Below, piece by piece: positions 1 through 64,000 of a DNA stretch of 64,000 nt. Positions within the stretch are counted from its first letter, which is position 1. Each line of letters begins with the position of its first letter. The notes under the pieces were generated by a model. It was not told the DNA's origin. It made no database searches and saw only the letters and a list, made by a program, of their open reading frames with translations. A program made the translations under genes and the position numbers. Source of the DNA: a virus. The stretch lies in the IMG/VR virus record IMGVR_UViG_3300020477_001008, positions 62,001 to 126,000 of that record; one strand, written 5' to 3'.

Positions 1-3000
1 GATGTGTCAATACCATTATTTCTAGTAGCAAGTCTTACATCTTTATATGTATAAAGAGGATGTTTATTTGAACCATTAAAGAAAGTACTTGAATATGCTG
101 ATACAGTTGTTGCCGCAACAACATCATTTTCTGGTAAATCAAATACATTGTAAATTGCTTTTTTATAATTTACAGAAATTTTTGCAGTACCAGTTGTTGA
201 TCCTGTAGTTGCAAATCTAATTCTTAATGTAGCATTTGCTCTATCTGTAATTGGCGTACCAAAAGATGTTGCAACTGCATTAGTAGATAAACTTTGATTT
301 GAAAGTAAACTGTTTGGTGTTGCTGTTGTACCAATATCAAATTGTGGATTCGATCCATCAAATGCAGTATTGATTACAATTTGTACATTAGCAATTGAAT
401 CTGGTTTAATTAATTGATCTGTAAAGTCTACATATTTGTTGTCACTATCTGTGATAGTATCTTTAACAACAATACCAATTGTTGGATTATCTGAAAATTC
501 TTTTCTATAACCATAACTACCATTTTCAACATAAGCTTTATTAATTACACCCGATGATGCACTAACAACACCAGTTGCTGGTGATGTTCCTGAAATAGTC
601 ATAGTAGGTGAAACATAATTTGAACCACCTTTGTTAATTGTTAAATTTAATATTGCACCAAATGTTGAATCCCCGTATGCTGATCCAGACCTTGCTGTAA
701 CAGTATGTGATCCAGTTGTACTTGCACCTCCAGTACCACCTGTTATTTGATTTGTTGTATCAAATGTATTTGTGTGATCGTAAATGTGTAAAATTGTACT
801 TGTACCATCTGTATATACATTAATTACTTTACCAGTTGCACCTGTATTTGCCTGTGTTATAGTTTCCCCATATTGGAATGGCGTACTTGCATTTGATAAT
901 GTTGTATTAATTTGGTACGTTGGATTATTTCCTTTAAACCTAATAACAGCACTAGAACCAGCTGAATCTGATCCACCTGTTTTAATTGATACGTTACCTG
1001 GTTCACCGTAATATGCACCACCAGGATTTGTTAATGTTATTGATGTAATACCACCACTACCGTTGATTGTTGCAACTGTACCTGATGCAGATGTACCACC
1101 GTTTCCGTCAGCTTCAATTGTATCTCCAACTGAATAACCTGAACCAGCAGTTGTTACTACCATTGCTGATACCCCATCAGCAACATTGGCTACAGAAACA
1201 TTTGCATTAGCTCCACCAAAGTCTGTAAAGTTAATTGTTTTTTCAATTACTTGATCTGTTAGTGATAACTGAAATGTTTTTGTTCCATATGTAGTTGTTG
1301 TAATTGTACTTGCGTCTGCATTTTTATGATCTGGTAATACAGCTTCAAATGTAGCATTAGCAGTTGTTACTAATTTTCCAGCAGTCTCATTCATTGATAC
1401 TGTTAATGGATTAGTTGTAATAACACTTTCAATTCCGTGATTTGTATCTGTTAATCTGTATACGTTCCAGTCACCATTGTCATCTTTTGCTACCCAGGTA
1501 GTTGACCCTATAGCAACATCAGTGTTACTTGCTACGGTATTACCGTATTGTGTTTTTAAATTTGCTTTCTCTAATGCTTGGAAATTTGTATCATTAATAT
1601 GTACGTATCCAGCTGTTGGTAAATCAAATGATTCTGCTCTAGTTGGCCAAATAACATCTGATACTTTAGAGCCTGTTGGCTTTTTAGTCCAGTTTAAACT
1701 GTCATCAGCATCAATAGTAATAATATCATCAGTAATAATATCTGTAGTAACTACATTATCAATTCTTGGTAAAAATTTAACTACTTGAGGATTTGTTTTA
1801 ATTTTAGTTGGATCAAGTCTAAATTCCATAGATTGATTAATTTCTGTACCACCAAATTCACCAACTTTAAATGCATAATACTCATAAAGATTAATTTCTT
1901 GTCTTTCATTAATAATATCAGTTCTTAAAATTTTATCAACTGAGTTTCTAGAACCTTTTTGTCTTACAAATCCTTGATAGAATCTTGTTTGACTTTCATC
2001 AACAATTTCTAAGTTTTCTAAACTTTCTCTATTTTGGAATCCAATTGTATGTAACCCTGCTTTGTTTAACTGTTCATTATTAGTTGTTTTGTCAATATCT
2101 AAATATGTTGTTACATCACTTGCCGCAGTTTCAAAGTTTGATATAATACCTTTCTCAGTATTAATTAAGTATCCATTGGCTTCTAGTTTACCATTCCAAT
2201 CATTTGTTCTTAATAATGTTTGCTTTAATCTTGGCTGTCTAATAGATAGTGCTGGATCATAAATTACATCTTTAAATGTTGTTACGTTATCAAAAATTGT
2301 AATATGTTCAATCTCTCTTGCATATACATTTACAAAATATATTGGTCTTTTTTCATCGGATGTTATTTTAACTGTTGAACCATCACGTATAATTGTTGTT
2401 GTTGATGGATCAATTGGTTTACCGTCTTTATCTAATATAGAATATGAACTACCAATAACATCTTCAACACTTGCCACAACACCGTTTAGTGGTTTAAACT
2501 TAACTTTGTTTGCCGCCGGCGAAACTGCTAAAATACTTTCAGCAGGCCAATTTCCTAAACTCCAGAATAAAAATTCTTTAGCAGAATATAACCAATTATA
2601 TGTTTCTTGTATATCAGTATTAATTGAATCAAATATCCAACCTTGTGACTCTAAGTATCTACCATAGTTAACTATAAAGTCAAATACTTCTTGTTTAGTT
2701 GTAAATTCTTTTCCATATTCAACATCAACAGTTTCATTTTCTTTACTTGCTCTATAGTAAGTTACACTTGCACCACCTTCCATTGGTGGTTTAGCTACTG
2801 ATAAAAATTTAGTAGGATCAAATGAATTACCTGTAGTGTGTGCTTCTTTAACTTTGTAATATGTTCCTTCATATAAAATATAATCTCCTAAAACAAGAGA
2901 TTGGTTTGGTTGATAATAAGGAATGTCAAGATATTTTCCACCAACTTGTACAGGTACACTTGGTCCTGTTTCTAAACTTACATTAGTTCTAAAATAATTT

Positions 3001-6000
3001 TTTCCAATATCATATCCGTGTACAGACCAACCTCTAGCAGTTTTTTCAATTATAATAGCTGAGTAAGTTGCATTTTGTACTGACGGAGAAATATGTAATA
3101 AGTGATTAATATTTGTATCAGGTATGTATATGCTTGTTCTTTTTGAAGTTGGAGAATATGCTTCAGCCTGGCATTTATAAGAACCAAAGTCAATAAACGC
3201 ACCTTGTTTGTGTGCTAACTGTGGAGTAATATTTCTTATTACACCACCATACAAAATATCTGGTTTTTTATTTTGATTAATTAATCTTTCACTAATATAT
3301 TGTTGATAACCTGTACCAACAGCTATTGAAGTATTAGCTGTTTCTCTGTGAACATATACATTATTTGTATGACGCTTACCTGTATTTTTATCAAATTTTT
3401 GTAATTTGTTTATATTACTATTATCAATGTTTAATGTATCAAACATTAATTCAGTAAATTGTGTTGGCTTCATTACAAATAAAGCAGACATTAATGCAAA
3501 TGGCATAGTACTACTCATATAGAATGCTTTTTCCGCCGGTGCAATATCTCCTATTGACCAATGAAAATGTGCTTCTACTCTATTTGGCTCTCTGCTACAT
3601 AAACCAATATCTTTTGGACTTTGTAAATCACCCTGGAAGTCTACTGGTAGATATGTACTAAAACCATCTCTTCTGTATATGTTTGCTCTTTTTGTGTAAG
3701 ATAAATCTTTAAAGTTTTCTCTTCTACCATAACGTATAATTCCATTTTCAACGTCTGAAATTAATTTATTTCTTTTATCTGTTTCAGTCCAAGAATATGT
3801 ATCGTCCCACCAAGTTGGTTTAATACTAAAACCTAACATTTCCCAAGGTGTTAAATGTGGTCTATCAGTACCGTAGAATTTTTTATAAATTCCTCTCCAG
3901 TGACCAGGTGTAGCTGTATCTTTAATATTTGTAATTGATTTCCAGTTCCAAGTTCTCCAATCTGTTTCACTAACAAGTACCGGATGATTTTTCTGCCAAT
4001 TAACATCATTGAAAGTCATCCAACGATAAATGTGTGCTCTAAAGATTTGATTAAATTCTAAATATGAATAATCTTTTGTATTAAAATAATTACTAACTAA
4101 TGATTCATATGATAAAGGCGCCGTGTAATCTGGATCAATAAATTTATTTTCAATATCATTAAATATTCTTTTCTCAAGTTCTAATAATGCTCTATCTCTA
4201 TCATCATAAAATTTTAAATTTAATGAACCATCGTGTCCTTGAATAAATGTTTGTTCACCTTTATTAAAAGAATCTTTATCAACTATTTCACTAGGTATAA
4301 ACGTTTGGTATATACCAAGTTTTGATGGAGTAGGCGGAATAAACACAGGTTGCTTTTTATCAAAAAAGTCAACTCTAACTTTGTCACCTACTTCTGGTTT
4401 ATTATCTCCAATAAACACAATTCTATTATCTGTTGCATTAGTAATTACATAATCTTGATTCATTACTAAAAGCTTATCGTTATTATAAACATATAAAGAT
4501 TTTGAATCTTTATCATTTACAGGACTATATGCGTATGATGTTACTAATCCACCAGCTGACGAATCAGTTAAAACATTTTGATAATCTTGTATAGCCCAGT
4601 TTTTAGTATCTGATGACCAAGTTTTATTTGCTGTTGTTATTGTTGTAGTATTAGTTTGTTTTGCATCACCATATGAAAGCATTAAACTATAAGCCCAATT
4701 TTCATTTGGTTTTTTATTTTGATTAATTTCTGCTAAAGCTGTATCAACAAGTTTAGTATCTGTCCAAGATGTTACATCATTTCTTCTTGCTACATCTAAA
4801 ATTTTATTTAAAAATTTATACTTGAACCTTACGTAATCAGTTTCAGCTAATCTTAATGATTTAATAATATCTCTATCATCACTATTAACGTGTGATGCTA
4901 ATTTTAAGAAAGGTGCATCGTGTTGCAATATATTTTCACTTAATGTTAAATCTTGTTCTGTGTCTCTGTAGTTGTTATTTCCTAACGCCAATCCAGTTAG
5001 ACCTTTTTGATTTGCAACACCGCCTGAGAAGTGATTTAATAAATCTCCATAATCATATGTTACTACATCAGAGTTTAATGCATTATTAGTTAAATTTTTT
5101 GGTACTTCATAATAAGCTTTATATAAATCTCTTGTATCAAAGCTTTTAAATTTAACTAAAATATGATCAGTATCAATTGCTGGTGTTGTTAATTTAATAA
5201 ACTGATTTTTTTGAATTTCATAATCTGTACCTTGTAATTTTTCTTTATTATTAATAAAAACACGTACAGTATCGTCACCTGCAATAATAGATTCAAGTAA
5301 AAATAGTTCGTTGCTTACTTCATCGGCAACATCAAATTCTTGAACTAAACATTGTTTTGATTTTGTACTAACAGCCGCCCATTCGTTATTGTGTGTAGTA
5401 ACTGTACCATCAGTTAAATTGGTTACATTATTATTAACAATTCTTATACTACCACCCATACCACTATGATTTTTACAATAGTAATATAATTGATCTGGAG
5501 TACCTGCTGTAGGTGTAAACTCAATTTTCCTTTTTGTTACAGTTGCGTTATCAAATGTTGCACTATGATATACTGCTTCTGTTACTTCAATATCATTATG
5601 AAAATACTTAATGCCAGTATTATAAGAAACGCCACTTGCGTGTGATCCATTTTCAGTAATACTCATTAAGAACGGATGATAAGCATCTGAATATCCTCTA
5701 GAAGTAACTGAACTGTCATCTATATCAAAGATATATTTGTTACCTCTAATTAATATTAAATTTTGTTGTTCAATATTATCAATATAAAATTTGTTGCCTG
5801 TAGTTCCACTTGCTTTTTGTACAATTATTTTGTATTCAAATGTATCTTGCAATATATTTTTATAATCATATTTTTTATAATATTTGAAACCAGCTGGGCC
5901 ATTAGTTTCACTGTTTAAATAATTCTTAAATTGTATTGTACTTAAACTTGTATAATCTGTGTATGTTAATGGAAAGCCTAAATGTGTGTCGTTAGTTCCA

Positions 6001-7874
6001 GTACCAACTGTATAACCAAAAATTTCATTTCCTGTAAATGTTGATGAACTGTAAACACTAGTATTTCCTAAATCAATACCATTTGTATCATATAAATTAA
6101 ATTTAGGTGATTTGTTTATTCCTGTTTTTTGTTGTCCTAATTTCCATTCGTAACCAGTCCAGTAATATTCTTTACCTCCATTACTACCACCAAGTCTTAT
6201 AGTAACTTTATCATTGTCTTTTATTTTAAGTTCTGTTCCAGCATAATAAGTTGAGTCATCTAATGCTCTTAATTTAATTACACCACCTACAAATTTTACT
6301 TCATAAATTGATGACGACGCATCAAATGTACTAGACTTAACGTCCCAACCAGTGTCAGGAGTACCGTCACCGTCCTTATCGTAGTCCCAAGGATCAGTAT
6401 TTGCATCCCAGGTAACTAAATCTGTTTGCGAATTTGGATTTACAAATAAAACTTTATAACCTTCTACTAATAATATATCATCAACTCTATATGATGCTTG
6501 ATCTTCTATATCACTAATAGTTGCTGTTGATTCAAGAACATCAACAGTAGTAACGTGTTCAGAACCATAATTGTATAATTCAATATCTTTATTAAATTCA
6601 ATAATTGGTCTTTGACCTTTTCTAGCTTGTTCTAATTGAAATGATGTTTCTCTTAAGAGTGTAGTTGAATCAAAATATCCACCATCCCAGCCTCTAATAG
6701 CATCTGTTATAGAATCAAATGGATGAAACTCAGGAACTTCTTCTTGATAAGTTCTGTAATTTGTAATATTGTCTTTATGCACCCAGCCGTTTGTTCTTGA
6801 CCAAGGATTTTTATCTTTGCAACCTCTATTGATTGTAATATAATCTGCTGTAGCTACATCAGGTATAGTATCGTAACGTTCACTATCAAAACCTTTAGTA
6901 GTATCTGTTTGTGCTATTGTATCTGCTCTGTCCCAAGGTATAAATGTTTCTTTCAAAAACAATTCAGTTTCAACATCTGATGTTTCAACTAATGATATAC
7001 CTTCTTTTGAACCAACACTTTCTACAAAAACTTTTTTATCTTTATAAGTTGTACCAACTAGTGAAGAATCACTAAATTGTATTAACATACCAGAGCTGAG
7101 TGTTACACCATTGGGAGAAGTATAAGATTTTGAACCAATAATATTGTTAGGATCAACTCTATGATTGACAGTTATTTTATCTCCAGTAACAACGTTAATT
7201 GAACTGGTGGCAAATGATAAATTTAAACCTGTGGACTCATAATCGGCTGTTGCGACCCCATTAACTTCTACTATGTCATTGGGAGCGATTGAGTATGTTA
7301 ACACGAACGTTTTTGAGTTTGCAACTGACTCAAACGATTCAACCAAACCTCCTATAACAATAGCAGGTACGTTTAAATCTAAACTTGGATACCAATAGTA
7401 ATTTTCATAATTTATAAACTTATCATAATCTATTGGTGCGGAAAATGTATAATGCTTTTGTTCAAATAATCTATTTTGATCAATTGTTTTACCATTTTCA
7501 CTATCTATATAATTTAATATTTCACTATAAAAAACAGAATCTCTTAAATTTTTACTATCTGGATCTTTAATGATTCCAGCTGTTTCTAATTGATACGTTT
7601 TTCTATTTTTAATTGTTTCTGTTTTATAATTGTCTTTAGCTGGTCTATAAAATACATCAGATTTCCTACCAATGTATTCTGTAACTCTAGTATCATTTGC
7701 TTTACTAAAAGCTTGTTCAACTGTACCATCAAAGAAGTTTTTTAACTTTTCGTTTTGTAAAATTTCAGGTAAGAAACTTATAGCCTTAGCTTTATCGTCA
7801 GTTGTTGAAACTGAATTGCTAACACTTGAATTTGCATTAGATGAATTGAATTTTATTTCATCATCATAAGCCAT
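1..7874 (-). CDS. Giant baseplate/tail structural protein (gp7 position), C-terminus beyond window
   Basis: The minus-strand frame stays open from the ATG at 7872-7874 to the window edge (about 2,624 codons) with no stop at the points I translated, so the C-terminus is missing. It starts MAYDDEIKFNSS, 3 nt after the gp6 stop. T4 has the wedge protein gp7 (1,032 aa) here, so a baseplate wedge or peripheral role is likely from synteny; I see no clear gp7 sequence signature. The middle is rich in Trp/Tyr, the last several hundred codons in Gly/Thr/Ser/Asn as in beta-rich fibre proteins. A DKDGDGTPD calcium-loop-like motif is encoded near 6363-6380. It should be cotranscribed with gp25 and gp6 from the late promoter at 11798. 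Confidence 0.8.
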   Translation of the reverse strand, partial: MAYDDEIKFNSSNANSSVSNSVSTTDDKAKAISFLPEILQNEKLKNFFDGTVEQAFSKANDTRVTEYIGRKSDVFYRPAKDNYKTETIKNRKTYQLETAGIIKDPDSKNLRDSVFYSEILNYIDSENGKTIDQNRLFEQKHYTFSAPIDYDKFINYENYYWYPSLDLNVPAIVIGGLVESFESVANSKTFVLTYSIAPNDIVEVNGVATADYESTGLNLSFATSSINVVTGDKITVNHRVDPNNIIGSKSYTSPNGVTLSSGMLIQFSDSSLVGTTYKDKKVFVESVGSKEGISLVETSDVETELFLKETFIPWDRADTIAQTDTTKGFDSERYDTIPDVATADYITINRGCKDKNPWSRTNGWVHKDNITNYRTYQEEVPEFHPFDSITDAIRGWDGGYFDSTTLLRETSFQLEQARKGQRPIIEFNKDIELYNYGSEHVTTVDVLESTATISDIEDQASYRVDDILLVEGYKVLFVNPNSQTDLVTWDANTDPWDYDKDGDGTPDTGWDVKSSTFDASSSIYEVKFVGGVIKLRALDDSTYYAGTELKIKDNDKVTIRLGGSNGGKEYYWTGYEWKLGQQKTGINKSPKFNLYDTNGIDLGNTSVYSSSTFTGNEIFGYTVGTGTNDTHLGFPLTYTDYTSLSTIQFKNYLNSETNGPAGFKYYKKYDYKNILQDTFEYKIIVQKASGTTGNKFYIDNIEQQNLILIRGNKYIFDIDDSSVTSRGYSDAYHPFLMSITENGSHASGVSYNTGIKYFHNDIEVTEAVYHSATFDNATVTKRKIEFTPTAGTPDQLYYYCKNHSGMGGSIRIVNNNVTNLTDGTVTTHNNEWAAVSTKSKQCLVQEFDVADEVSNELFLLESIIAGDDTVRVFINNKEKLQGTDYEIQKNQFIKLTTPAIDTDHILVKFKSFDTRDLYKAYYEVPKNLTNNALNSDVVTYDYGDLLNHFSGGVANQKGLTGLALGNNNYRDTEQDLTLSENILQHDAPFLKLASHVNSDDRDIIKSLRLAETDYVRFKYKFLNKILDVARRNDVTSWTDTKLVDTALAEINQNKKPNENWAYSLMLSYGDAKQTNTTTITTANKTWSSDTKNWAIQDYQNVLTDSSAGGLVTSYAYSPVNDKDSKSLYVYNNDKLLVMNQDYVITNATDNRIVFIGDNKPEVGDKVRVDFFDKKQPVFIPPTPSKLGIYQTFIPSEIVDKDSFNKGEQTFIQGHDGSLNLKFYDDRDRALLELEKRIFNDIENKFIDPDYTAPLSYESLVSNYFNTKDYSYLEFNQIFRAHIYRWMTFNDVNWQKNHPVLVSETDWRTWNWKSITNIKDTATPGHWRGIYKKFYGTDRPHLTPWEMLGFSIKPTWWDDTYSWTETDKRNKLISDVENGIIRYGRRENFKDLSYTKRANIYRRDGFSTYLPVDFQGDLQSPKDIGLCSREPNRVEAHFHWSIGDIAPAEKAFYMSSTMPFALMSALFVMKPTQFTELMFDTLNIDNSNINKLQKFDKNTGKRHTNNVYVHRETANTSIAVGTGYQQYISERLINQNKKPDILYGGVIRNITPQLAHKQGAFIDFGSYKCQAEAYSPTSKRTSIYIPDTNINHLLHISPSVQNATYSAIIIEKTARGWSVHGYDIGKNYFRTNVSLETGPSVPVQVGGKYLDIPYYQPNQSLVLGDYILYEGTYYKVKEAHTTGNSFDPTKFLSVAKPPMEGGASVTYYRASKENETVDVEYGKEFTTKQEVFDFIVNYGRYLESQGWIFDSINTDIQETYNWLYSAKEFLFWSLGNWPAESILAVSPAANKVKFKPLNGVVASVEDVIGSSYSILDKDGKPIDPSTTTIIRDGSTVKITSDEKRPIYFVNVYAREIEHITIFDNVTTFKDVIYDPALSIRQPRLKQTLLRTNDWNGKLEANGYLINTEKGIISNFETAASDVTTYLDIDKTTNNEQLNKAGLHTIGFQNRESLENLEIVDESQTRFYQGFVRQKGSRNSVDKILRTDIINERQEINLYEYYAFKVGEFGGTEINQSMEFRLDPTKIKTNPQVVKFLPRIDNVVTTDIITDDIITIDADDSLNWTKKPTGSKVSDVIWPTRAESFDLPTAGYVHINDTNFQALEKANLKTQYGNTVASNTDVAIGSTTWVAKDDNGDWNVYRLTDTNHGIESVITTNPLTVSMNETAGKLVTTANATFEAVLPDHKNADASTITTTTYGTKTFQLSLTDQVIEKTINFTDFGGANANVSVANVADGVSAMVVTTAGSGYSVGDTIEADGNGGTSASGTVATINGSGGITSITLTNPGGAYYGEPGNVSIKTGGSDSAGSSAVIRFKGNNPTYQINTTLSNASTPFQYGETITQANTGATGKVINVYTDGTSTILHIYDHTNTFDTTNQITGGTGGASTTGSHTVTARSGSAYGDSTFGAILNLTINKGGSNYVSPTMTISGTSPATGVVSASSGVINKAYVENGSYGYRKEFSDNPTIGIVVKDTITDSDNKYVDFTDQLIKPDSIANVQIVINTAFDGSNPQFDIGTTATPNSLLSNQSLSTNAVATSFGTPITDRANATLRIRFATTGSTTGTAKISVNYKKAIYNVFDLPENDVVAATTVSAYSSTFFNGSNKHPLYTYKDVRLATRNNGIDT

Positions 7875-7877
7875 TTA

Positions 7878-10800
7878 TTAATTTCCCCCAGTTGATCTTA
7901 AATTTGCACCTGTTAATCCTGAAACAATCTCAACATCATCTACTGATGCAGTTGAAAAGAACAATTCATTACTTGCGGCTTTAATTTGGAATAAGTCTCC
8001 AAATTTAGCTTCAGCATCTTTTGGTACAATAACAACTGAAGAAATTTGTGTTGATAATTGTCTGTGGATGTATGCGGCTAATTCACTGTAATAAAAAGTA
8101 TCTCCAAAATCCCAATTTGTAATTCTAAAGTAAGAACTAATTGCTTTTACCACTTCAGTTTTTACTTGGTTATCCGTATAACTTGAACCTGGCATTTTAA
8201 CTACTCTAAATATAGCTTGATTTACTTCATCGGCTGTAGTACCAAATAATAATTTAAATGAAGCAGATGTATAAACTAATTGATCACTAATTGATTTATA
8301 TTTTTCTAATTCTGTTAAATTATTTTTAATTTCTTGAGATGTTGGTGCTAGTGGAAAATTAGATAACGTTCCACCTGCAGAATGCCAATTTATTACATTT
8401 GTATAGTATTCTGTTTGTAATACTATTAATTCCATAATATTTGATACACTAGGATCAATTCTTTGATCTCTTGGTGCAGAATGTCTATATTGGAAATAGA
8501 ATTTGTTTGTAGTGTTAAATGCTCTACCAATAAATGATTTGTAAATTGTAGTTCCGCTTACTCCATATCTTGTTGTATATGAACTAGCAGTACCATTTGT
8601 TAATTTAGTACCATTCAAGTAAAAGAAGTTATCACTAGTTAAGTATTCTAATCCACTATTTGTTAATGATGAAACAGCTGAAACACCTGTTGTTGTTTTG
8701 TAATATGTGTAACCATCATAATCATCATAACTTATAAAGAATATATTATTTGTATTATTAATAACATTTTCGTGAGCAATAGGATTATCAGGCATACCAT
8801 CATTGTCTGTATCCATATTTGTAAGTTTTATTTTTTTAGTATCAACAAAACCATCTGCTTCAACGTAACTATCACTAACACTAAAAGTTATTTTTTCTGT
8901 TAGTTTAGTTGTACTTGATGGGTTGCTTAATACAGCAACGTCTTTGTTAATATCTAAAAGTTCAATAGTATCTTTAACAGCTTTTCCAGTTGCACTATCA
9001 ATATTTTTATATTCAGGAACATAATAGAATCTAACTTCTTGGTCACTTTCAAATACATAATCTAATCCTCTAATTTTAAATTCATATTTTGGATTACTTG
9101 CCGAGTCAGCCGCCGGTATATAATTTGCGTGAATCAACCAAGATGTGTCAGCCGCCAATGTAGTTGCACCACCGTGTGATTGATTTTTTGTTATACCAAA
9201 ATCGTTAGTAAGGTCAATATAGTCTTCACTAATTAGATACCATTTTTCTGCTTTTGTACTTGCATCTCTATAATGATAACCAATACCAAAATCAACACCT
9301 TTTTCCATTTCTGTTTGTATTAAAGATGTTTCTGAAGTGTTTAATTTTGTTCTTAAGTTTGGAAGAATTTTTCTTACTTTTAAACCTGCTGTAATTGATT
9401 GATCTAAAACAATTGATCCAGTTGTTTCATTAGATAATACTGTACCATCATTGCTTATGCTTACCACAGTAGCCCAAGTAGTTGTAGTTGGTGTAGTATA
9501 ATCATCAACAAATTCTAGTTTAGTACCTGGTCTAATAAAACCAAGTTTCTCATCTGAGCCATTTGGATTATTATAAACTGTAATTAATTGTGCTTCATTT
9601 GGTCTACCTGTATTTGTAATTGGAGTATTACCAATATAAAAGAAACCTGTACTTGATTTTCCTGCTACAGCAAACGGTTGCCATAAAATTTTCTGCGCCG
9701 CTAAATTCATTATAAACTGATTTGCATCGTGTCCAGATTCAATAGCTGTTTTATACGTGTCAAAATAAAAATTCTGTAATTGTATTTTTTTTATTAATGG
9801 TGCTAGTACATTATCAATAATATATGTATAACTTGTTGTATCAACAATAGTACCTGTAATTTCCTCTGTACTTAAAGTAAAGTTTGGATTTTTGTATAGT
9901 ACACCATCTTCACCAAATACGTTTACACTTTTAACTGTACCAGTAGGATCATTTATATCAATATATCTTGAATGACCTATATGAGTTTTATTCAATGCTT
10001 TCATTTTTTGAATCGTAGTTGATTGTGTTAATGGAAAAATATTATAGTCTTCTGCATTAACCATTCTATCTTGTGTGTAAAAAGATTTTGGTGCATTGTT
10101 TTTAATATCTGTATCGGTTTCAGCCGCTTGTGAATTTGATACTGTACTTGATAAAGTTAAAGATATAGTTGCAGTATATTCTTGTCCAATAGAGTTTTTA
10201 TATTTGACTGCTATTTCTTTATTTTTAATTCTATCTTTTTTAAGTACTTGACCTTGTCCATTACTTGTTCTGTAATAAATTCTAAAACTTCCTTTTGGTG
10301 CATTACCAAAATTACCATCACTAAACAATACTGATACTTGGTCACTGTTTCTAGATTGTACAGCATATATGTTTCTTGTGTTTAATGCTAAACTATTATA
10401 AATTGTATTTTGACCAAATAACCCTGGCACAGATTGCCATTTCTCTGTAGGTACACCATTTGTATTAATTTTTTGCACCCAAACATCTGTATCATTTACA
10501 TCTGCTACATCTATATCAACTACTCTGTTTGGTAATGGATTTGAAAATGTATAATCTTGGAAACCTAATTCACCTTCTTTAAAATACATAAAGAATCCTG
10601 TGTCAACACTATTAAATCCTTGATTATCATTTCTGTATATAAAGTTAAAAGCTTCAGTCATATCTGGTGCTGTTTCATACAAGTATCCACTTTTATGAAT
10701 ATCTGCTTTTACAACATCAATTGATGTATTAACACCGTCAATTGTTTCTGAAAAGTTTTTAACAGCTGACTGTGTGCTTGTAGAATTTAAACTATAAATT

Positions 10801-11354
10801 TCAGTTTTAATAGAATTTAATGTAGCTGATTTATTTGGCGTACCAAATTTGTTAGTTGAATTGAAAATTGAATTACAAATTGTTAACCATTGATCATACC
10901 AATCAGCATTGTTTATATCATTCCAATTAACATAAGCATTAGTAAGTTCATTTCCTGAAGAATCTTGTAATGGTTCATTTGTTTTAATTTTTGTAATTTT
11001 TAAAAGACCTCTTGCTGGTACATTTCTTTTTGGTCTATAGTTAATTAATTTTGTTAATCTAATAATTGAATCTCTTCTTTCAGCAGTATCTAAAAAGTTT
11101 TCTCTAGAATTTAAATCTGTTCTAAAAGCTAAACTCTGTCCTAAGAAAGCAAGTAAGTCTATGATAGCAATAAATTCACTTGATGCAATATAGTCATTAA
11201 AATCTTCTGGATAATTTATTTGAATATAATTTAACATTGAGTTACGAATTGAATCGTAATCATATGCTTTGAAATCTGCTTGTGAAAATGTTCTGTAGAT
11301 TGTTTGCCAATCTTCTGCTGAAAATAAATTGTTCTGTCTAACTATCTGACTCAT
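7878..11354 (-). CDS. 6: Baseplate wedge protein gp6
   Basis: This 1,158-aa protein matches T4 gp6, the wedge subunit that forms the inner iris ring of the baseplate. The N-terminal part has the family-typical stretch SEFIAIIDLLAFLGQSLAFR followed by NSRENFLDTAERRDSIIRL (about residues 60-100). T4 gp6 is about 660 aa, so this one is greatly enlarged, as in other marine relatives. A DTDNDGMPD calcium-loop-like motif is encoded near 8794-8822. The ATG overlaps the last base of gp25, which shows tight translational coupling, and the giant structural gene follows after 3 nt. Confidence 0.93.
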   Translation of the reverse strand: MSQIVRQNNLFSAEDWQTIYRTFSQADFKAYDYDSIRNSMLNYIQINYPEDFNDYIASSEFIAIIDLLAFLGQSLAFRTDLNSRENFLDTAERRDSIIRLTKLINYRPKRNVPARGLLKITKIKTNEPLQDSSGNELTNAYVNWNDINNADWYDQWLTICNSIFNSTNKFGTPNKSATLNSIKTEIYSLNSTSTQSAVKNFSETIDGVNTSIDVVKADIHKSGYLYETAPDMTEAFNFIYRNDNQGFNSVDTGFFMYFKEGELGFQDYTFSNPLPNRVVDIDVADVNDTDVWVQKINTNGVPTEKWQSVPGLFGQNTIYNSLALNTRNIYAVQSRNSDQVSVLFSDGNFGNAPKGSFRIYYRTSNGQGQVLKKDRIKNKEIAVKYKNSIGQEYTATISLTLSSTVSNSQAAETDTDIKNNAPKSFYTQDRMVNAEDYNIFPLTQSTTIQKMKALNKTHIGHSRYIDINDPTGTVKSVNVFGEDGVLYKNPNFTLSTEEITGTIVDTTSYTYIIDNVLAPLIKKIQLQNFYFDTYKTAIESGHDANQFIMNLAAQKILWQPFAVAGKSSTGFFYIGNTPITNTGRPNEAQLITVYNNPNGSDEKLGFIRPGTKLEFVDDYTTPTTTTWATVVSISNDGTVLSNETTGSIVLDQSITAGLKVRKILPNLRTKLNTSETSLIQTEMEKGVDFGIGYHYRDASTKAEKWYLISEDYIDLTNDFGITKNQSHGGATTLAADTSWLIHANYIPAADSASNPKYEFKIRGLDYVFESDQEVRFYYVPEYKNIDSATGKAVKDTIELLDINKDVAVLSNPSSTTKLTEKITFSVSDSYVEADGFVDTKKIKLTNMDTDNDGMPDNPIAHENVINNTNNIFFISYDDYDGYTYYKTTTGVSAVSSLTNSGLEYLTSDNFFYLNGTKLTNGTASSYTTRYGVSGTTIYKSFIGRAFNTTNKFYFQYRHSAPRDQRIDPSVSNIMELIVLQTEYYTNVINWHSAGGTLSNFPLAPTSQEIKNNLTELEKYKSISDQLVYTSASFKLLFGTTADEVNQAIFRVVKMPGSSYTDNQVKTEVVKAISSYFRITNWDFGDTFYYSELAAYIHRQLSTQISSVVIVPKDAEAKFGDLFQIKAASNELFFSTASVDDVEIVSGLTGANLRSTGGN

Positions 11355-11779
11355 TATAATGTTTCTTTCTCAAAATCTAATTGTAAGTTAATTCTTTTAT
11401 TGAACGGTATAGTGTTCATTGTAACATTTACAACTAGACCATTTTCAAATTCCTCAATTCTTGTAGACTCTAATTTTACTCTAGGGTCAGCATTAATAAT
11501 TCTTTTTGTGTCCTCTTCAATTTCTTCTTTAGTTGATTCGTCCATTGGCTCGTATAACATATCCCAAATGATTGAACCAAAATTTGGATTCATAACCCTT
11601 TCGCCTTTTCTAGTATAAAAGTGGTTAAGTAAATCCTGCTTGATAATATCCAAGTCATATAACTGGTTTGATTTTACACCCGCTACTGTGCTAAAGCCCT
11701 TATAAGTCGCACCTTTGGCGTTTGTGCCACTAAATGAGCTTACTTGTACATTTCCGCTATTTGAACTACTGTATGCCAT
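11354..11779 (-). CDS. 25: Baseplate wedge protein gp25 (GPW_gp25 family)
   Basis: The 141-aa product carries the gp25/gpW lysozyme-like fold signature: DIIKQDLLNHFYTRKGERVM, then NPNFGSIIWDMLYEP and a helix leading to INADPRV. T4 gp25 (132 aa) helps hold the baseplate wedge and contacts the sheath. The start is the ATG at 11777-11779, 18 nt downstream of a perfect late promoter. It is the first gene of the gp25-gp6-giant operon. Confidence 0.95.
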   Translation of the reverse strand: MAYSSSNSGNVQVSSFSGTNAKGATYKGFSTVAGVKSNQLYDLDIIKQDLLNHFYTRKGERVMNPNFGSIIWDMLYEPMDESTKEEIEEDTKRIINADPRVKLESTRIEEFENGLVVNVTMNTIPFNKRINLQLDFEKETL

Positions 11780-11797
11780 AATCTACTTCTCTGTTAA

Positions 11798-11805
11798 TAT
11801 TTATA
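11798..11805 (-). promoter_or_regulatory. T4-type late promoter for gp25 operon
   Basis: The minus strand reads TATAAATA, identical to the T4 late -10 consensus recognised by gp55 with the sliding clamp. It sits 18 nt upstream of the gp25 ATG. gp55 is encoded in this window. Confidence 0.85.
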
Positions 11806-11850
11806 GTGGTTTTTATATGCGTATATAATTACTTATCTAATCTAAAATAG

Positions 11851-11879
11851 TTGACCATATAAATATAGTTGTATATAAT
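11851..11879 (+). promoter_or_regulatory. Sigma70-like early promoter upstream of clpP-like gene
   Basis: TTGACC (11851-11856), a 17-nt spacer, then TATAAT (11874-11879). The spacer also contains TATAAATA (11858-11865), so the site could double as a late promoter. It lies 28 nt before the clpP-like ATG and is divergent to the gp25 late promoter. Confidence 0.75.
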
Positions 11880-11907
11880 ATCGTGCAACTAATGGGCAAA
11901 TAATAAT

Positions 11908-12468
11908 ATGAAAAAATATGAGAATTGGGGTGCTGATGACAGGATTGACGTTACCTTATTAGATAACGATGTCCACTATTTGTCAGGCGAAATCACAGAA
12001 GAAAATATAGCAAAAGCTATTAAGTGGATTCTATCGGCTAACCTAGCCAAAAAGCCCAAAAGAACCTTACAACTTTATGTTAACTCTACCGGTGGAGATC
12101 TTTACGAAACATTTGCCCTAATAGACGTAATGAAAAAAAGCTATCACGATATCTCCACTATTGGAGTTGGTGCTATAATGAGTGCCGCCTTTTTAATATT
12201 TGCAAGTGGAAAACAGGGTAAAAGATATATTGGTTGGAATACTGGAATAATGAACCACCAACATTCTGATACTATGGAATCCAAGATGCACGATATGAAA
12301 TCACAGATGGAAGAAAACCAAAACTGTGAAGATAGATGCTTTAAAATATTAAAAGAAGCAACTGGAATGACTTTAGCTAAAGTTAAAGCTAAATTAGATT
12401 CCCCAAGTGATCAATACTTTACGGCTAAACAGCTGATTGACTTACATATAGCAGATCATATATTATAA
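11908..12468 (+). CDS. ClpP-like serine protease
   Basis: This 186-aa protein has the ClpP/crotonase-like fold: an LYVNSTGGD strand-loop, then GVGAIMSAAFLIFASG where the Ser corresponds to the ClpP nucleophile, and MNHQHS where the His matches the catalytic MIHQP motif. ClpP is about 195 aa, so this is near full length. It is separate from the prohead protease gp21 encoded at 51028. It may act on host or phage proteins together with a host Clp ATPase; that partner is inference. It has its own early-type promoter and is followed within 5 nt by a small unknown gene. Confidence 0.85.
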   Translation: MKKYENWGADDRIDVTLLDNDVHYLSGEITEENIAKAIKWILSANLAKKPKRTLQLYVNSTGGDLYETFALIDVMKKSYHDISTIGVGAIMSAAFLIFASGKQGKRYIGWNTGIMNHQHSDTMESKMHDMKSQMEENQNCEDRCFKILKEATGMTLAKVKAKLDSPSDQYFTAKQLIDLHIADHIL

Positions 12469-12472
12469 TAGT

Positions 12473-12712
12473 ATGAGTTCGGATTTAAAAAACTTTGCTA
12501 ATGGAAAAGATCCGTGGCATATGGATAGAGACGTAGCAATAAAACTTCTCCAAGAAATAACTGAAAAATATAATAAGGATCTTGAGTTTGATTATTGGAC
12601 TGATCCATTAAATTCAGTTGATATTACACTCAAGCTAGTAGAAATCCAACAAGACATTCTTAAAAACCCAGAATCCTTCTGCAAAAAAGCTGGTATAAAA
12701 TTGGGCAAATAA
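12473..12712 (+). CDS. Small hypothetical protein downstream of clpP
   Basis: A 79-aa acidic-to-neutral, probably helical protein (starts MSSDLKNFANGKDPWHMD) that I do not recognise. It has no signal peptide, membrane segment or Cys pair. It starts 5 nt after the clpP-like stop and is probably cotranscribed with it, so a role linked to the protease, for example as an adaptor, is possible but unsupported. Confidence 0.6.
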   Translation: MSSDLKNFANGKDPWHMDRDVAIKLLQEITEKYNKDLEFDYWTDPLNSVDITLKLVEIQQDILKNPESFCKKAGIKLGK

Positions 12713-12726
12713 GATCATTTTCCTGG

Positions 12727-12755
12727 TTGACATATAACAACTTCTAGTATATTAT
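12727..12755 (+). promoter_or_regulatory. Strong sigma70-like promoter
   Basis: Consensus TTGACA (12727-12732), a 17-nt spacer, and TATTAT (12750-12755). It is followed about 60 nt later by the gene at 12819, which has a near-perfect Shine-Dalgarno. Confidence 0.75.
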
Positions 12756-12818
12756 GTTTATATTATGTTTAAAAATATAGCATATAAATTAGCTAATTTA
12801 ATCGGAGGTAACATTAAG

Positions 12819-13133
12819 ATGGCTAGAACTAAACAATACGTAGTATACACAAGAGAATTTGTAAAAGGCAACGTGAAAAACAAAGTAGGCGTTTTTCTTG
12901 ACGAAGCTAAAAACTCTCTTGATGCAAAAGGTAACGTAAACGGTGGTGTAATCAAGTACAAAAACTTGAAAATGAAAAGAACTACACCAACTACTAACTT
13001 GATTAATAAAGGTTATGATTTCTCAGTAAGAGTTATCGGAACTGGTAATTACCAAGTTGCAAAAGGAATGAAAAATTCTGTTATTGCTCTTTTACAAGAC
13101 AATGGCAAAACTCTAATTAACAAAGTTGCGTAA
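12819..13133 (+). CDS. Hypothetical basic protein in a highly expressed cassette
   Basis: A 104-aa Lys-rich protein (starts MARTKQYVVYTREFVKG) with no family I recognise. The ATG at 12819 is chosen over an upstream in-frame ATG because GGAGGT lies 9 nt before it. The strong promoter, strong ribosome-binding site and GC-rich terminator make it a self-contained monocistronic unit likely to be abundantly made early. Its basic charge (pattern KTLINKVA at the end) would fit nucleic-acid binding, but that is inference. Confidence 0.75.
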   Translation: MARTKQYVVYTREFVKGNVKNKVGVFLDEAKNSLDAKGNVNGGVIKYKNLKMKRTTPTTNLINKGYDFSVRVIGTGNYQVAKGMKNSVIALLQDNGKTLINKVA

Positions 13134-13157
13134 TTAGACCTTAAACGTTACAATACT

Positions 13158-13187
13158 AAAGGGCGGGTTTTTACTCGCCCTTTTTTT
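13158..13187 (+). terminator. Rho-independent terminator
   Basis: AAAGGGCG (13158-13165) pairs with CGCCCTTT (13176-13183) over 8 bp and runs into a 7-T tract. It ends the 12819 cassette. Confidence 0.9.
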
Positions 13188-13260
13188 ATGACTTATCAAC
13201 AAATTTTACCAAAATAATCGCTGTTTTACTACGTCAATCCAAATATGGGTAGTTAATAGG

Positions 13261-13289
13261 TTGATTTAATTGTAAATATACATTAATAT
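13261..13289 (+). promoter_or_regulatory. Probable promoter for 77-aa membrane protein
   Basis: TTGATT (13261-13266), a 17-nt spacer, TAATAT (13284-13289). It lies between a terminator and a gene with a strong ribosome-binding site, in a region with no other gene (13134-13344). Confidence 0.5.
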
Positions 13290-13344
13290 ATTATTAAGAT
13301 TAACATAACAGACGAATTGAAAACATTACGTAAAGGAGGAAGTT

Positions 13345-13578
13345 ATGGATATTGTTAGTAAAATTAAAACGTGGGCGGCCGCATTAGCAGAAGCCGGCGT
13401 GAGTTTAATTGCTTTAGGCATAGTGCTTGAAGTTTTATTTTCAGGTCAAGGAATTCCATTCTGGCCTAACATATCAGTAATAGGTAATGTACAAGGCATA
13501 CTTTCAGGCTTTAGTGATCAAGGATTACTAGGTTTAGTAGGTATCTGGATCTTGTATCATATCTACAACAGAAAATAA
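13345..13578 (+). CDS. Small two-TM membrane protein
   Basis: A 77-aa protein with two hydrophobic segments: SLIALGIVLEVLFS near residues 20-33 and GLLGLVGIWILYHIY near residues 60-74, ending in Arg-Lys. An AAAGGAGG ribosome-binding site precedes the ATG. Size and topology would allow a holin-like or host-membrane-modifying role, but no lysis gene is adjacent and the separate early-type cassette argues against a classical late holin. I do not recognise the family. Confidence 0.75.
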   Translation: MDIVSKIKTWAAALAEAGVSLIALGIVLEVLFSGQGIPFWPNISVIGNVQGILSGFSDQGLLGLVGIWILYHIYNRK

Positions 13579-13603
13579 TCAATATATAGATTAATTTAAA
13601 AGT

Positions 13604-13641
13604 AAGGGCGATGTCGCTTAACGGTTATATCGCCCTTTCTT
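13604..13641 (+). terminator. Rho-independent terminator
   Basis: AAGGGCGAT (13604-13612) pairs with ATCGCCCTT (13629-13637), a 9-bp stem followed by a T-rich tract. It separates the 77-aa gene from the 37-aa gene. Confidence 0.8.
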
Positions 13642-13662
13642 GTAATAAGGAGAAAAACAACA

Positions 13663-13776
13663 ATGGATTTTTTTAAAAACAAATGGGTATGGGTTGGTGT
13701 AGCAGTTATTATTGTAATCGGCTTATATGCATCAGGTGTTTTTACACCAGCTGACGTGCCAGTAGACGCACAGTAA
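13663..13776 (+). CDS. 37-aa single-TM miniprotein
   Basis: A short ORF starting MDFFKNKWVWVGVAVIIVIG: a positively charged N-terminus, one membrane helix (about residues 8-26) and a short acidic tail ending in PVDAQ. AAGGAG lies about 10 nt upstream. No separate promoter is obvious, so it may be reached by read-through of the preceding terminator. The terminator at 13804 follows directly. Its function is unknown; conserved start, SD and terminator make it a real gene rather than a chance ORF. Confidence 0.7.
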   Translation: MDFFKNKWVWVGVAVIIVIGLYASGVFTPADVPVDAQ

Positions 13777-13803
13777 ATAGTAATTTAAATTTAAATTATA
13801 GAT

Positions 13804-13831
13804 AAAGGCGGCTTTCGGGTCGCCTTTTTTT
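13804..13831 (+). terminator. Rho-independent terminator
   Basis: AAAGGCG (13804-13810) pairs with CGCCTTT (13821-13827) and continues into a T run. A late-like element for the next gene begins 7 nt later. Confidence 0.9.
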
Positions 13832-13837
13832 GTGGCC

Positions 13838-13845
13838 ATTAAATA
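13838..13845 (+). promoter_or_regulatory. Late-like element 5 nt before radical SAM gene
   Basis: ATTAAATA, one mismatch from nATAAATA, spaced exactly 5 nt from the ATG at 13851, as at the gp48/54 and portal genes. The spacing implies a leaderless or nearly leaderless late transcript. Confidence 0.45.
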
Positions 13846-13850
13846 GTAGT

Positions 13851-15056
13851 ATGAGCAGTAAAAAACCGTTGGTGTGCCAACTTGGTATGGCTGGAGTTAA
13901 TTTCAAACATAACAGAGTTGATCTTTGTTATAGGTCAACAAGTGGTACAACTAAAAAACATACAAGTATTGTAGATGCAATCAATGACGAAGAACTTTGT
14001 TCTCAAAGATTGCAATTGTTAAATGGTGACTGGCCAACAGCTTGTTATGATTGTGAGTATATGGAAAAATCTGGTGCTAACAGTTATAGGCAAAGAATAA
14101 AGCTCGATGAACAAAAACCAGATAGTTATTTTACAGATAATATAGATCCCAAAACAGGTAAAATTAAAAATCTTAAAAGAATAGAATTTAGATTTGATAA
14201 TGTTTGCAACTATGCTTGTAGGCATTGTTCAGCAGAATATAGTTCAACTTTAGAAAAAATTATAAAACAAAATCCAGATTTATTAGAGTTTGACGAAACA
14301 GATTTACATAAATTAGGACCAAGTTATGCTACTAGATTAGAAAATTTAAATGAAATAGAACAATTTATAAAAGATGATACAATTGAAATAGAAATTACAG
14401 GTGGAGAACCTTTTTTCCAAAATAGCTTTTATAATTGTTTAGAAAAACTTCAACCATTTGCTGACCGTATAAATTTTATTGTAACAACAAATGGAAGTAT
14501 AGCAGGTAAGTTTAAAAAATATGATGTTAAAGGATTACTTAAAAATTTCAAAGAAGTATATCTAAAAGTCAGTTTAGATGGATCAAAATCTTTTTATAAT
14601 TATTTTAGAGAAGGTGGCAATTGGGATACAGTAATAGCAAATATAAAATCTTTTAGAGAACTACCAAATGTTAGGATAGGTCCAATAGTAACTATATCTA
14701 ATATGCAGGCGGCTAGATTACCTGAAGTATATAAAGATTATTTTGAACTTGATCCTAATCCAAGAAACTTTGAAGCTGGGGAAGTTATTCATCCTAATAT
14801 GTTAAATCCTGTGCATTTACCAAATGCACTTAAACAACGATACCTTAAAGAATGGTTAGAGTTTAGGAATAGTTTAACTGATACAGAACACGCAGATCGT
14901 ATAGCCAATTTTGCAGTTCATATGTTTAAAACAGAACAACGTGATGAACTTGCTTGGAAACAATTTTGTTCTTATACAGATAAACTAGATAGAGTTCATA
15001 ACAAAAAAGTTTTTGATTATTTTCCTGAATGGGAAGAATTTTGGTATAAGTCTTAA
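13851..15056 (+). CDS. Radical SAM (twitch-type) protein
   Basis: This 401-aa protein has a radical SAM cluster motif CNYACRHC (CxxxCxxC, about residue 125) that would bind a [4Fe-4S] cluster and S-adenosylmethionine, followed by the ITGGEP loop and FIVTTNG and VSLDGS strands typical of the partial TIM barrel. An earlier pair, CYDCEYM, could ligate a second metal site. Start: the ATG at 13851 is used; a longer in-frame TTG reading begins inside the terminator. Substrate unknown; twitch-type radical SAM genes occur in marine T4-like phages. It interrupts the baseplate cluster and its end overlaps the convergent gp5 stop by 4 nt. Confidence 0.88.
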   Translation: MSSKKPLVCQLGMAGVNFKHNRVDLCYRSTSGTTKKHTSIVDAINDEELCSQRLQLLNGDWPTACYDCEYMEKSGANSYRQRIKLDEQKPDSYFTDNIDPKTGKIKNLKRIEFRFDNVCNYACRHCSAEYSSTLEKIIKQNPDLLEFDETDLHKLGPSYATRLENLNEIEQFIKDDTIEIEITGGEPFFQNSFYNCLEKLQPFADRINFIVTTNGSIAGKFKKYDVKGLLKNFKEVYLKVSLDGSKSFYNYFREGGNWDTVIANIKSFRELPNVRIGPIVTISNMQAARLPEVYKDYFELDPNPRNFEAGEVIHPNMLNPVHLPNALKQRYLKEWLEFRNSLTDTEHADRIANFAVHMFKTEQRDELAWKQFCSYTDKLDRVHNKKVFDYFPEWEEFWYKS

Positions 15057-16951
15057 ACTGATGTACCGTCTTTAAAATTTTTAAAAGTGTTAATTTTTTT
15101 AATTGTTTTTTTAGCTGTAGTTACAATTGATTGAGGAGAATGTTTACTTAATAAGTCTTTAGCTTTTAAGTTTGGTAAGATAATATTTTTTTGTAAATCT
15201 TCATTAACAAACATCAAGTCGTCAAATGCTTTCTTTTTGTTTATATCAGTAAGATCTAAATTTGGAACAAGTTTATTATTTTTAGTTAATAATTCTTTAA
15301 TTTCATTAGTTACTTTTTTCATATTTTCACTTATACCAGCAACAGATTCATCAACTAATGATGTATATGTTTCTGTTAAATTACTTTGGTTGTTTACTTT
15401 TTCAGTTACAGATGCCATTTCATTTTCAGTTGCTACTTTTGTTTCTTTGTATGTACTTTCAGCTTCTGCTATTTGTGTTTCTGTAATACTCTCATCAACA
15501 ACAGTAGCATTTTCAATTGATTGTGATTCGTGTAATGGATATGGTTCTCTAGTTGGAAATCTTGTTAATATTGAACCAATTCTTGTTTCAGTTTTTCTTG
15601 GAGAATAAATTGGTGTTTCCGCAGTTCTTTCTTCAAGTATGTTAGTATAAAATAAAAATCCATCAACGTCTTTTTGTAGTTCCATAGCACTTACAGGTAG
15701 AGCTGTTCCTGCCGCCGGTCCGTTCATATGTATTTGTGATGCTGTTTCAAAGTGGCCAGCACCTGCTGTAATATTACTAGTGCCTACCGCAGTTAAATTA
15801 TGATTTACACCTGAATATATGTTTGTTGTTTGCGATGTACTTAAATCTGTTCCTTCTGTAGACACAACTTTAAATCTACCTGCTATATCAAAAAATACAT
15901 TACCAGATATATCTTCTAAGTCTACAGTTGATTTTGGTTGTGTTTCAGGAATAGCTGATTTAGTTGAGTGTGTTTTAATATTGATATGTCTTCCTGACTC
16001 AATGTTAATATCTCTATCAGCTCTAATATTAAAATCTTTTTCACTTCTCATAGCAATTGAATCTGCACCCCATATTTCAACTTTACCGTTTGCAGATAAT
16101 TCAACCCAAGCTGTACCATTTGTGTTTGTGACGTATACTGTACTAGTTTGGTCATCCATTAACACTTGGGCACCGCCGGCTGTTCTAAATCTCATATGAC
16201 TACCACCGGATTTGTCATCCATAATAAATTGGTGTCCACCTGGTGTTAAAATACCAAATACATTACTAGGTGATTCTCTTCTAGCACTAGCATCTGTTAA
16301 ACCTCTAATGTTATCATTTTCTAAACCTTGTACTAATAGTCTATCATAGAAAGGTGTGTGTGCCGGACGTCTAACGTTATCTGATGTACCTTTTGATAAA
16401 TGATCTGGCATTTTTGCTGTATCAAGCTTTTCAAAGATGTTCATATTTTGAGCTTCGGCTGAAGCTCTATTAATTTCTGCAACTGGAACTTTTGGTGTAT
16501 TTGGCGTAGCTGTTTTACCTTTAGCAATACCAGGTATCATATGATTAATACTTGGCTGGAAAACACAACCTAAACACACACCATTGTTTTCTTTACCATT
16601 AACAAAAGCTACTACAACAATATTTCCAACATCAGGTGGAATCATCCACATACCATAACTTCTCTGTGTTGCCGCATACATATTCTCATTATCAGCATCA
16701 TCACTTTTAATTAATGAAGTAGGGTTTGTAGCACCTGCAAAAGGAGAAGACCAAATTACTGTTCTCCAATTATTTGGATCTTGCTTATCAGATTGGCTAC
16801 CTTGTATAAAAACTCTTAATCTACCAAGTCTAGCATAGTCAACATTATCCATTACTTCTGCTAGTTGTATTGACGTTGTACCACCAGCTTTAGTATTAAG
16901 ACCAGCTGTGTTTCTAAAGTTTTTAACTGACGATTGGTTTTTACCTGCCAT
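15053..16951 (-). CDS. 5: Baseplate hub/central spike gp5, lacking lysozyme domain
   Basis: A 632-aa gp5/VgrG-like protein. An N-terminal OB-fold region contains DYARLGRLRVFIQG and MWMIPPDVGNIVVVAFVNGK (about residues 35-120). After a linker comes the spike region with regular short repeats such as FNIRADRDINIESGRHINIK. T4 gp5 carries a T4-lysozyme domain between these parts; the linker here (about residues 130-230) shows no such fold, so peptidoglycan cleavage at entry must come from another protein. The last 150 residues form a charged, probably coiled extension (ESITETQIAEAES). It is 1 nt downstream of the 970-aa gene. Confidence 0.88.
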   Translation of the reverse strand: MAGKNQSSVKNFRNTAGLNTKAGGTTSIQLAEVMDNVDYARLGRLRVFIQGSQSDKQDPNNWRTVIWSSPFAGATNPTSLIKSDDADNENMYAATQRSYGMWMIPPDVGNIVVVAFVNGKENNGVCLGCVFQPSINHMIPGIAKGKTATPNTPKVPVAEINRASAEAQNMNIFEKLDTAKMPDHLSKGTSDNVRRPAHTPFYDRLLVQGLENDNIRGLTDASARRESPSNVFGILTPGGHQFIMDDKSGGSHMRFRTAGGAQVLMDDQTSTVYVTNTNGTAWVELSANGKVEIWGADSIAMRSEKDFNIRADRDINIESGRHINIKTHSTKSAIPETQPKSTVDLEDISGNVFFDIAGRFKVVSTEGTDLSTSQTTNIYSGVNHNLTAVGTSNITAGAGHFETASQIHMNGPAAGTALPVSAMELQKDVDGFLFYTNILEERTAETPIYSPRKTETRIGSILTRFPTREPYPLHESQSIENATVVDESITETQIAEAESTYKETKVATENEMASVTEKVNNQSNLTETYTSLVDESVAGISENMKKVTNEIKELLTKNNKLVPNLDLTDINKKKAFDDLMFVNEDLQKNIILPNLKAKDLLSKHSPQSIVTTAKKTIKKINTFKNFKDGTSV

Positions 16952-16952
16952 A

Positions 16953-19865
16953 TTACTTTATTTCCTTTATAATTGAAAAATCATTTTGCATTTGATTGAA
17001 TAATTTTAGTTCTTCACCACTTTTAAGATCTGGTACATAAACAGCTTTTCCTTCTGTTTTTTCATCATCGTTTTTAACTTCTGAATTCTTATCTCTTTTT
17101 TCATTTATTATTTCAGCTTCACTTTTATTATCTTTAGATAACATAATTTCTTCAATATCTATATTGCCATCTCCATTTAAATCTTTATCTTTATGTATAT
17201 CTTTTAAACTGATTGCACCGTTATGGACTCCTCCTAAAACATTTGCGTCATACATTCTTTTAATATCTTCAAATGTATCAGGATTATCAAAATTGTGTAT
17301 ATCGTCTCTAATAAATTTTTGAGACCAGTCTACCATTTTTTCATCTTCTTTTAAAGATTCATAAGTTATAGTACCGTGAACGTCAGATGGATTCCACCAC
17401 ACTTGTTGTTTTTCTTTTACTGATTCTTTCATAGATTTTATTTTTTGATCCATTTTATCATCGTATGGTTTAGTTGGTGCAGTTTTTTCTTCATATTTGT
17501 ATTTGCCTGCGCCGGTAAATTCACTTGAATCATAACTTACTTGACCTTCATTAGTAGCTGTACTATCTTGCGGCTTTGCAATATCACCGTCAACTAGTAA
17601 AGATAAATCTGTAATTGCATCTCTAATCATATGTAGTGTTTGAGTAAACATTCCATTAGAAAATTTATGTTCAATTTTCCATACTCTATATACAGCAGTT
17701 AAAAATTCATTGTTTCTTTGTGCTAGTGTTTTTTGGTAACCAGTAGATGCATCTTTTTCACTTGGTATTAAAGAACAAAACAATACACAGTTTTCTTTTT
17801 TATAATCAGCCATATGAGGAAATTTTTCACCATCATCTTTATTTGAATAAGCTGGATGATCTAACCAATATGGGTCACCAATAATATCCATTGTTACTCT
17901 AACCATTTCTGCAGAACCAACTTTAGCATTTCGTAAAAGTGTATTAAACCCAGAACCGTCAGCTGACGATACTCCTATCATACCTTCATTAGTTGGATCA
18001 ACATATCTTTCATAAAATTGTGTTGGAAATTGTGTTCCACCTTGATCTTCTTTTAGTGCTTCTTCATATAATTCATCTTTAAGATTTTCTGCTAATATAT
18101 TTTGTGCACCAAGTTTAGATACATTTTTATTTTTTGATTGAGGTAATCCCCAGCCGTACCGTGGATGATATGTATATGTGTCTAAAGCATTTAGTTTTGG
18201 TGATTTTTTAGGATTTAGAATAGGATGATAATGGTCAGCTTCTTGACCTCCTAGTTCTTCGTATTGCTTATATGTTTGATTGTAGTCTTCGACTAAGGCG
18301 TTATATGCCTCTAGTGTATTATTGTCAGGTTCTATTGTACCACTATCAAACATCTCTCTTATATTTTGTAGATTTCTTTGTTGCATTACCTTGATCCAAT
18401 ATTTTTCACCAACTGATAATTTTTCAGCATCTTCACTATCACTACTAGTTGCTTTTAAAAATTCTTTAGTTCCATCGCTGGAATTTTCTTTTACTTTATT
18501 AATAAGTTCTTGGCTTGTATTAGCTGTATTAATAACAGTTTCAAAAGCTTCTGAATACTTGTTAAACAAACCAACCATTGTGTCTAAACCATAAACATAT
18601 TGATAGTTGTAATTAATATTAAAGTTAAGTACATCTAAATTCATACCAGTATTGAAATAATCATATCTCTTAACTAATATTTTTCTATCAATCATACTTT
18701 TAACACGTTTTTCGGTATATGCTTTTTTCTTATCAAATTCTTTTCTAACAGCCGCCGTTACTGATATCATTGGCATAACTGTTATTGTGTAAATAAATTT
18801 TCTTGCATAATCTCTTCGAAGAGAATCATAATTAAGTAATTCATTATGCGTAGATATTGTAAACAAATATTTTTCAATTTTTAATTTTTCAATTTCTTTT
18901 TTTGCCCACGTCATATCCATCATTTGGTCTCTAGTTGCTTGTATTAATTTCTGCATTACTTTATTACGAGACATAAATCTTTCTAGTACTTCTTTAATGG
19001 TTGTGTTTCTTTCAATCTCAGCAAACATCTTACCTTCAAAATCTAGTGTTCTACTATCTTTTTTATCATCAGCGGCAATTTCTGAGTCATTAATTTTGCT
19101 CACTGGTGCTTCTGTATGTTCTAATGAATCTATTCTAAATACATATTGATCTAATATTGCTTTAGTTGAACCAAGTTTGTGTCTTTCTTGTTTATTAACT
19201 TCTTTTTGAAAAGAATCTAGAAAGTCTCCCATTGTGTCAATATTTTCTAATGTAGTTTTTTGTACTAATTGGTGATCATCTGCATTGTTTAAATCACCAG
19301 CTCTAATTCCTTCAATTTGGTAATTTGCAGATCCAACATCAACTTGATAGACAATATTTTTAATATAAACACAATATAATCTTCTAGTATTTGGTATTTC
19401 AACTTCTAGTTCTCCGTCTGCTTTTCTTCCTTTTAAAATTACTTGTAAAAAGAAAGGATGTGAATAATGATTTTTAATTCCTAATACTGCCGCGGCTTTG
19501 TAAATGTTTTCAATTAAACTAACACCTAATGGTTGTACAACACTCATTCTCCATTTTGTTGAAAATCCTGTGTCAGTTACTTTGTTAGGAGATGTAATAC
19601 CTTCAATATATAAATCTGTCATTGTTGTAATAGTTGACGCTGATTCAATTAAAGTTACTACTCCACCTTTAAACATTTTAGAGTTAATTGAATTTATATC
19701 AGGTGCATTTGCAAGTTTACGTTCAGCTCTCTGCCAATTAGCTGTGTCTGTAGTGTTAGCTAAATGCAAAGAAACATCATATGATATTCTTTCATAATCG
19801 TGTACGGGATTTTCTTTAAAAACATCACGTTCGATAACGTTCCAAAGTTTTAAACTGTCAGCCAT
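16953..19865 (-). CDS. Large baseplate-associated structural protein (possible gp27-like hub)
   Basis: A 970-aa protein lying between gp53 and gp5 with 1-nt gaps, so it is a baseplate component by context. In T4 the hub partner of gp5 is gp27 (391 aa); this enlarged protein is a candidate functional equivalent, but I see no decisive motif. The N-terminal 220 residues look beta-rich (VVQPLGVSLIENI, FFLQVILKG), the middle is helical and charged, and the C-terminus carries a perfect EF-hand-type loop, DLNGDGNIDIEE, at about residue 900. Calcium binding is inferred from that loop. Confidence 0.6.
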   Translation of the reverse strand: MADSLKLWNVIERDVFKENPVHDYERISYDVSLHLANTTDTANWQRAERKLANAPDINSINSKMFKGGVVTLIESASTITTMTDLYIEGITSPNKVTDTGFSTKWRMSVVQPLGVSLIENIYKAAAVLGIKNHYSHPFFLQVILKGRKADGELEVEIPNTRRLYCVYIKNIVYQVDVGSANYQIEGIRAGDLNNADDHQLVQKTTLENIDTMGDFLDSFQKEVNKQERHKLGSTKAILDQYVFRIDSLEHTEAPVSKINDSEIAADDKKDSRTLDFEGKMFAEIERNTTIKEVLERFMSRNKVMQKLIQATRDQMMDMTWAKKEIEKLKIEKYLFTISTHNELLNYDSLRRDYARKFIYTITVMPMISVTAAVRKEFDKKKAYTEKRVKSMIDRKILVKRYDYFNTGMNLDVLNFNINYNYQYVYGLDTMVGLFNKYSEAFETVINTANTSQELINKVKENSSDGTKEFLKATSSDSEDAEKLSVGEKYWIKVMQQRNLQNIREMFDSGTIEPDNNTLEAYNALVEDYNQTYKQYEELGGQEADHYHPILNPKKSPKLNALDTYTYHPRYGWGLPQSKNKNVSKLGAQNILAENLKDELYEEALKEDQGGTQFPTQFYERYVDPTNEGMIGVSSADGSGFNTLLRNAKVGSAEMVRVTMDIIGDPYWLDHPAYSNKDDGEKFPHMADYKKENCVLFCSLIPSEKDASTGYQKTLAQRNNEFLTAVYRVWKIEHKFSNGMFTQTLHMIRDAITDLSLLVDGDIAKPQDSTATNEGQVSYDSSEFTGAGKYKYEEKTAPTKPYDDKMDQKIKSMKESVKEKQQVWWNPSDVHGTITYESLKEDEKMVDWSQKFIRDDIHNFDNPDTFEDIKRMYDANVLGGVHNGAISLKDIHKDKDLNGDGNIDIEEIMLSKDNKSEAEIINEKRDKNSEVKNDDEKTEGKAVYVPDLKSGEELKLFNQMQNDFSIIKEIK

Positions 19866-19866
19866 C

Positions 19867-20157
19867 TTATTGTATTAAACTTGCTACAGATGATTTTTGT
19901 GGAATTCTTATAACTTTTCCAGCACGAAAATCATTTATAGGATCTTGTATCAAGTTCATATTCCTTTTTGTAAATATCCACCACAATCTTGTACTGCCGT
20001 ATATTGCATTTGCTAATAAATCTGGTCTTCGATCGTATTTGTTTTCAATTGTATAGTACTCATCATTTTCAGATGCAGGTATATTAGGTAAACTTAAAAG
20101 ATCCCTGTAGTCACCAACTAGTGGTGTTCTAAAATATGGTGAACTTTTTCCAGCCAT
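19867..20157 (-). CDS. 53: Baseplate wedge protein gp53
   Basis: A 96-aa protein with the gp53 core, a LysM-like fold: DRRPDLLANAIYGSTRLWWIF then NDFRAGKVIRIP. T4 gp53 is 196 aa, so this is a compact version keeping the core. gp53 joins neighbouring baseplate wedges. Its ATG overlaps the last base of the upstream gene and its stop is 1 nt before the 970-aa gene. Confidence 0.85.
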   Translation of the reverse strand: MAGKSSPYFRTPLVGDYRDLLSLPNIPASENDEYYTIENKYDRRPDLLANAIYGSTRLWWIFTKRNMNLIQDPINDFRAGKVIRIPQKSSVASLIQ

Positions 20158-20924
20158 TAAATTATTCCTTCATCTGTATCGTTAATATATTGTCCGCTTT
20201 TAAATTTTTCCAAATTAAATTCGTCACGCATTTTACTAGGAGTAGGTGCATAAACTAATTCCATAAACATCGCCAATACTGCTGGAACATAACTTTGTCC
20301 AATTTGAGCTTCTAAATTAGCGGCAGGTGTTGAATCTACATTTGGAGACGTCCCTGCAAATCCATCATTAGCATCAGCTTCTTTACTAGTGTACATTCCG
20401 TACCCAGTTTCTGAATCTATTTGATTATCTGGTTCAGCTTCACAGCTGATATAATCTACATCTTGGTCTAAACCAAAACTTACGTTTCTAATAAGCATAG
20501 GAACTCTGTCATACATATAAGGACCATAAGCACTAAACAATAATGTTGGTGGATTAATACCTCTTAAATCCCCATTTTGTCTACCATAATAGTTCATTGT
20601 AACTGCTCTTAAAAAATGTAGAACAGCTAACATATATCTTGCCTCTGCTTGGTTTTGTGCTGTAAACGTTGCTGTTACTGATAACATTGGTGAATTTCTT
20701 TTACTAAATGCAAAGTAATCAAAGTTAGTTTGTGGTAATGAATATTGCGAATATTCAACTGATGTATGAGTTACTTGAATTGCCGGTGTATACGGCATTA
20801 TCATACCATTAGTAGTCCACAAAGGAGCAATAACATTAGTGAACGGATTCTTTGGACCATATATACGGTCTTTCGCTCCGGGCTTTGCTTGTATACGTGC
20901 TCTGAAATCTTTTCTTACTGTCAT
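20157..20924 (-). CDS. Baseplate tail-tube cap/initiator (gp48/gp54-like)
   Basis: A 255-aa protein resembling the gp48/gp54 family, which caps the hub and starts tail-tube polymerisation. The telling part is SVTATFTAQNQAEARYMLAV followed by LHFLRAVTMNYYG and later PMLIRNVSFGLDQDVDY. I cannot separate gp48 from gp54 by eye. It heads the operon to gp53, the 970-aa protein and gp5, and its ATG is only 5 nt from a perfect late promoter, so the message is probably leaderless. Confidence 0.8.
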   Translation of the reverse strand: MTVRKDFRARIQAKPGAKDRIYGPKNPFTNVIAPLWTTNGMIMPYTPAIQVTHTSVEYSQYSLPQTNFDYFAFSKRNSPMLSVTATFTAQNQAEARYMLAVLHFLRAVTMNYYGRQNGDLRGINPPTLLFSAYGPYMYDRVPMLIRNVSFGLDQDVDYISCEAEPDNQIDSETGYGMYTSKEADANDGFAGTSPNVDSTPAANLEAQIGQSYVPAVLAMFMELVYAPTPSKMRDEFNLEKFKSGQYINDTDEGII

Positions 20925-20929
20925 ATTAA

Positions 20930-20937
20930 TATTTATA
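20930..20937 (-). promoter_or_regulatory. T4-type late promoter, 5 nt from ATG
   Basis: The minus strand reads TATAAATA, then 5 nt, then the ATG of the gp48/54-like gene. With a late start site normally 5-7 nt past the element, transcription would begin at or next to the AUG. Confidence 0.85.
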
Positions 20938-20972
20938 GTGATAATTATATATAGTTTTATTTAATAAAGAGG

Positions 20973-21003
20973 TTGACCATTTTGCCAAAAATCCGTATAT
21001 AAT
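20973..21003 (+). promoter_or_regulatory. Sigma70-like promoter for gp55
   Basis: TTGACC (20973-20978) with TATATA after 17 nt (20996-21001) overlapping TATAAT (20998-21003). The -35 block TTGACCAT is the same as at 11851 and on the minus strand at 41404. Confidence 0.65.
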
Positions 21004-21008
21004 ATTAT

Positions 21009-21878
21009 ATGAAGCGAGTAAATTATCTAAATAATAAAGACATATTAAAAGAAATCCATAAAAGCAAAGGAAGTTACTGCTATTATGTAGATCCAAAGTA
21101 CTCAGCTTACGACTTTATTTTAGTTGATCCTATAGAAAAAATGAATAAAACCAAGCTTTTACAAGCTAGAAGAAACAGGGCAGATAGGCTTACTAAATTA
21201 AAAGCAGAAGAGCTTGGTTTATCTCGAGGAAAAGTATCAGAAGTACAAGTTAAGTTAAAAGAAGTATTACCCGAAGACGTTGTTGTTAGAGCTTACACTT
21301 ACGATCATATTCCAGATGAACCTGATAGAAAAGCTAAACCAAAAACAGTAGCAGATACCAAAGTAAAATTAAATTTTATTCCTTTTAAACATTATATTTT
21401 AAAAGATGATGTATGGACTGAAGTAGGAAGAAGTCATTGGGTTAATGGATTAGAGAATGGTCATTTTAGTTTAGAACACGGAAAAATGACAAACAAGTTA
21501 GCATTGATGTTTATGAAACTTTGTGAAAGATATGGATCAAGAGGTAACTGGCGTGGTTATACCTATAATGATGAAATGAGATCACAAGCTCTTTTACAAT
21601 TAAGTCAAATTGGATTACAGTTTGATGAATCAAAATCAGAAAATCCATTTGCATATTATACAGCGGCAATTACCAATTCCTTTACAAGAATTTTAAATGT
21701 GGAAAAGAAACATCAATCATTAAGAGATGATATTTTACAAGCTCACGGACAAACACCTTCCTTTACTAGACAAATGGAAAATGAATCAAAAGCAATGGGC
21801 GAAGAACCTATGATTCCACCAGCCATAAAACGTGGTTGGGGCGCCAAGAAATTTGTTGACAAAAAAGCAAAAAAGTAA
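21009..21878 (+). CDS. 55: Late-promoter sigma factor gp55
   Basis: A 289-aa protein whose C-terminal half matches T4 gp55, the sigma factor that directs RNA polymerase to late promoters: FDESKSENPFAYYTAAITNSF, then RILNVEKKHQSLRDDILQ and PSFTRQMENE. T4 gp55 is 185 aa; here about 100 extra N-terminal residues are Lys-rich (KLLQARRNRADRLTKLKAEE). The many nATAAATA elements in this window fit its role. The ATG lies just after the -10 of its promoter, so the leader is very short. It is followed by gp47. Confidence 0.9.
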   Translation: MKRVNYLNNKDILKEIHKSKGSYCYYVDPKYSAYDFILVDPIEKMNKTKLLQARRNRADRLTKLKAEELGLSRGKVSEVQVKLKEVLPEDVVVRAYTYDHIPDEPDRKAKPKTVADTKVKLNFIPFKHYILKDDVWTEVGRSHWVNGLENGHFSLEHGKMTNKLALMFMKLCERYGSRGNWRGYTYNDEMRSQALLQLSQIGLQFDESKSENPFAYYTAAITNSFTRILNVEKKHQSLRDDILQAHGQTPSFTRQMENESKAMGEEPMIPPAIKRGWGAKKFVDKKAKK

Positions 21879-21909
21879 TACAATTACTAATTGTTTGAGA
21901 TAGTAATTT

Positions 21910-22914
21910 ATGTTTAAAAAAGCGGCCTGTTTTACGGATATTCACTTTGGCTTAAAGAATAATAGTCGTCAGCATAATAACGACTGTGAAAACTTTACCA
22001 AATGGTTTATAGAAGAAGCGAAAAAGTTTGGAGCAGAAACTTGCATCTTCTTAGGAGATTGGCATCACCACAGATCCTCAATCAACATTAGTACACTCAA
22101 TTATTCTATCTCAAATCTCAAACGTCTGAGTGATAATTTTGAGCAAGTATATTTTATCGTAGGAAATCACGATTTATTTTATCGTGATAAACGTGAAATA
22201 TCTTCTGTGGTGTTTGCCAATGAAATTCCAAAAATAAAAGTAGTAAACGAAATCCTAGTAAAGGATGATGTTGCTATTGTACCTTGGTTAATTGGAAACG
22301 AATGGAAAAAGATACAAAAAATAAAAGCCAAGTATATGTTTGGACACTTTGAATTGCCAAACTTTAAAATGAATGCAATGGTAGAGATGCCTGATCACGG
22401 AGAAATACAAGCCAGTCACTTTGGCAATATTGAAAAAGTGTTCACTGGACATTTTCATAAAAGACAGCATCAAGGAAACATAAGCTACATTGGAAATCCA
22501 TTTGCACACAATTATTCAGATGCGTGGGACAATGATAGAGGTTGTATGTTTTTGGAATGGGATAAAGAACCACAATATAAAATATGGGCAGATGGACCCA
22601 AGTATAGAATTTTACCATTAAGCAAATTGCTAGAAGCACCAGATGATTATTTAGAAGCTGAATGTAATGTAAGAGTTAAAATTGATATGGACATTAGCTA
22701 CGAAGAAGCTAACTTTATTAAAGAAAACTTTCAGAACACATATCAGTTAAGAGAAATAAGTTTATTGCCTTATAAAGAAATAGAAGAAGAAATGGAGTTC
22801 CAAGGAGAAATATCATTTAAATCAGTTGATGAAATTGTGTTGGATCAATTAGCTAAAGTTGAAAGTGATACTTTTGACAATAGTGTTTTAATAGAGATTT
22901 ATAATAGATTATGA
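21910..22914 (+). CDS. 47: Recombination endonuclease subunit gp47 (Mre11/SbcD-like)
   Basis: A 334-aa calcineurin-like phosphoesterase with the metal-binding motifs in order: FTDIHFG (near residue 10), FLGDWHHH (about 50), VGNHD (about 88) and TGHFHKRQ (about 180). With gp46 it forms the nuclease that resects DNA ends for recombination-dependent replication and host DNA breakdown. Its stop overlaps the gp46 start (ATGA), so the two subunits are translationally coupled. Confidence 0.95.
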   Translation: MFKKAACFTDIHFGLKNNSRQHNNDCENFTKWFIEEAKKFGAETCIFLGDWHHHRSSINISTLNYSISNLKRLSDNFEQVYFIVGNHDLFYRDKREISSVVFANEIPKIKVVNEILVKDDVAIVPWLIGNEWKKIQKIKAKYMFGHFELPNFKMNAMVEMPDHGEIQASHFGNIEKVFTGHFHKRQHQGNISYIGNPFAHNYSDAWDNDRGCMFLEWDKEPQYKIWADGPKYRILPLSKLLEAPDDYLEAECNVRVKIDMDISYEEANFIKENFQNTYQLREISLLPYKEIEEEMEFQGEISFKSVDEIVLDQLAKVESDTFDNSVLIEIYNRL

Positions 22915-24692
22915 TAAAGTTAAAAAGCTTAACAATTAAAAACTTTATGAGTGTGGGTGCCGCTACGCAGGTAGTAAAACTAGATCAACCTGGACTAACT
23001 CTAGTGTTAGGGAATAACTTAGATTTAGGTGGCGAAGGCTCACGAAATGGTACTGGTAAAACTACTATAATAAATGCATTAAGTTTTGTACTGTTTGGAG
23101 ATGCAATAACAAACATCAAACGTGATAATTTAATTAATAAAACCAATCAAAAAAATATGTTTGTGTCGTGTGAGTTTGAAGTAAACGGACACAGCTATAG
23201 AGTAGAACGTGGTCGTAAGCCAAATCACTTTAAGTTCATATGCGATGACCAAGTGGTTAACGAAAAGGATACCGACGAAGCACAAGGCGAAAACAGATTA
23301 ACACAAGACGAAATCAATCGTATATTTGGTATGAGCCACGGCTTGTTTAAACATCTAGTTGCACTTAACACTTATAATATGCCGTTCTTGGGTATGAAGC
23401 CCACAGAACAACGAGAGCTTATTGAAGAGCTATTGGGTATAACACAATTAAGTGATAAAGCAGATAGGCTAAAAGAACAAGTACGTTTAACTAAAGCGGA
23501 TATTACTAACGAAGAAGCTAGAATAGATGCTGTTAAGAAAAGCAACGAACGTATAGAAGAAACTATTAGAAAGTTTAAGATTAAAAGTACAGCTTGGCAA
23601 GAAGACAAAGAAAAACAAATAAAGCAGTTGGATCAAGCAATTACTGAATTAAAACAAACAGACATAGATAAAGAACTAGAACAGCACAAAGCACTAGCAC
23701 AATGGAAAGAGAAGTCACAAGAGCTTACTACACTTAACAAACAGCTAGATTATGATGTACGTGAAGAACAATCATTGGAAACGACCCTTGAGAATTTGAG
23801 GGAAGAGTTGAAGAGCCTTGAGGAGGAAGTATGCCCTACGTGTAAACAGAACTTGCACGACGTCAAGGACCACGAAAAAATCGCCGCAAATACAAAAAAT
23901 AATATAACGCATACAGAAGAAAAACACATACACATACAAAAAAATATGACACATACAAAAAATCGCATACACACACTCGGCGATATTGGACCTAAACCTG
24001 AAACATTTTATCAAGATATAGACAAAGCATATGGGCATAAACAGAATTTAAGTTCTTTACAACAAGATTATGATAGACTTAAAGCAGAAGAAAATCCGCA
24101 CACGGAACAAATTGAAACTTTACAGAGTAAAAATATTGAAGAATTAGATTATACTATGATGAATAATTTAACTAAACTTAAAGAACACCAAGAGTTTTTA
24201 TATAGACTATTAACAAGTAAAGATTCATTTATTAGAAAGAAAATTATAGATCAAAATTTAAACTACTTAAATTCAAGACTTAATGGATACCTTACAGATT
24301 TAGGTTTACCACACGAAGTTATTTTCCAGAGTGATTTAGGTGTAGAAATTACAGAGCTAGGAAGAGAGTTAGATTTTGATAATTTAAGTAGAGGTGAAAG
24401 AAACAGATTAATATTAGGATTAAGTTGGGCGTTTAGAGATATATACGAGTCTACTAACGCACCTATTAACTTATTGTTTATAGATGAATTAATAGATAGT
24501 GGTATGGATACTCAAGGTGTTGAGTCTTCAATGGCTATATTGAAAAAACTAACACGAGAAAGACAGAAAAATGTATTCTTAATTTCTCACAAAGATGAAT
24601 TAACTGGCAGAGTTAATTCTATAATGAATGTAGTAAAAGAGAATGGATTTACTTCGTTTGGCGAGGACTTTGAGGTTGTTTCTATACACTAA
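22911..24692 (+). CDS. 46: Recombination endonuclease subunit gp46 (Rad50/SbcC-like)
   Basis: A 593-aa SMC-like ATPase. Walker A is GSRNGTGKTT (residues about 43-52), a coiled coil spans the middle, a zinc hook CPTC sits near residue 308, the signature is LSRGERNRL and Walker B is LLFIDELID near the C-terminus. The coiled coil is short, as usual for T4-like gp46 (560 aa in T4). It works with gp47 in DNA end resection. Confidence 0.95.
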   Translation: MIKLKSLTIKNFMSVGAATQVVKLDQPGLTLVLGNNLDLGGEGSRNGTGKTTIINALSFVLFGDAITNIKRDNLINKTNQKNMFVSCEFEVNGHSYRVERGRKPNHFKFICDDQVVNEKDTDEAQGENRLTQDEINRIFGMSHGLFKHLVALNTYNMPFLGMKPTEQRELIEELLGITQLSDKADRLKEQVRLTKADITNEEARIDAVKKSNERIEETIRKFKIKSTAWQEDKEKQIKQLDQAITELKQTDIDKELEQHKALAQWKEKSQELTTLNKQLDYDVREEQSLETTLENLREELKSLEEEVCPTCKQNLHDVKDHEKIAANTKNNITHTEEKHIHIQKNMTHTKNRIHTLGDIGPKPETFYQDIDKAYGHKQNLSSLQQDYDRLKAEENPHTEQIETLQSKNIEELDYTMMNNLTKLKEHQEFLYRLLTSKDSFIRKKIIDQNLNYLNSRLNGYLTDLGLPHEVIFQSDLGVEITELGRELDFDNLSRGERNRLILGLSWAFRDIYESTNAPINLLFIDELIDSGMDTQGVESSMAILKKLTRERQKNVFLISHKDELTGRVNSIMNVVKENGFTSFGEDFEVVSIH

Positions 24693-24696
24693 TCAC

Positions 24697-24773
24697 AGGC
24701 GATTAGCTCAGTTGGTTAGAGCATTCCGTTGATAACGGAAAGGTCGTAAGTTCGAGTCTTACATCGCCTACCA
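24697..24773 (+). tRNA. tRNA-Ile (GAU anticodon)
   Basis: A complete cloverleaf: acceptor AGGCGAT pairs with ATCGCCT, D-arm GCTC/GAGC, anticodon stem TTCCG/CGGAA with loop TTGATAA (anticodon GAT), T-arm GTAAG/CTTAC with loop TTCGAGT, discriminator A and an encoded CCA. It lies 4 nt after gp46. It is the only tRNA I found in the window and would read AUC/AUU codons. Confidence 0.97.
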
Positions 24774-24776
24774 TCT

Positions 24777-24784
24777 CATAAATA
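24777..24784 (+). promoter_or_regulatory. Late-type promoter element CATAAATA
   Basis: CATAAATA fits nATAAATA and lies 27 nt before the ATG at 24812, just after the tRNA. Confidence 0.55.
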
Positions 24785-24811
24785 CTATAAAAATTGAGGA
24801 TAATATATAGT

Positions 24812-25624
24812 ATGTTAATTAGAAAAAAATATCAATTACCTACAATGTGGAAATTCAACAAGAAGTTTGACATTAAAAAACTTCAAGAAGAAGCTTTAAA
24901 ACTAGGTAACAGCTACGGTGACGTAATGGAAACTAACAAAGCATTATGTTCAAATAATCACGAATTAGTTATGAGTGTTTACAAACACTTTAAACAAATT
25001 AATTTAACTGAATTTGATCCTACTGCTCCTGCACCAACTGTTGAAAGTTGTGAAGCACTTGGTAAAACTGCTGGTACAGGTGATGAGTCAATTGGTAGAA
25101 TTGCAAAGTATAAATTGAAATCAAGACGTGGTGAATCTTTAGATCCAGCACTTAATGAACACAATTATAATACTCCAACAGAGCAATATAAAGGAACTTA
25201 CTTTCAAGAAGTTGTAAATTCATTTAATGCTGATGCTATTAGAGTTAGACTTGTTAGATTAGATCCAGGTAAAACACTTACACCACATATTGATTATGAT
25301 CCAACTTATGCAGTAAGAGTTATTGTTCCTATCTTTGCAGAGAAAGAAGCAACAAATTATTTTTGGCGTAAAGGTAAAGAAGAAGCATATCATTTAGAAC
25401 CAGATGGGTCAGCATACTTTTTAAATATTGGTTTCACTCATACTGTAGTTAATTCAGGTAGCACACCTAGAATTAGTTTAATGTTTAGTTTAAAAAATCA
25501 ATCAGACTTGCAAGAAATCCCAGATGCTGATTGGAATGAAAATAATAATATGGGTGAGCTACGTATTAATAATAATTATAAAACACAAAAGGCACTAGCA
25601 GATGCCCAACAATTGGCAGTTTAA
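24812..25624 (+). CDS. Aspartyl/asparaginyl beta-hydroxylase-like 2OG-Fe(II) oxygenase
   Basis: A 270-aa protein with the iron facial triad in a cupin-like core: LTPHIDYDPTYAVRVIVPIF supplies His-x-Asp and GFTHTVVNSGSTPRISLMFS supplies the distal His and the 2-oxoglutarate-binding Arg. Start: the ATG at 24812 is used; an upstream in-frame TTG exists but has no better signal. Substrate unknown. It overlaps the following SET-domain gene by 23 nt, so the two are coupled. Confidence 0.8.
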   Translation: MLIRKKYQLPTMWKFNKKFDIKKLQEEALKLGNSYGDVMETNKALCSNNHELVMSVYKHFKQINLTEFDPTAPAPTVESCEALGKTAGTGDESIGRIAKYKLKSRRGESLDPALNEHNYNTPTEQYKGTYFQEVVNSFNADAIRVRLVRLDPGKTLTPHIDYDPTYAVRVIVPIFAEKEATNYFWRKGKEEAYHLEPDGSAYFLNIGFTHTVVNSGSTPRISLMFSLKNQSDLQEIPDADWNENNNMGELRINNNYKTQKALADAQQLAV

Positions 25625-25949
25625 AACTGAAATAAAAGAATCTGAAATACACGGCCACGGCAGGTTTGCTATGGAAGATATTCCTAAAGGGAAAACAGTT
25701 GTAACATTAGAAGGTCCTGCTTTACCAAAAGAACAAGCACCAAGAAAAATGCCAGTAAGTGATACACACAATATGAATTGCGAGGATACATTTGTTAATC
25801 ACAATGATGATGCCAACCTTACATTAGTAGATACTAAAATTACTATAACTGTTGAAAAAACATTTGTGTCTACAAAGAAGATTAAAAAAGGTGCTGAACT
25901 TACAATGAACTACGAAGAATTTGCAAGAGGCAAAAAGTTTTTATTCTAA
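25602..25949 (+). CDS. Minimal SET-domain protein (putative protein lysine methyltransferase)
   Basis: A 115-aa protein with the core SET elements: IHGHGRFAMEDIPKGKTV near the N-terminus, FVNHNDDANL corresponding to the NHxxxxN motif that binds S-adenosylmethionine, and IKKGAELTMNYEEF corresponding to the ELTxxY catalytic strand. No post-SET cysteine cluster is present and the insert between the halves is very short. If active it would methylate Lys on a host or phage protein. It is translationally coupled to the upstream hydroxylase and its TAATG overlaps the next gene. Confidence 0.75.
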   Translation: MPNNWQFKTEIKESEIHGHGRFAMEDIPKGKTVVTLEGPALPKEQAPRKMPVSDTHNMNCEDTFVNHNDDANLTLVDTKITITVEKTFVSTKKIKKGAELTMNYEEFARGKKFLF

Positions 25950-26059
25950 TGAAAGATCCATTAAGCTATAAAATAAAAAAGTGGATAGAGTGGCTACTAA
26001 TTCAACAAGTTCCAGCAATACTAGTAATATTATTTCTAATTTACTGGCTTATATTTTAG
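25949..26059 (+). CDS. 36-aa single-TM miniprotein
   Basis: An ORF starting MKDPLSYKIKKWIEWLL with a hydrophobic C-terminal half (PAILVILFLIYWLIF). Its ATG shares bases with the stop codon of the SET gene (TAATG), typical of a coupled gene. It converges with the minus-strand gene ending at 26049. Function unknown. Confidence 0.55.
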   Translation: MKDPLSYKIKKWIEWLLIQQVPAILVILFLIYWLIF

Positions 26060-26189
26060 TTTTACTTTCAATAAATTTTGCGTAATATTTCGTCAAAGGA
26101 TTATTTGGCTGATAACCAAATGGCTCTGACTGTGATTTTTTACGTTTTTTTGAAAGTTTTTTACGGGTTCTCTTTTTCTGACTCTGCAT
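26049..26189 (-). CDS. 46-aa very basic small protein
   Basis: A short ORF starting MQSQKKRTRKKLSKKRKK then SEPFGYQPNNPLTKYYAKFIE. It overlaps the end of the oxygenase gene at 26161 by 29 nt in another frame. It would be the last gene of the minus-strand accessory operon. The Lys/Arg run suggests nucleic-acid or membrane association. Whether it is translated is uncertain. Confidence 0.4.
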   Translation of the reverse strand: MQSQKKRTRKKLSKKRKKSQSEPFGYQPNNPLTKYYAKFIESKTKI

Positions 26190-26865
26190 CAAAATTATAT
26201 TTATCTTTCCAGCCCATATTTGCAAAAGGCCAGCCAGTAATTACAGCACGACATCCTGGTTTAGCATTTCTAACAGGGTTAACAAAGTGAGCAGATCCTA
26301 CTCTAAATAATACACAAGAGTTTCTTTTTGGTTTTATTGCTAAAGGTCCTGCAAGGTAAGGTTGTGTTTCTAGTTTTTCTTTAAACTGTTCCCAGTTTCC
26401 TCTTTCTTCTGGGTATGTATCAAAATGATCCATTAACATAATTTCATTAGGAAATACTAGTTCACCACCTTCTTCTGTAGTTAGATAATGTACAAAAACA
26501 AAGTCACCATAAATGTCTCTTCTTTCAGTATGTACGTTGTATATGCTTTGTGGGTTAAAAGTTTTTGTAGTAAATTGTAATACATTTTTAGGATTTATAT
26601 CTTGTATTAGTATTGGCTTATATACTTCTTCGAGAACTTCATTTAGTTTTGTAATGATTTGTACAACAAGTTTACTATTTTCGTGTATATTATATTTGAT
26701 ATGATTATAGTTGTAATAAGATTTACTTATTATATGTGGTTGTTCGTTACCATCTAATTCTTTTGTGTCTGAATTTTCTATATTTTTTAAAACGTCATCA
26801 ATTAATTCTTCTTCAACAAAATTTTCAGTATACCAGACTTCGTTTATGATTCTTTCTTCCCACAT
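26161..26865 (-). CDS. 2OG-Fe(II) oxygenase (prolyl-hydroxylase type), paralogue A
   Basis: A 234-aa protein aligned along its length with the gene at 28120. The core reads YNVHTERRDIYGDFVFVHYL, then GGELVFPN and AHFVNPVRNAKPGCRAVITG, giving a first His with an acidic partner, a distal His and an Arg for 2-oxoglutarate. The first acidic ligand appears to be Glu (HTE) rather than the usual Asp. It follows SufD without a gap in the accessory operon. The substrate is unknown. Confidence 0.78.
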   Translation of the reverse strand: MWEERIINEVWYTENFVEEELIDDVLKNIENSDTKELDGNEQPHIISKSYYNYNHIKYNIHENSKLVVQIITKLNEVLEEVYKPILIQDINPKNVLQFTTKTFNPQSIYNVHTERRDIYGDFVFVHYLTTEEGGELVFPNEIMLMDHFDTYPEERGNWEQFKEKLETQPYLAGPLAIKPKRNSCVLFRVGSAHFVNPVRNAKPGCRAVITGWPFANMGWKDKYNFDAESEKENP

Positions 26866-27444
26866 CTAAATATGTTCCTGTGTTCTTATATGAGCGAATG
26901 CTTCTACTAATACTTCAATGGCTTCATCTTCTGTATATCCTCTGCTTTGCAAATAAAACAAATGATCTTCATCTAATGCTCCTATTGTGCAACCGTGTGT
27001 ACAAATAACATCATCATTGTTAATATCTAATTCTGGTTTTGCAAAAGCATCTGATTCATTATCTAATAAAATGTTTTTGTTTAACATATGACTTTCGCAT
27101 TTTACTACATCTTTTGGTACAGTAATTTTTCCTTCAAAAGAACTTATACCTTTTTTATTAACAAATCTAAAATCTTGATTACATTTTGATTTACTGCCTT
27201 TATGTACAACATTAGTAATTAAATTAGTTTTCTTTTTTGTATTTTTAAAAAAACCATAAAGTTCACAAGAAGAATTTTCGCCTAGCTCAACATTAATTTT
27301 TGTATCGCTATCTGCTTTGCCTTTAGCTTCAAAAAATAAACAAGCTTTTGCGTTTGGTTTTATTTTAAAATTTAAATTATTGATATCAGTTATATTGATT
27401 TTTGTTTCTAATTCTTTATCAATAATATAATTATTTTCTATCAT
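26866..27444 (-). CDS. sufD: SufD/SufB-family Fe-S assembly protein, truncated
   Basis: A 192-aa protein matching the C-terminal core of SufB/SufD: the beta-helix part (KINVELGENSSCELYGFF, SKCNQDFRFVNKKGISSFEG) and the family-defining end KPELDINNDDVICTHGCTIG, then LDEDHLFYLQSRGYTEDEA. Host SufD is over 400 aa, so the N-terminal half is missing. Start: the ATG at 27444 is used (AAGGG upstream); the longer frame starts with TTG. It overlaps the end of SufC by 14 nt. It likely partners SufC in [Fe-S] cluster assembly; no SufB, SufS, SufE or SufA gene is in the window. Confidence 0.85.
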   Translation of the reverse strand: MIENNYIIDKELETKINITDINNLNFKIKPNAKACLFFEAKGKADSDTKINVELGENSSCELYGFFKNTKKKTNLITNVVHKGSKSKCNQDFRFVNKKGISSFEGKITVPKDVVKCESHMLNKNILLDNESDAFAKPELDINNDDVICTHGCTIGALDEDHLFYLQSRGYTEDEAIEVLVEAFAHIRTQEHI

Positions 27445-28120
27445 TATTAAACCCTTGCTCATCTATGGTATCAAGTAATGTTACATCACCAGTTCTGTTT
27501 ATTTTGCCATCTTGCAAAATATGTACATAAGTTGGGTTCAAGCTTCTTAATACAGATGAATTATGACTAATAACAATCCATCCAAACTTATCTTTGTTTT
27601 CAGTAATTAATTCTTTAACAATTTTTAATGCATCTACATCAAGTCCTGTATCGAGTTCATCAAGTATTACAAGTTTAGGATTAATATGTAACAGTTGTAA
27701 TATTTCGTTTTTCTTTTTCTCTCCACCTGATGCACCATCATTAAAATGTCTTTGAGCCCATCCGGATTGTAATTTTAATCTTTCAATGTCACTTAAATAT
27801 TTTTCATATTGTTTAGAAAATTGACTTACTAATTTATAATTTGTTATACCTGGTATACTAGGAGGAGATTGAAAGCTCATAAACAAACCAGAATTTGCTC
27901 TTTCAGTTACATCTAAATCAATTAATTCATTGTTGTTTAGTTTAATTGAACCAGTTGTTGCATATTGTTCTTTACCAACTATTGCATTTGCTAAACTTGA
28001 TTTGCCTGATCCATTAGGTCCTATTAAGGCGTGAAGTTCCCCTTGCTTAACATTTAAGTTAACGCCTTTAATGATTTCGTTATCATCTACTTTTACTTTT
28101 ATATCTTTTAATTCTAACAT
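27431..28120 (-). CDS. sufC: SufC-like ABC ATPase for Fe-S cluster assembly
   Basis: A 229-aa ABC ATPase: Walker A GPNGSGKSS (about residues 35-43), the SufC-typical Q-loop region FMSFQSPPSIPGITN, signature SGGEKKKNEILQLL, Walker B LVILDELDTGLD and switch His in ISHNS. The SIPGxTN and GGEKKKNEI stretches separate SufC from transporter ATPases. Length is near normal (about 250 aa). The ATG at 28120 overlaps the upstream stop (TAATG). SufC binds SufD/SufB and powers the scaffold, so the adjacent SufD supports the assignment. Confidence 0.92.
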   Translation of the reverse strand: MLELKDIKVKVDDNEIIKGVNLNVKQGELHALIGPNGSGKSSLANAIVGKEQYATTGSIKLNNNELIDLDVTERANSGLFMSFQSPPSIPGITNYKLVSQFSKQYEKYLSDIERLKLQSGWAQRHFNDGASGGEKKKNEILQLLHINPKLVILDELDTGLDVDALKIVKELITENKDKFGWIVISHNSSVLRSLNPTYVHILQDGKINRTGDVTLLDTIDEQGFNNDRK

Positions 28121-28887
28121 TAATGACAATCTTCCGGCTTTGGTTCTTGATGTTTTTCAGCATCAAAGTAATAGTTAAAATTACAATGCTGATCTAACCC
28201 ATCTATAAGTTCTTTGGTAGCATAAGGCCAACCTGTTACTACTGGTCTTGCATTTTCTTTTACTTCTCCTTCAAGAGATGTAACGTAATGTGCTGATCCA
28301 ATAGCAAATATTACACATTTATTATATTTTGGTTTTATAGTAATATCGTTTAGATAACGCATTGGAAAACCTTTTGACTCAACTAGTTTTATATTTTCTT
28401 CCCAACGATTTTTTTGTTTTGGATATTTTTCTAAATGTTTTTCACAACCTTCTTTACTCGGAAATATTAAATGTCCACCTTTTTCATCTGAAAGGAAATG
28501 CATAAAAGCATAAGGTCCATATTTGTTAATTGGTTCTGTATGTAAATCATACCAACCTCTTTTGCTAAAGCTTTTTGTAAACAACTGTAACCCTTCTAAG
28601 TTTGTTTTAGGTACAGGTGTTTCTGTTAATGGCTGTAGCACTTCATTTATTCTATCCATATATAAATCAATTAATATTTTATTTTTATGTATATCTGTTC
28701 TATGTACAGTATAATTGTAAGTTGTAGCATTAACCCCAGAGTTTCTAAAGTTTGGTAGTATTGCTTCTCCTGGCTCTAGTTCAGTTGTTCCTGCTTGAAA
28801 CATTTCTCTTTTAATATGTTCAACAGTTTCTTCATTAAGAAAATCATCTATTTCCCAAATTTCGTTTTTAACTATTTCGTTCCACAT
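28120..28887 (-). CDS. 2OG-Fe(II) oxygenase (prolyl-hydroxylase type), paralogue B
   Basis: A 255-aa paralogue of the 26161 protein: DLHTEPINKYGPYAFMHFL, GGHLIFPSKEG and SAHYVTSLEGEVKENARPVV give the same His-x-acid, His and Arg layout. Both share the ending PVVTGWPYA/AVITGWPFA. It sits between the B12-type radical SAM gene and SufC with overlapping start/stop codons at each side, so it is part of the same coupled operon. The substrate is unknown. Confidence 0.8.
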   Translation of the reverse strand: MWNEIVKNEIWEIDDFLNEETVEHIKREMFQAGTTELEPGEAILPNFRNSGVNATTYNYTVHRTDIHKNKILIDLYMDRINEVLQPLTETPVPKTNLEGLQLFTKSFSKRGWYDLHTEPINKYGPYAFMHFLSDEKGGHLIFPSKEGCEKHLEKYPKQKNRWEENIKLVESKGFPMRYLNDITIKPKYNKCVIFAIGSAHYVTSLEGEVKENARPVVTGWPYATKELIDGLDQHCNFNYYFDAEKHQEPKPEDCH

Positions 28888-30668
28888 TATCTTTCGTGTC
28901 CTATTGCTATTACATTTGCATTTTTCATTCTTGCATCAGTACCATACATACTCATATCAAACTCTTTTTTCCATTCGTTAACGTCAGATTTAACAACATC
29001 TAAAGGATATATTGTGGACATCTCGTCAACTATACTTTCTTTATGATGCCAAATTTGATATATTTCATCAGAACGTAAACATCTACTAAAATAAAGATAT
29101 GTAGCCAAATCTTGTACTTCAGTTCTTTCTTCATCACAAAATATTTTTGTAATGATATCTCTATTTTTTCCAACCAACCATTTCATAAGTGGCATATTAT
29201 CTAAGTTATTATAAAACATTTTTATTTGATCTGCAACCGATGTACCACGTTCCACTAGGTATTTAATAGAATTTGATAGGGTTCTTGCATTATAAAAGTT
29301 ATGGTAAAACCACCAATAATCAAACATTTTCAATAATTCTGGTAAATCATATGATGAACATTGGTGCATAATTTCTATTTCTTCAAACTCATATGTACTT
29401 CTTTCATCTCTAAATTCTGGTTCGTTGTGTAATTTTTTATATCCAAGTCCACTAAAACTATAAGGAAATGCAAGTATTTTAGATTTAACTTTATATTCTT
29501 TTCTAAATTGTTTTGTGTATATTTCTGTATTTGGTACAAGATTTAAAAAATAAGAACGCATAAAATCAATACCAAGTTCATAATCTTTGTTTAAACTGTA
29601 TAACCAACTGTCTGCTGTTTCACCTGGTAATGCAATAATCATTTCACTTGTAACAGGCAATCCTTTTGATTTAAAACTGTCAATTAACGGCAATAACTTA
29701 TCATTATTAATGTTTGCTCTGTTAATAACTTTTAATGTTTGTTTGGCGTGTGTTTGAAAACTTACTTTTAGGTTACGTTGGTCTGCATCTAAATTGTTAT
29801 GTATAATATCTATAATTTCTGGCAACCACTTACTGCCATTCTTTGCAAGTCCTGAGTATGATATCTTAGGATTATTACCTGTTGCTTCTTTGTTTGCTTT
29901 CATCTTCTTTACAACATCTAAATCTCTAGGTAGCATACCAAAGTTAGCATCAAGTATTTCAAGCTCTGCTATGTTTGTGTGCTTGTATAAGAAGTCTAAT
30001 TGTGCATTAACAGGATCCATATCAAACTTTGTAACTTTAGATCTTGCTTGTCCACCCCAATCACAAAATGCACACTTAAAAGGACAACCACGATTAGTTT
30101 CAAAAGATGCTTTAACTCTTTTTTCTTTTGCAAGTATAGAATCAAATGTACCGTCTAAGTATGGTGTAGGCATTTCATAAGTTTCAATTTGATATAATTT
30201 ACGTCCTACTTCAACATTATTCCAACCAATACCAAATCCTCCATCGTGAGTTTGCATTGGTGCATCAATATTTTTTAAAAAATTGCTAACTAATTTTTCT
30301 CCTGGACCTACCCAAAATATATCTATGTAAGGATGTTCTTTTGCAAACTGTTCTGCAAGTTCTGGGTCTTCAGGTATATTAGGTCCACCATACATAGCAA
30401 TACCGTTTGGATTTACATCTTTGTAATGACTCATTAATTGATCGTTGTATGCTTGATTCCAAACATAACAAGTCAAACCAAATATATCAATGTTTTTAAA
30501 TTGTTCTGTGTATTCTTCTACAGGCTTAAATTTATATAATGGTTCGTTAAATGTGTAGTTTTCTTTTATTTGTGGAATTTTATTACAATAGCTTATGAGA
30601 CAAGCCGCGGCATATGGTAGCCACGTTTCGTGAATTACAGATATGGTTCCTAATTGTACTGTTTTCAT
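28887..30668 (-). CDS. B12-binding-type radical SAM enzyme
   Basis: A 593-aa protein. The N-terminal about 150 residues look like a cobalamin-binding-like Rossmann domain (DIFGLTCYVWN, GIAMYGGPNIPEDPE, IFWVGPGEK), followed by a radical SAM domain with RGCPFKCAFCDWGG (CxxxCxxC, near residue 195) and barrel strands such as SFQTHAKQTLKVI and SEMIIALPGET. The B12 site lacks an obvious DxHxxG motif, so cobalamin use is uncertain. Start: the ATG at 30668 is used; the longer frame opens with TTG. Such enzymes do radical methylations or rearrangements. It needs Fe-S clusters, and sufC/sufD follow in the operon. Confidence 0.82.
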   Translation of the reverse strand: MKTVQLGTISVIHETWLPYAAACLISYCNKIPQIKENYTFNEPLYKFKPVEEYTEQFKNIDIFGLTCYVWNQAYNDQLMSHYKDVNPNGIAMYGGPNIPEDPELAEQFAKEHPYIDIFWVGPGEKLVSNFLKNIDAPMQTHDGGFGIGWNNVEVGRKLYQIETYEMPTPYLDGTFDSILAKEKRVKASFETNRGCPFKCAFCDWGGQARSKVTKFDMDPVNAQLDFLYKHTNIAELEILDANFGMLPRDLDVVKKMKANKEATGNNPKISYSGLAKNGSKWLPEIIDIIHNNLDADQRNLKVSFQTHAKQTLKVINRANINNDKLLPLIDSFKSKGLPVTSEMIIALPGETADSWLYSLNKDYELGIDFMRSYFLNLVPNTEIYTKQFRKEYKVKSKILAFPYSFSGLGYKKLHNEPEFRDERSTYEFEEIEIMHQCSSYDLPELLKMFDYWWFYHNFYNARTLSNSIKYLVERGTSVADQIKMFYNNLDNMPLMKWLVGKNRDIITKIFCDEERTEVQDLATYLYFSRCLRSDEIYQIWHHKESIVDEMSTIYPLDVVKSDVNEWKKEFDMSMYGTDARMKNANVIAIGHER

Positions 30669-30727
30669 AATGCTATTGTCCAAACCTAGATTGTTTTACA
30701 CGACAATTATAGTGTTATTTAGTTTGT

Positions 30728-31459
30728 CTATTGATATTTTTTTGCTTGTTTTAGTTTGCTTAAAACGTCACGCCAACTCACTCCGTGAGCAATATAAGGA
30801 TAACTTTGTTCTCTGTTGAAAGGTAGTATGCCGTATTTGACACGTTGAGTTCCTGGTGCCTGATGAATAATTTCGTTGTCGTTTATTTCAACTAGTTTTT
30901 TCATAACAGTATCACTAACTCCAAAATAAACTGTGTTTCTTGTACAAGCTGACAATGGTATATGTTTATCTATTGTTGGTACATCATTTAAAAGAACAAA
31001 AGGATGACCTTGATGTGTTAAAATTACAGGAATATTTTTTTTGAATTTATGAATATGTTCAGCCAGGTTGCCTGTATTGTGATCCCATATTAAATCCCAA
31101 TCTTCATCTATATGATCATCATAGTTTATTGGACCATTAACAAACGTATATTCTCCATTAAATTCAAAAAATTCTTTCAGCCAGTCTTGCTTTTCATTAA
31201 CTTGTTCTTCGGTAGTTCCAAATTCTAAAATATCATAATTTACTGCTTCAACGTCTGATGAATTACAACTTTGTATAGCATAAAAGAAATCACAATTAGT
31301 AAAACCTCCAGCTATTAAAATTTTTCTTGGCTTTAATAATTTAAAATAATGAAATAACAGTTCGTAATCAGATAATGAAGTTATTTTTGTGGCTGTGTCG
31401 TTCACAAATATCTTATGATAACGTATATTGGTTTCGTAGTTTTTAAATGGGTATTTCAT
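30728..31459 (-). CDS. Putative Rossmann-fold enzyme (methyltransferase-like), unknown
   Basis: A 243-aa protein. KPRKILIAGGFTNCDFFYAI (about residues 44-63) resembles the glycine-rich strand-loop of a Rossmann or SAM-dependent methyltransferase fold, and EDWDLIWDHNTGN could be the acidic strand end. I do not recognise it firmly. The ATG at 31459 is chosen because a late element ends 8 nt before it; the longer frame would start inside the previous gene. It lies between the two radical SAM genes, so a shared pathway is likely. Confidence 0.6.
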   Translation of the reverse strand: MKYPFKNYETNIRYHKIFVNDTATKITSLSDYELLFHYFKLLKPRKILIAGGFTNCDFFYAIQSCNSSDVEAVNYDILEFGTTEEQVNEKQDWLKEFFEFNGEYTFVNGPINYDDHIDEDWDLIWDHNTGNLAEHIHKFKKNIPVILTHQGHPFVLLNDVPTIDKHIPLSACTRNTVYFGVSDTVMKKLVEINDNEIIHQAPGTQRVKYGILPFNREQSYPYIAHGVSWRDVLSKLKQAKKYQ

Positions 31460-31467
31460 TATATACG

Positions 31468-31475
31468 TATTTATT
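31468..31475 (-). promoter_or_regulatory. Late-type promoter element inside accessory operon
   Basis: The minus strand reads AATAAATA directly after the stop codon of the 31476 gene and 8 nt before the ATG at 31459. It would give an internal late transcript for the B12 radical SAM/Suf half of the operon. Confidence 0.65.
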
Positions 31476-32609
31476 TTATGTTTGAATATGTAAGTTGGGA
31501 TCACCACTTTGTTTTTGTATTACAGTATTAGACGACTTCCATTTACCATTTTCACAACTTCTCCAACATCTACGTAACTCACGTTTTTTTGTAGTCCACG
31601 CATCAGTAATTTCTTTCCAAGCTGGCTGGTGCCAAATTTCCATTAATGAACGTGTATTAAAGTTGTTAAAATCGTTTTTGTAATGTTCTACTAGCCATTC
31701 TTCTTTTCTTGCTAATTGATGTATTGATAAATCATATTCCTCTGACAAATAACAACAAGGCCATATTCTACCTTTAGGATTCAAATACATTCTATGGTCG
31801 TCAATACCTCTGCAAGAAATACAAGTTTCTTCTTTTACTTTTAGTTGTTTAAAAACTTCTTTTTTAATCTCTTCAGTTTTCTTTGTTTTTATTTCTTCAA
31901 CTTCTTTAACTCTTTCAATTCTTTTTTCAGGTTTTTTCTTTGCAACTTTTACAGCTTCTTGATAATCTTCTTCTGGTGGTGGCTCTCTAGTTGTAACTTC
32001 AGCTGAAAAATGTGCAAATCCTAATTTTCTTGATAAGGCTTCTGCTTCTTCTACTTGGTGTTCGTTGTGATCAAATATTAACATTTTCCACTCAGCTAAT
32101 CCGCCAGCATTAATATAAGCTTCAACGTTTTGAATTAATTTGTCCCAATCAACTTTTCTTCTATATAAATGATTAGTATCTTTTAATCCATCAATAGAGA
32201 AAGTTATACGTGTTGATCCTATATCCCAATTTGATGATCCTTTGCGTTTAGATGTTTCTCCTAGATTACGCCAAAAGTCAGTTGTACGTCCTCCACCATT
32301 AGTATGAACTCCAACGTTCTTGAAATTTTCTGATGCATATTGATATAAAAATTCAAATTCAGGGTGCATTAAAGAATCGCCATAATTTCCACAGTACCAA
32401 ACATTGACTTTATCAGCTCCTTGAAATAAATCAAACTGTTCTTTCATTTTTTCTAATAAATGAGTAGGTAAATGTTCTAAAGCTAGATCTTCTATAACGT
32501 CACTTGTACCTGGCTTATGTCTAGAGCAATACGGACACCCTGCGTTACAAAAGGTCGTAGGCTCTACCTCAATCGTATGTATATGCTGTGGTTTAATTAA
32601 TGAAAACAT
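31476..32609 (-). CDS. Radical SAM enzyme with C-terminal Cys region
   Basis: A 377-aa radical SAM protein: EPTTFCNAGCPYCSRHKPG gives CxxxCxxC near residue 21, WYCGNYGDSLMHPEF fits the SAM-binding second strand, and TRITFSIDGLKDTNHLYRR the next. A Lys/Glu-rich insert (about residues 225-270) precedes a Cys region (CISCRG, PCCYLSEEY, CWRSC) resembling a SPASM/twitch auxiliary cluster site. SPASM enzymes often modify peptides; whether this one does is unknown. It starts 10 nt after the upstream gene. Confidence 0.82.
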   Translation of the reverse strand: MFSLIKPQHIHTIEVEPTTFCNAGCPYCSRHKPGTSDVIEDLALEHLPTHLLEKMKEQFDLFQGADKVNVWYCGNYGDSLMHPEFEFLYQYASENFKNVGVHTNGGGRTTDFWRNLGETSKRKGSSNWDIGSTRITFSIDGLKDTNHLYRRKVDWDKLIQNVEAYINAGGLAEWKMLIFDHNEHQVEEAEALSRKLGFAHFSAEVTTREPPPEEDYQEAVKVAKKKPEKRIERVKEVEEIKTKKTEEIKKEVFKQLKVKEETCISCRGIDDHRMYLNPKGRIWPCCYLSEEYDLSIHQLARKEEWLVEHYKNDFNNFNTRSLMEIWHQPAWKEITDAWTTKKRELRRCWRSCENGKWKSSNTVIQKQSGDPNLHIQT

Positions 32610-32619
32610 TTGTTAGTAT

Positions 32620-33312
32620 TTAAGCAAATTGGATATTAAATGAAATCGGCCAATGCCCGTAGCTAGACTCTTCTTTTTCACATTTAATCACGTCAATGTT
32701 GCTAATTTTAATATTACTGTTCTGTGTTGTTAATATTTTATCTAAACTGGCATTGTAATTATTTTTATTAGTAAATGTTCCAAAGTCTTTTAAATGATTT
32801 TTTATATTTCTTTCTTTTAAACTTAAAACTTTTTGTTGTTCAATTTCGCTATCTTCAAAATGTAAATCTGTTAAAATTAATGTATTATCATCAATCATTG
32901 AAAGTAATTCTTTACCTTGTTCATAATAAATTTTATAAGGCACTCTGCCAGAATCAAAGCTATTAATCATTTCACTTTTTTGTAGTATTGGTTCTTCAGG
33001 ATCAGGATAGCAAATTGAACTATTAATAATTTTGTATTTTCCTAATTTTAATGTTTGCCAATATTGTCCTTGGGTTTCATCTGTTAGATTTTTAATATGG
33101 TAATTGAATTGCCCAACTTCTACATCTAATTTATTATTTTTATCAATAATACACAGTCCACGTTTTCCATAATTGTTAGTGTAATGATAATTGTAATCTT
33201 TATCTCTTACGTCTTTAGTAAAACGTTCTTTCCATCGTTGTAAAAAATAAATGTCACTATTGAATTGTAGTGCATCGACCTCCCCATTCCAACTAAACAT
33301 TAAAGCTTTCAT
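32620..33312 (-). CDS. Unknown protein, weakly endonuclease/exonuclease/phosphatase-like
   Basis: A 230-aa protein. Scattered features recall the EEP fold: LILTDLHFEDSE in the position of the GDFN motif, NYNASLDKILT, and a C-terminal GHWPISFNIQF in the position of the SDHxPV motif. Key catalytic residues look altered, so the assignment is tentative. Its ATG overlaps the stop of the upstream GNAT gene (TAATG), which fixes the start at 33312. Confidence 0.4.
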   Translation of the reverse strand: MKALMFSWNGEVDALQFNSDIYFLQRWKERFTKDVRDKDYNYHYTNNYGKRGLCIIDKNNKLDVEVGQFNYHIKNLTDETQGQYWQTLKLGKYKIINSSICYPDPEEPILQKSEMINSFDSGRVPYKIYYEQGKELLSMIDDNTLILTDLHFEDSEIEQQKVLSLKERNIKNHLKDFGTFTNKNNYNASLDKILTTQNSNIKISNIDVIKCEKEESSYGHWPISFNIQFA

Positions 33313-33938
33313 TACCAATATTTACTTTGCCTGTAATAAAGTACTCTTGTAGGATCAACATTTTCTCCATTATGGCTATGTTCTATAATTGCGTTAGTAG
33401 GTTTCCATACGTATGATTCGTCAATGTAATAACTGTAAATGTATTGTAGCATATCTGATTTAGGAGAATCGTGAAACAATAGTTCTTTTTCTAAAGTTAA
33501 TTTTTTATAGTCTTCGTCATTGAACCAACTATTATCTCCTACAATATAAGTTCTTTTGTGTTGAAATAATTTATTAATTGCTTTGTCGTTTACATCGTGG
33601 GTCCAATAGTAATGTTTGAATCCATTTTCTTTTGCCCAAGCAATTTGATGTTTCATCATTTTAAATCCATAGCGACCGTGTCTATGTTTTTTAAGTATAT
33701 GATATCTACATTTTCTAATTGATTCTGGTGTACCTGTAATAAAACTTCTTTCAGCATAACTTATACTAGCAACTTCATCATTAACTAATGCTATCCAAAG
33801 ACTACTTTTTTCATCTAAACTATCTAAATCAAATTTCTTTTGAGTATATGTTCCGGCACTACCTTCTGCTTTAGCTTTTTCAAGAAATTGTTCTACTAAT
33901 TCTTTATGTGATGAATTATATTGTATTATACTTTCCAT
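33312..33938 (-). CDS. GNAT-family N-acetyltransferase
   Basis: A 208-aa protein with a GNAT-like core: LWIALVNDEVASISYAERSF as the central strands, then ILKKHRHGRYGFKMMKHQIA, where H-R-H-G-R-Y-G matches the acetyl-CoA pyrophosphate loop (Q/RxxGxG/A), and HYYWTHDVNDKAINKLFQ for the late helix. The substrate is not evident. It overlaps the sulfotransferase gene end by 13 nt. Confidence 0.65.
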   Translation of the reverse strand: MESIIQYNSSHKELVEQFLEKAKAEGSAGTYTQKKFDLDSLDEKSSLWIALVNDEVASISYAERSFITGTPESIRKCRYHILKKHRHGRYGFKMMKHQIAWAKENGFKHYYWTHDVNDKAINKLFQHKRTYIVGDNSWFNDEDYKKLTLEKELLFHDSPKSDMLQYIYSYYIDESYVWKPTNAIIEHSHNGENVDPTRVLYYRQSKYW

Positions 33939-34579
33939 TCTCCTACCCAATCTTTAAACCATTTTAAAAATTCATCTTTATTTTCTATTATATTAAGTTT
34001 TTCATCGTTGCTTTTTGGATTTTGTCGTATCATTATTTCACCATTGTTAGGAAAGTCTGGTAACTCTTCAAACCAAACAGTACGTTCAATGTTTAATTTA
34101 CTTTCACGTTTTTTTAAATCTTCTATACGCCATACTAAATTATCAAACCATTCTTTTTTATAATTAAATGTTTGCCCTTTTTCTAATCCATTAATGCCAT
34201 TATTCTTTTTCCAATCAGGATACCAATACCATTTAAAAGTTGTCCATCCTATTCCGTAACTTATAAATTGCCCAAGTAAATCTTTTCTTTTAACTAAAAC
34301 AATAGGTTTTTGATAAACAAAGTCCCAAATATATTTGCTCATATCAGGACCTGAGTGCATTTTAAATATATAATCAGGTGGTAGTTCTCTTATTCTTTTT
34401 TGTGTTTCGTTATCTATACCTTCAATATCGCCAAGGTCAGGCCAATCAGGATAGTCTGGCTCAAAGTACTCAAATAATCTGTGTTCAGAAAGTGCAATAC
34501 ATTGAGGATATTCATTTGCATACCATTTAGTAACAAAGCTTGTTCCACTTCTTGGAGTACCTATAATAATTTTATGCAT
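33926..34579 (-). CDS. Sulfotransferase-family protein
   Basis: A 217-aa protein with a 5'-phosphosulfate-binding loop at the very N-terminus, IIIGTPRSGTSFVTKW, and a region PIVLVKRKDLLGQFISYG matching the 3'-phosphate-binding R...S motif of PAPS-dependent sulfotransferases. It overlaps the APS kinase gene by 8 nt, so donor synthesis and transfer are coupled. The acceptor may be a lipid, glycan or small molecule; the neighbouring desaturase makes a lipid conceivable. Confidence 0.78.
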   Translation of the reverse strand: MHKIIIGTPRSGTSFVTKWYANEYPQCIALSEHRLFEYFEPDYPDWPDLGDIEGIDNETQKRIRELPPDYIFKMHSGPDMSKYIWDFVYQKPIVLVKRKDLLGQFISYGIGWTTFKWYWYPDWKKNNGINGLEKGQTFNYKKEWFDNLVWRIEDLKKRESKLNIERTVWFEELPDFPNNGEIMIRQNPKSNDEKLNIIENKDEFLKWFKDWVGEWKV

Positions 34580-35009
34580 TGTTTCCTATCGTGTTTAATG
34601 TACCAACAATGGTATCAATCCACCCTTCAGCATTTTTTTCTTTAATAATAATATCTGCATCGTCACCATTAGCAACTATTGGTTTCTCAAACATTTCATT
34701 TGTATCTTCAAAGTCACTTGATTCAATAGTGTCTAACCATATTGTAAAATCAGCATTAAAAATTTTTCTTGTTTCAACTGTAGGACAAATAAAATCTGCA
34801 ACAACAATATGTCCTTCGTTTACTTTTCTATCAGCAAGTTGTTTCATACGTTCTGCTTGTTTTATTCTTCCTTCTTTACTATAATCAAAATTTTGATCAG
34901 TCTTTCTAACAACATCAGCATTAAGCCATTTTGCTTTTAATACTGGTACTAATTTTGAAGCTAAAGTAGTTTTGCCAGCACCTGACAAACCCATTATTAA
35001 TATTTTCAT
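34572..35009 (-). CDS. APS kinase-like protein (PAPS synthesis)
   Basis: A 145-aa P-loop kinase: MGLSGAGKTTLA, then WLNADVVRKT matching the LDGDNVR motif of adenylylsulfate kinase, and VVADFICPTVETRK for the lid strand. CysC is about 200 aa, so this is shortened at the C-terminal side. It would convert APS to PAPS, the donor for the coupled sulfotransferase. ATG and the upstream TGA overlap. Confidence 0.78.
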   Translation of the reverse strand: MKILIMGLSGAGKTTLASKLVPVLKAKWLNADVVRKTDQNFDYSKEGRIKQAERMKQLADRKVNEGHIVVADFICPTVETRKIFNADFTIWLDTIESSDFEDTNEMFEKPIVANGDDADIIIKEKNAEGWIDTIVGTLNTIGNNA

Positions 35010-35758
35010 TTTTCTTTCTTTGATAATAACTTTATAAATTGATATCCTATATCAAGCTCCCACCATTTATATTTGAACGTTGCTTCTTGTGGTTTCCAAT
35101 GGTGATTATTATGCCAGCCTTCTCCCCACATTAATATTCCTAGTATAGGAATGTTTGTTGAGTTATCATCTGTATCGTGATTTCTATAACCAAACGTATG
35201 AGTTAATGTGTTAATAAATGATCCAGCATTCCATAATATCATTGCTGGAAATAGATAAGCGGCAACTAATAACATTGGGTCAATAAGATACCATATTATT
35301 GCTATTACTAAATGAATAGCAAAATACCAATTATGCAATATTAAATGAAACTTTGATCTAATTAATCTTATAACATATCTTGGGTTAGGTGTTTCAAACA
35401 TACTCAGCCATTGCACTCTAAAAAATCCTAAATGTTCAGGAGAGTGCGGATCACCTTCTTTATCAGTATGGTGATGATGTTCTTTATGTATTGCTACCCA
35501 ACCTATACTTGATCCTGTTAAACCATAAAAGCCACATAATGTTCCAAAGTATTCAAACCATTTAGGTGCCTTCCAGCTGTTATGACTTAACAATCTATGA
35601 TATGTCATAGTCATACCAAAACATCCAGTAACAAAATAAACTGCAAATCCAATTAACCAATGATGTAATGATCCATACATAATCATTGGAATAATTGATA
35701 AGTGAGTTATAATTTGTACTAAAAGAAGCAAGTATTGATCTCTAGTATATTTTTTCAT
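35006..35758 (-). CDS. Membrane fatty-acid desaturase
   Basis: A 250-aa membrane protein with the three histidine boxes of acyl-CoA/acyl-lipid delta-9-type desaturases: HRLLSH, HKEHHHH and EGWHNNHHW, with hydrophobic segments between them (ITHLSIIPMIMYG, WLIGFAVYFVTG, VIAIIWYLIDPMLLVAAYLF). The di-iron centre inserts a cis double bond in an acyl chain. Start: the ATG at 35758 is used; the longer frame starts with TTG. It is the first gene of the accessory operon behind a late-type element. Confidence 0.92.
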   Translation of the reverse strand: MKKYTRDQYLLLLVQIITHLSIIPMIMYGSLHHWLIGFAVYFVTGCFGMTMTYHRLLSHNSWKAPKWFEYFGTLCGFYGLTGSSIGWVAIHKEHHHHTDKEGDPHSPEHLGFFRVQWLSMFETPNPRYVIRLIRSKFHLILHNWYFAIHLVIAIIWYLIDPMLLVAAYLFPAMILWNAGSFINTLTHTFGYRNHDTDDNSTNIPILGILMWGEGWHNNHHWKPQEATFKYKWWELDIGYQFIKLLSKKEK

Positions 35759-35791
35759 TATTATTCCCAATATTTTAGTCTATTATAATGA

Positions 35792-35799
35792 TATTTATT
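35792..35799 (-). promoter_or_regulatory. Late-type promoter for the accessory operon
   Basis: The minus strand reads AATAAATA, 33 nt before the desaturase ATG, and forms a divergent pair with the plus-strand element at 35824. It suggests that the desaturase-to-Suf operon is expressed late. Confidence 0.65.
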
Positions 35800-35823
35800 G
35801 TATTTTACAACCGCAGATGTTAC

Positions 35824-35831
35824 AATAAATA
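35824..35831 (+). promoter_or_regulatory. Late-type promoter (divergent)
   Basis: AATAAATA, 19 nt before the ATG at 35851, with AAAGGAAC between them as a ribosome-binding site. Confidence 0.65.
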
Positions 35832-35850
35832 TAAGAAAAGGAACAAAAAT

Positions 35851-36252
35851 ATGTATTGTATAGTATGGAGACATTATAATTTAAACGGTATAACGCCTTA
35901 TGTGGTTAGTAAGTATCCTAATGAGTGGGATTACTATCACCAACCAGAATTAAAGGATAAAAAACGTGGATATAAATTAAGACCAGATAATGCACATAAA
36001 ACAATGGGCGGAAAAGACGTAGAAGAGCTTGGAAAATTTTATAGAGAACAAGTTGCTAATGGAAACGTTGTTGCTAATAAAGTTATTGATATTGATTACA
36101 ATACTATTGAAGATACTTTAGTTTTTAAAAGTAAAGAAGCCTGTGATATATATTTGAAAAAATTGTCAGAAGTAGATTGGACAAAATCTGATCATACAAT
36201 TGTAATAGAAAAAGAGATTAAAAATTTAAAAGAGTTACCAGCATTTCAATAA
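35851..36252 (+). CDS. Hypothetical protein
   Basis: A 133-aa protein (starts MYCIVWRHYNLNGITPY) I do not recognise. The C-terminal half (DTLVFKSKEACDIYLKKL) looks like an alternating alpha/beta domain. The ATG at 35851 is chosen because AAAGGAA lies 7 nt upstream and a late element just before; a longer frame from 35788 would include the promoter. Its stop overlaps the ATG of the following gene (TAATG). Confidence 0.65.
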   Translation: MYCIVWRHYNLNGITPYVVSKYPNEWDYYHQPELKDKKRGYKLRPDNAHKTMGGKDVEELGKFYREQVANGNVVANKVIDIDYNTIEDTLVFKSKEACDIYLKKLSEVDWTKSDHTIVIEKEIKNLKELPAFQ

Positions 36253-37307
36253 TGAAATATAAGTTTTATGTAAAAGATTGTCCAGATGAGACTGTACCTC
36301 ATTGGTGGATAAAAGAAGAAACTAATTTGCAGTATTATATGGATAATATGAAACCAGTTAATACTGATAAAAAGTTTTTGTCTTTTACACACCCAAATAT
36401 TGACCTTTCTAAAGTACAACAATCTTGTAAATCTGCTTTTGAAAAATTTGGCTTCTTTGGTTTTTTAAACATATATGGTAAAGAAATGTTTAGAGATCCA
36501 ACGTACGGTGGATTAAGTTTAGTATATAATCCAAATTACAAATATAAAGATCAAGTAGAAAAAAATGCACAGACTTTAGGCTATCCTCGTAATAATATGG
36601 ATTTGAATTTCATATTAGAAAATTTAGATATTTGGAAAAAAACAATGGTAGCTGGTTTAGATAAAGACATTTGGAGAAAAACTACAGAAACAGGAACTCA
36701 TAGTGCTTTTAAATTTCTTTTTAGAAATAATGTAATTGATGAAGAAACATACAATAACCTTTGTAAAAAATATCCTGACCAAAAACAATTAAAGAAAAAA
36801 ATTCTTAAGAATACATATCAAGATAGTTGGGGATTTAACACACCCACTGATGTAATGAATCACGAATACCTTGCAGAGCTTACAAAACTTTTTAAAAGAA
36901 GTTTTATAAGAAGTAGATTAGCAAAACTACAACAACTAGATAATGACGAAGTAAGAAAAAATGTAAATGAATATATGTGGCACAGAGACGATTCTATTTT
37001 TATGGAAGCTAGAATTAATTTAAGTGTTACCTCACCAGAAGATGCATTTGGAATGGAAATTGAAGGAGATGGTCGTTATTATCTTCAACCTGGTAAATGG
37101 TATTCTTGGGATACTGGAATTACACATAGGCCTTTTGCTGACAAAACAAATTTAACTAGAACAAATTTAGTTTATGCAGTTAGTCCTTGGTTTGATTATA
37201 TTAAAGAAGAACAAGCTTGGGTATCAAATGAATTTTTTGGAGAGAAACATCCTGTTGATATGTTTATTGATGGAGATGTAGTTGAAGGTTTAAAATTTAT
37301 AGATTAA
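36252..37307 (+). CDS. Putative 2OG-Fe(II)/cupin-type hydroxylase
   Basis: A 351-aa protein. The C-terminal 100 residues contain NEYMWHRDDSIFMEARINLSV, giving His-x-Asp, and KWYSWDTGITHRPFADKTNL, giving the distal His and an Arg/Asn pair, the layout of aspartyl/asparaginyl hydroxylases. The N-terminal 200 residues are unrecognised. It is coupled to the upstream gene and its 3' end overlaps the convergent nitroreductase-like gene by 11 nt. Confidence 0.62.
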   Translation: MKYKFYVKDCPDETVPHWWIKEETNLQYYMDNMKPVNTDKKFLSFTHPNIDLSKVQQSCKSAFEKFGFFGFLNIYGKEMFRDPTYGGLSLVYNPNYKYKDQVEKNAQTLGYPRNNMDLNFILENLDIWKKTMVAGLDKDIWRKTTETGTHSAFKFLFRNNVIDEETYNNLCKKYPDQKQLKKKILKNTYQDSWGFNTPTDVMNHEYLAELTKLFKRSFIRSRLAKLQQLDNDEVRKNVNEYMWHRDDSIFMEARINLSVTSPEDAFGMEIEGDGRYYLQPGKWYSWDTGITHRPFADKTNLTRTNLVYAVSPWFDYIKEEQAWVSNEFFGEKHPVDMFIDGDVVEGLKFID

Positions 37308-37953
37308 TTATTTTAATTGGTTCTTTTAAAACTGTTCCGTATTCAAATGTCTCATCGTGATGTTCAGTTGATTGCAACGTTTCATTAGCTTCGCCAATAC
37401 CTAACATTAATTCAACTCTTTTATCAATGCCTAACGTGTGCATCATTTTTTCGTGGTTAGAAAAACATTTGCAAAATCCAGTTTTGTATCCAATGCTACC
37501 TGCCATTATATTTGCGTATGCACTACTGATACCAACGTGCATAGAAACTAATTGTTCTGATAAAAAATGATAATCGTTTTGAACTTTTCGCATTAATGAA
37601 TGTTCTTCCTGATAAAACTCATCAGTTTTTCCTCTTGCTTCGTTGTTTGATCCTAAAGCTTTTTGAAATCTATTAACCCAAACTAAAACTAAAGGTGCAA
37701 GTATTTGAGAATTTTTGTGTTCTTTGCCACCAGCAATGGTATAACCTAATGTACAATCATATAATTCTCTTTTAATTGTATTGTCTGTAACACATATTAG
37801 ATCAAAATAGTTAATTCCGTTCTTTGTTGGTATGCTAATTGCAAAGTCAACTATTCTTTTAGTGTGGGGCTGAGGAAACGGTACACTGACATCCCAGTTT
37901 CTTTGAGTGTGTGAGGTAAGTTTGACTACTTTTTTTAATTGTTGCTCTAACAT
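37297..37953 (-). CDS. Nitroreductase-like flavoprotein
   Basis: A 218-aa protein resembling the nitroreductase fold: QRNWDVSVPFPQPH near the N-terminus, a dimer helix region QNDYHFLSEQLVSMHVGISSA, then AGSIGYKTGFCKCF and VELMLGIGEANE, where the GIG-like end is typical of the flavin-binding C-terminal strand. It has no adjacent substrate clue other than the PP-loop gene upstream. It has its own late-type element 7 nt before the ATG. Confidence 0.65.
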   Translation of the reverse strand: MLEQQLKKVVKLTSHTQRNWDVSVPFPQPHTKRIVDFAISIPTKNGINYFDLICVTDNTIKRELYDCTLGYTIAGGKEHKNSQILAPLVLVWVNRFQKALGSNNEARGKTDEFYQEEHSLMRKVQNDYHFLSEQLVSMHVGISSAYANIMAGSIGYKTGFCKCFSNHEKMMHTLGIDKRVELMLGIGEANETLQSTEHHDETFEYGTVLKEPIKIINL

Positions 37954-37960
37954 TAAAAGC

Positions 37961-37968
37961 TATTTATT
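37961..37968 (-). promoter_or_regulatory. Late-type promoter element
   Basis: The minus strand reads AATAAATA, 7 nt before the ATG of the nitroreductase-like gene, so the leader is almost absent. Confidence 0.6.
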
Positions 37969-37974
37969 ATGATG

Positions 37975-38706
37975 TTAAGATTTGGCCCACTCTCTTTCCA
38001 AACACCACCAACATTTACCGCAACTTTGTTCAAGAATTGATTGATCACCTTCACAACTACGAGTAGTATTCCACAGGCCTACTATCTTGTAGTGCTTGTA
38101 TGAGCCCCATATCCATTTTTTATCCACAGATATCATTGGTGTATAATAATAAGTGTCATTAGCAAACCATTTGTTTGCATCATTGTCAGTATCTTGTAGT
38201 TTTTCCATAACAGGAGCGTCTTTATTTCTTTGATAAGTTATTATTTCACTCATAGAAAAAGGTAAACCTTCAGAATTAGTTGTTTGTCCTTCTTTCCAGT
38301 ATGGTGTAAGTTGATCTTCAGGTGGCCAACTAGTTCTACCTGATATAAACAAAGTAGGTTTATGAAGTAATGCTATTGCTTTCATATGTTTATACATCGA
38401 TGAAGTAATTGTTGCTTTTTGTCGAAATGTACACCAACTATAATCGTGATCAAATTTTGTATAATCAAAAATCCAATTTATTACTTTTAATGCGTGATAG
38501 AAGTTAAAATAATTTTTTGTTCTTCCAGAACTAGTATAGATTATAACTTTAAATTTATTATTTGTTTGTTTTTGATGTTGTAATATTTTCCATAACAATA
38601 ATGCACTATCGGCCCCGCCACTGCAACTAACACATATAGTTTTATGTTCTTCAGATATCTGAAGTTCAATACTTTTATCATTATGCGTACTTTTTATAGC
38701 AACCAT
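37975..38706 (-). CDS. PP-loop ATPase, QueC-like with Cys cluster
   Basis: A 243-aa protein with the PP-loop SCSGGADSALLLW (SGGxDS) near residue 30 and a C-terminal zinc-type cluster CEGDQSILEQSCGKCWWCLE, both arranged as in QueC (7-cyano-7-deazaguanine synthase). The middle (RTSWPPEDQLTPYWKEG) is not typical of QueC, so it may adenylate another acid. No folE, queD or queE is in the window. The ATG at 38706 is used; it is 5 nt from a GTTAAATA element, the same spacing as other late genes here. Confidence 0.7.
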   Translation of the reverse strand: MVAIKSTHNDKSIELQISEEHKTICVSCSGGADSALLLWKILQHQKQTNNKFKVIIYTSSGRTKNYFNFYHALKVINWIFDYTKFDHDYSWCTFRQKATITSSMYKHMKAIALLHKPTLFISGRTSWPPEDQLTPYWKEGQTTNSEGLPFSMSEIITYQRNKDAPVMEKLQDTDNDANKWFANDTYYYTPMISVDKKWIWGSYKHYKIVGLWNTTRSCEGDQSILEQSCGKCWWCLEREWAKS

Positions 38707-38711
38707 ACAGC

Positions 38712-38719
38712 TATTTAAC
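38712..38719 (-). promoter_or_regulatory. Late-like element 5 nt before PP-loop gene
   Basis: The minus strand reads GTTAAATA, then 5 nt, then ATG. One mismatch to nATAAATA; spacing matches the gp48/54 and portal genes. Confidence 0.4.
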
Positions 38720-38761
38720 AAATTTGTAACAAATTTTAATAGTAATTCTTATACTAATAGG

Positions 38762-38788
38762 TTGAAATTTATTGGAAAGTATTATAAT
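38762..38788 (+). promoter_or_regulatory. Possible sigma70-like promoter, short spacer
   Basis: TTGAAA (38762-38767) and TATAAT (38783-38788) with only 15 nt between. It lies just before the 52-aa gene at 38796, whose leader would be a few bases. Confidence 0.4.
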
Positions 38789-38795
38789 ATAAATT

Positions 38796-38954
38796 ATGAA
38801 AAGAATAGTAAATGAAGTAGAAACGCCAGATGGAAAGTGGAGAGTTGTAGTCCGTGAAGATGGAACAATGGATTGTGTTAACCTACATCATATCCAAGGT
38901 AAGTATACTATGGAAGAGATATTAGAAGCTTTTAATAAATTAGAACAGGAATAA
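38796..38954 (+). CDS. 52-aa hypothetical protein
   Basis: A short ORF: MKRIVNEVETPDGKWRVVVR, then an acidic helical end (YTMEEILEAFNKLEQE). The strand pattern looks like a small beta-hairpin plus helix. It starts next to a TATAAT box and ends 3 nt before the next ATG. Function unknown. Confidence 0.55.
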   Translation: MKRIVNEVETPDGKWRVVVREDGTMDCVNLHHIQGKYTMEEILEAFNKLEQE

Positions 38955-38957
38955 TAT

Positions 38958-39143
38958 ATGGGAAAGTTCCAAGGCATTAATAGAAATTATTCATCAACAG
39001 ATGAATACGGTGGAAAGTCACCTGAGCAAAGAGCAAAAGAATTAAAAAAGAAAATGGACGAGTTTTTAGCTAAAGGTGGCAAAGTAGAAAAATGTAAACC
39101 AATGAAGCCTACTAAAGAACAATTAAAAAGTTGGAAAATTTAA
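38958..39143 (+). CDS. 61-aa hypothetical protein
   Basis: A small Lys-rich protein (starts MGKFQGINRNYSSTDEYGG) with a charged helix AKELKKKMDEFLAKGGKVEK. Unrecognised. It is packed between two small genes with 3-nt and 0-nt gaps, which supports an operon of small early-type genes. Confidence 0.5.
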   Translation: MGKFQGINRNYSSTDEYGGKSPEQRAKELKKKMDEFLAKGGKVEKCKPMKPTKEQLKSWKI

Positions 39144-39398
39144 ATGGAAGACTTTACTAAAAGATTAGAAGAAATAAAATCTGAAAAAGCAAAATTAGAT
39201 CCTTTGCGTCCTCAGTTTTGCAAAACAAAAACTGATTGGGCAAAATTAGAAAAATGGTGGGAACTATCAAAAGAACAAAATCGAATTGAGAGTCAAATGT
39301 GGGAAATAGAAAAACATATAGAAGAAAATACTCTATCAACACCACTATCAGAATATGAAGCGATTGAAAAACAAACAAAAGACAACGATAAAGTTTAG
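39144..39398 (+). CDS. 84-aa coiled-coil hypothetical protein
   Basis: A charged protein with strong heptad character (FTKRLEEIKSEKAKLDPL, KEQNRIESQMWEIEKHI) and several Trp. It begins directly after the preceding stop codon. Likely an oligomeric helical protein; function unknown. Confidence 0.5.
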   Translation: MEDFTKRLEEIKSEKAKLDPLRPQFCKTKTDWAKLEKWWELSKEQNRIESQMWEIEKHIEENTLSTPLSEYEAIEKQTKDNDKV

Positions 39399-39573
39399 AG
39401 AAAAACTAATAATGACATTGGTTATTGTTATGTCATTTGCAGTAGTAGTTTTATCTTATTCAATTATCGATATGCAACAATCTATTTCTGAACTTTATGA
39501 AATACAATTAGAAAATAATGCAATGATGAATTTTTTTAAAATGTTATTAGGAGGTATAGGACCTAGTGTCTAA
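39355..39573 (+). CDS. Small single-TM protein
   Basis: A 72-aa reading with a basic N-terminus (KRLKNKQKTTIKFREK) and one membrane segment TLVIVMSFAVVVLSY followed by a short helical tail. It overlaps the preceding gene by 44 nt; an internal ATG at 39412 would give a 53-aa version starting MTLVIVMSF without overlap. I cannot decide the start. Its end overlaps the GTG start of the next gene. Confidence 0.45.
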   Translation: MKRLKNKQKTTIKFREKLIMTLVIVMSFAVVVLSYSIIDMQQSISELYEIQLENNAMMNFFKMLLGGIGPSV

Positions 39574-39976
39574 GAAAATAGGCATCACGTTTTCAACTTT
39601 TGATTTGCTACACGCAGGTCATATTGCTATGCTTGAAGAAGCAAAATCAAAATGTGATTATTTGATAGTTGGTTTACAAAGTGATCCTACAATTGATAGG
39701 CCTGATACAAAGAATAAACCTATACAAACTATTTTTGAAAGGTACTTACAATTAAAAGCATTAAAATATGTTGATGAAATTATTCCTTATCAAACTGAAC
39801 AAGACTGTGAAGACATATTATCAACATTACCAATTAATATACGTATTATAGGTGAAGAATATAAAACCAAACCATTTACTGGTGCAGATATTTGTAAAAG
39901 AAGAAACATTGAAGTTTATTTTAATAAACGTGAACACAGATTTAGTTCAACAGATTTAAGAGAGAGAATAAAATAA
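39566..39976 (+). CDS. Nucleotidyltransferase (TagD-like cytidylyltransferase)
   Basis: A 136-aa protein with the hallmark motifs: FSTFDLLHAGHIAMLEEAK (HxGH nucleotide-binding site, about residues 9-27), VGLQSDPTI, and RFSSTDLRERI matching the RTxGISTT motif region. This family activates glycerol-phosphate or similar substrates with CTP for surface polymer or lipid headgroup synthesis. Start is GTG at 39566, overlapping the previous stop. It ends directly before a hydroxylase gene. Confidence 0.85.
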   Translation: MSKKIGITFSTFDLLHAGHIAMLEEAKSKCDYLIVGLQSDPTIDRPDTKNKPIQTIFERYLQLKALKYVDEIIPYQTEQDCEDILSTLPINIRIIGEEYKTKPFTGADICKRRNIEVYFNKREHRFSSTDLRERIK

Positions 39977-40705
39977 ATGGGATATTACGACGATAAACAT
40001 AGCAGTCAAGAAGAAGTTGAAAAAGAACTACTTAAACATTGGCAACCAGAATGGCTTAAAGAAAAAAACATTTATGATTGGCTAAATGATGAAACAACAA
40101 TTCCTTATTTAGAATTAGATGTTTATGACAATATGCCTTGGCCTGAAATTTTTAAAGAAGCCCAAGCTGTTAAAGATCAATGCGTAATACATAGAGAATA
40201 TTCAGGAGGAGGAACTTGGTTAAGTGGTTGCTTACACGGGTTAGGTACAGAATATACTAATACTTGGGATAGTTATGAAGAGTTTAAGCATTTAACAGAA
40301 GAGCAAGTTGAGTATAAATGGACAACGTTATCTGAACAATGTCCGGTTACAACAAACTATTTTAAAAATATATTTCCTTTTAGAGAATATAAACGATTAA
40401 GGTTTATGTGGGTAGAACCGGGCGGTTATATTTTGCCACATAGAGATAATGACCATAGAACATTTTCTCCGGTTAATGTTTCAATTTATAATCCTCAAGG
40501 TTGTGAATTTAGATACAAAAATTGGGGTACTGTTCCATTTACAAATGGTAGTGCTTTTTTAATTGATGTAGGACAAGAACACGCAGTATGGAACAAATCA
40601 AATGAGGCAAGACTACATATCATTTGCCACGGTAGAAGAAAAAATCCAGAATGGAAGCAGTTGTTATTAAAAAGTTGGCAGAAATATGGCTATGGTAAAT
40701 ATTAG
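39977..40705 (+). CDS. Aspartyl/asparaginyl beta-hydroxylase-like oxygenase
   Basis: A 242-aa protein: RFMWVEPGGYILPHRDNDHR supplies the His-x-Asp pair, NVSIYNPQGCEFRYKNWG the central strands, and VGQEHAVWNKSNEARLHIIC the distal His and Arg. The family uses Fe(II) and 2-oxoglutarate. It begins directly after the nucleotidyltransferase stop, so the pair is probably coexpressed. Confidence 0.8.
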   Translation: MGYYDDKHSSQEEVEKELLKHWQPEWLKEKNIYDWLNDETTIPYLELDVYDNMPWPEIFKEAQAVKDQCVIHREYSGGGTWLSGCLHGLGTEYTNTWDSYEEFKHLTEEQVEYKWTTLSEQCPVTTNYFKNIFPFREYKRLRFMWVEPGGYILPHRDNDHRTFSPVNVSIYNPQGCEFRYKNWGTVPFTNGSAFLIDVGQEHAVWNKSNEARLHIICHGRRKNPEWKQLLLKSWQKYGYGKY

Positions 40706-40725
40706 CACTTTAAAGGAGCAACAAA

Positions 40726-40920
40726 ATGATTAAAGAAGCATTAATTAAAAAACTAGAGGGTGATGTAGCGTCAGCAAGAGCAGACTTATTGGTGTTTTTA
40801 GAAAAACCTATGGGTGTTGCAGAGCATATTGATTATGTTGCTACAGCCGAAAAGAAACTTGAAGCATTAGCCACAGCTCAAGATAAATTAAATTCATTAA
40901 GAGATTTAGACAAAGAGTAG
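40726..40920 (+). CDS. 64-aa helical hypothetical protein
   Basis: An Ala/Leu/Lys/Glu-rich protein (MIKEALIKKLEGDVASARAD) likely to be a helical hairpin. AAAGGAG lies 7 nt upstream of the ATG, a stronger ribosome-binding site than those of its neighbours. An 8-bp hairpin follows at 40939. Function unknown. Confidence 0.6.
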   Translation: MIKEALIKKLEGDVASARADLLVFLEKPMGVAEHIDYVATAEKKLEALATAQDKLNSLRDLDKE

Positions 40921-40938
40921 AAACAGTATCTACGTAGG

Positions 40939-40958
40939 AATAGAACTAAAGTTCTATT
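40939..40958 (+). repeat. Perfect 8-bp inverted repeat after the 40726 gene
   Basis: AATAGAAC (40939-40946), loop TAAA, GTTCTATT (40951-40958). It could be a processing or weak termination hairpin for the plus-strand gene (no T run follows), or the 3' structure of the minus-strand candidate RNA. Confidence 0.5.
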
Positions 40959-41019
40959 GTACAACGTTCGTTAGTTTCTTTACGATTTTTTATTCTATCA
41001 ATATTGATAACTGTGATAT

Positions 41020-41404
41020 TTGTATGTGTTTTTTTATACTACTATTAGCTGATTTGGCCATACTTCACCCAGTTACGGGTGAAGATATCTCACTATTAGA
41101 GATCAGTCATCCAACTTGCGGACTCTAAAGAGGTGGTTGGCCGATACCCCTATCAATCCTACTTCATCCAACGGGACCTATACATATCCAAAGTTGGCTG
41201 TTTATGTATAAGTTAATGGTTGCATTTCTTTCTCTAGCAGAGCCATTATCATTTGTGCCTTAGTTAACACTTGCCTTGCATCGTGCGATTCGCCTGTGTT
41301 GTTACACCGTAATTCGCTTTTTCCAAAGATGCTATGTTTGCCTATGTTTGCCTGAATTATTCTGCCTATGCTTTAAATTACGACAAATATAGCATAATGG
41401 TCAA
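41020..41404 (-). ncRNA. Candidate structured noncoding RNA region
   Basis: A 547-nt stretch (40921-41467) with no credible ORF and a higher G+C than its surroundings. It is rich in local stems: CTTCACCC/GGGTGAAG (41063-41084), ATCTC/GAGAT (41087-41103), CCAAC/GTTGG (41111-41140), TATACAT/ATGTATA (41179-41210), CTCT/AGAG (41232-41242), GTGT/ACAC (41296-41307). A minus-strand -35 TTGACC (41404-41399, in the shared context TTGACCAT) with a weak -10 TAATTT after 18 nt suggests minus-strand transcription. An AGGCAAACAT tandem repeat is near its 5' end. It lacks a tRNA-like end or CCA, so not tmRNA. Strand and ends are uncertain. Confidence 0.45.
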
Positions 41405-41467
41405 CCTTTATTTTCCAACTTTATTAAATCTCTTGCTTTTGTGCGAAAAATTTAGTAATATTAAAGT

Positions 41468-41716
41468 ATGAAAACAAAAGATCCAAGAAAAGATCACTAC
41501 GTTAAAGCACTTCTAAGGAGTATTGATCGAAGTAAAAAAAGAAAATCAAAACATAAAACAATTACTATAAACAATTATGAACGATATTGGGATAGTTCAA
41601 CACCAACAGGTCACGTTATTGATATTGTTTCTCAAAATGGAGATATGTTAACAATTAAAATGAATTGGCCAAAAGGTTATAGCCCAAGATTGAGTCCCTA
41701 TACAAGGAAACAGTAA
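41468..41716 (+). CDS. 82-aa basic hypothetical protein
   Basis: A Lys/Arg-rich N-terminal half (LLRSIDRSKKRKSKHKTITI) followed by a small beta-like region (GHVIDIVSQNGDMLTIKMNW). Unrecognised. Its last base is the first base of the next ATG, so the two genes are coupled. Confidence 0.55.
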   Translation: MKTKDPRKDHYVKALLRSIDRSKKRKSKHKTITINNYERYWDSSTPTGHVIDIVSQNGDMLTIKMNWPKGYSPRLSPYTRKQ

Positions 41717-42033
41717 TGAGTAAAACATTAGATCCTTTAGATAACGAATGGGATTATAGAGATTGTAGATTAGAAAATAACGGCATCATACCAAAGACGT
41801 GTGGATATAATAAAACATTTAAGTATCAAATAAAATTACCAGCACACGGAGTTCAAGGAGAGTATCTAGATTGGTGTACAGACCATTGTAAAGGAAAGTT
41901 TGGTTGGCATTTTGAAGCAACTGATCAACAGTTTGATGATTATGAACCAGGCACACATTGGGGACAAGACAGAGCTGTTTTAAGTTTTTCTAATAAAAAA
42001 GAAGCTTTTCTTTTTAGTCTTTACATAAAATAG
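41716..42033 (+). CDS. 105-aa hypothetical protein
   Basis: An aromatic-rich protein (starts MSKTLDPLDNEWDYRDC) with a CTDHC pair and a C-terminal AVLSFSNKKEAFLFSLYIK of a kind seen in many small phage proteins with an alpha/beta fold. It is coupled to the gene before it. Function unknown. Confidence 0.55.
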   Translation: MSKTLDPLDNEWDYRDCRLENNGIIPKTCGYNKTFKYQIKLPAHGVQGEYLDWCTDHCKGKFGWHFEATDQQFDDYEPGTHWGQDRAVLSFSNKKEAFLFSLYIK

Positions 42034-42038
42034 TTGCA

Positions 42039-42046
42039 TATAAATA
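42039..42046 (+). promoter_or_regulatory. T4-type late promoter
   Basis: Perfect TATAAATA, 22 nt before the ATG at 42069. A TATAAT lies between, so a second start is possible. Confidence 0.65.
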
Positions 42047-42068
42047 TTTTTGGTAGTATAATAATATT

Positions 42069-42578
42069 ATGAGTGGTACTAAATCAAAAAACAAAGGTAA
42101 ATCATACGAACGTGATATTGCGAATTTTTTAAGTGAACTTTATCAAGAGTCATTTACAAGAGTTCCACATTCAGGTGCGTTTATTGGCGGACAAAATTTT
42201 TCTAGGATTGATACTTTATCTGAAAATCAAACTAGAGGATTTAAAGGCGATATTATTCCACCTGATACTTTTCAGTTATTAGTTATTGAAGCAAAAAATT
42301 ATGGAGAGTTTAGATGGAATCAATTAGCCCTCGGCCAAGAAGTAAAACAATTAGACGAATGGATTAAACAAGCACAAGACAGTTGTGAGCCTCAAGATAA
42401 ATGGTTACTATGTGTTAAGATATCAAGACAAGGTGAATTTGTTTTATGGGATCCAAAGCTTTGGAAAGATTTACAATATAGATTACCATACAGAGATTAT
42501 CATTATGTAGATTATAAAACTTTTTGGGAAGTTAACAAAAACGAAATACAAAAGCAAAGTAAAAAAGAAATTGTATAA
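42069..42578 (+). CDS. PD-(D/E)XK nuclease-like protein
   Basis: A 169-aa protein with a nuclease-like core: KGKSYERDIANFL (helix with the first Glu, about residues 9-21), RGFKGDIIPP (the Asp), then LLVIEAKNYGEF (the ExK). The order fits archaeal Holliday-junction-resolvase-type or related restriction-like nucleases. It could process DNA branches before packaging, or degrade DNA; a T4 gp49-type enzyme was not seen in this window. It overlaps the next ATG by 1 nt. Confidence 0.7.
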   Translation: MSGTKSKNKGKSYERDIANFLSELYQESFTRVPHSGAFIGGQNFSRIDTLSENQTRGFKGDIIPPDTFQLLVIEAKNYGEFRWNQLALGQEVKQLDEWIKQAQDSCEPQDKWLLCVKISRQGEFVLWDPKLWKDLQYRLPYRDYHYVDYKTFWEVNKNEIQKQSKKEIV

Positions 42579-43849
42579 TGATATCATTTACATTAATAGT
42601 TTTAAAAGATCCTAATTTATTACAATCTATAAATGATTATACTTCACAAAAAATTTCTTGGCCGGCTGAATTAAAAGTTAAAGAATATGATTCAGCTTGG
42701 TTTTCTTCTAAAGTTCATACAGATAAAAATATTGAAGGAATAATAAAAGCTTATCCTGTAAAAGAATGTAATTGGGAAGAATTAAAAGAAACATTAAACA
42801 AAGTACAATCTTCTCACGCACTAGTTGTTAAAGAAGGAAATATTGTAGATGTTGATTTGTTTCCTGATTTTATTTTCAACACAATTGGTACAGATGATAT
42901 AGTAGATTATTCTTTAATAGGACACATATTAGATAAAAAAGAAAGATATTATAATTTACACAATCAAATGTTTTTAATAAATGTAGATCATTGGAAACAA
43001 GTTGGCTCACCTACATTTGATAGAGCTAAAAATATAGAATTACAAAACGTTAATAGGTCTACTGATAATTTTCACGATGATTATACACCAACATCAATTA
43101 CAAAAGGCGAAGGAAAGCATACATATACAAATAATACAGCACAAGGATCACAAGTTATTAGTGCATTATTAGAAAACAATTATAAAGTTAGACCTTTTCA
43201 AGAACAAGAAAGACATAAAAAAACTTGTTGCTATGATAATATTGATAATCAAGTATCAACAATTTTTAACTTTTTAGATAAGCCTACAACTCAATCTCAT
43301 AATATTGTTTATATAAATTCAACTTCTGCAAGACCAAAAGAATTTACAAATAATAATGATACAATAATTAGTGTAGCATCTCCAGTAACTTTATTATCTC
43401 GTATAAAAAACAAGTATAAAAATATTAGTAAAATAATTTTTTATGATATATCGTTACCAGCATTGATTTGGACTGAATTGTTTTTTAAAAATATAAAAAA
43501 TTATGATTATGAAGTAGAAAAATTATTTGAACTTTATAGAAGTTATGGTGGAGAAAAATTTGTACTTGATGCACATTTAGAATTTGAACATTACAAATAT
43601 AATGTTAAAGAATATTCAACATTATTAGAACATTTATCTACTTGCGATATTCAGTATCGTTATGGAGATATAACTAGGCCATCAATTTATAATAAAGAAA
43701 ACGTTGGAAATTCAAATAGTATAGGTGTTAATTTTACAAACGTTTGGGATTATCAAAGAAATATTTTGCGTAAAGATGATTTTGTTTGGTTTAGAGATGA
43801 ATATATTCCTGTAATTGAAAAAAAATATAAGTTTGAATATTTAGATTAA
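42578..43849 (+). CDS. Large hypothetical protein, possible transferase
   Basis: A 423-aa protein not recognised. It seems to have two parts: residues 1-230, with NLHNQMFLINVDHWKQVGSP reminiscent of a glycosyltransferase-like fold, and residues 240-423, with ISKIIFYDISLPALIWTELF reminiscent of a nucleotide-binding fold. Both comparisons are weak. It is coupled to the nuclease-like gene and converges on the gp26 frameshift extension, overlapping it by 4 nt. Confidence 0.5.
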   Translation: MISFTLIVLKDPNLLQSINDYTSQKISWPAELKVKEYDSAWFSSKVHTDKNIEGIIKAYPVKECNWEELKETLNKVQSSHALVVKEGNIVDVDLFPDFIFNTIGTDDIVDYSLIGHILDKKERYYNLHNQMFLINVDHWKQVGSPTFDRAKNIELQNVNRSTDNFHDDYTPTSITKGEGKHTYTNNTAQGSQVISALLENNYKVRPFQEQERHKKTCCYDNIDNQVSTIFNFLDKPTTQSHNIVYINSTSARPKEFTNNNDTIISVASPVTLLSRIKNKYKNISKIIFYDISLPALIWTELFFKNIKNYDYEVEKLFELYRSYGGEKFVLDAHLEFEHYKYNVKEYSTLLEHLSTCDIQYRYGDITRPSIYNKENVGNSNSIGVNFTNVWDYQRNILRKDDFVWFRDEYIPVIEKKYKFEYLD

Positions 43850-44082
43850 ACTACAGGCGTCATTGAGCCTTTAAATCTTTCCATATTTTCTTTTAAGAAA
43901 TCTTGTATATCTTTATTGTCTTCCCAAGTAAGATCATATGCTTCTGCCATAGTAATACTTCCACGCATATACCAGCAAATTTCAATAATGCCTTTTCTGA
44001 TTTGTTTTTGTTCTGAAGCTAAAGTACCAAAGTATTCACCTATCTCAGACGGCGAGTGTGTTATTAAGTACTGACGAAAAAA
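43846..44082 (-). CDS. Frameshift extension of gp26 (tail assembly chaperone GT-like)
   Basis: An open frame lying -1 to gp26 and following it, with no ATG, GTG or TTG before its conserved-looking part. It encodes RQYLITHSPSEIGEYFG, then KGIIEICWYMRGSITMAEAY and ends KGSMTPVV. The join is the heptamer TTTTTTC (minus strand 44082-44076), an X XXY YYZ slippery site in the gp26 frame (GAT TTT TTC), 12 nt before the gp26 stop. A -1 slip adds 76 residues, giving a fusion of about 357 aa. This matches the G/GT logic of tail chaperones, and the tape measure gene is divergent next door. Confidence 0.7.
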   Translation of the reverse strand, partial: FFRQYLITHSPSEIGEYFGTLASEQKQIRKGIIEICWYMRGSITMAEAYDLTWEDNKDIQDFLKENMERFKGSMTPVV

Positions 44083-52768: not shown

Positions 52769-53947
52769 ATGTCAGAAAACAAAATGATAACTGAAAATTG
52801 GGATAACACTAAAAAAGCTCTGATGGAAGGTCTAGAAGGCCAAAAGAAAGACACTATGTCTGCTGTGTTAGAAAATACACAGAAATATTTGGCAGAGGCC
52901 GCTTCAGCAGGTGCTACAGGTGCCGGCAACGTTGCCGCACTTAACAAAGTGGTATTACCAGTAATTCGTAGGGTTATGCCTACTGTGATCGCGAACGAAA
53001 TCATCGGTGTACAACCAATGACGGGTCCAGTTGGACAAATCCACACATTAAGAGTAAGATATGCAGAGTCAGATCAAGGTGTAACAGCAGGTTCTGAAGC
53101 ACTTTCACCATTCCAAATCGCAAGAGGTTATTCTGGTGAAGAAGGTACGACTACTGATACAGCGGCGGCTACAAGTGCGTTAGAAGGTAAAGCGGGTAAC
53201 AAATTATCTATCCAAATCTTAAAACAAACTGTAGAAGCTAAAACAAGAAAACTTTCAGCAAGATGGACATTCGAATCGGCGCAAGATGCTAACGCGATGC
53301 ACGGTTTAGATGTAGAAGCGGAAATTATGGCCGCTCTTGCTCAAGAGATAACTGCAGAGATAGATCAAGAGATCTTATTCTCATTAGATTCATTAGCGGC
53401 AGTTGGTGGAACATATAACCAAGGTGGTGTTTCAGGTACAGCTACTTTCGTAGGTGACGAACACGCGGCTTTGGCTACTATGATCAACAGAGAAGCTAAC
53501 AGAATCGCACAAAGAACAAGAAGAGGCGCAGGTAACTGGTGTGTATTATCTCCAGTAGCTTTAACTGTTCTTCAATCAGCAACAACTTCAGCTTTCGCAA
53601 GAACAACTGAAGGTACTTTTGAAGCTCCAACTAATACTAAAATGGTTGGTACTTTGAACGGTGCAATGAGAGTATATGTTAATTCATATGCGGCTGACGG
53701 TGCAAACGTATTAATCGGTTACAAAGGTCCAGGTGAAGTGGATGCGGCGGCTTTCTATTGCCCATACATCCCATTAATGTCATCAGGTGTTGTAATTGAT
53801 CCTACAACTTTCGAACCAGTAGTAAGCTTTATGTCTAGATACGGTTACGTACAATTAGACAATACTGCTTCATCACTTGGTAATGCAGGTGACTACCTAT
53901 CGAAAATTGATATGAATACAAACATCGCTAACTTGAAATTTATGTAA
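52769..53947 (+). CDS. 23: Major capsid protein gp23
   Basis: A 392-aa HK97-fold capsid protein; VLPVIRRVMPTVIANEIIGV, QPMTGPVGQIHTLRVRYAES and the C-terminal FYCPYIPLMSSGVVIDPTTF, EPVVSFMSRYGYVQLDN are strongly conserved in gp23. The probable gp21 cleavage motif L-A-E lies near residue 43 (KYLAE|AASAG). T4 gp23 is 521 aa, so insertions of T4 are absent, as usual in marine relatives. A strong terminator follows. Confidence 0.98.
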   Translation: MSENKMITENWDNTKKALMEGLEGQKKDTMSAVLENTQKYLAEAASAGATGAGNVAALNKVVLPVIRRVMPTVIANEIIGVQPMTGPVGQIHTLRVRYAESDQGVTAGSEALSPFQIARGYSGEEGTTTDTAAATSALEGKAGNKLSIQILKQTVEAKTRKLSARWTFESAQDANAMHGLDVEAEIMAALAQEITAEIDQEILFSLDSLAAVGGTYNQGGVSGTATFVGDEHAALATMINREANRIAQRTRRGAGNWCVLSPVALTVLQSATTSAFARTTEGTFEAPTNTKMVGTLNGAMRVYVNSYAADGANVLIGYKGPGEVDAAAFYCPYIPLMSSGVVIDPTTFEPVVSFMSRYGYVQLDNTASSLGNAGDYLSKIDMNTNIANLKFM

Positions 53948-53987
53948 TATTTTAAGTTGCGGAATAGTATTCCGTAGTAAACAATTT

Positions 53988-54016
53988 AAAACGCCCGGTT
54001 TTATGCCGGGCGTTTT
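53988..54016 (+). terminator. Strong terminator after gp23
   Basis: AAAACGCCCGG (53988-53998) pairs with CCGGGCGTTTT (54006-54016), an 11-bp stem with a 7-nt loop. A second small hairpin (CGGAAT/ATTCCG, 53960-53974) lies just before. It isolates the capsid operon from the fibre gene. Confidence 0.92.
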
Positions 54017-54091
54017 GCGTTATAGCAGATCTTTAATTAAACAATCCTTTTAATAAAAATGGCTAAATATTTGTAGGAGAACAGAACAAAT

Positions 54092-56536
54092 ATGGCGGCT
54101 AAGACAACAAGACGATCATCAGGTACTATTCACTTCGCACCAGAAGTTACATTTGCTGGTAATACAGCTACAATAAGCTCTACGGACTTATCAGTAGGAG
54201 ATAGCTTATTAACACTTAATAAAGGCAATGCTTCATTAAGTGGTTCAGGTGGTATTGAAATAGAAGAAGCAGGATCAATTATATCAAGCTTAAAATATAC
54301 TGAAGCAAGTGGAAATGGTACTTGGACTTTCCTAGGAAAAGGTACATCAAAAGTAGATTTTAATAATGCTACATTTGAAAACTATGGATTAGGTACAATA
54401 TCGTCAGCGGATATTAACGCAGGTACAATTGATGGTACTACAATTGGTGCTACGTCGCATACAACAGGTAAGTTTACAGATTTAACAGCTACAGGAACAG
54501 TTAATTTAGGTTCTGGTTCAGTATCAGCTACAACATTCACAGGTGCCTTAACAGGAGATGTTAATGGTAACGTAACAGGTAACCTAGTAGGAAATACAAC
54601 AGGTAATACAACAGGAAATTTAATTGGTGATGTTTATGCAAGTAATACTACAACAAAAATTTTAGAAGCAGGTACTAATGGTACAGATGCAACAATACAA
54701 GCAACATTAACAGGTGACTCAACAGGAGTACATACTGGTAATGTTAAAAAAGGTGATGGTACAGTAATAGTAGATGTTGCTTCAACACCAGCATCATTTA
54801 CAGGACAAGTTTCAAGTATTGCTAATTTTACTACAACAAATTTAGCTGAAGGTACAAATTTATATTATACAAACGCAAGAGCAGATGCCAGAATAGCGGC
54901 GGCAGGTATAAATGATTTATCAGATGTTAATACAAGTGGTATAAGCACAAATAATATTTTACAATGGAACGGAACAGCTTTTGTTCCAGCTACAATAGGT
55001 TATTCAGTTGCTAATTGGCAGACGGCTACTTTTACAACTAATAATACAATTAATGGTACATCATTAGCGGCAGGATCAGCCAGTGGTTTATCAGATAACA
55101 TTACAGTAATTGGATCAACTAAAGTTAGGGTTGAAGCACATTCAAGATATAAAATTACTGGTTCAGGTAATTGTGATTTTTATGCTCAATTAAAAAGAAC
55201 ATCTGGAACACCAGCTATATTGGCAGAAGAAAAATATTCAGTAACGGCAACTACAGCACAAACAATTAATTCAAACTTTGATGTGTTTGAAACTGTTGGT
55301 GCAGGAACTCACACTTATGCAATTGAATTTTTTGCTAGTGCTAATACTATTTCATTAGAAAACAATCCGGCACAAACAAGTGGAACAGCAACAAGTTATA
55401 TACAATTAACTGAACAAATTATAAACAATAGCATTATGCAAAATGTTATTGAAGATTCTACTCCACAATTAGGCGGGGCCTTAGATGCCCAATCAAACAA
55501 AATTGAAAATTTAGCGGCGCCAACAGCACTTACAGATGCGGCTAATAAGCAATATGTTGATACTCAAATAGCAACAGAAAACAGTATTGCTGAAATGGAT
55601 GATGTTGATACAACAGGTATTGGCAATAACAAAATTTTAAAATACAACAGTACATCAAGCAAATGGGAAATGGCTGATGATATAGATACAGATACAGGTA
55701 TATTAAATGTTGTAGAAGATACTACTCCACAACTTGGTGGCGGTTTAGATTTAAACTCAAAAGATATTACAGGCACAGGATCAATCAACATAACAGGCGG
55801 TGTTACAGCTTCAACAACAGGTGCATTTAAAGATGGAACATATTCAGGTAACGTAACTATTACAGGAAACTTAACTGTAAATGGAGATACAACTACAATT
55901 GATGTACAAACATTAGAAGTTGAAGATCCAATTATCATTTTAAACAAGCATTCAACACAACCAGCAAACAATACTACTGACGCAGGTATTATAGCACAAA
56001 GAGGATCATCTGAAAACAATGCGGCTTGGTTCTGGGATGAAACAAGTGATAGATGGATTGCGGCAACCACAACAAGTGATGGTTCGGCTACAGATATTAC
56101 AGTTACAGCAAACGCAAATATGCAGGCCGGCACAGCATACTTAACAGCAACAACGGCTCAATATGCTGACTTGGCTGAGCTTTATACTTCAGATAAAGAA
56201 TATACTGTAGGTACTATTCTTGTACACGGAGGTTCAGGTGAAGTAACAGAATCAACTACTAAAATGGATCATAGAGTGGCAGGAGTTGTATCATCAAATC
56301 CAGCATACTTAATGAATAGTGAAGAAAAAGGTATGACAGTACCAGTTGCATTAAGAGGTAAAGTTCCTGTAAGTGTAATAGGTCCAGTTGCAAAAGGTGA
56401 TTTAATTGTAACTAGTGATACGCCAGGTGTAGGTGAAGCACATCCAGGTGTAACTAATTGTGTGTTTGTAGTTGGTAAAGCACTTGAAGATGATGATACT
56501 GAAAATCTAGTAAGATTAATTAACGTTTTAGTTTAG
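54092..56536 (+). CDS. Fibre-like virion structural protein
   Basis: An 814-aa beta-rich protein. Residues about 150-190 are short repeats of GDVNGNVTGNLVGNTTG type, typical of trimeric fibre shafts. Residues 470-560 show two copies of a unit around EDTTPQLGGGLDLNSKDITG. The C-terminal 130 residues (YADLAELYTSDKEYTVGTIL, HRVAGVVSSNPAYLMN, VALRGKVPVSVIG) match a C-terminal domain common in marine phage fibre-like proteins. TAGGAGAA precedes the ATG. It is likely a receptor-binding or head/tail decoration fibre. Confidence 0.82.
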   Translation: MAAKTTRRSSGTIHFAPEVTFAGNTATISSTDLSVGDSLLTLNKGNASLSGSGGIEIEEAGSIISSLKYTEASGNGTWTFLGKGTSKVDFNNATFENYGLGTISSADINAGTIDGTTIGATSHTTGKFTDLTATGTVNLGSGSVSATTFTGALTGDVNGNVTGNLVGNTTGNTTGNLIGDVYASNTTTKILEAGTNGTDATIQATLTGDSTGVHTGNVKKGDGTVIVDVASTPASFTGQVSSIANFTTTNLAEGTNLYYTNARADARIAAAGINDLSDVNTSGISTNNILQWNGTAFVPATIGYSVANWQTATFTTNNTINGTSLAAGSASGLSDNITVIGSTKVRVEAHSRYKITGSGNCDFYAQLKRTSGTPAILAEEKYSVTATTAQTINSNFDVFETVGAGTHTYAIEFFASANTISLENNPAQTSGTATSYIQLTEQIINNSIMQNVIEDSTPQLGGALDAQSNKIENLAAPTALTDAANKQYVDTQIATENSIAEMDDVDTTGIGNNKILKYNSTSSKWEMADDIDTDTGILNVVEDTTPQLGGGLDLNSKDITGTGSINITGGVTASTTGAFKDGTYSGNVTITGNLTVNGDTTTIDVQTLEVEDPIIILNKHSTQPANNTTDAGIIAQRGSSENNAAWFWDETSDRWIAATTTSDGSATDITVTANANMQAGTAYLTATTAQYADLAELYTSDKEYTVGTILVHGGSGEVTESTTKMDHRVAGVVSSNPAYLMNSEEKGMTVPVALRGKVPVSVIGPVAKGDLIVTSDTPGVGEAHPGVTNCVFVVGKALEDDDTENLVRLINVLV

Positions 56537-56693
56537 ATAAACGTTCTTTTTTAGCTAAACGTTCTTTTTTAGCTCTAACACTTTCATTATAACTTAATCG
56601 TAAAGATTTAATTTCTTCAGCCATATAATCAGCAAAGTCTTTTCTTGCTTTTCTTATGTTTTTTTCTTTACCCATCCAAACAACCTTAATCAT
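56520..56693 (-). CDS. 57-aa basic protein antisense to fibre 3' end
   Basis: A Lys/Arg-rich helical ORF (MIKVVWMGKEKNIRKARKDF, then SVRAKKERLAKKERLSK with an internal repeat KKERL). Its ATG overlaps the end of the 222-aa gene by 8 nt, and its last 17 nt are antisense to the end of the fibre gene. It would be the last gene of the gp14 operon. Function unknown. Confidence 0.5.
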   Translation of the reverse strand: MIKVVWMGKEKNIRKARKDFADYMAEEIKSLRLSYNESVRAKKERLAKKERLSKLKR

Positions 56694-57354
56694 ATTTTCT
56701 TTTTAATTCTTCTATTATATTTTCATTGAAGTCTTTATATACATCTGCCCATTTTTTAAAGTCTTTTAACATTTCTTGTACGTGATAATAACTTATAGGA
56801 TATGTAAAAAATGGATAATTTGCTTTAATATCTTGATATCTTTGTTCAAGTCTTTGTAAGCTAATAATATCGTATTCAATATCAAGCCTTAACTGTGGAA
56901 AAAAATGTTCTTGCAAAAATATATCATATACAAATCTGTGATTTATATTTCCTAAATCAAAGTTGATACGACATTCTGCTATTTCAAAATACAAAGCTCT
57001 TACTGGATTAATTCCTATTCTATATTTAGATAATATACTTGGAAATTTATATCTTTGGTCTAGTGTTCTTAAGTTACTAGTTATAGTATAATATACATCT
57101 TCAATATCATATCTTAATTGTAAATCAGTATCAGCAGTATGTTGATTATAAAAATTATATGCATCAACTAATACTTTATATAAACTTCTTAATTCACCTT
57201 TTTCAATACCTTCCATATATTCATAGAAATCTTTTTTTGTAATTCCGTAATCAGTAAGGTAATTTGCTAAATTTTTATTAATAGCTCTTTTTTTAAGAAA
57301 GTGATTTAAATCACTTATCATTCGTGCTTGATGTATTTGATAAATTTGCCCCAT
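56686..57354 (-). CDS. 222-aa hypothetical protein
   Basis: A Tyr/Arg-rich, probably all-helical protein (starts MGQIYQIHQARMISDLNHFL; later FRSL-like helices such as ILSKYRIGINPVRALYFEIA). Unrecognised. It lies in the operon behind gp14, gp15 and the Nudix gene, 17 nt after the latter, so a late virion or assembly role is possible. Confidence 0.65.
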   Translation of the reverse strand: MGQIYQIHQARMISDLNHFLKKRAINKNLANYLTDYGITKKDFYEYMEGIEKGELRSLYKVLVDAYNFYNQHTADTDLQLRYDIEDVYYTITSNLRTLDQRYKFPSILSKYRIGINPVRALYFEIAECRINFDLGNINHRFVYDIFLQEHFFPQLRLDIEYDIISLQRLEQRYQDIKANYPFFTYPISYYHVQEMLKDFKKWADVYKDFNENIIEELKRKYD

Positions 57355-57371
57355 AATGTACTATTTAGGCA

Positions 57372-57794
57372 TTATGTAGAAAGGTTACAAAGCTTTTTAA
57401 TTTTGGCTATATTTTTTTTATTAGTTAATGTAATTTTGGCACCACTATGCAATGGCTTAGGCCATTTACCAATATCTATCCAAGCATAACCAGAGCTTTC
57501 ATCATTTAATGTAGGAATAAATTCTTTAGGAGTAATAATAACATAGGTATAATATATAAATCCTTTGTCAGGTGATCTGTACGTATCAAGAGGATTTAGT
57601 TTTTCCATATGTGGTACAAAACCTATCTCTTCATTCATTTCTCTACGTAAAGCATCAATAGGCTCTTCACCTTTTTCAATTTTTCCACCCCAGAAGCTCC
57701 AAGTATTAGGATAAGAAACACTTTTGCTTCTTAAGTTTAAAAGCATTCTCTTTGTGTTTTTTGCTACGAATGTTGTTCCTACTGCTTTATACAT
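57372..57794 (-). CDS. Nudix hydrolase
   Basis: A 140-aa protein with a complete Nudix box: GGKIEKGEEPIDALRREMNE followed by EIGF (Gx5Ex7REUxEExGU). The N-terminal VGTTFVAKNTKRMLLNLRSK and the FWGGKIEKGEE context recall MutT/NudF-like enzymes. It would hydrolyse a nucleoside diphosphate linked compound; T4 nudE lies elsewhere. It sits oddly between gp15 and an unknown in a virion operon. Confidence 0.9.
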   Translation of the reverse strand: MYKAVGTTFVAKNTKRMLLNLRSKSVSYPNTWSFWGGKIEKGEEPIDALRREMNEEIGFVPHMEKLNPLDTYRSPDKGFIYYTYVIITPKEFIPTLNDESSGYAWIDIGKWPKPLHSGAKITLTNKKNIAKIKKLCNLST

Positions 57795-57838
57795 AATAAT
57801 TTCTCTTTTATTTTTCTTATATTATAAGAGAATTATGG

Positions 57839-59218
57839 CTACGGTGCAAGTTCTAATTTCCAGAAGCCATTTTTATATTGACCTTGATAACTGTCAATCC
57901 ATTGGGTTCCTGTCCATCTATATTGTGATCCTGTATTAGTATTTGTTACATATTTTGTACTAGAATTTGCTGAAGCATCAAAACTTATTGTCCATTTTGC
58001 AGAGCTACCATCATATTGGATAATATCATTTGCACTTGCTTCAAATGTTGATCCCCAAGCTAGTGTATTTTTTGGAATAGGATTTACTAATAGATATCTT
58101 TGTCCATTAGTAACTGCTGGTAAAGTACCATTTGTTGTTGGTAATGGAAATGCTGTTTCTGGATCAATAATTTTATCAACTGCCGCTTCGGTATTATTTG
58201 GTAATGTTGAAGTATCAAGTGTAAAAATTAATTTATTTTTATCAGTTGGATGAAATGCTAAAGTACCATAAATGTCAGCTGTAGAATCAGTAGGTTCACC
58301 TGACTGTCTTAAAACTAATCTTGAAATACCATCTTGCAATTGTCCATAAATTTCTAAAAACTCTTTCCAACTTTCATCATCATTTTTACCATAAGCACCT
58401 AATAATGAAACGTTATTTCCTACAATTGATATTTGTGAATTTTCAGGTGTAACAACATTTGTTCTAATTTGACCAGGAAAGTTTTCAAAGAAATTAATAA
58501 ATCTTGGATCGTAATCTAAGTCATCAATTGAATCTGTATTGTTTACTCTAGCAATAATTTGTTTAATAATAGATTGTTTTTTAACTTTAGCAGGTGGGTT
58601 TAACCAAATAGGTAAACTAAATGTTAATGTAGCAACATCTAATTGTGTATCTGCACCTTGCGGTACTGCTCTTGAACTCCATACAATATCAATTAACTCT
58701 ACGTTAGTAATATTAGTCCAATCTAATGGATTATCATTTGCTTGTAATTCTATTGCTGGATTAAACAATACTAATATTTGTTCCATAATTTGTAATTTTT
58801 GATCTGTGTTTGAACACCAAAGATCAACAGCCATATTTAGATTATATGGAACAGGCATAAATCTTTCTACTGTATAAGTATTGCCTATTTCTGCTGTATA
58901 ACTATCTGATGAAGTATCATATTTTCTTTCCGCAACTTGTACTTTATCAATTAATCTTGGTTCTTGTAATCTGTCTCTTGCTATTTGCAAATTAGTAATA
59001 TAAGCACTCATAAAAGGACAAGAGTTCATTACGTTTTCTGAATTATGTCTTAATATATGAGCTACCATTCTTTGCATATCAGCATATCTTACTGGTACTC
59101 TCACATAAGCATTACTATCACTATTACTTTTTTTACCAACTTTAATAGAAACGTCATCAAACAATTTCATAAATTGTAAAATGTATCTTCTTACCTGTTG
59201 ATCATACCAATATTGCAT
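57839..59218 (-). CDS. 15: Tail completion/sheath stabiliser gp15-like
   Basis: A 459-aa protein following gp14. MQYWYDQQVRRYILQFMKLF, YTVERFMPVPYNLNMAVDLW and QKLQIMEQILVLFNPAIELQ are typical of gp15, which forms the hexameric ring at the top of the tail. T4 gp15 is 272 aa; the C-terminal 190 residues here (an Asp/Ser/Asn-rich beta part ending FWKLELAP) are an added domain. It is 9 nt after gp14. Confidence 0.85.
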   Translation of the reverse strand: MQYWYDQQVRRYILQFMKLFDDVSIKVGKKSNSDSNAYVRVPVRYADMQRMVAHILRHNSENVMNSCPFMSAYITNLQIARDRLQEPRLIDKVQVAERKYDTSSDSYTAEIGNTYTVERFMPVPYNLNMAVDLWCSNTDQKLQIMEQILVLFNPAIELQANDNPLDWTNITNVELIDIVWSSRAVPQGADTQLDVATLTFSLPIWLNPPAKVKKQSIIKQIIARVNNTDSIDDLDYDPRFINFFENFPGQIRTNVVTPENSQISIVGNNVSLLGAYGKNDDESWKEFLEIYGQLQDGISRLVLRQSGEPTDSTADIYGTLAFHPTDKNKLIFTLDTSTLPNNTEAAVDKIIDPETAFPLPTTNGTLPAVTNGQRYLLVNPIPKNTLAWGSTFEASANDIIQYDGSSAKWTISFDASANSSTKYVTNTNTGSQYRWTGTQWIDSYQGQYKNGFWKLELAP

Positions 59219-59227
59219 TTTTTATCC

Positions 59228-60472
59228 TTAATCTGTTTTAGGTTTAATAACCTTACTTAAATATTCTCTTTCTTTGTTACCAGAACCTTGTCCTGATTTA
59301 TCATTATTAATAAATGAATCAAGTTGTTGATTACTTGTAACGTATGTACCTCTAAAGTCATCACTAACTTTAATATATCTATTTCCTTCTTTTCTAAATA
59401 ATCTACTTGGCGAATAATCAACACGTAATACATATTGACCTTCTGTAATTGAAGCAGGAAACGATGTTCCAGTATGAGTTATTGTTAATCCTAATCCAGG
59501 TTTTCCACTTTGTGATTTTGGATTAATTTTATGTGTGTCTTTTTCATTTACATATAAGTGACCTACGTCAGCCCCTTTAGTTGGAACGTTTCTAGTAGCT
59601 TCATTAACAACAGCATCTGAAATATTAATATCTTCTTGATAAGTTGATATAATATTTTTAAGATCACCTGCGTCTTTACCGCTACCAAGGATATCTCTAA
59701 ATTCTTGTGCGTCTTGCATAGCAACTGCCTTACATCTCCAGATGTGTGGCCACCAACCTGGATCGTAACCTTCTTGACCTCTTGCGGCGTCTTCAACCAC
59801 ATAAAATTTGTTTATCGCCATATCTTCTTTTGGTGTATAAGAAGATGTTGTTGCACTAGCAGAACTTTTATCGCCAGTAACTGTTTCTCCTGTTTGGAAA
59901 TCTGCGCCAACTGTTACTCTAACAGTTTTTGCATCGTGGTTGTAAGCAATAACGGTGGCAGTTGCTCCTGATGTTCCACCAGTTATTGTCTCGCCTTTGC
60001 GAAACTTTTTAGTTGGCTGTGCTGTTAATGTCATTGTTGCACAGTCAAGTCTTAAATCATCACGTTGGTGTGGTAATTCAAATACATCACCTGGCATAAT
60101 TTTTCTACCAAATCTATCAACCATATCATTAAGATGGAAAGTTAGATAGATAGTATCGTTGGTTTGAAACAAGCCAAATTGTGTTAAATCAAAATCTTGA
60201 TCTTGAACTGAATATACACCACGTAAATCATATACATCAGGGTCATAATTTCTGTCCCTGTTTTCTAAGAATAATAAATCTTGTACGTTAGTAGGACTTA
60301 TATTAGTGTTCGTAGGTTGGTCTGAAGATACACTATCAGTTTGTGCGTGAGTACCTAATAGTTTGTGTACAAATACACCTGTACCACCCATTAAAAAGTG
60401 TTCTCTTACAACACGATCAGCAAAACTGTAATCGTTACCTTTATTTGGTTTCCATAAGCTTAATCTTGGCAT
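59228..60472 (-). CDS. 14: Neck protein gp14
   Basis: A 414-aa protein; MPRLSLWKPNKGNDYSFADR, VREHFLMGGTGVFVHKLLG and NRDRNYDPDVYDLRGVYSVQ are the conserved gp14 features, with QFGLFQTNDTIYLTFHLNDM later. T4 gp14 is 256 aa; a beta-rich insert (KFRKGETITGGTSGATATVI, repeated as TGETVTGDKSSASATT) adds about 50 residues. It is divergent from gp13, its neck partner. Confidence 0.9.
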   Translation of the reverse strand: MPRLSLWKPNKGNDYSFADRVVREHFLMGGTGVFVHKLLGTHAQTDSVSSDQPTNTNISPTNVQDLLFLENRDRNYDPDVYDLRGVYSVQDQDFDLTQFGLFQTNDTIYLTFHLNDMVDRFGRKIMPGDVFELPHQRDDLRLDCATMTLTAQPTKKFRKGETITGGTSGATATVIAYNHDAKTVRVTVGADFQTGETVTGDKSSASATTSSYTPKEDMAINKFYVVEDAARGQEGYDPGWWPHIWRCKAVAMQDAQEFRDILGSGKDAGDLKNIISTYQEDINISDAVVNEATRNVPTKGADVGHLYVNEKDTHKINPKSQSGKPGLGLTITHTGTSFPASITEGQYVLRVDYSPSRLFRKEGNRYIKVSDDFRGTYVTSNQQLDSFINNDKSGQGSGNKEREYLSKVIKPKTD

Positions 60473-60500
60473 AATAAGTCCTTATAAGTCCTTTATCTAG

Positions 60501-60508
60501 TATTTATT
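60501..60508 (-). promoter_or_regulatory. Late-type promoter for gp14-gp15 operon
   Basis: The minus strand reads AATAAATA, 28 nt before the gp14 ATG, with AAGGAC between. On the plus strand an ACTAAATA lies 8 nt before the gp13 ATG (60523-60530). Confidence 0.65.
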
Positions 60509-60538
60509 GAATTTAAAAATCTACTAAATAGTTATACA

Positions 60539-61285
60539 ATGGCAAAAGAGCAATCAAAACGACAGGAGCTAATAAACGATATCAAAACCATCTTAGGTGA
60601 CGGTATGGTTGATGTAGAGCTTGATCCAAAGCACTACGAACAGGGTATTGATTTAGCTGTAGACAAATTTAGGGCAAAAAGCGACAATTCTACTGAAGAA
60701 GCATTTATATTTGTAGAATTACAAGCCGATAAAAACCAGTATACATTATCTGAAGAAGTAATTGAAGTTAAACAGCTATATCGTAGATCAATCTCAGGCT
60801 CAAATAATGCTGTAGATATGGATCCATTTGAATTAGCATATACTAATTTGTATTTTTTACAAGGTGGTAGAATTGGTGGTTTATTAACGTGGGATGCATT
60901 TGCACAATATCAAGAAGTTGTTAGAAGATTATTTGGTGGTCACTTAAACTTTAAATTCAATACAAATACTAAAATATTGGAATTAATGCGTAGACCAAGA
61001 GCAAATGAAAATATATTAGTACAATGTTATATGGAAAAACCTGTTGATACTTTAATAACAGATAGATATGCAAGACCTTGGATAAGAGATTATTCATTAG
61101 CACAATGTAAAATGATGCTAGGTGAAGCAAGATCTAAATATTCATCTTTACCAGGTGCTCAAGGTAACGTAACTTTAAATGGTGATGCTCTTAAAAATGA
61201 AGCCCAAGCGGCAATAGAAAAACTTGAAAGAGATATAGAATTATACGGTTCAGGTGAAGATCCACTAACATTTGTCATTGGATAA
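60539..61285 (+). CDS. 13: Neck protein gp13
   Basis: A 248-aa head-completion protein: LINDIKTILGDGMVDVELDP, YEQGIDLAVDKFRAKSDNST and IFVELQADKNQYTLSEEVIE are characteristic of gp13 (309 aa in T4), as is the C-terminal RPWIRDYSLAQCKMMLGEAR and YPSLPGAQG-like element (SSLPGAQGNVTLNGD). It forms the neck ring that joins the portal. Confidence 0.92.
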   Translation: MAKEQSKRQELINDIKTILGDGMVDVELDPKHYEQGIDLAVDKFRAKSDNSTEEAFIFVELQADKNQYTLSEEVIEVKQLYRRSISGSNNAVDMDPFELAYTNLYFLQGGRIGGLLTWDAFAQYQEVVRRLFGGHLNFKFNTNTKILELMRRPRANENILVQCYMEKPVDTLITDRYARPWIRDYSLAQCKMMLGEARSKYSSLPGAQGNVTLNGDALKNEAQAAIEKLERDIELYGSGEDPLTFVIG

Positions 61286-61311
61286 TTTTAAAAAATTTGT
61301 TATAATATAGA

Positions 61312-62166
61312 ATGAGTATTAATTTTAGAGTACATCTTACGGGTTCAAAAAACGTATCTTTAGACTTTGAAACATATGGTAATTCATATGTTAAATTATT
61401 TGAAGATAGTTTAGTAGATGCAATACAAAATAGTTCTTTAAGACATCCATATAAAGTATATAATTTTTCTGATCAACAGACAGAAATAAAAGAACAAATT
61501 AGTAAAATTAATACTACTATTGATATAATTAATAATTCAAAATCAGATACATTTATTGATAGAAAAATTAATTATGAAACGTATGCTGATGATGTAAATT
61601 ATGTACATACACACTTTGTTGATTCACACGTTTCTGATATTGATGGCGAAGCATTTGGTGATTTAAATAACCACTTACACGGTTTAGAAATATTACAAAG
61701 TCCAAGGCAAAATAACAATGCTATTGGACAAATTTATTTAGATTTTCATAATAAAAAGTTTTTTGATATGCCAGAAGAAGCATTAAAACATTTTACTATA
61801 TCAAGAAAATATGGAGAATGTTATGTAAATTATTGCCAAATAGGTAGACATATTTTTGAAATGTTTAATAATCAAGACGAACACGCACACGATGATCATA
61901 TTATTCCATTAAACAGAATTAGCGGTAGTACATATATTTGGCTAGGACCAAATACTGGCTTTGAAACTTTTAAACAAAAAACAAAACAATTAGAAGAATG
62001 GTTTACAACTAATAATATAGGTGATAAAATTGGTATGAAATGGGGCGATCCTAAATTAGCAATAGGTTGGTTACCTGTTGGAAGAATGATAACAAATATT
62101 GATTACCAAGAATTAATAGGTATTAATGAAATTAAAAAAGTTGACTATTTAGAAAAAACAAGTTAG
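61312..62166 (+). CDS. 284-aa hypothetical protein
   Basis: A His/Asn/Asp-rich protein (HTHFVDSHVSDIDGEAFGDL, DEHAHDDHIIPLNR) that I do not recognise. The His clusters suggest metal binding (NYVHTHFVDSH, EHAHDDH). It lies between gp13 and the dNMP kinase on the same strand, 26 nt after gp13 and 8 nt before the kinase. Confidence 0.6.
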   Translation: MSINFRVHLTGSKNVSLDFETYGNSYVKLFEDSLVDAIQNSSLRHPYKVYNFSDQQTEIKEQISKINTTIDIINNSKSDTFIDRKINYETYADDVNYVHTHFVDSHVSDIDGEAFGDLNNHLHGLEILQSPRQNNNAIGQIYLDFHNKKFFDMPEEALKHFTISRKYGECYVNYCQIGRHIFEMFNNQDEHAHDDHIIPLNRISGSTYIWLGPNTGFETFKQKTKQLEEWFTTNNIGDKIGMKWGDPKLAIGWLPVGRMITNIDYQELIGINEIKKVDYLEKTS

Positions 62167-62174
62167 TATATATT

Positions 62175-62804
62175 ATGATAGTTGGATTAGTAGGTTTTAT
62201 AGGTTCAGGAAAAGATTCAGTAGCAAAACATTTTGAAGAAAGTGGTTTTACAAGAGATTCTTTTGCGGCGCCATTAAAAGATGCTGTATCAAGTATATTC
62301 AATTGGCCACGTGATATGTTAGAAGGCGATACAGATAAGAGTAGAGCATTTCGAGAAATGAGAGATACGTGGTGGTCTAGCAAATTAGAAGATAAAGGCT
62401 TTACACCAAGATGGGCTTTACAATACATTGGTACAGAAATATTAAGAGATCAATTTAATCATAATATTTGGCTTCATAGTTTAGAAAATAGATATATGGC
62501 TAAAGGTAGAAAACAAACTATTGTTAGTGATTGTAGATTTAAAAATGAAGTTGGATTAATTAAAACTTTAGGTGGATATGTAGTTAGAGTTAAAAGAGGG
62601 CCAGATCCACATTGGTACGAAATGGCTAAAGAAGCCGCTTCAGGCGATAAATTTGCACAACATAGTTTATATGAAATGGGCGTACATCAAAGTGAATGGG
62701 ACTGGGTTAATACTAGAGTAGATTTTGTAGTTGAAAATTCAGGATCATTAGATGATCTATCAAAAGGTGTTCAGAACATTGTCGCTCAAATTAATAAAAA
62801 TTAA
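62175..62804 (+). CDS. 1: Deoxynucleoside monophosphate kinase (T4 gp1-like)
   Basis: A 209-aa P-loop kinase: GLVGFIGSGKDSVAKHFEE (Walker A), DSFAAPLKDAVSSIFNWPRD, PRWALQYIGTEILRDQFNHN and QTIVSDCRFKNEVGLIKTLG match T4 gp1, which phosphorylates dNMPs to dNDPs for phage DNA synthesis. T4 gp1 is 241 aa. It converges with a minus-strand gene, ending 1 nt from it. Confidence 0.93.
   Translation: MIVGLVGFIGSGKDSVAKHFEESGFTRDSFAAPLKDAVSSIFNWPRDMLEGDTDKSRAFREMRDTWWSSKLEDKGFTPRWALQYIGTEILRDQFNHNIWLHSLENRYMAKGRKQTIVSDCRFKNEVGLIKTLGGYVVRVKRGPDPHWYEMAKEAASGDKFAQHSLYEMGVHQSEWDWVNTRVDFVVENSGSLDDLSKGVQNIVAQINKN

Positions 62805-64000: not shown

Follow-up and report, generated by a model that had tools for sequence, protein, structure and literature searches.

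Layout and gene content of the operon

The window analysed here, a stretch of 64,000 nucleotides (positions 62,001 to 126,000 of IMG/VR record IMGVR_UViG_3300020477_001008), belongs to a 242,646-b record from a large uncultured virus of bacteria, probably marine ones. On its minus strand, 12 genes lie contiguously from a desaturase gene starting at 35758 to a 2OG oxygenase gene, OG2, ending at 26161. As a gene run of consistent transcription direction, the operon is real. With homologue-supported starts, the gaps at successive junctions are -4, -8, -13, -1, 10, 16, 59, -1, -1, -14 and 0 nt, and 10 of the 11 starts lie at most 16 nt from the preceding stop, the 59-nt gap being the single exception. 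This agrees with an earlier note, made from the sequence, that nearly every start overlaps or touches the previous stop. Such spacing is common genome-wide, the median same-strand gap over the entire record being 3 nt and 60% of gaps being 16 nt or shorter. Taking this whole-record frequency as base, our own arithmetic gives a binomial probability of about 0.03 for 10 tight junctions out of 11. Tight spacing being the norm in this viral genome, conserved synteny is the stronger evidence for an operon. Purifying selection acts on each of the 12 (dN/dS of 0.05-0.38 against the related contigs L021 and/or L001). The thirteenth gene of the earlier note, a small basic ORF of 58 aa (26049..26225, minus strand), is doubtful: it overlaps the end of OG2, family searches gave no match, and its sole partner, in L007, is a K/R-rich match prone to low complexity.

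Most of the gene identities first proposed were borne out by Pfam, PHROGs, NCBIfam or PDB searches or by predicted fold; two, "EEP-like" and "Rossmann", were not. The first gene (35006..35758, 250 aa) encodes a member of the fatty-acid-desaturase superfamily (PF00487, 60 bits against a cut-off of 29.7) with three His boxes read off the sequence (HRLLSH, HKEHH and HNNHH); its score for the NCBIfam DesA family, 97.8 bits, is below the cut-off of 400. The second (34572..35009, 145 aa) encodes an APS-kinase-like P-loop kinase with a shortened C-terminus. It scored 40.7 bits on PF01583 (cut-off 21.1), with only residues 3-83 covered, and matched the phrog_10255 kinase (E 1.3e-26), but it is not full length and stays below the equivalog cut-off (TIGR00455, 35.6 against 138.7). 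A homologue is present in L021, and no match was found in L001. Adjoining it, a 217-aa protein (33926..34579) with no Pfam family at E 0.1 carries the PSB motif TPRSGTSF, whose core is invariant among homologues. Its AlphaFold model (pLDDT 77.5) gave a VIA Z of 10.0 for SULT7A1 (rmsd 4.0 over 175 residues) and 9.6 for TPST1, and nearly all top fold matches were sulfotransferases. Loop and predicted fold both support assignment as a PAPS-dependent sulfotransferase, homologues of which occur in 5 of 18 related lineages. The next gene (33312..33938, 208 aa, motif RHGRYG) encodes a GNAT N-acyltransferase (PF00583, 24.5 bits against 20.7, alignment of 9 sequences), a family found in 7 of the 18 lineages. 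A further family, C7, is present where GNAT is absent; an hhalign probability of 0.1 left it unsupported as a diverged GNAT.

The gene at 32620..33312 (230 aa) had been called "EEP-like" on the motifs TDLHFED and GHWPISF alone; Pfam, PHROG, NCBIfam and PDB profiles all gave no match, and homologues were found only in L001 and L021. It is followed by a radical SAM protein of 377 aa with a C-terminal SPASM domain (31476..32609; PF04055, 41.5 bits, and PF13186, 31.5 bits, each over cut-off). The "Rossmann" gene (30728..31459, 243 aa) has its true start at ATG 31459, as its homologues begin with MKYPF; searches of Pfam, PHROGs, NCBIfam and PDB profiles gave it no convincing family. Viral sequence scans with these two family-less proteins gave no additional relatives.

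The central gene of the module (28887..30668, 593-598 aa) encodes a cobalamin-type radical SAM protein (PF04055, 38.6 bits) with a CxxxCxxC motif whose cysteines, C200, C204 and C207, are invariant in 9 phage sequences. PDB profiles matched TokK (7kdx, E 9e-55) and CysS (9n1b, E 4e-44), TokK residues 22-401 aligning with residues 16-393 of the phage protein, so that the cobalamin-type and radical SAM domains are both covered. The phage protein thus shares its domain layout and CxxxCxxC motif with the C-methyltransferases TokK, CysS and KedN5, and a C-methyltransferase-type activity is predicted. It differs from them in its C-terminal ~200 residues, which lack any known match, in a KedN5 family score of 153.9 bits, far under the cut-off of 700, and in that the phage sequences form a separate monophyletic clade. 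It may therefore work like KedN5 without being a member of that family. Neither this protein nor the following one, OG1, has close relatives in named phages at the protein level; a diverged query found only two matches there, at 23% identity, and a search of the phage collection gave no relatives at the DNA level.

OG1 (28120..28887, 255 aa; phrog_61, E 1.9e-6) has an HxE...H triad that is invariant in the alignment (H116, E118, H200). Its model (pLDDT 85.6) gave a VIA Z of 14.6 for OGFOD1 (rmsd 3.4 over 176 residues) and 14.0 for an algal P4H, supporting a predicted 2OG-Fe(II) oxygenase with a prolyl-4-hydroxylase-like double-stranded beta-helix fold. The fold also matches the small-molecule enzymes PolD and a BesD homologue, and PiuC, and therefore does not give the substrate class. 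Its paralogue OG2 (26161..26865, 234 aa; PF13640, 32.5 bits against 27), which could be aligned with it, closes the run. Between the two lie the genes for SufC and a shortened SufD, described below. Two genes on the plus strand face the operon, one for an aspartyl/asparaginyl-hydroxylase-type 2OG oxygenase (AspHyd, 24794..25624; PF05118, 25.7 bits against 22.6), which is part of the conserved module, and one for a SET-domain protein (25602..25949; PF00856, 37 bits against 22.4) whose family occurs in 7 of 18 lineages.

Late infection had been proposed from late-type elements at 35792 and 31468. The motif ATAAATA is present at each of these positions on the minus strand. The first (35792..35798), followed by TATAAT, precedes the desaturase gene and is kept there in L001, L002, L003, L006, L007 and L021. 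The second (31468..31474), before the start at 31459, is weaker, being absent from L001 and only approximate in L021. ATAAATA is depleted in the window (15 copies observed, 51 expected). Of the 44 copies in the whole record, 36 fall between genes even though coding sequence makes up 92% of it, and a position 6-10 nt upstream of a start codon is frequent. The motif makes late expression plausible from the promoter that precedes the desaturase gene, and less so from the 31468 element.

Fe-S supply and radical SAM repertoire

SufC (27431..28120, 229 aa) has intact Walker A/B and SGGEKK signatures and passes the curated cut-off (TIGR01978, 244.9 bits against 212.8). SufD (26866..27462, 192-198 aa) consists only of the C-terminal half of the SufBD core (PF01458, 126 bits, profile 63-232) and is not full length (TIGR01981, 134.5 against a cut-off of 222, profile 89-260 of 275); the short length recurs in L001, L003 and L021. 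Elsewhere in the same record are SufB (185003-186280; 791.9 bits against 717), SufS (466.9 bits, just under the cut-off of 475.1) and SufE (68.4 against 160), together with Nfu-like and SufT-like DUF59 proteins, FdxA and Grx4 over cut-off, ferredoxins and an FNR-like reductase. The phage thus resembles bacterial SUF (SufBCDSE) in possessing SufC and SufB over curated cut-offs plus SufS and SufE, but its SufD is halved and its suf genes are split over at least two places. The record encodes 23 radical SAM proteins, and 7 of the 10 array members tested score over the N_Twi_rSAM cut-off. The earlier suggestion of a private Fe-S supply therefore holds, with most of that supply outside the operon and 23 radical SAM users rather than two.

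An independent 328-kb record, G003, has 22 radical SAM genes as well as SufS (491.5 bits) and SufE, both over cut-off, and its operon counterpart contains SufB (L003:6732-8198). We considered assembly contamination as the origin of the SUF genes and think it unlikely: SufB, C, D, S and E recur in the independent record G003, the GC content does not differ from that of the phage on average, and 6 nt upstream of sufS there is a late-type motif. Apparent precedents were set aside also. SufB and SufC matches in named phages come mostly from Staphylococcus, Listeria and Enterococcus temperate-phage records and probably represent flanking host DNA, and the suf operon of Microcystis phage MaAM05 sits among panB/panC-type bacterial genes and resembles host DNA. 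SufBD domains were found in 3 of 27 related records, many of which are fragments. As SufB, SufC and SufD occur in few relatives, the Suf part is inessential to the core.

SufC and the short SufD might instead have nothing to do with the tailoring enzymes and support the Fe-S metabolism of the infected host in general. IscU, A-type carriers, SufE and NifU are known in marine viruses (PMC5332604; PMC8940887), and Fe-S assembly genes are found without the cargo of the present operon. We nevertheless consider this explanation unlikely, given the translational coupling of SufC and SufD to 2OG genes, the presence of SufB within the same operon in L003 and the 23 radical SAM consumers of the phage itself.

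Conservation of the core and relation to known systems

We compared 18 lineages, obtained by 90% clustering of uncultured viral contigs with the cobalamin radical SAM gene; all viral records compared are metagenomic. As the earlier note had proposed, synteny was searched for in viral genomes, and a core was found conserved around this gene down to 35-50% identity. AspHyd-type and P4H-like 2OG oxygenases occur near it in 18/18 lineages each, the desaturase in 17/18, an SDR-like gene in 16/18 and a PLP-aminotransferase-like gene in 15/18, often on the same strand and within 3 kb. The PLP family (C4) was assigned by motifs and a weak PDB match (3fkd, E 0.043), the SDR family (C5) by motif only, with no Pfam match, and a further family, C6, is 2OG-like by motif alone. 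The APS kinase, sulfotransferase, SPASM, "Rossmann", "EEP-like" and SufCD genes vary between relatives. Genes scattered singly with no co-occurrence, the outcome set beforehand as counting against the operon, are thus what we see for the cargo and the opposite of what we see for the core. By eye, cellular homologues in SAR116/Rickettsiales contigs sit among apparent sugar or surface-polysaccharide genes. Also by eye, an acyl-carrier-protein-like ORF (17066-17389) was noticed near the cluster in L004.

The variable cargo, the tight spacing usual in this genome and the known existence of such islands in pelagimyophages (PMC7029224) would all suit the view that a hypervariable region gathered, by chance, auxiliary genes each useful on its own. 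We regard this as very unlikely, since the same enzyme classes keep recurring next to cobalamin radical SAM in 15-18 of the 18 lineages, often on one strand and within 3 kb, and identities of 35-50% oppose descent from one recent transfer.

Related arrangements have been described in part. The T4-like marine viral genome TARA_ERS488813_N000010 (183 kb) carries 12 radical SAM genes, an A-type carrier, grx, paaD and cas4 (Nishimura et al. 2017, PMC5332604). It shares with the present record the combination of many radical SAM genes and Fe-S carriers, whereas SufB/C/D/S and an operon of cobalamin radical SAM, 2OG and desaturase genes are not reported for it in PMC5332604. Host-recognition islands of pelagimyophages contain radical SAM cassettes (Zaragoza-Solas et al. 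2020, PMC7029224). The position that defines such a cluster is beside tail-fibre genes between vrlC and gp14; the present island lies between gp46/47-like and structural genes. Phage Mosig EXVC030M has genes for AspHyd, desaturase, PLP enzyme, TauD, GNAT, carbamoyltransferase, sugar aminotransferase and radical SAM beside its tail fibres. Four of these, AspHyd, desaturase, PLP enzyme and GNAT, are homologues that stand there in one run, but the 18.5 kb examined contained neither a cobalamin radical SAM gene nor Suf genes. Phage-encoded fatty-acid desaturases have been described (Roitman et al. 2018, as cited in PMC11480375); as far as that citation conveys, the superfamily is shared, and here the desaturase belongs to a conserved multi-enzyme module. 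Our literature search brought up no account of the present operon, of a core built on cobalamin radical SAM, or of any phage with a SufBCDSE set. The claim that no such system has been described needs narrowing, as T4-like genomes with up to 12 radical SAM genes (PMC5332604) and island cassettes (PMC7029224) were already on record.

A proposed late tailoring pathway

With its conserved core, the operon fits the description of a biosynthetic cluster, as first suggested, or of a tailoring one. The reading we favour, tentatively and at somewhat less than even confidence, is a late tailoring pathway of modular build, in which exchangeable cargo is added to a conserved core and Fe-S clusters come from the phage's own supply; its target would most likely be a host surface glycoconjugate. 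The core, as conservation shows, comprises the cobalamin radical SAM protein, the P4H-like and AspHyd-type 2OG oxygenases and the desaturase, with SDR-like and PLP-aminotransferase-like enzymes encoded elsewhere in the record or in relatives. In the present virus the cargo consists of an APS-kinase-like protein and a sulfotransferase, putatively for sulfation, GNAT, putatively for acylation, the SPASM radical SAM protein, SufC and the short SufD. Expression would begin at the late-type promoter motif seen before the desaturase gene. A single substrate, or a class of related ones, is predicted to undergo C-methylation, hydroxylation, desaturation or diiron oxidation, acylation and sulfation. 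SufC and SufD would cooperate with the phage SufB, SufS and SufE to provide clusters for ~23 phage radical SAM enzymes. A surface changed late in infection might shield the cell against competing phages, or alter release or re-adsorption. That the target is a host surface glycoconjugate, or its sugar or lipid precursors, is possible, and we hold it with still more reserve. The adjoining sulfotransferase and APS-kinase-like genes count for tailoring, and the neighbourhoods seen in SAR116/Rickettsiales contigs and the Mosig genes beside tail fibres count for a surface target; the operon itself has no glycosyltransferase or substrate-defining enzyme, which counts against a surface glycoconjugate. 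Other points against the favoured reading are the low KedN5 score and unmatched C-terminus of the cobalamin radical SAM protein, the truncated APS kinase and the scarcity of SufB, SufC and SufD among relatives.

The P4H-like fold, SET and SPASM proteins fit protein targets equally well. The operon could accordingly act on proteins, either those of the virion (tail fibres, capsid) or those of host translation, through prolyl/aspartyl hydroxylation, lysine methylation (SET), C-methylation, acetylation and tyrosine-type sulfation. By fold, the nearest matches of OG1 are prolyl hydroxylases that act on proteins, among them EF-Tu, ribosomal-protein and viral collagen P4Hs; AspHyd and SET families adjoin the operon, TPST1 is among the best sulfotransferase folds, the radical SAM array resembles SPASM/twitch peptide maturases, and the Mosig cluster abuts tail fibres. 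We find protein modification doubtful all the same: the PLP-aminotransferase-like, SDR-like and desaturase genes of the core suit small molecules or lipids better, folds do not yield substrates (PolD, PiuC and a BesD homologue also match OG1), and no precursor peptide was found. The only candidate for a RiPP-type precursor beside the maturases was the doubtful 58-aa basic ORF with its one relative, smaller peptides being outside the scope of the search.

Quite unlikely, in our view, is a diffusible natural product, for example one derived from an amino acid, C-methylated, hydroxylated and sulfated, that would act on competitors or the host. TokK, CysS and KedN5 are natural-product C-methyltransferases, PLP, SDR, 2OG, GNAT, sulfotransferase and carbamoyltransferase enzymes form typical tailoring sets, and the acyl-carrier-protein-like ORF of L004 lies close to the cluster. 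Yet no NRPS, PKS, RiPP precursor or exporter was recognised, and a lytic T4-like phage would gain little from such a product in the time available. There is also a loose resemblance to known alkaloid-type clusters in which APS kinase, sulfotransferase, carbamoyltransferase and desaturase occur together, but no scaffold enzyme was found.

Returning to the tailoring pathway, its boldest form appears to us rather unlikely. In that form lytic jumbo phages would possess an entire pathway resembling secondary metabolism, in which a phage-specific lineage of cobalamin radical SAM enzymes, together with desaturase, 2OG oxygenases, PLP and SDR enzymes, leads to a new compound or surface decoration and a full SUF system feeds about two dozen radical SAM enzymes. 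The recurring core is a defined gene set for expression, and Mosig, isolated on Pelagibacter ubique HTCC1062, bears a reduced version usable in culture. The short SufD offers a new natural variant for study of the SufBCD scaffold. The reason for the accumulation of radical SAM genes in T4-like marine phages, reported yet unexplained, becomes testable. If the proposal is true, some uncultured phages would keep multi-step oxidative and radical tailoring with a dedicated cofactor supply, beyond single auxiliary genes.

Structure and gene content of the operon

From the desaturase gene (35758) to OG2 (26161), the second of two paralogous 2OG-Fe(II) oxygenases, the minus strand carries the contiguous run claimed in the earlier note, which comprises 12 genes once their starts are re-set by homologues; the small ORF counted there as a thirteenth gene is doubtful. 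Gaps between successive genes are -4, -8, -13, -1, 10, 16, 59, -1, -1, -14 and 0 nt. This tight spacing alone is weak evidence for an operon, since 60% of same-strand neighbours genome-wide lie within 16 nt of each other. Every gene of the run is under purifying selection (dN/dS 0.05-0.38, in comparison with the related loci L021 and/or L001). Two late-type elements had been proposed. The one upstream of the desaturase, ATAAATA followed by TATAAT, is kept in six relatives, whereas the ATAAATA at 31468, just upstream of the re-set start (31459) of the "Rossmann" gene, is not retained in L001 and is only approximate in L021. In the 242,646-base record, of which the window covers bases 62001-126000, ATAAATA occurs 44 times (in the window, for example, at 20930 and 47318). 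Ten copies precede a start codon by exactly 6 nt and about seven others by 7-10 nt, a spacing that points to late phage mRNAs that are leaderless or nearly so.

The radical SAM protein encoded at 28887-30668 is of the cobalamin type, matching the PDB profiles of TokK (E 9e-55) and CysS (E 4e-44); its score against the NCBIfam family KedN5 (154 bits) is below the cut-off of 700. The second radical SAM protein (31476-32609) has a SPASM domain. Both oxygenases retain HxE...H, and the predicted fold of the first, OG1, resembles prolyl-4-hydroxylases (VIA Z 14.6 vs OGFOD1). For the sulfotransferase no Pfam family was matched, but the structural model resembles PAPS sulfotransferases (Z 10.0). The domain of the APS kinase is cut short, SufC exceeds its equivalog cut-off, and SufD is a stable short form corresponding to the C-terminal half of the core. 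Most of the initial calls hold; to the "EEP-like" (32620-33312) and "Rossmann" (30728-31459) genes, Pfam, PHROG, NCBIfam and PDB profile searches assigned no convincing family.

Conserved and variable genes among relatives

Two viral scans gave 34 loci, among them the window itself and a single MAG contig. Clustering at 90% identity sorts these loci into 18 lineages; families were counted over the fetched flanks, at most 10 kb per side. Near the cobalamin radical SAM gene, an aspartyl/asparaginyl-hydroxylase-type and a P4H-like 2OG oxygenase were present in all 18 lineages, a desaturase in 17, an SDR-like gene in 16, a PLP-aminotransferase-like gene in 15 and a further 2OG-like family in 14. 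GNAT and SET genes were each found in 7/18 and the sulfotransferase in 5/18. The APS kinase is absent from L001 and the sulfotransferase from the related loci L002-L007; operons with both SufC and SufD occur in L001, L003 and L021. The phage cobalamin enzymes form a single clade, separate from the cellular relatives examined. Together with the lineage counts, this shows a core conserved across 35-50% identity, to which sulfation, SPASM, "Rossmann", "EEP" and Suf genes are variable cargo. The conserved synteny that the earlier note proposed to look for is present for the core (15-18 of 18 lineages) and not for these other genes.

GNAT (7 lineages) and another family, C7 (11 lineages), sum to the full 18; one seems to stand in for the other, with no detectable homology between them. 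L021 (PBYS01000106.1), a contig assigned to a Puniceicoccaceae MAG, is closely related to this phage, its cobalamin radical SAM being 97% identical, and is phage DNA inside a bacterial bin; its operon halves are separated, by rearrangement or misassembly. In Clostridia MAGs (L023-L047), the cobalamin radical SAM gene has distant cellular relatives, which often form tandem rows of 2-5 copies, several adjoining a protein of about 820 aa. In the window, the tRNA-Ile (gat) gene at 24697-24773, its sole tRNA gene, lies directly upstream of the aspartyl/asparaginyl-hydroxylase-type gene (24794-25624, plus strand).

The gp23 encoded at 52769-53947 shares about 70% identity with that of Pseudomonas PA5oct-like T4-type jumbo phages, and no DNA-level match came from the named phage collection. 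By eye, the phage also appears to encode ClpX, ClpP-, ClpS-, DnaK-, Hsp20- and IF-3-like proteins and ribosomal proteins S21 and L11 (180-196 kb of the record; window 63472-63948).

Iron-sulfur supply and radical SAM genes

The supposition that the cluster has its own Fe-S supply was borne out. The 242,646-base record encodes SufB (792 bits, cut-off 717), SufS (467 bits, cut-off 475) and SufE, with Nfu-like, SufT-like, FdxA and Grx4 proteins above cut-off. An FNR-like reductase and a 2Fe-2S ferredoxin are encoded as well. A late-type motif 6 nt ahead of sufS and the uniform GC of the record argue against the SUF genes being contamination. The Microcystis phage MaAM05 "complete genome" (MW495066.1, 258000-273876) closes with a stretch of bacterial appearance that has an entire suf operon as well as panB and panC and is probably host DNA.

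Radical SAM genes number 23 in this phage's record, about a dozen of them in a tandem array (198815-220054), many of the N-terminal-twitch family, whose cut-off was passed by 7 of the 10 members tested. PLP-like and FNR-like genes are interspersed in this array. The 328,149-base record of L003 has 22 radical SAM genes, SufS and SufE, its SufB lying within the same operon. Another record, of 342 kb, combines 20 radical SAM genes with the absence of SufB and SufD, so the Suf set is optional. A second desaturase cluster (3919-7968 of the record) contains a desaturase, a 2OG-like gene of the further family, and SDR-like, Grx4 and PLP-like genes.

Known systems and proposed function

T4-like marine viral genomes rich in radical SAM genes, with Fe-S carriers (PMC5332604), radical SAM cassettes (PMC7029224) and viral SufE and NifU genes without SufS (PMC8940887) were already known. 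The view that no such system had been described is to be qualified accordingly: a literature search that left most subscription papers out of reach gave no prior report of this operon, of its core around the cobalamin radical SAM enzyme, or of any phage carrying SufB, SufC, SufD, SufS and SufE.

Gene content, conservation, selection, promoter motif and the presence of the SUF set are shown; the reactions, their order and the target of tailoring are inferred. The main rival reading, that the operon modifies proteins, draws on the P4H-like fold, SET and the SPASM/twitch proteins. We favour an envelope target, since in SAR116/Rickettsiales contigs the cobalamin enzyme has cellular relatives whose neighbours, judged by eye, resemble sugar and surface genes, and since Pelagibacter phage EXVC030M (Mosig) has a related run that adjoins tail fibres and includes a sugar aminotransferase and a carbamoyltransferase. 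A change of the host surface that prevents co-infection has moreover been proposed for such islands (PMC7029224). The operon would then tailor an envelope glycoconjugate.

Follow-up and report, generated by a model that had tools for sequence, protein, structure and literature searches.

A probable, nearly complete SUF machine with a half-length SufD in a T4-like jumbo phage record

A sufC gene and a gene for a half-length SufD overlap in a 64-kb stretch of viral DNA (the window; positions 62001-126000 of the 242,646-base virus record G000). They are probably part of a nearly complete SUF machine that the phage encodes at two places in its genome, with a SufBC2D-like scaffold containing a minimal SufD. 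Sequence comparison establishes that homologues of SUF genes are present and retain the known catalytic and cluster-site residues, and from these we infer the pairing of SufB with SufD and of SufC with SufD, the activity, and the clients. The phage probably uses the machine to equip its own roughly two dozen Fe-S enzymes. The features concerned are listed in Table 1.

Table 1. Genes for SUF components and neighbouring or candidate client proteins; positions refer to the window unless marked as record positions
Feature	Position	Strand	Evidence or context
sufC, SUF-scaffold ABC-type ATPase, 229 aa	27431..28120	-	TIGR01978, phmmer, motif residues
short sufD ("mini-SufD"), 192 aa from likelier start	26866..27444	-	PF01458, H156, AF2 model, fold match
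2OG-Fe(II) oxygenase-like, directly downstream of short sufD	26161..26865	-	PF13640 32.5 bits
2OG-Fe(II) oxygenase-like, overlaps sufC start	28120..28887	-	phrog_61 1.9e-06; PF13640 below cut-off
B12-binding-type radical SAM, abuts oxygenase-like gene	28887..30683	-	PF04055 38.6 bits; NF033712 153.9 bits, under cut-off
radical SAM/SPASM protein	31476..32609	-	PF04055 41.5 bits; PF13186 31.5 bits
twitch-domain radical SAM protein	13830..15056	+	NF033640 233.3 bits (cut-off 170)
SufE	record 173164-173568		PF02657 95.1 bits (cut-off 27)
SufS	record 183109-184314		PF00266 411.9 bits; TIGR01979 466.9 bits
ribosomal bL12	record 184386-184856 (L009:14386-14856)		between SufS and SufB
SufB	record 184856-186280		PRK11814 856.5 bits (cut-off 717)
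Nfu	record 195812-196372		PF01106 94.6 bits (cut-off 27)
SufT-like FeS_assembly_P protein	record 196369-196674		PF01883 51.1 bits (cut-off 23.5)

The window encodes a T4-type portal, a major head protein and a baseplate wedge protein, and PA5oct/MIJ3-type jumbo phages of Pseudomonas have major capsid proteins with 69.6% identity to the one encoded here; the source record is predicted to be the genome of a jumbo T4-like marine phage. Other genes in the window specify one tRNA-Ile (GAT; 24697-24773, +), a SET-domain protein (25602-25949, +) that adjoins an Asp/Asn hydroxylase-like gene and is also found in loci L001 and L002, an APS-kinase-like protein (34572-35009, -), a fatty acid desaturase (35006-35770, -), a cytidylyltransferase-like protein (39566-39976, +) and ribosomal protein uL11 (63472-63948, -; TIGR01632, 201.5 bits). 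The available sections of PMC6375957 mention uL11 only as a part of the stalk.

The sufC product scores above the NCBIfam TIGR01978 cut-off (245 versus 212.8 bits), as do all seven phage SufCs found, and matches E. coli SufC in phmmer at 7e-52. It carries Walker A (GPNGSGKSS, with K40), signature (SGGEKK), Walker B (ILDELD, with E155) and H-loop (H186) motifs, and K40, E155 and H186 align with Lys40, Glu171 and His203 of E. coli SufC. The stretch from Q-loop to signature is ~17 residues shorter than in the E. coli protein. The best non-SufC model reaches 93.7 bits, and by profile score SufC is assigned to the SufCs and not to the transporter ATPases; the SufC tree (44 rows) held SufCs only.

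The likelier start of the short SufD is the second ATG, at 27444, which has the better ribosome-site-like context and is the start used in L012; the upstream ATG at 27462 would give a protein of 198 aa (27462-26866). Depending on this start, sufC and sufD share 14-32 bases. The short SufD matches PF01458 (SUFBD_core) with 126 bits (cut-off 27) over positions 63-232 of the 232-position profile, and it prefers the SufD model to the SufB model (TIGR01981, 134.5 bits, versus TIGR01980, 61.8 bits). In the SufD tree, SufDs split from the SufB outgroup with support of 100/100. The score is below the TIGR01981 equivalog cut-off of 222 bits, most simply because half of SufD is missing, and we therefore call the protein a short SufD, not a canonical SufD. 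We considered whether the missing half is encoded as a separate gene and rejected this, as PF01458 is matched at only two sites in the record, the short SufD and a full-length SufB, and PF19295 is matched only in SufB.

Structural modelling agrees with this assignment. An AlphaFold2 model based on a ten-row alignment of short SufDs (pLDDT 86.1, pTM 0.81) consists of a beta-solenoid and two C-terminal helices, and all 15 Foldseek matches with E <= 0.001 are SufB, SufD or SMS-B chains, the B chain of the M. jannaschii SMS complex among them. One of these, 4dn7, is deposited as a "putative ABC transporter" but has a sequence that matches the short SufD and SufB. A second aligner superimposes 198 residues on residues 165-402 of E. 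coli SufD (rmsd 1.9, Z 20.1-20.5), and gives a Z of 20.9 with an rmsd of 3.1 for SufB, whereas unrelated structures score ~10 or below. The protein is thus a SufD without residues 1-164 and without ~20 residues at the C-terminus (403-423). It contains neither the N-terminal helical domain nor the full beta-helix of SufD, and the missing residues 403-423 are part of the SufC-docking domain. The model retains the dimer interface, His360 and the two C-terminal helices. H156 and C154 align with His360 and Cys358 of E. coli SufD, and the equivalents of Pro347, Cys358, His360, Tyr374, Arg378, Gly379 and Phe393 are invariant in all ten phage short SufDs; that of Ala385 is found in eight. According to the available sections of PMC6006206, His360 is the only SufD residue found to matter in an in vivo assay, the dimer interface includes both Pro347 and His360, and SufC is docked by the C-terminal helices of SufD.

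A preliminary description of these genes had reported a nearly full-length SufC with all ABC motifs, overlapping a 192-aa SufD reduced to its core. Its coordinates, lengths and motifs are correct, and the reduced protein aligns to SufD 165-402 only. It would have been contradicted by a grouping of SufC with transporter ATPases or by a SufD-like protein outside the SufBD family; the profile scores for both proteins, and the fold for SufD, instead indicate true relatives.

SufB, SufS and SufE are absent from the window, and the only match for each in the record lies outside it, ~83-97 kb from the sufC-sufD pair. SufS falls 8 bits short of the TIGR01979 cut-off (475.1 bits), SufE is under its equivalog cut-off (68.4 versus 160 bits) and the SufT-like protein is below that of TIGR02945 (104.6 versus 143.4 bits). 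Searches of the record for A-type carriers, including SufA (PF01521), and for IscU (PF01592) gave no match, and the same searches were positive in nine and twelve, respectively, of 14 control genomes. SufA belongs to E. coli suf, but is not universal. The preliminary statement that SufB, SufS, SufE and SufA are lacking therefore holds for the window, and for SufA in the record, but fails for the other three in the record. The conclusion drawn from it, that the pair must use host components or act as SufC-SufD alone, fails likewise.

The order ClpX-SufS-bL12-SufB is repeated in another contig (L023), which speaks against a chimeric record. Ribosomal protein bL12 is common in phages. The record also encodes translation initiation factor IF-3 (L009:11550-12104), and ClpX, DnaK, ClpS and ClpP, which together make up a set of chaperones and proteases, are encoded near the suf genes (L009:10261-11553; L010:246-2138, 4484-4786, 6706-7293).

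Residues expected of a working sulfur donor, acceptor and scaffold are recognizable in the partner proteins. C359 and K222 of SufS lie within the expected motifs in an alignment to a structure other than E. coli SufS; we take C359 to be the equivalent of E. coli SufS Cys364. SufE C50 aligns with E. coli Cys51. In SufB, C232, K282, C384 and E413 correspond to E. coli Cys254, Lys303, Cys405 and Glu434, and R204, N206, Q263 and W265 to Arg226, Asn228, Gln285 and Trp287. The equivalents of these eight residues, critical in vivo according to the available sections of PMC6006206, are identical in all ten distinct phage SufBs.

IMG/VR was scanned with a single short SufD protein and with an alignment, which yielded nine distinct phage short SufDs besides that of the window and so a set of ten, of 188-198 aa (alignment A4 omits the near-duplicates L015, L017 and L021 and the repeat rows L001/L011, L003/L018 and L004). 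All ten fall into a single, long-branched clade (100/99). When the window's genes are compared with their two nearest relatives, dN/dS is 0.11/0.76 and 0.12/0.73 for SufD, and 0.13/0.88 and 0.22/1.36 for SufC. Overall, the ratio is ~0.15 for SufD and SufC and ~0.12 for SufB and SufS, and the genes compared contain no internal stop. The short SufD is thus under purifying selection, conserved and not decayed. The loss of half of SufD and the scattering of the genes might suggest a functionless remnant of a captured suf operon, but such a remnant is hardly credible given these ratios, the intact reading frames, and an identical truncation in ten distinct sequences of a single clade.

We surveyed 20 virus records picked for SufB or short SufD, most of which are fragments and fewer than 20 of which are independent (G236/G237 and G239/G240 resemble near-duplicates). 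SufB is found in 19 of them, short SufD in 10, SufE in eight, SufC in seven and SufS in three; full-length SufD is found in none. SufB occurs without any SufD in ten records, and co-occurs with short SufD in nine of the ten that have the latter, the exception being a 39-kb fragment. SufB, SufC, short SufD, SufE and SufS are all encoded in an independent 328-kb record (L013/G234), whose SufS is above the TIGR01979 cut-off (491.5 versus 475.1 bits). SufB, SufE, SufC and short SufD lie within a single 3.5-kb stretch in L020, and SufB directly adjoins short SufD in L014, L018, L019 and L022.

These associations bear on two other readings. Phage SufC and short SufD could join host SufB, or form mixed complexes, and so raise or redirect host Fe-S output. 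This resembles the preliminary suggestion that the pair retunes the host Suf machine, which we retain as an alternative, not as the main reading, since the record has partners of its own. A SAR11-like source, best supported for SufS and compatible with SufC, is consistent with host dependence, as are the modularity of SUF parts and the phage records that have SufB but not SufC or SufD. However, with SufB, SufS and SufE encoded in the same record, and SufB accompanying all short SufDs except that of the 39-kb fragment, we consider it unlikely. A SufC2D2-like complex that works without SufB in another job, such as iron handling or ATPase signalling, is much less likely still: sufC adjoins sufD far from sufB in this record, and E. 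coli SufC2D2 exists, but the available sections of PMC6006206 attribute probably no physiological significance to the latter, SufB is present in the record, and it abuts short SufD in other phages.

In a 50,697-record collection, no relative of the short SufD or of SufB from a cultured phage was convincing. "Microcystis phage MaAM05" (MW495066; L007, L008) has sufBCDS-iscU, but it also has many housekeeping genes (secE-nusG-rplK-rplA, ispG and pgi), bacterial ones being listed in its first 50 kb; it is probably a bacterial contig that was deposited as a phage, and we rejected it as a comparator. Listeria and Enterococcus "phage" records bearing sufB are short or unannotated, and three from Staphylococcus (phiST9-B, ISU935 and phiSP44-1; H9, H10 and H12) have sufB near the record ends, which may reflect a site of integration or host DNA at the flanks; all were taken for host DNA. 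A 44% identical SufB on a very long branch (L047, L048), from a 125-kb viral record, may stem from a separate capture event or from a cellular contig called viral by mistake.

A radical-SAM gene, an oxygenase-like gene, sufC, short sufD and a second oxygenase-like gene form an overlapping or abutting run on the minus strand. The order oxygenase-SufC-SufD-oxygenase recurs in L011, L012 and L013 (L011 is cut at one end), and L012 and L013 also have the B12-binding-type radical-SAM neighbour. The three radical-SAM proteins in Table 1 are likely Fe-S clients. The preliminary mention of Fe-S enzymes in the same operon was correct but too modest, as the whole record has 23 PF04055 radical-SAM matches, at least 15 of which exceed the family cut-off. 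These proteins, too, are likely clients of the phage SUF machine. Other records have 22 (G234), 12 (G236), nine (G239) and four (G241) PF04055 matches, and G244 and G251, which have SufB and no SufD, have one each, a trend that is a hint only in a non-random comparison of seven records of unequal lengths.

Half-length SufDs are not unique to phages. Among 67 complete cellular SufDs (from 80 genome-contig loci chosen by SufB), the median length is 439 aa and the minimum 242. In a sample of the order Pelagibacterales, however, the SufD open frames measure 305-333 aa in 38 of 117 genomes, and in a sample of the alphaproteobacterial class, six of 115 have SufD frames of 210-278 aa inside contigs. 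When read out, these six short alphaproteobacterial SufDs (L137-L141 and L143; 206, 224, 228, 249, 242 and 242 aa) all adjoin SufB and SufC, and five of them SufS as well. Both they and Pelagibacterales SufDs of 304-307 aa (L147-L149, L154) reside in sufBCDS-type operons. Like the phage proteins, the alphaproteobacterial forms are N-terminally reduced and lie beside SufB, SufC and usually SufS; unlike them, they (206-249 and 304-307 aa) retain more of the extreme C-terminus, and the phage clade stands apart. Of all the observations, the occurrence of the 206-249-aa forms in suf operons hints most strongly that a machine with a half-length SufD can work. It also bears on the idea that short SufD is a weapon of host takeover that poisons host SufBC2D by occupying SufB. 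Truncated subunits can be dominant negative, and Clp proteins are also phage-encoded, but an inhibitor is very improbable when short SufDs persist in the suf operons of bacteria themselves, the phage also supplies SufS, SufE and SufB, and none of the ten short SufDs deviates at His360 or at most of the interface residues.

The origin of the phage genes appears to be mixed. Phage SufS (three rows) groups with Pelagibacterales SufS (100/98) in a tree of 60 of 78 rows whose bootstrap is not fully settled, and an unrooted tree places SufC together with three Pelagibacterales rows in a set supported at 99/89. In a SufB tree of 65 rows, the SufBs of L013 and L020 are inside a SAR11 clade (99/95), whereas the window's SufB belongs to the main phage clade of 15 (99/93), which the tree leaves unplaced among cells. 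SufB was therefore probably captured more than once. The SufD tree (59 rows, including a contig-edge SufB fragment, L153_cell124_edge, that fell with the SufB outgroup) gives the phage clade no place among cells: the best tree joins it to the 304-307-aa SAR11 SufDs with support of 26/23, and AU tests reject a union neither with full-length SAR11 SufDs (p 0.465) nor with the other short SufDs (p 0.435). The preliminary proposal of a SAR11-like suf origin is thus supported for SufS and compatible with SufC, but not extended to SufD. The trees thus indicate a mosaic set, for some parts of which SAR11-like bacteria are the likeliest source.

If the favoured reading of a phage-encoded SUF machine is correct, SufS would draw sulfur from cysteine as a persulfide on C359, and C50 of SufE would hand it to C232 of SufB, from where it would pass through SufB to C384. 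SufB, two SufCs and the short SufD would form a SufBC2D-like complex, in which ATP-driven dimerization of SufC would open the SufB-SufD interface. The cluster would form there with C384 and E413 of SufB and H156 of SufD, and Nfu and the SufT-like protein would pass clusters on, mainly to the radical-SAM enzymes of the phage. In this machine SufD would do without its N-terminal half, and the remainder would pair with SufB, dock SufC and carry the His360 equivalent. A bolder version, slightly less likely than not, is that jumbo marine phages have a self-sufficient, virus-specific factory of the SufSE and SufBC2D type, unmixed with that of the host, which loads about two dozen viral radical-SAM enzymes while host supply fails, and whose existence in nature would prove that clusters can be assembled without the N-terminal half of SufD.

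Several observations count against a nearly complete and SufBC2D-like machine: the record has no A-type carrier or IscU; SufD 403-423, which belongs to the SufC-docking domain, is missing; short SufD, SufS and SufE are under NCBIfam cut-offs; and across the surveyed records SufS, SufC and SufE are infrequent and SufB often occurs without SufD. Because sufB lies ~95 kb from the sufC-sufD pair, co-expression is only putative.

Compared with E. coli SUF (SufABCDSE; SufBC2D, PDB 5AWF), the phage shares homologues of SufB, SufC, the SufD core, SufS and SufE with key residues kept, but its SufD is without 1-164 and ~403-423, it has no SufA, and its genes are in two or more clusters. The archaeal SMS system (SmsB-SmsC), as portrayed in the available sections of PMC12442378, resembles the phage set in having a smaller SufBC-type scaffold, but is without SufD, whereas the phage combines a full SufB with a reduced SufD. 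Given the short SufD, and scores of 197.4 bits for phage SufB and 28.6 bits for short SufD against an NF052511 (SmsB) cut-off of 650, the phage system does not appear to be SMS. A half-length SufD, shared by phages and some small-genome bacteria, marks the minimal working part of SufD, which could be tested with a short construct.

Single Fe-S assembly genes in marine phages are already published and have been interpreted as a means of boosting the supply of clusters. In the accessible open-licence full text, we recognized no description of phage SufB, SufC, SufD, SufS and SufE as a set. HMO-2011-type phages carry iscU and erpA (available sections of PMC9038755), which are likewise Fe-S assembly genes of marine phages, but of the ISC scaffold and insertion type and not a SUF machine. 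The T4-like marine viral genomes of Nishimura 2017 (PMC5332604), in the sections available, have ATC, IscU, PaaD and up to 12 radical-SAM genes; their assembly genes are single carriers or scaffolds (ATC, IscU), with no SufB, SufC, SufD, SufS or SufE found in those sections, whereas PF01521 and PF01592 are absent from the present record. Those genomes and the present record are T4-like and marine and combine Fe-S assembly genes with many radical-SAM clients, and the proposal of Nishimura 2017 that such genes supply proteins of the virus and of the host alike anticipates the supply idea. A phage that encodes a sulfur donor with its acceptor, a scaffold with its ATPase, and proteins for handing clusters over, together with 23 radical-SAM matches, suggests that viruses can come equipped with an entire cofactor pathway to serve enzymes of their own.
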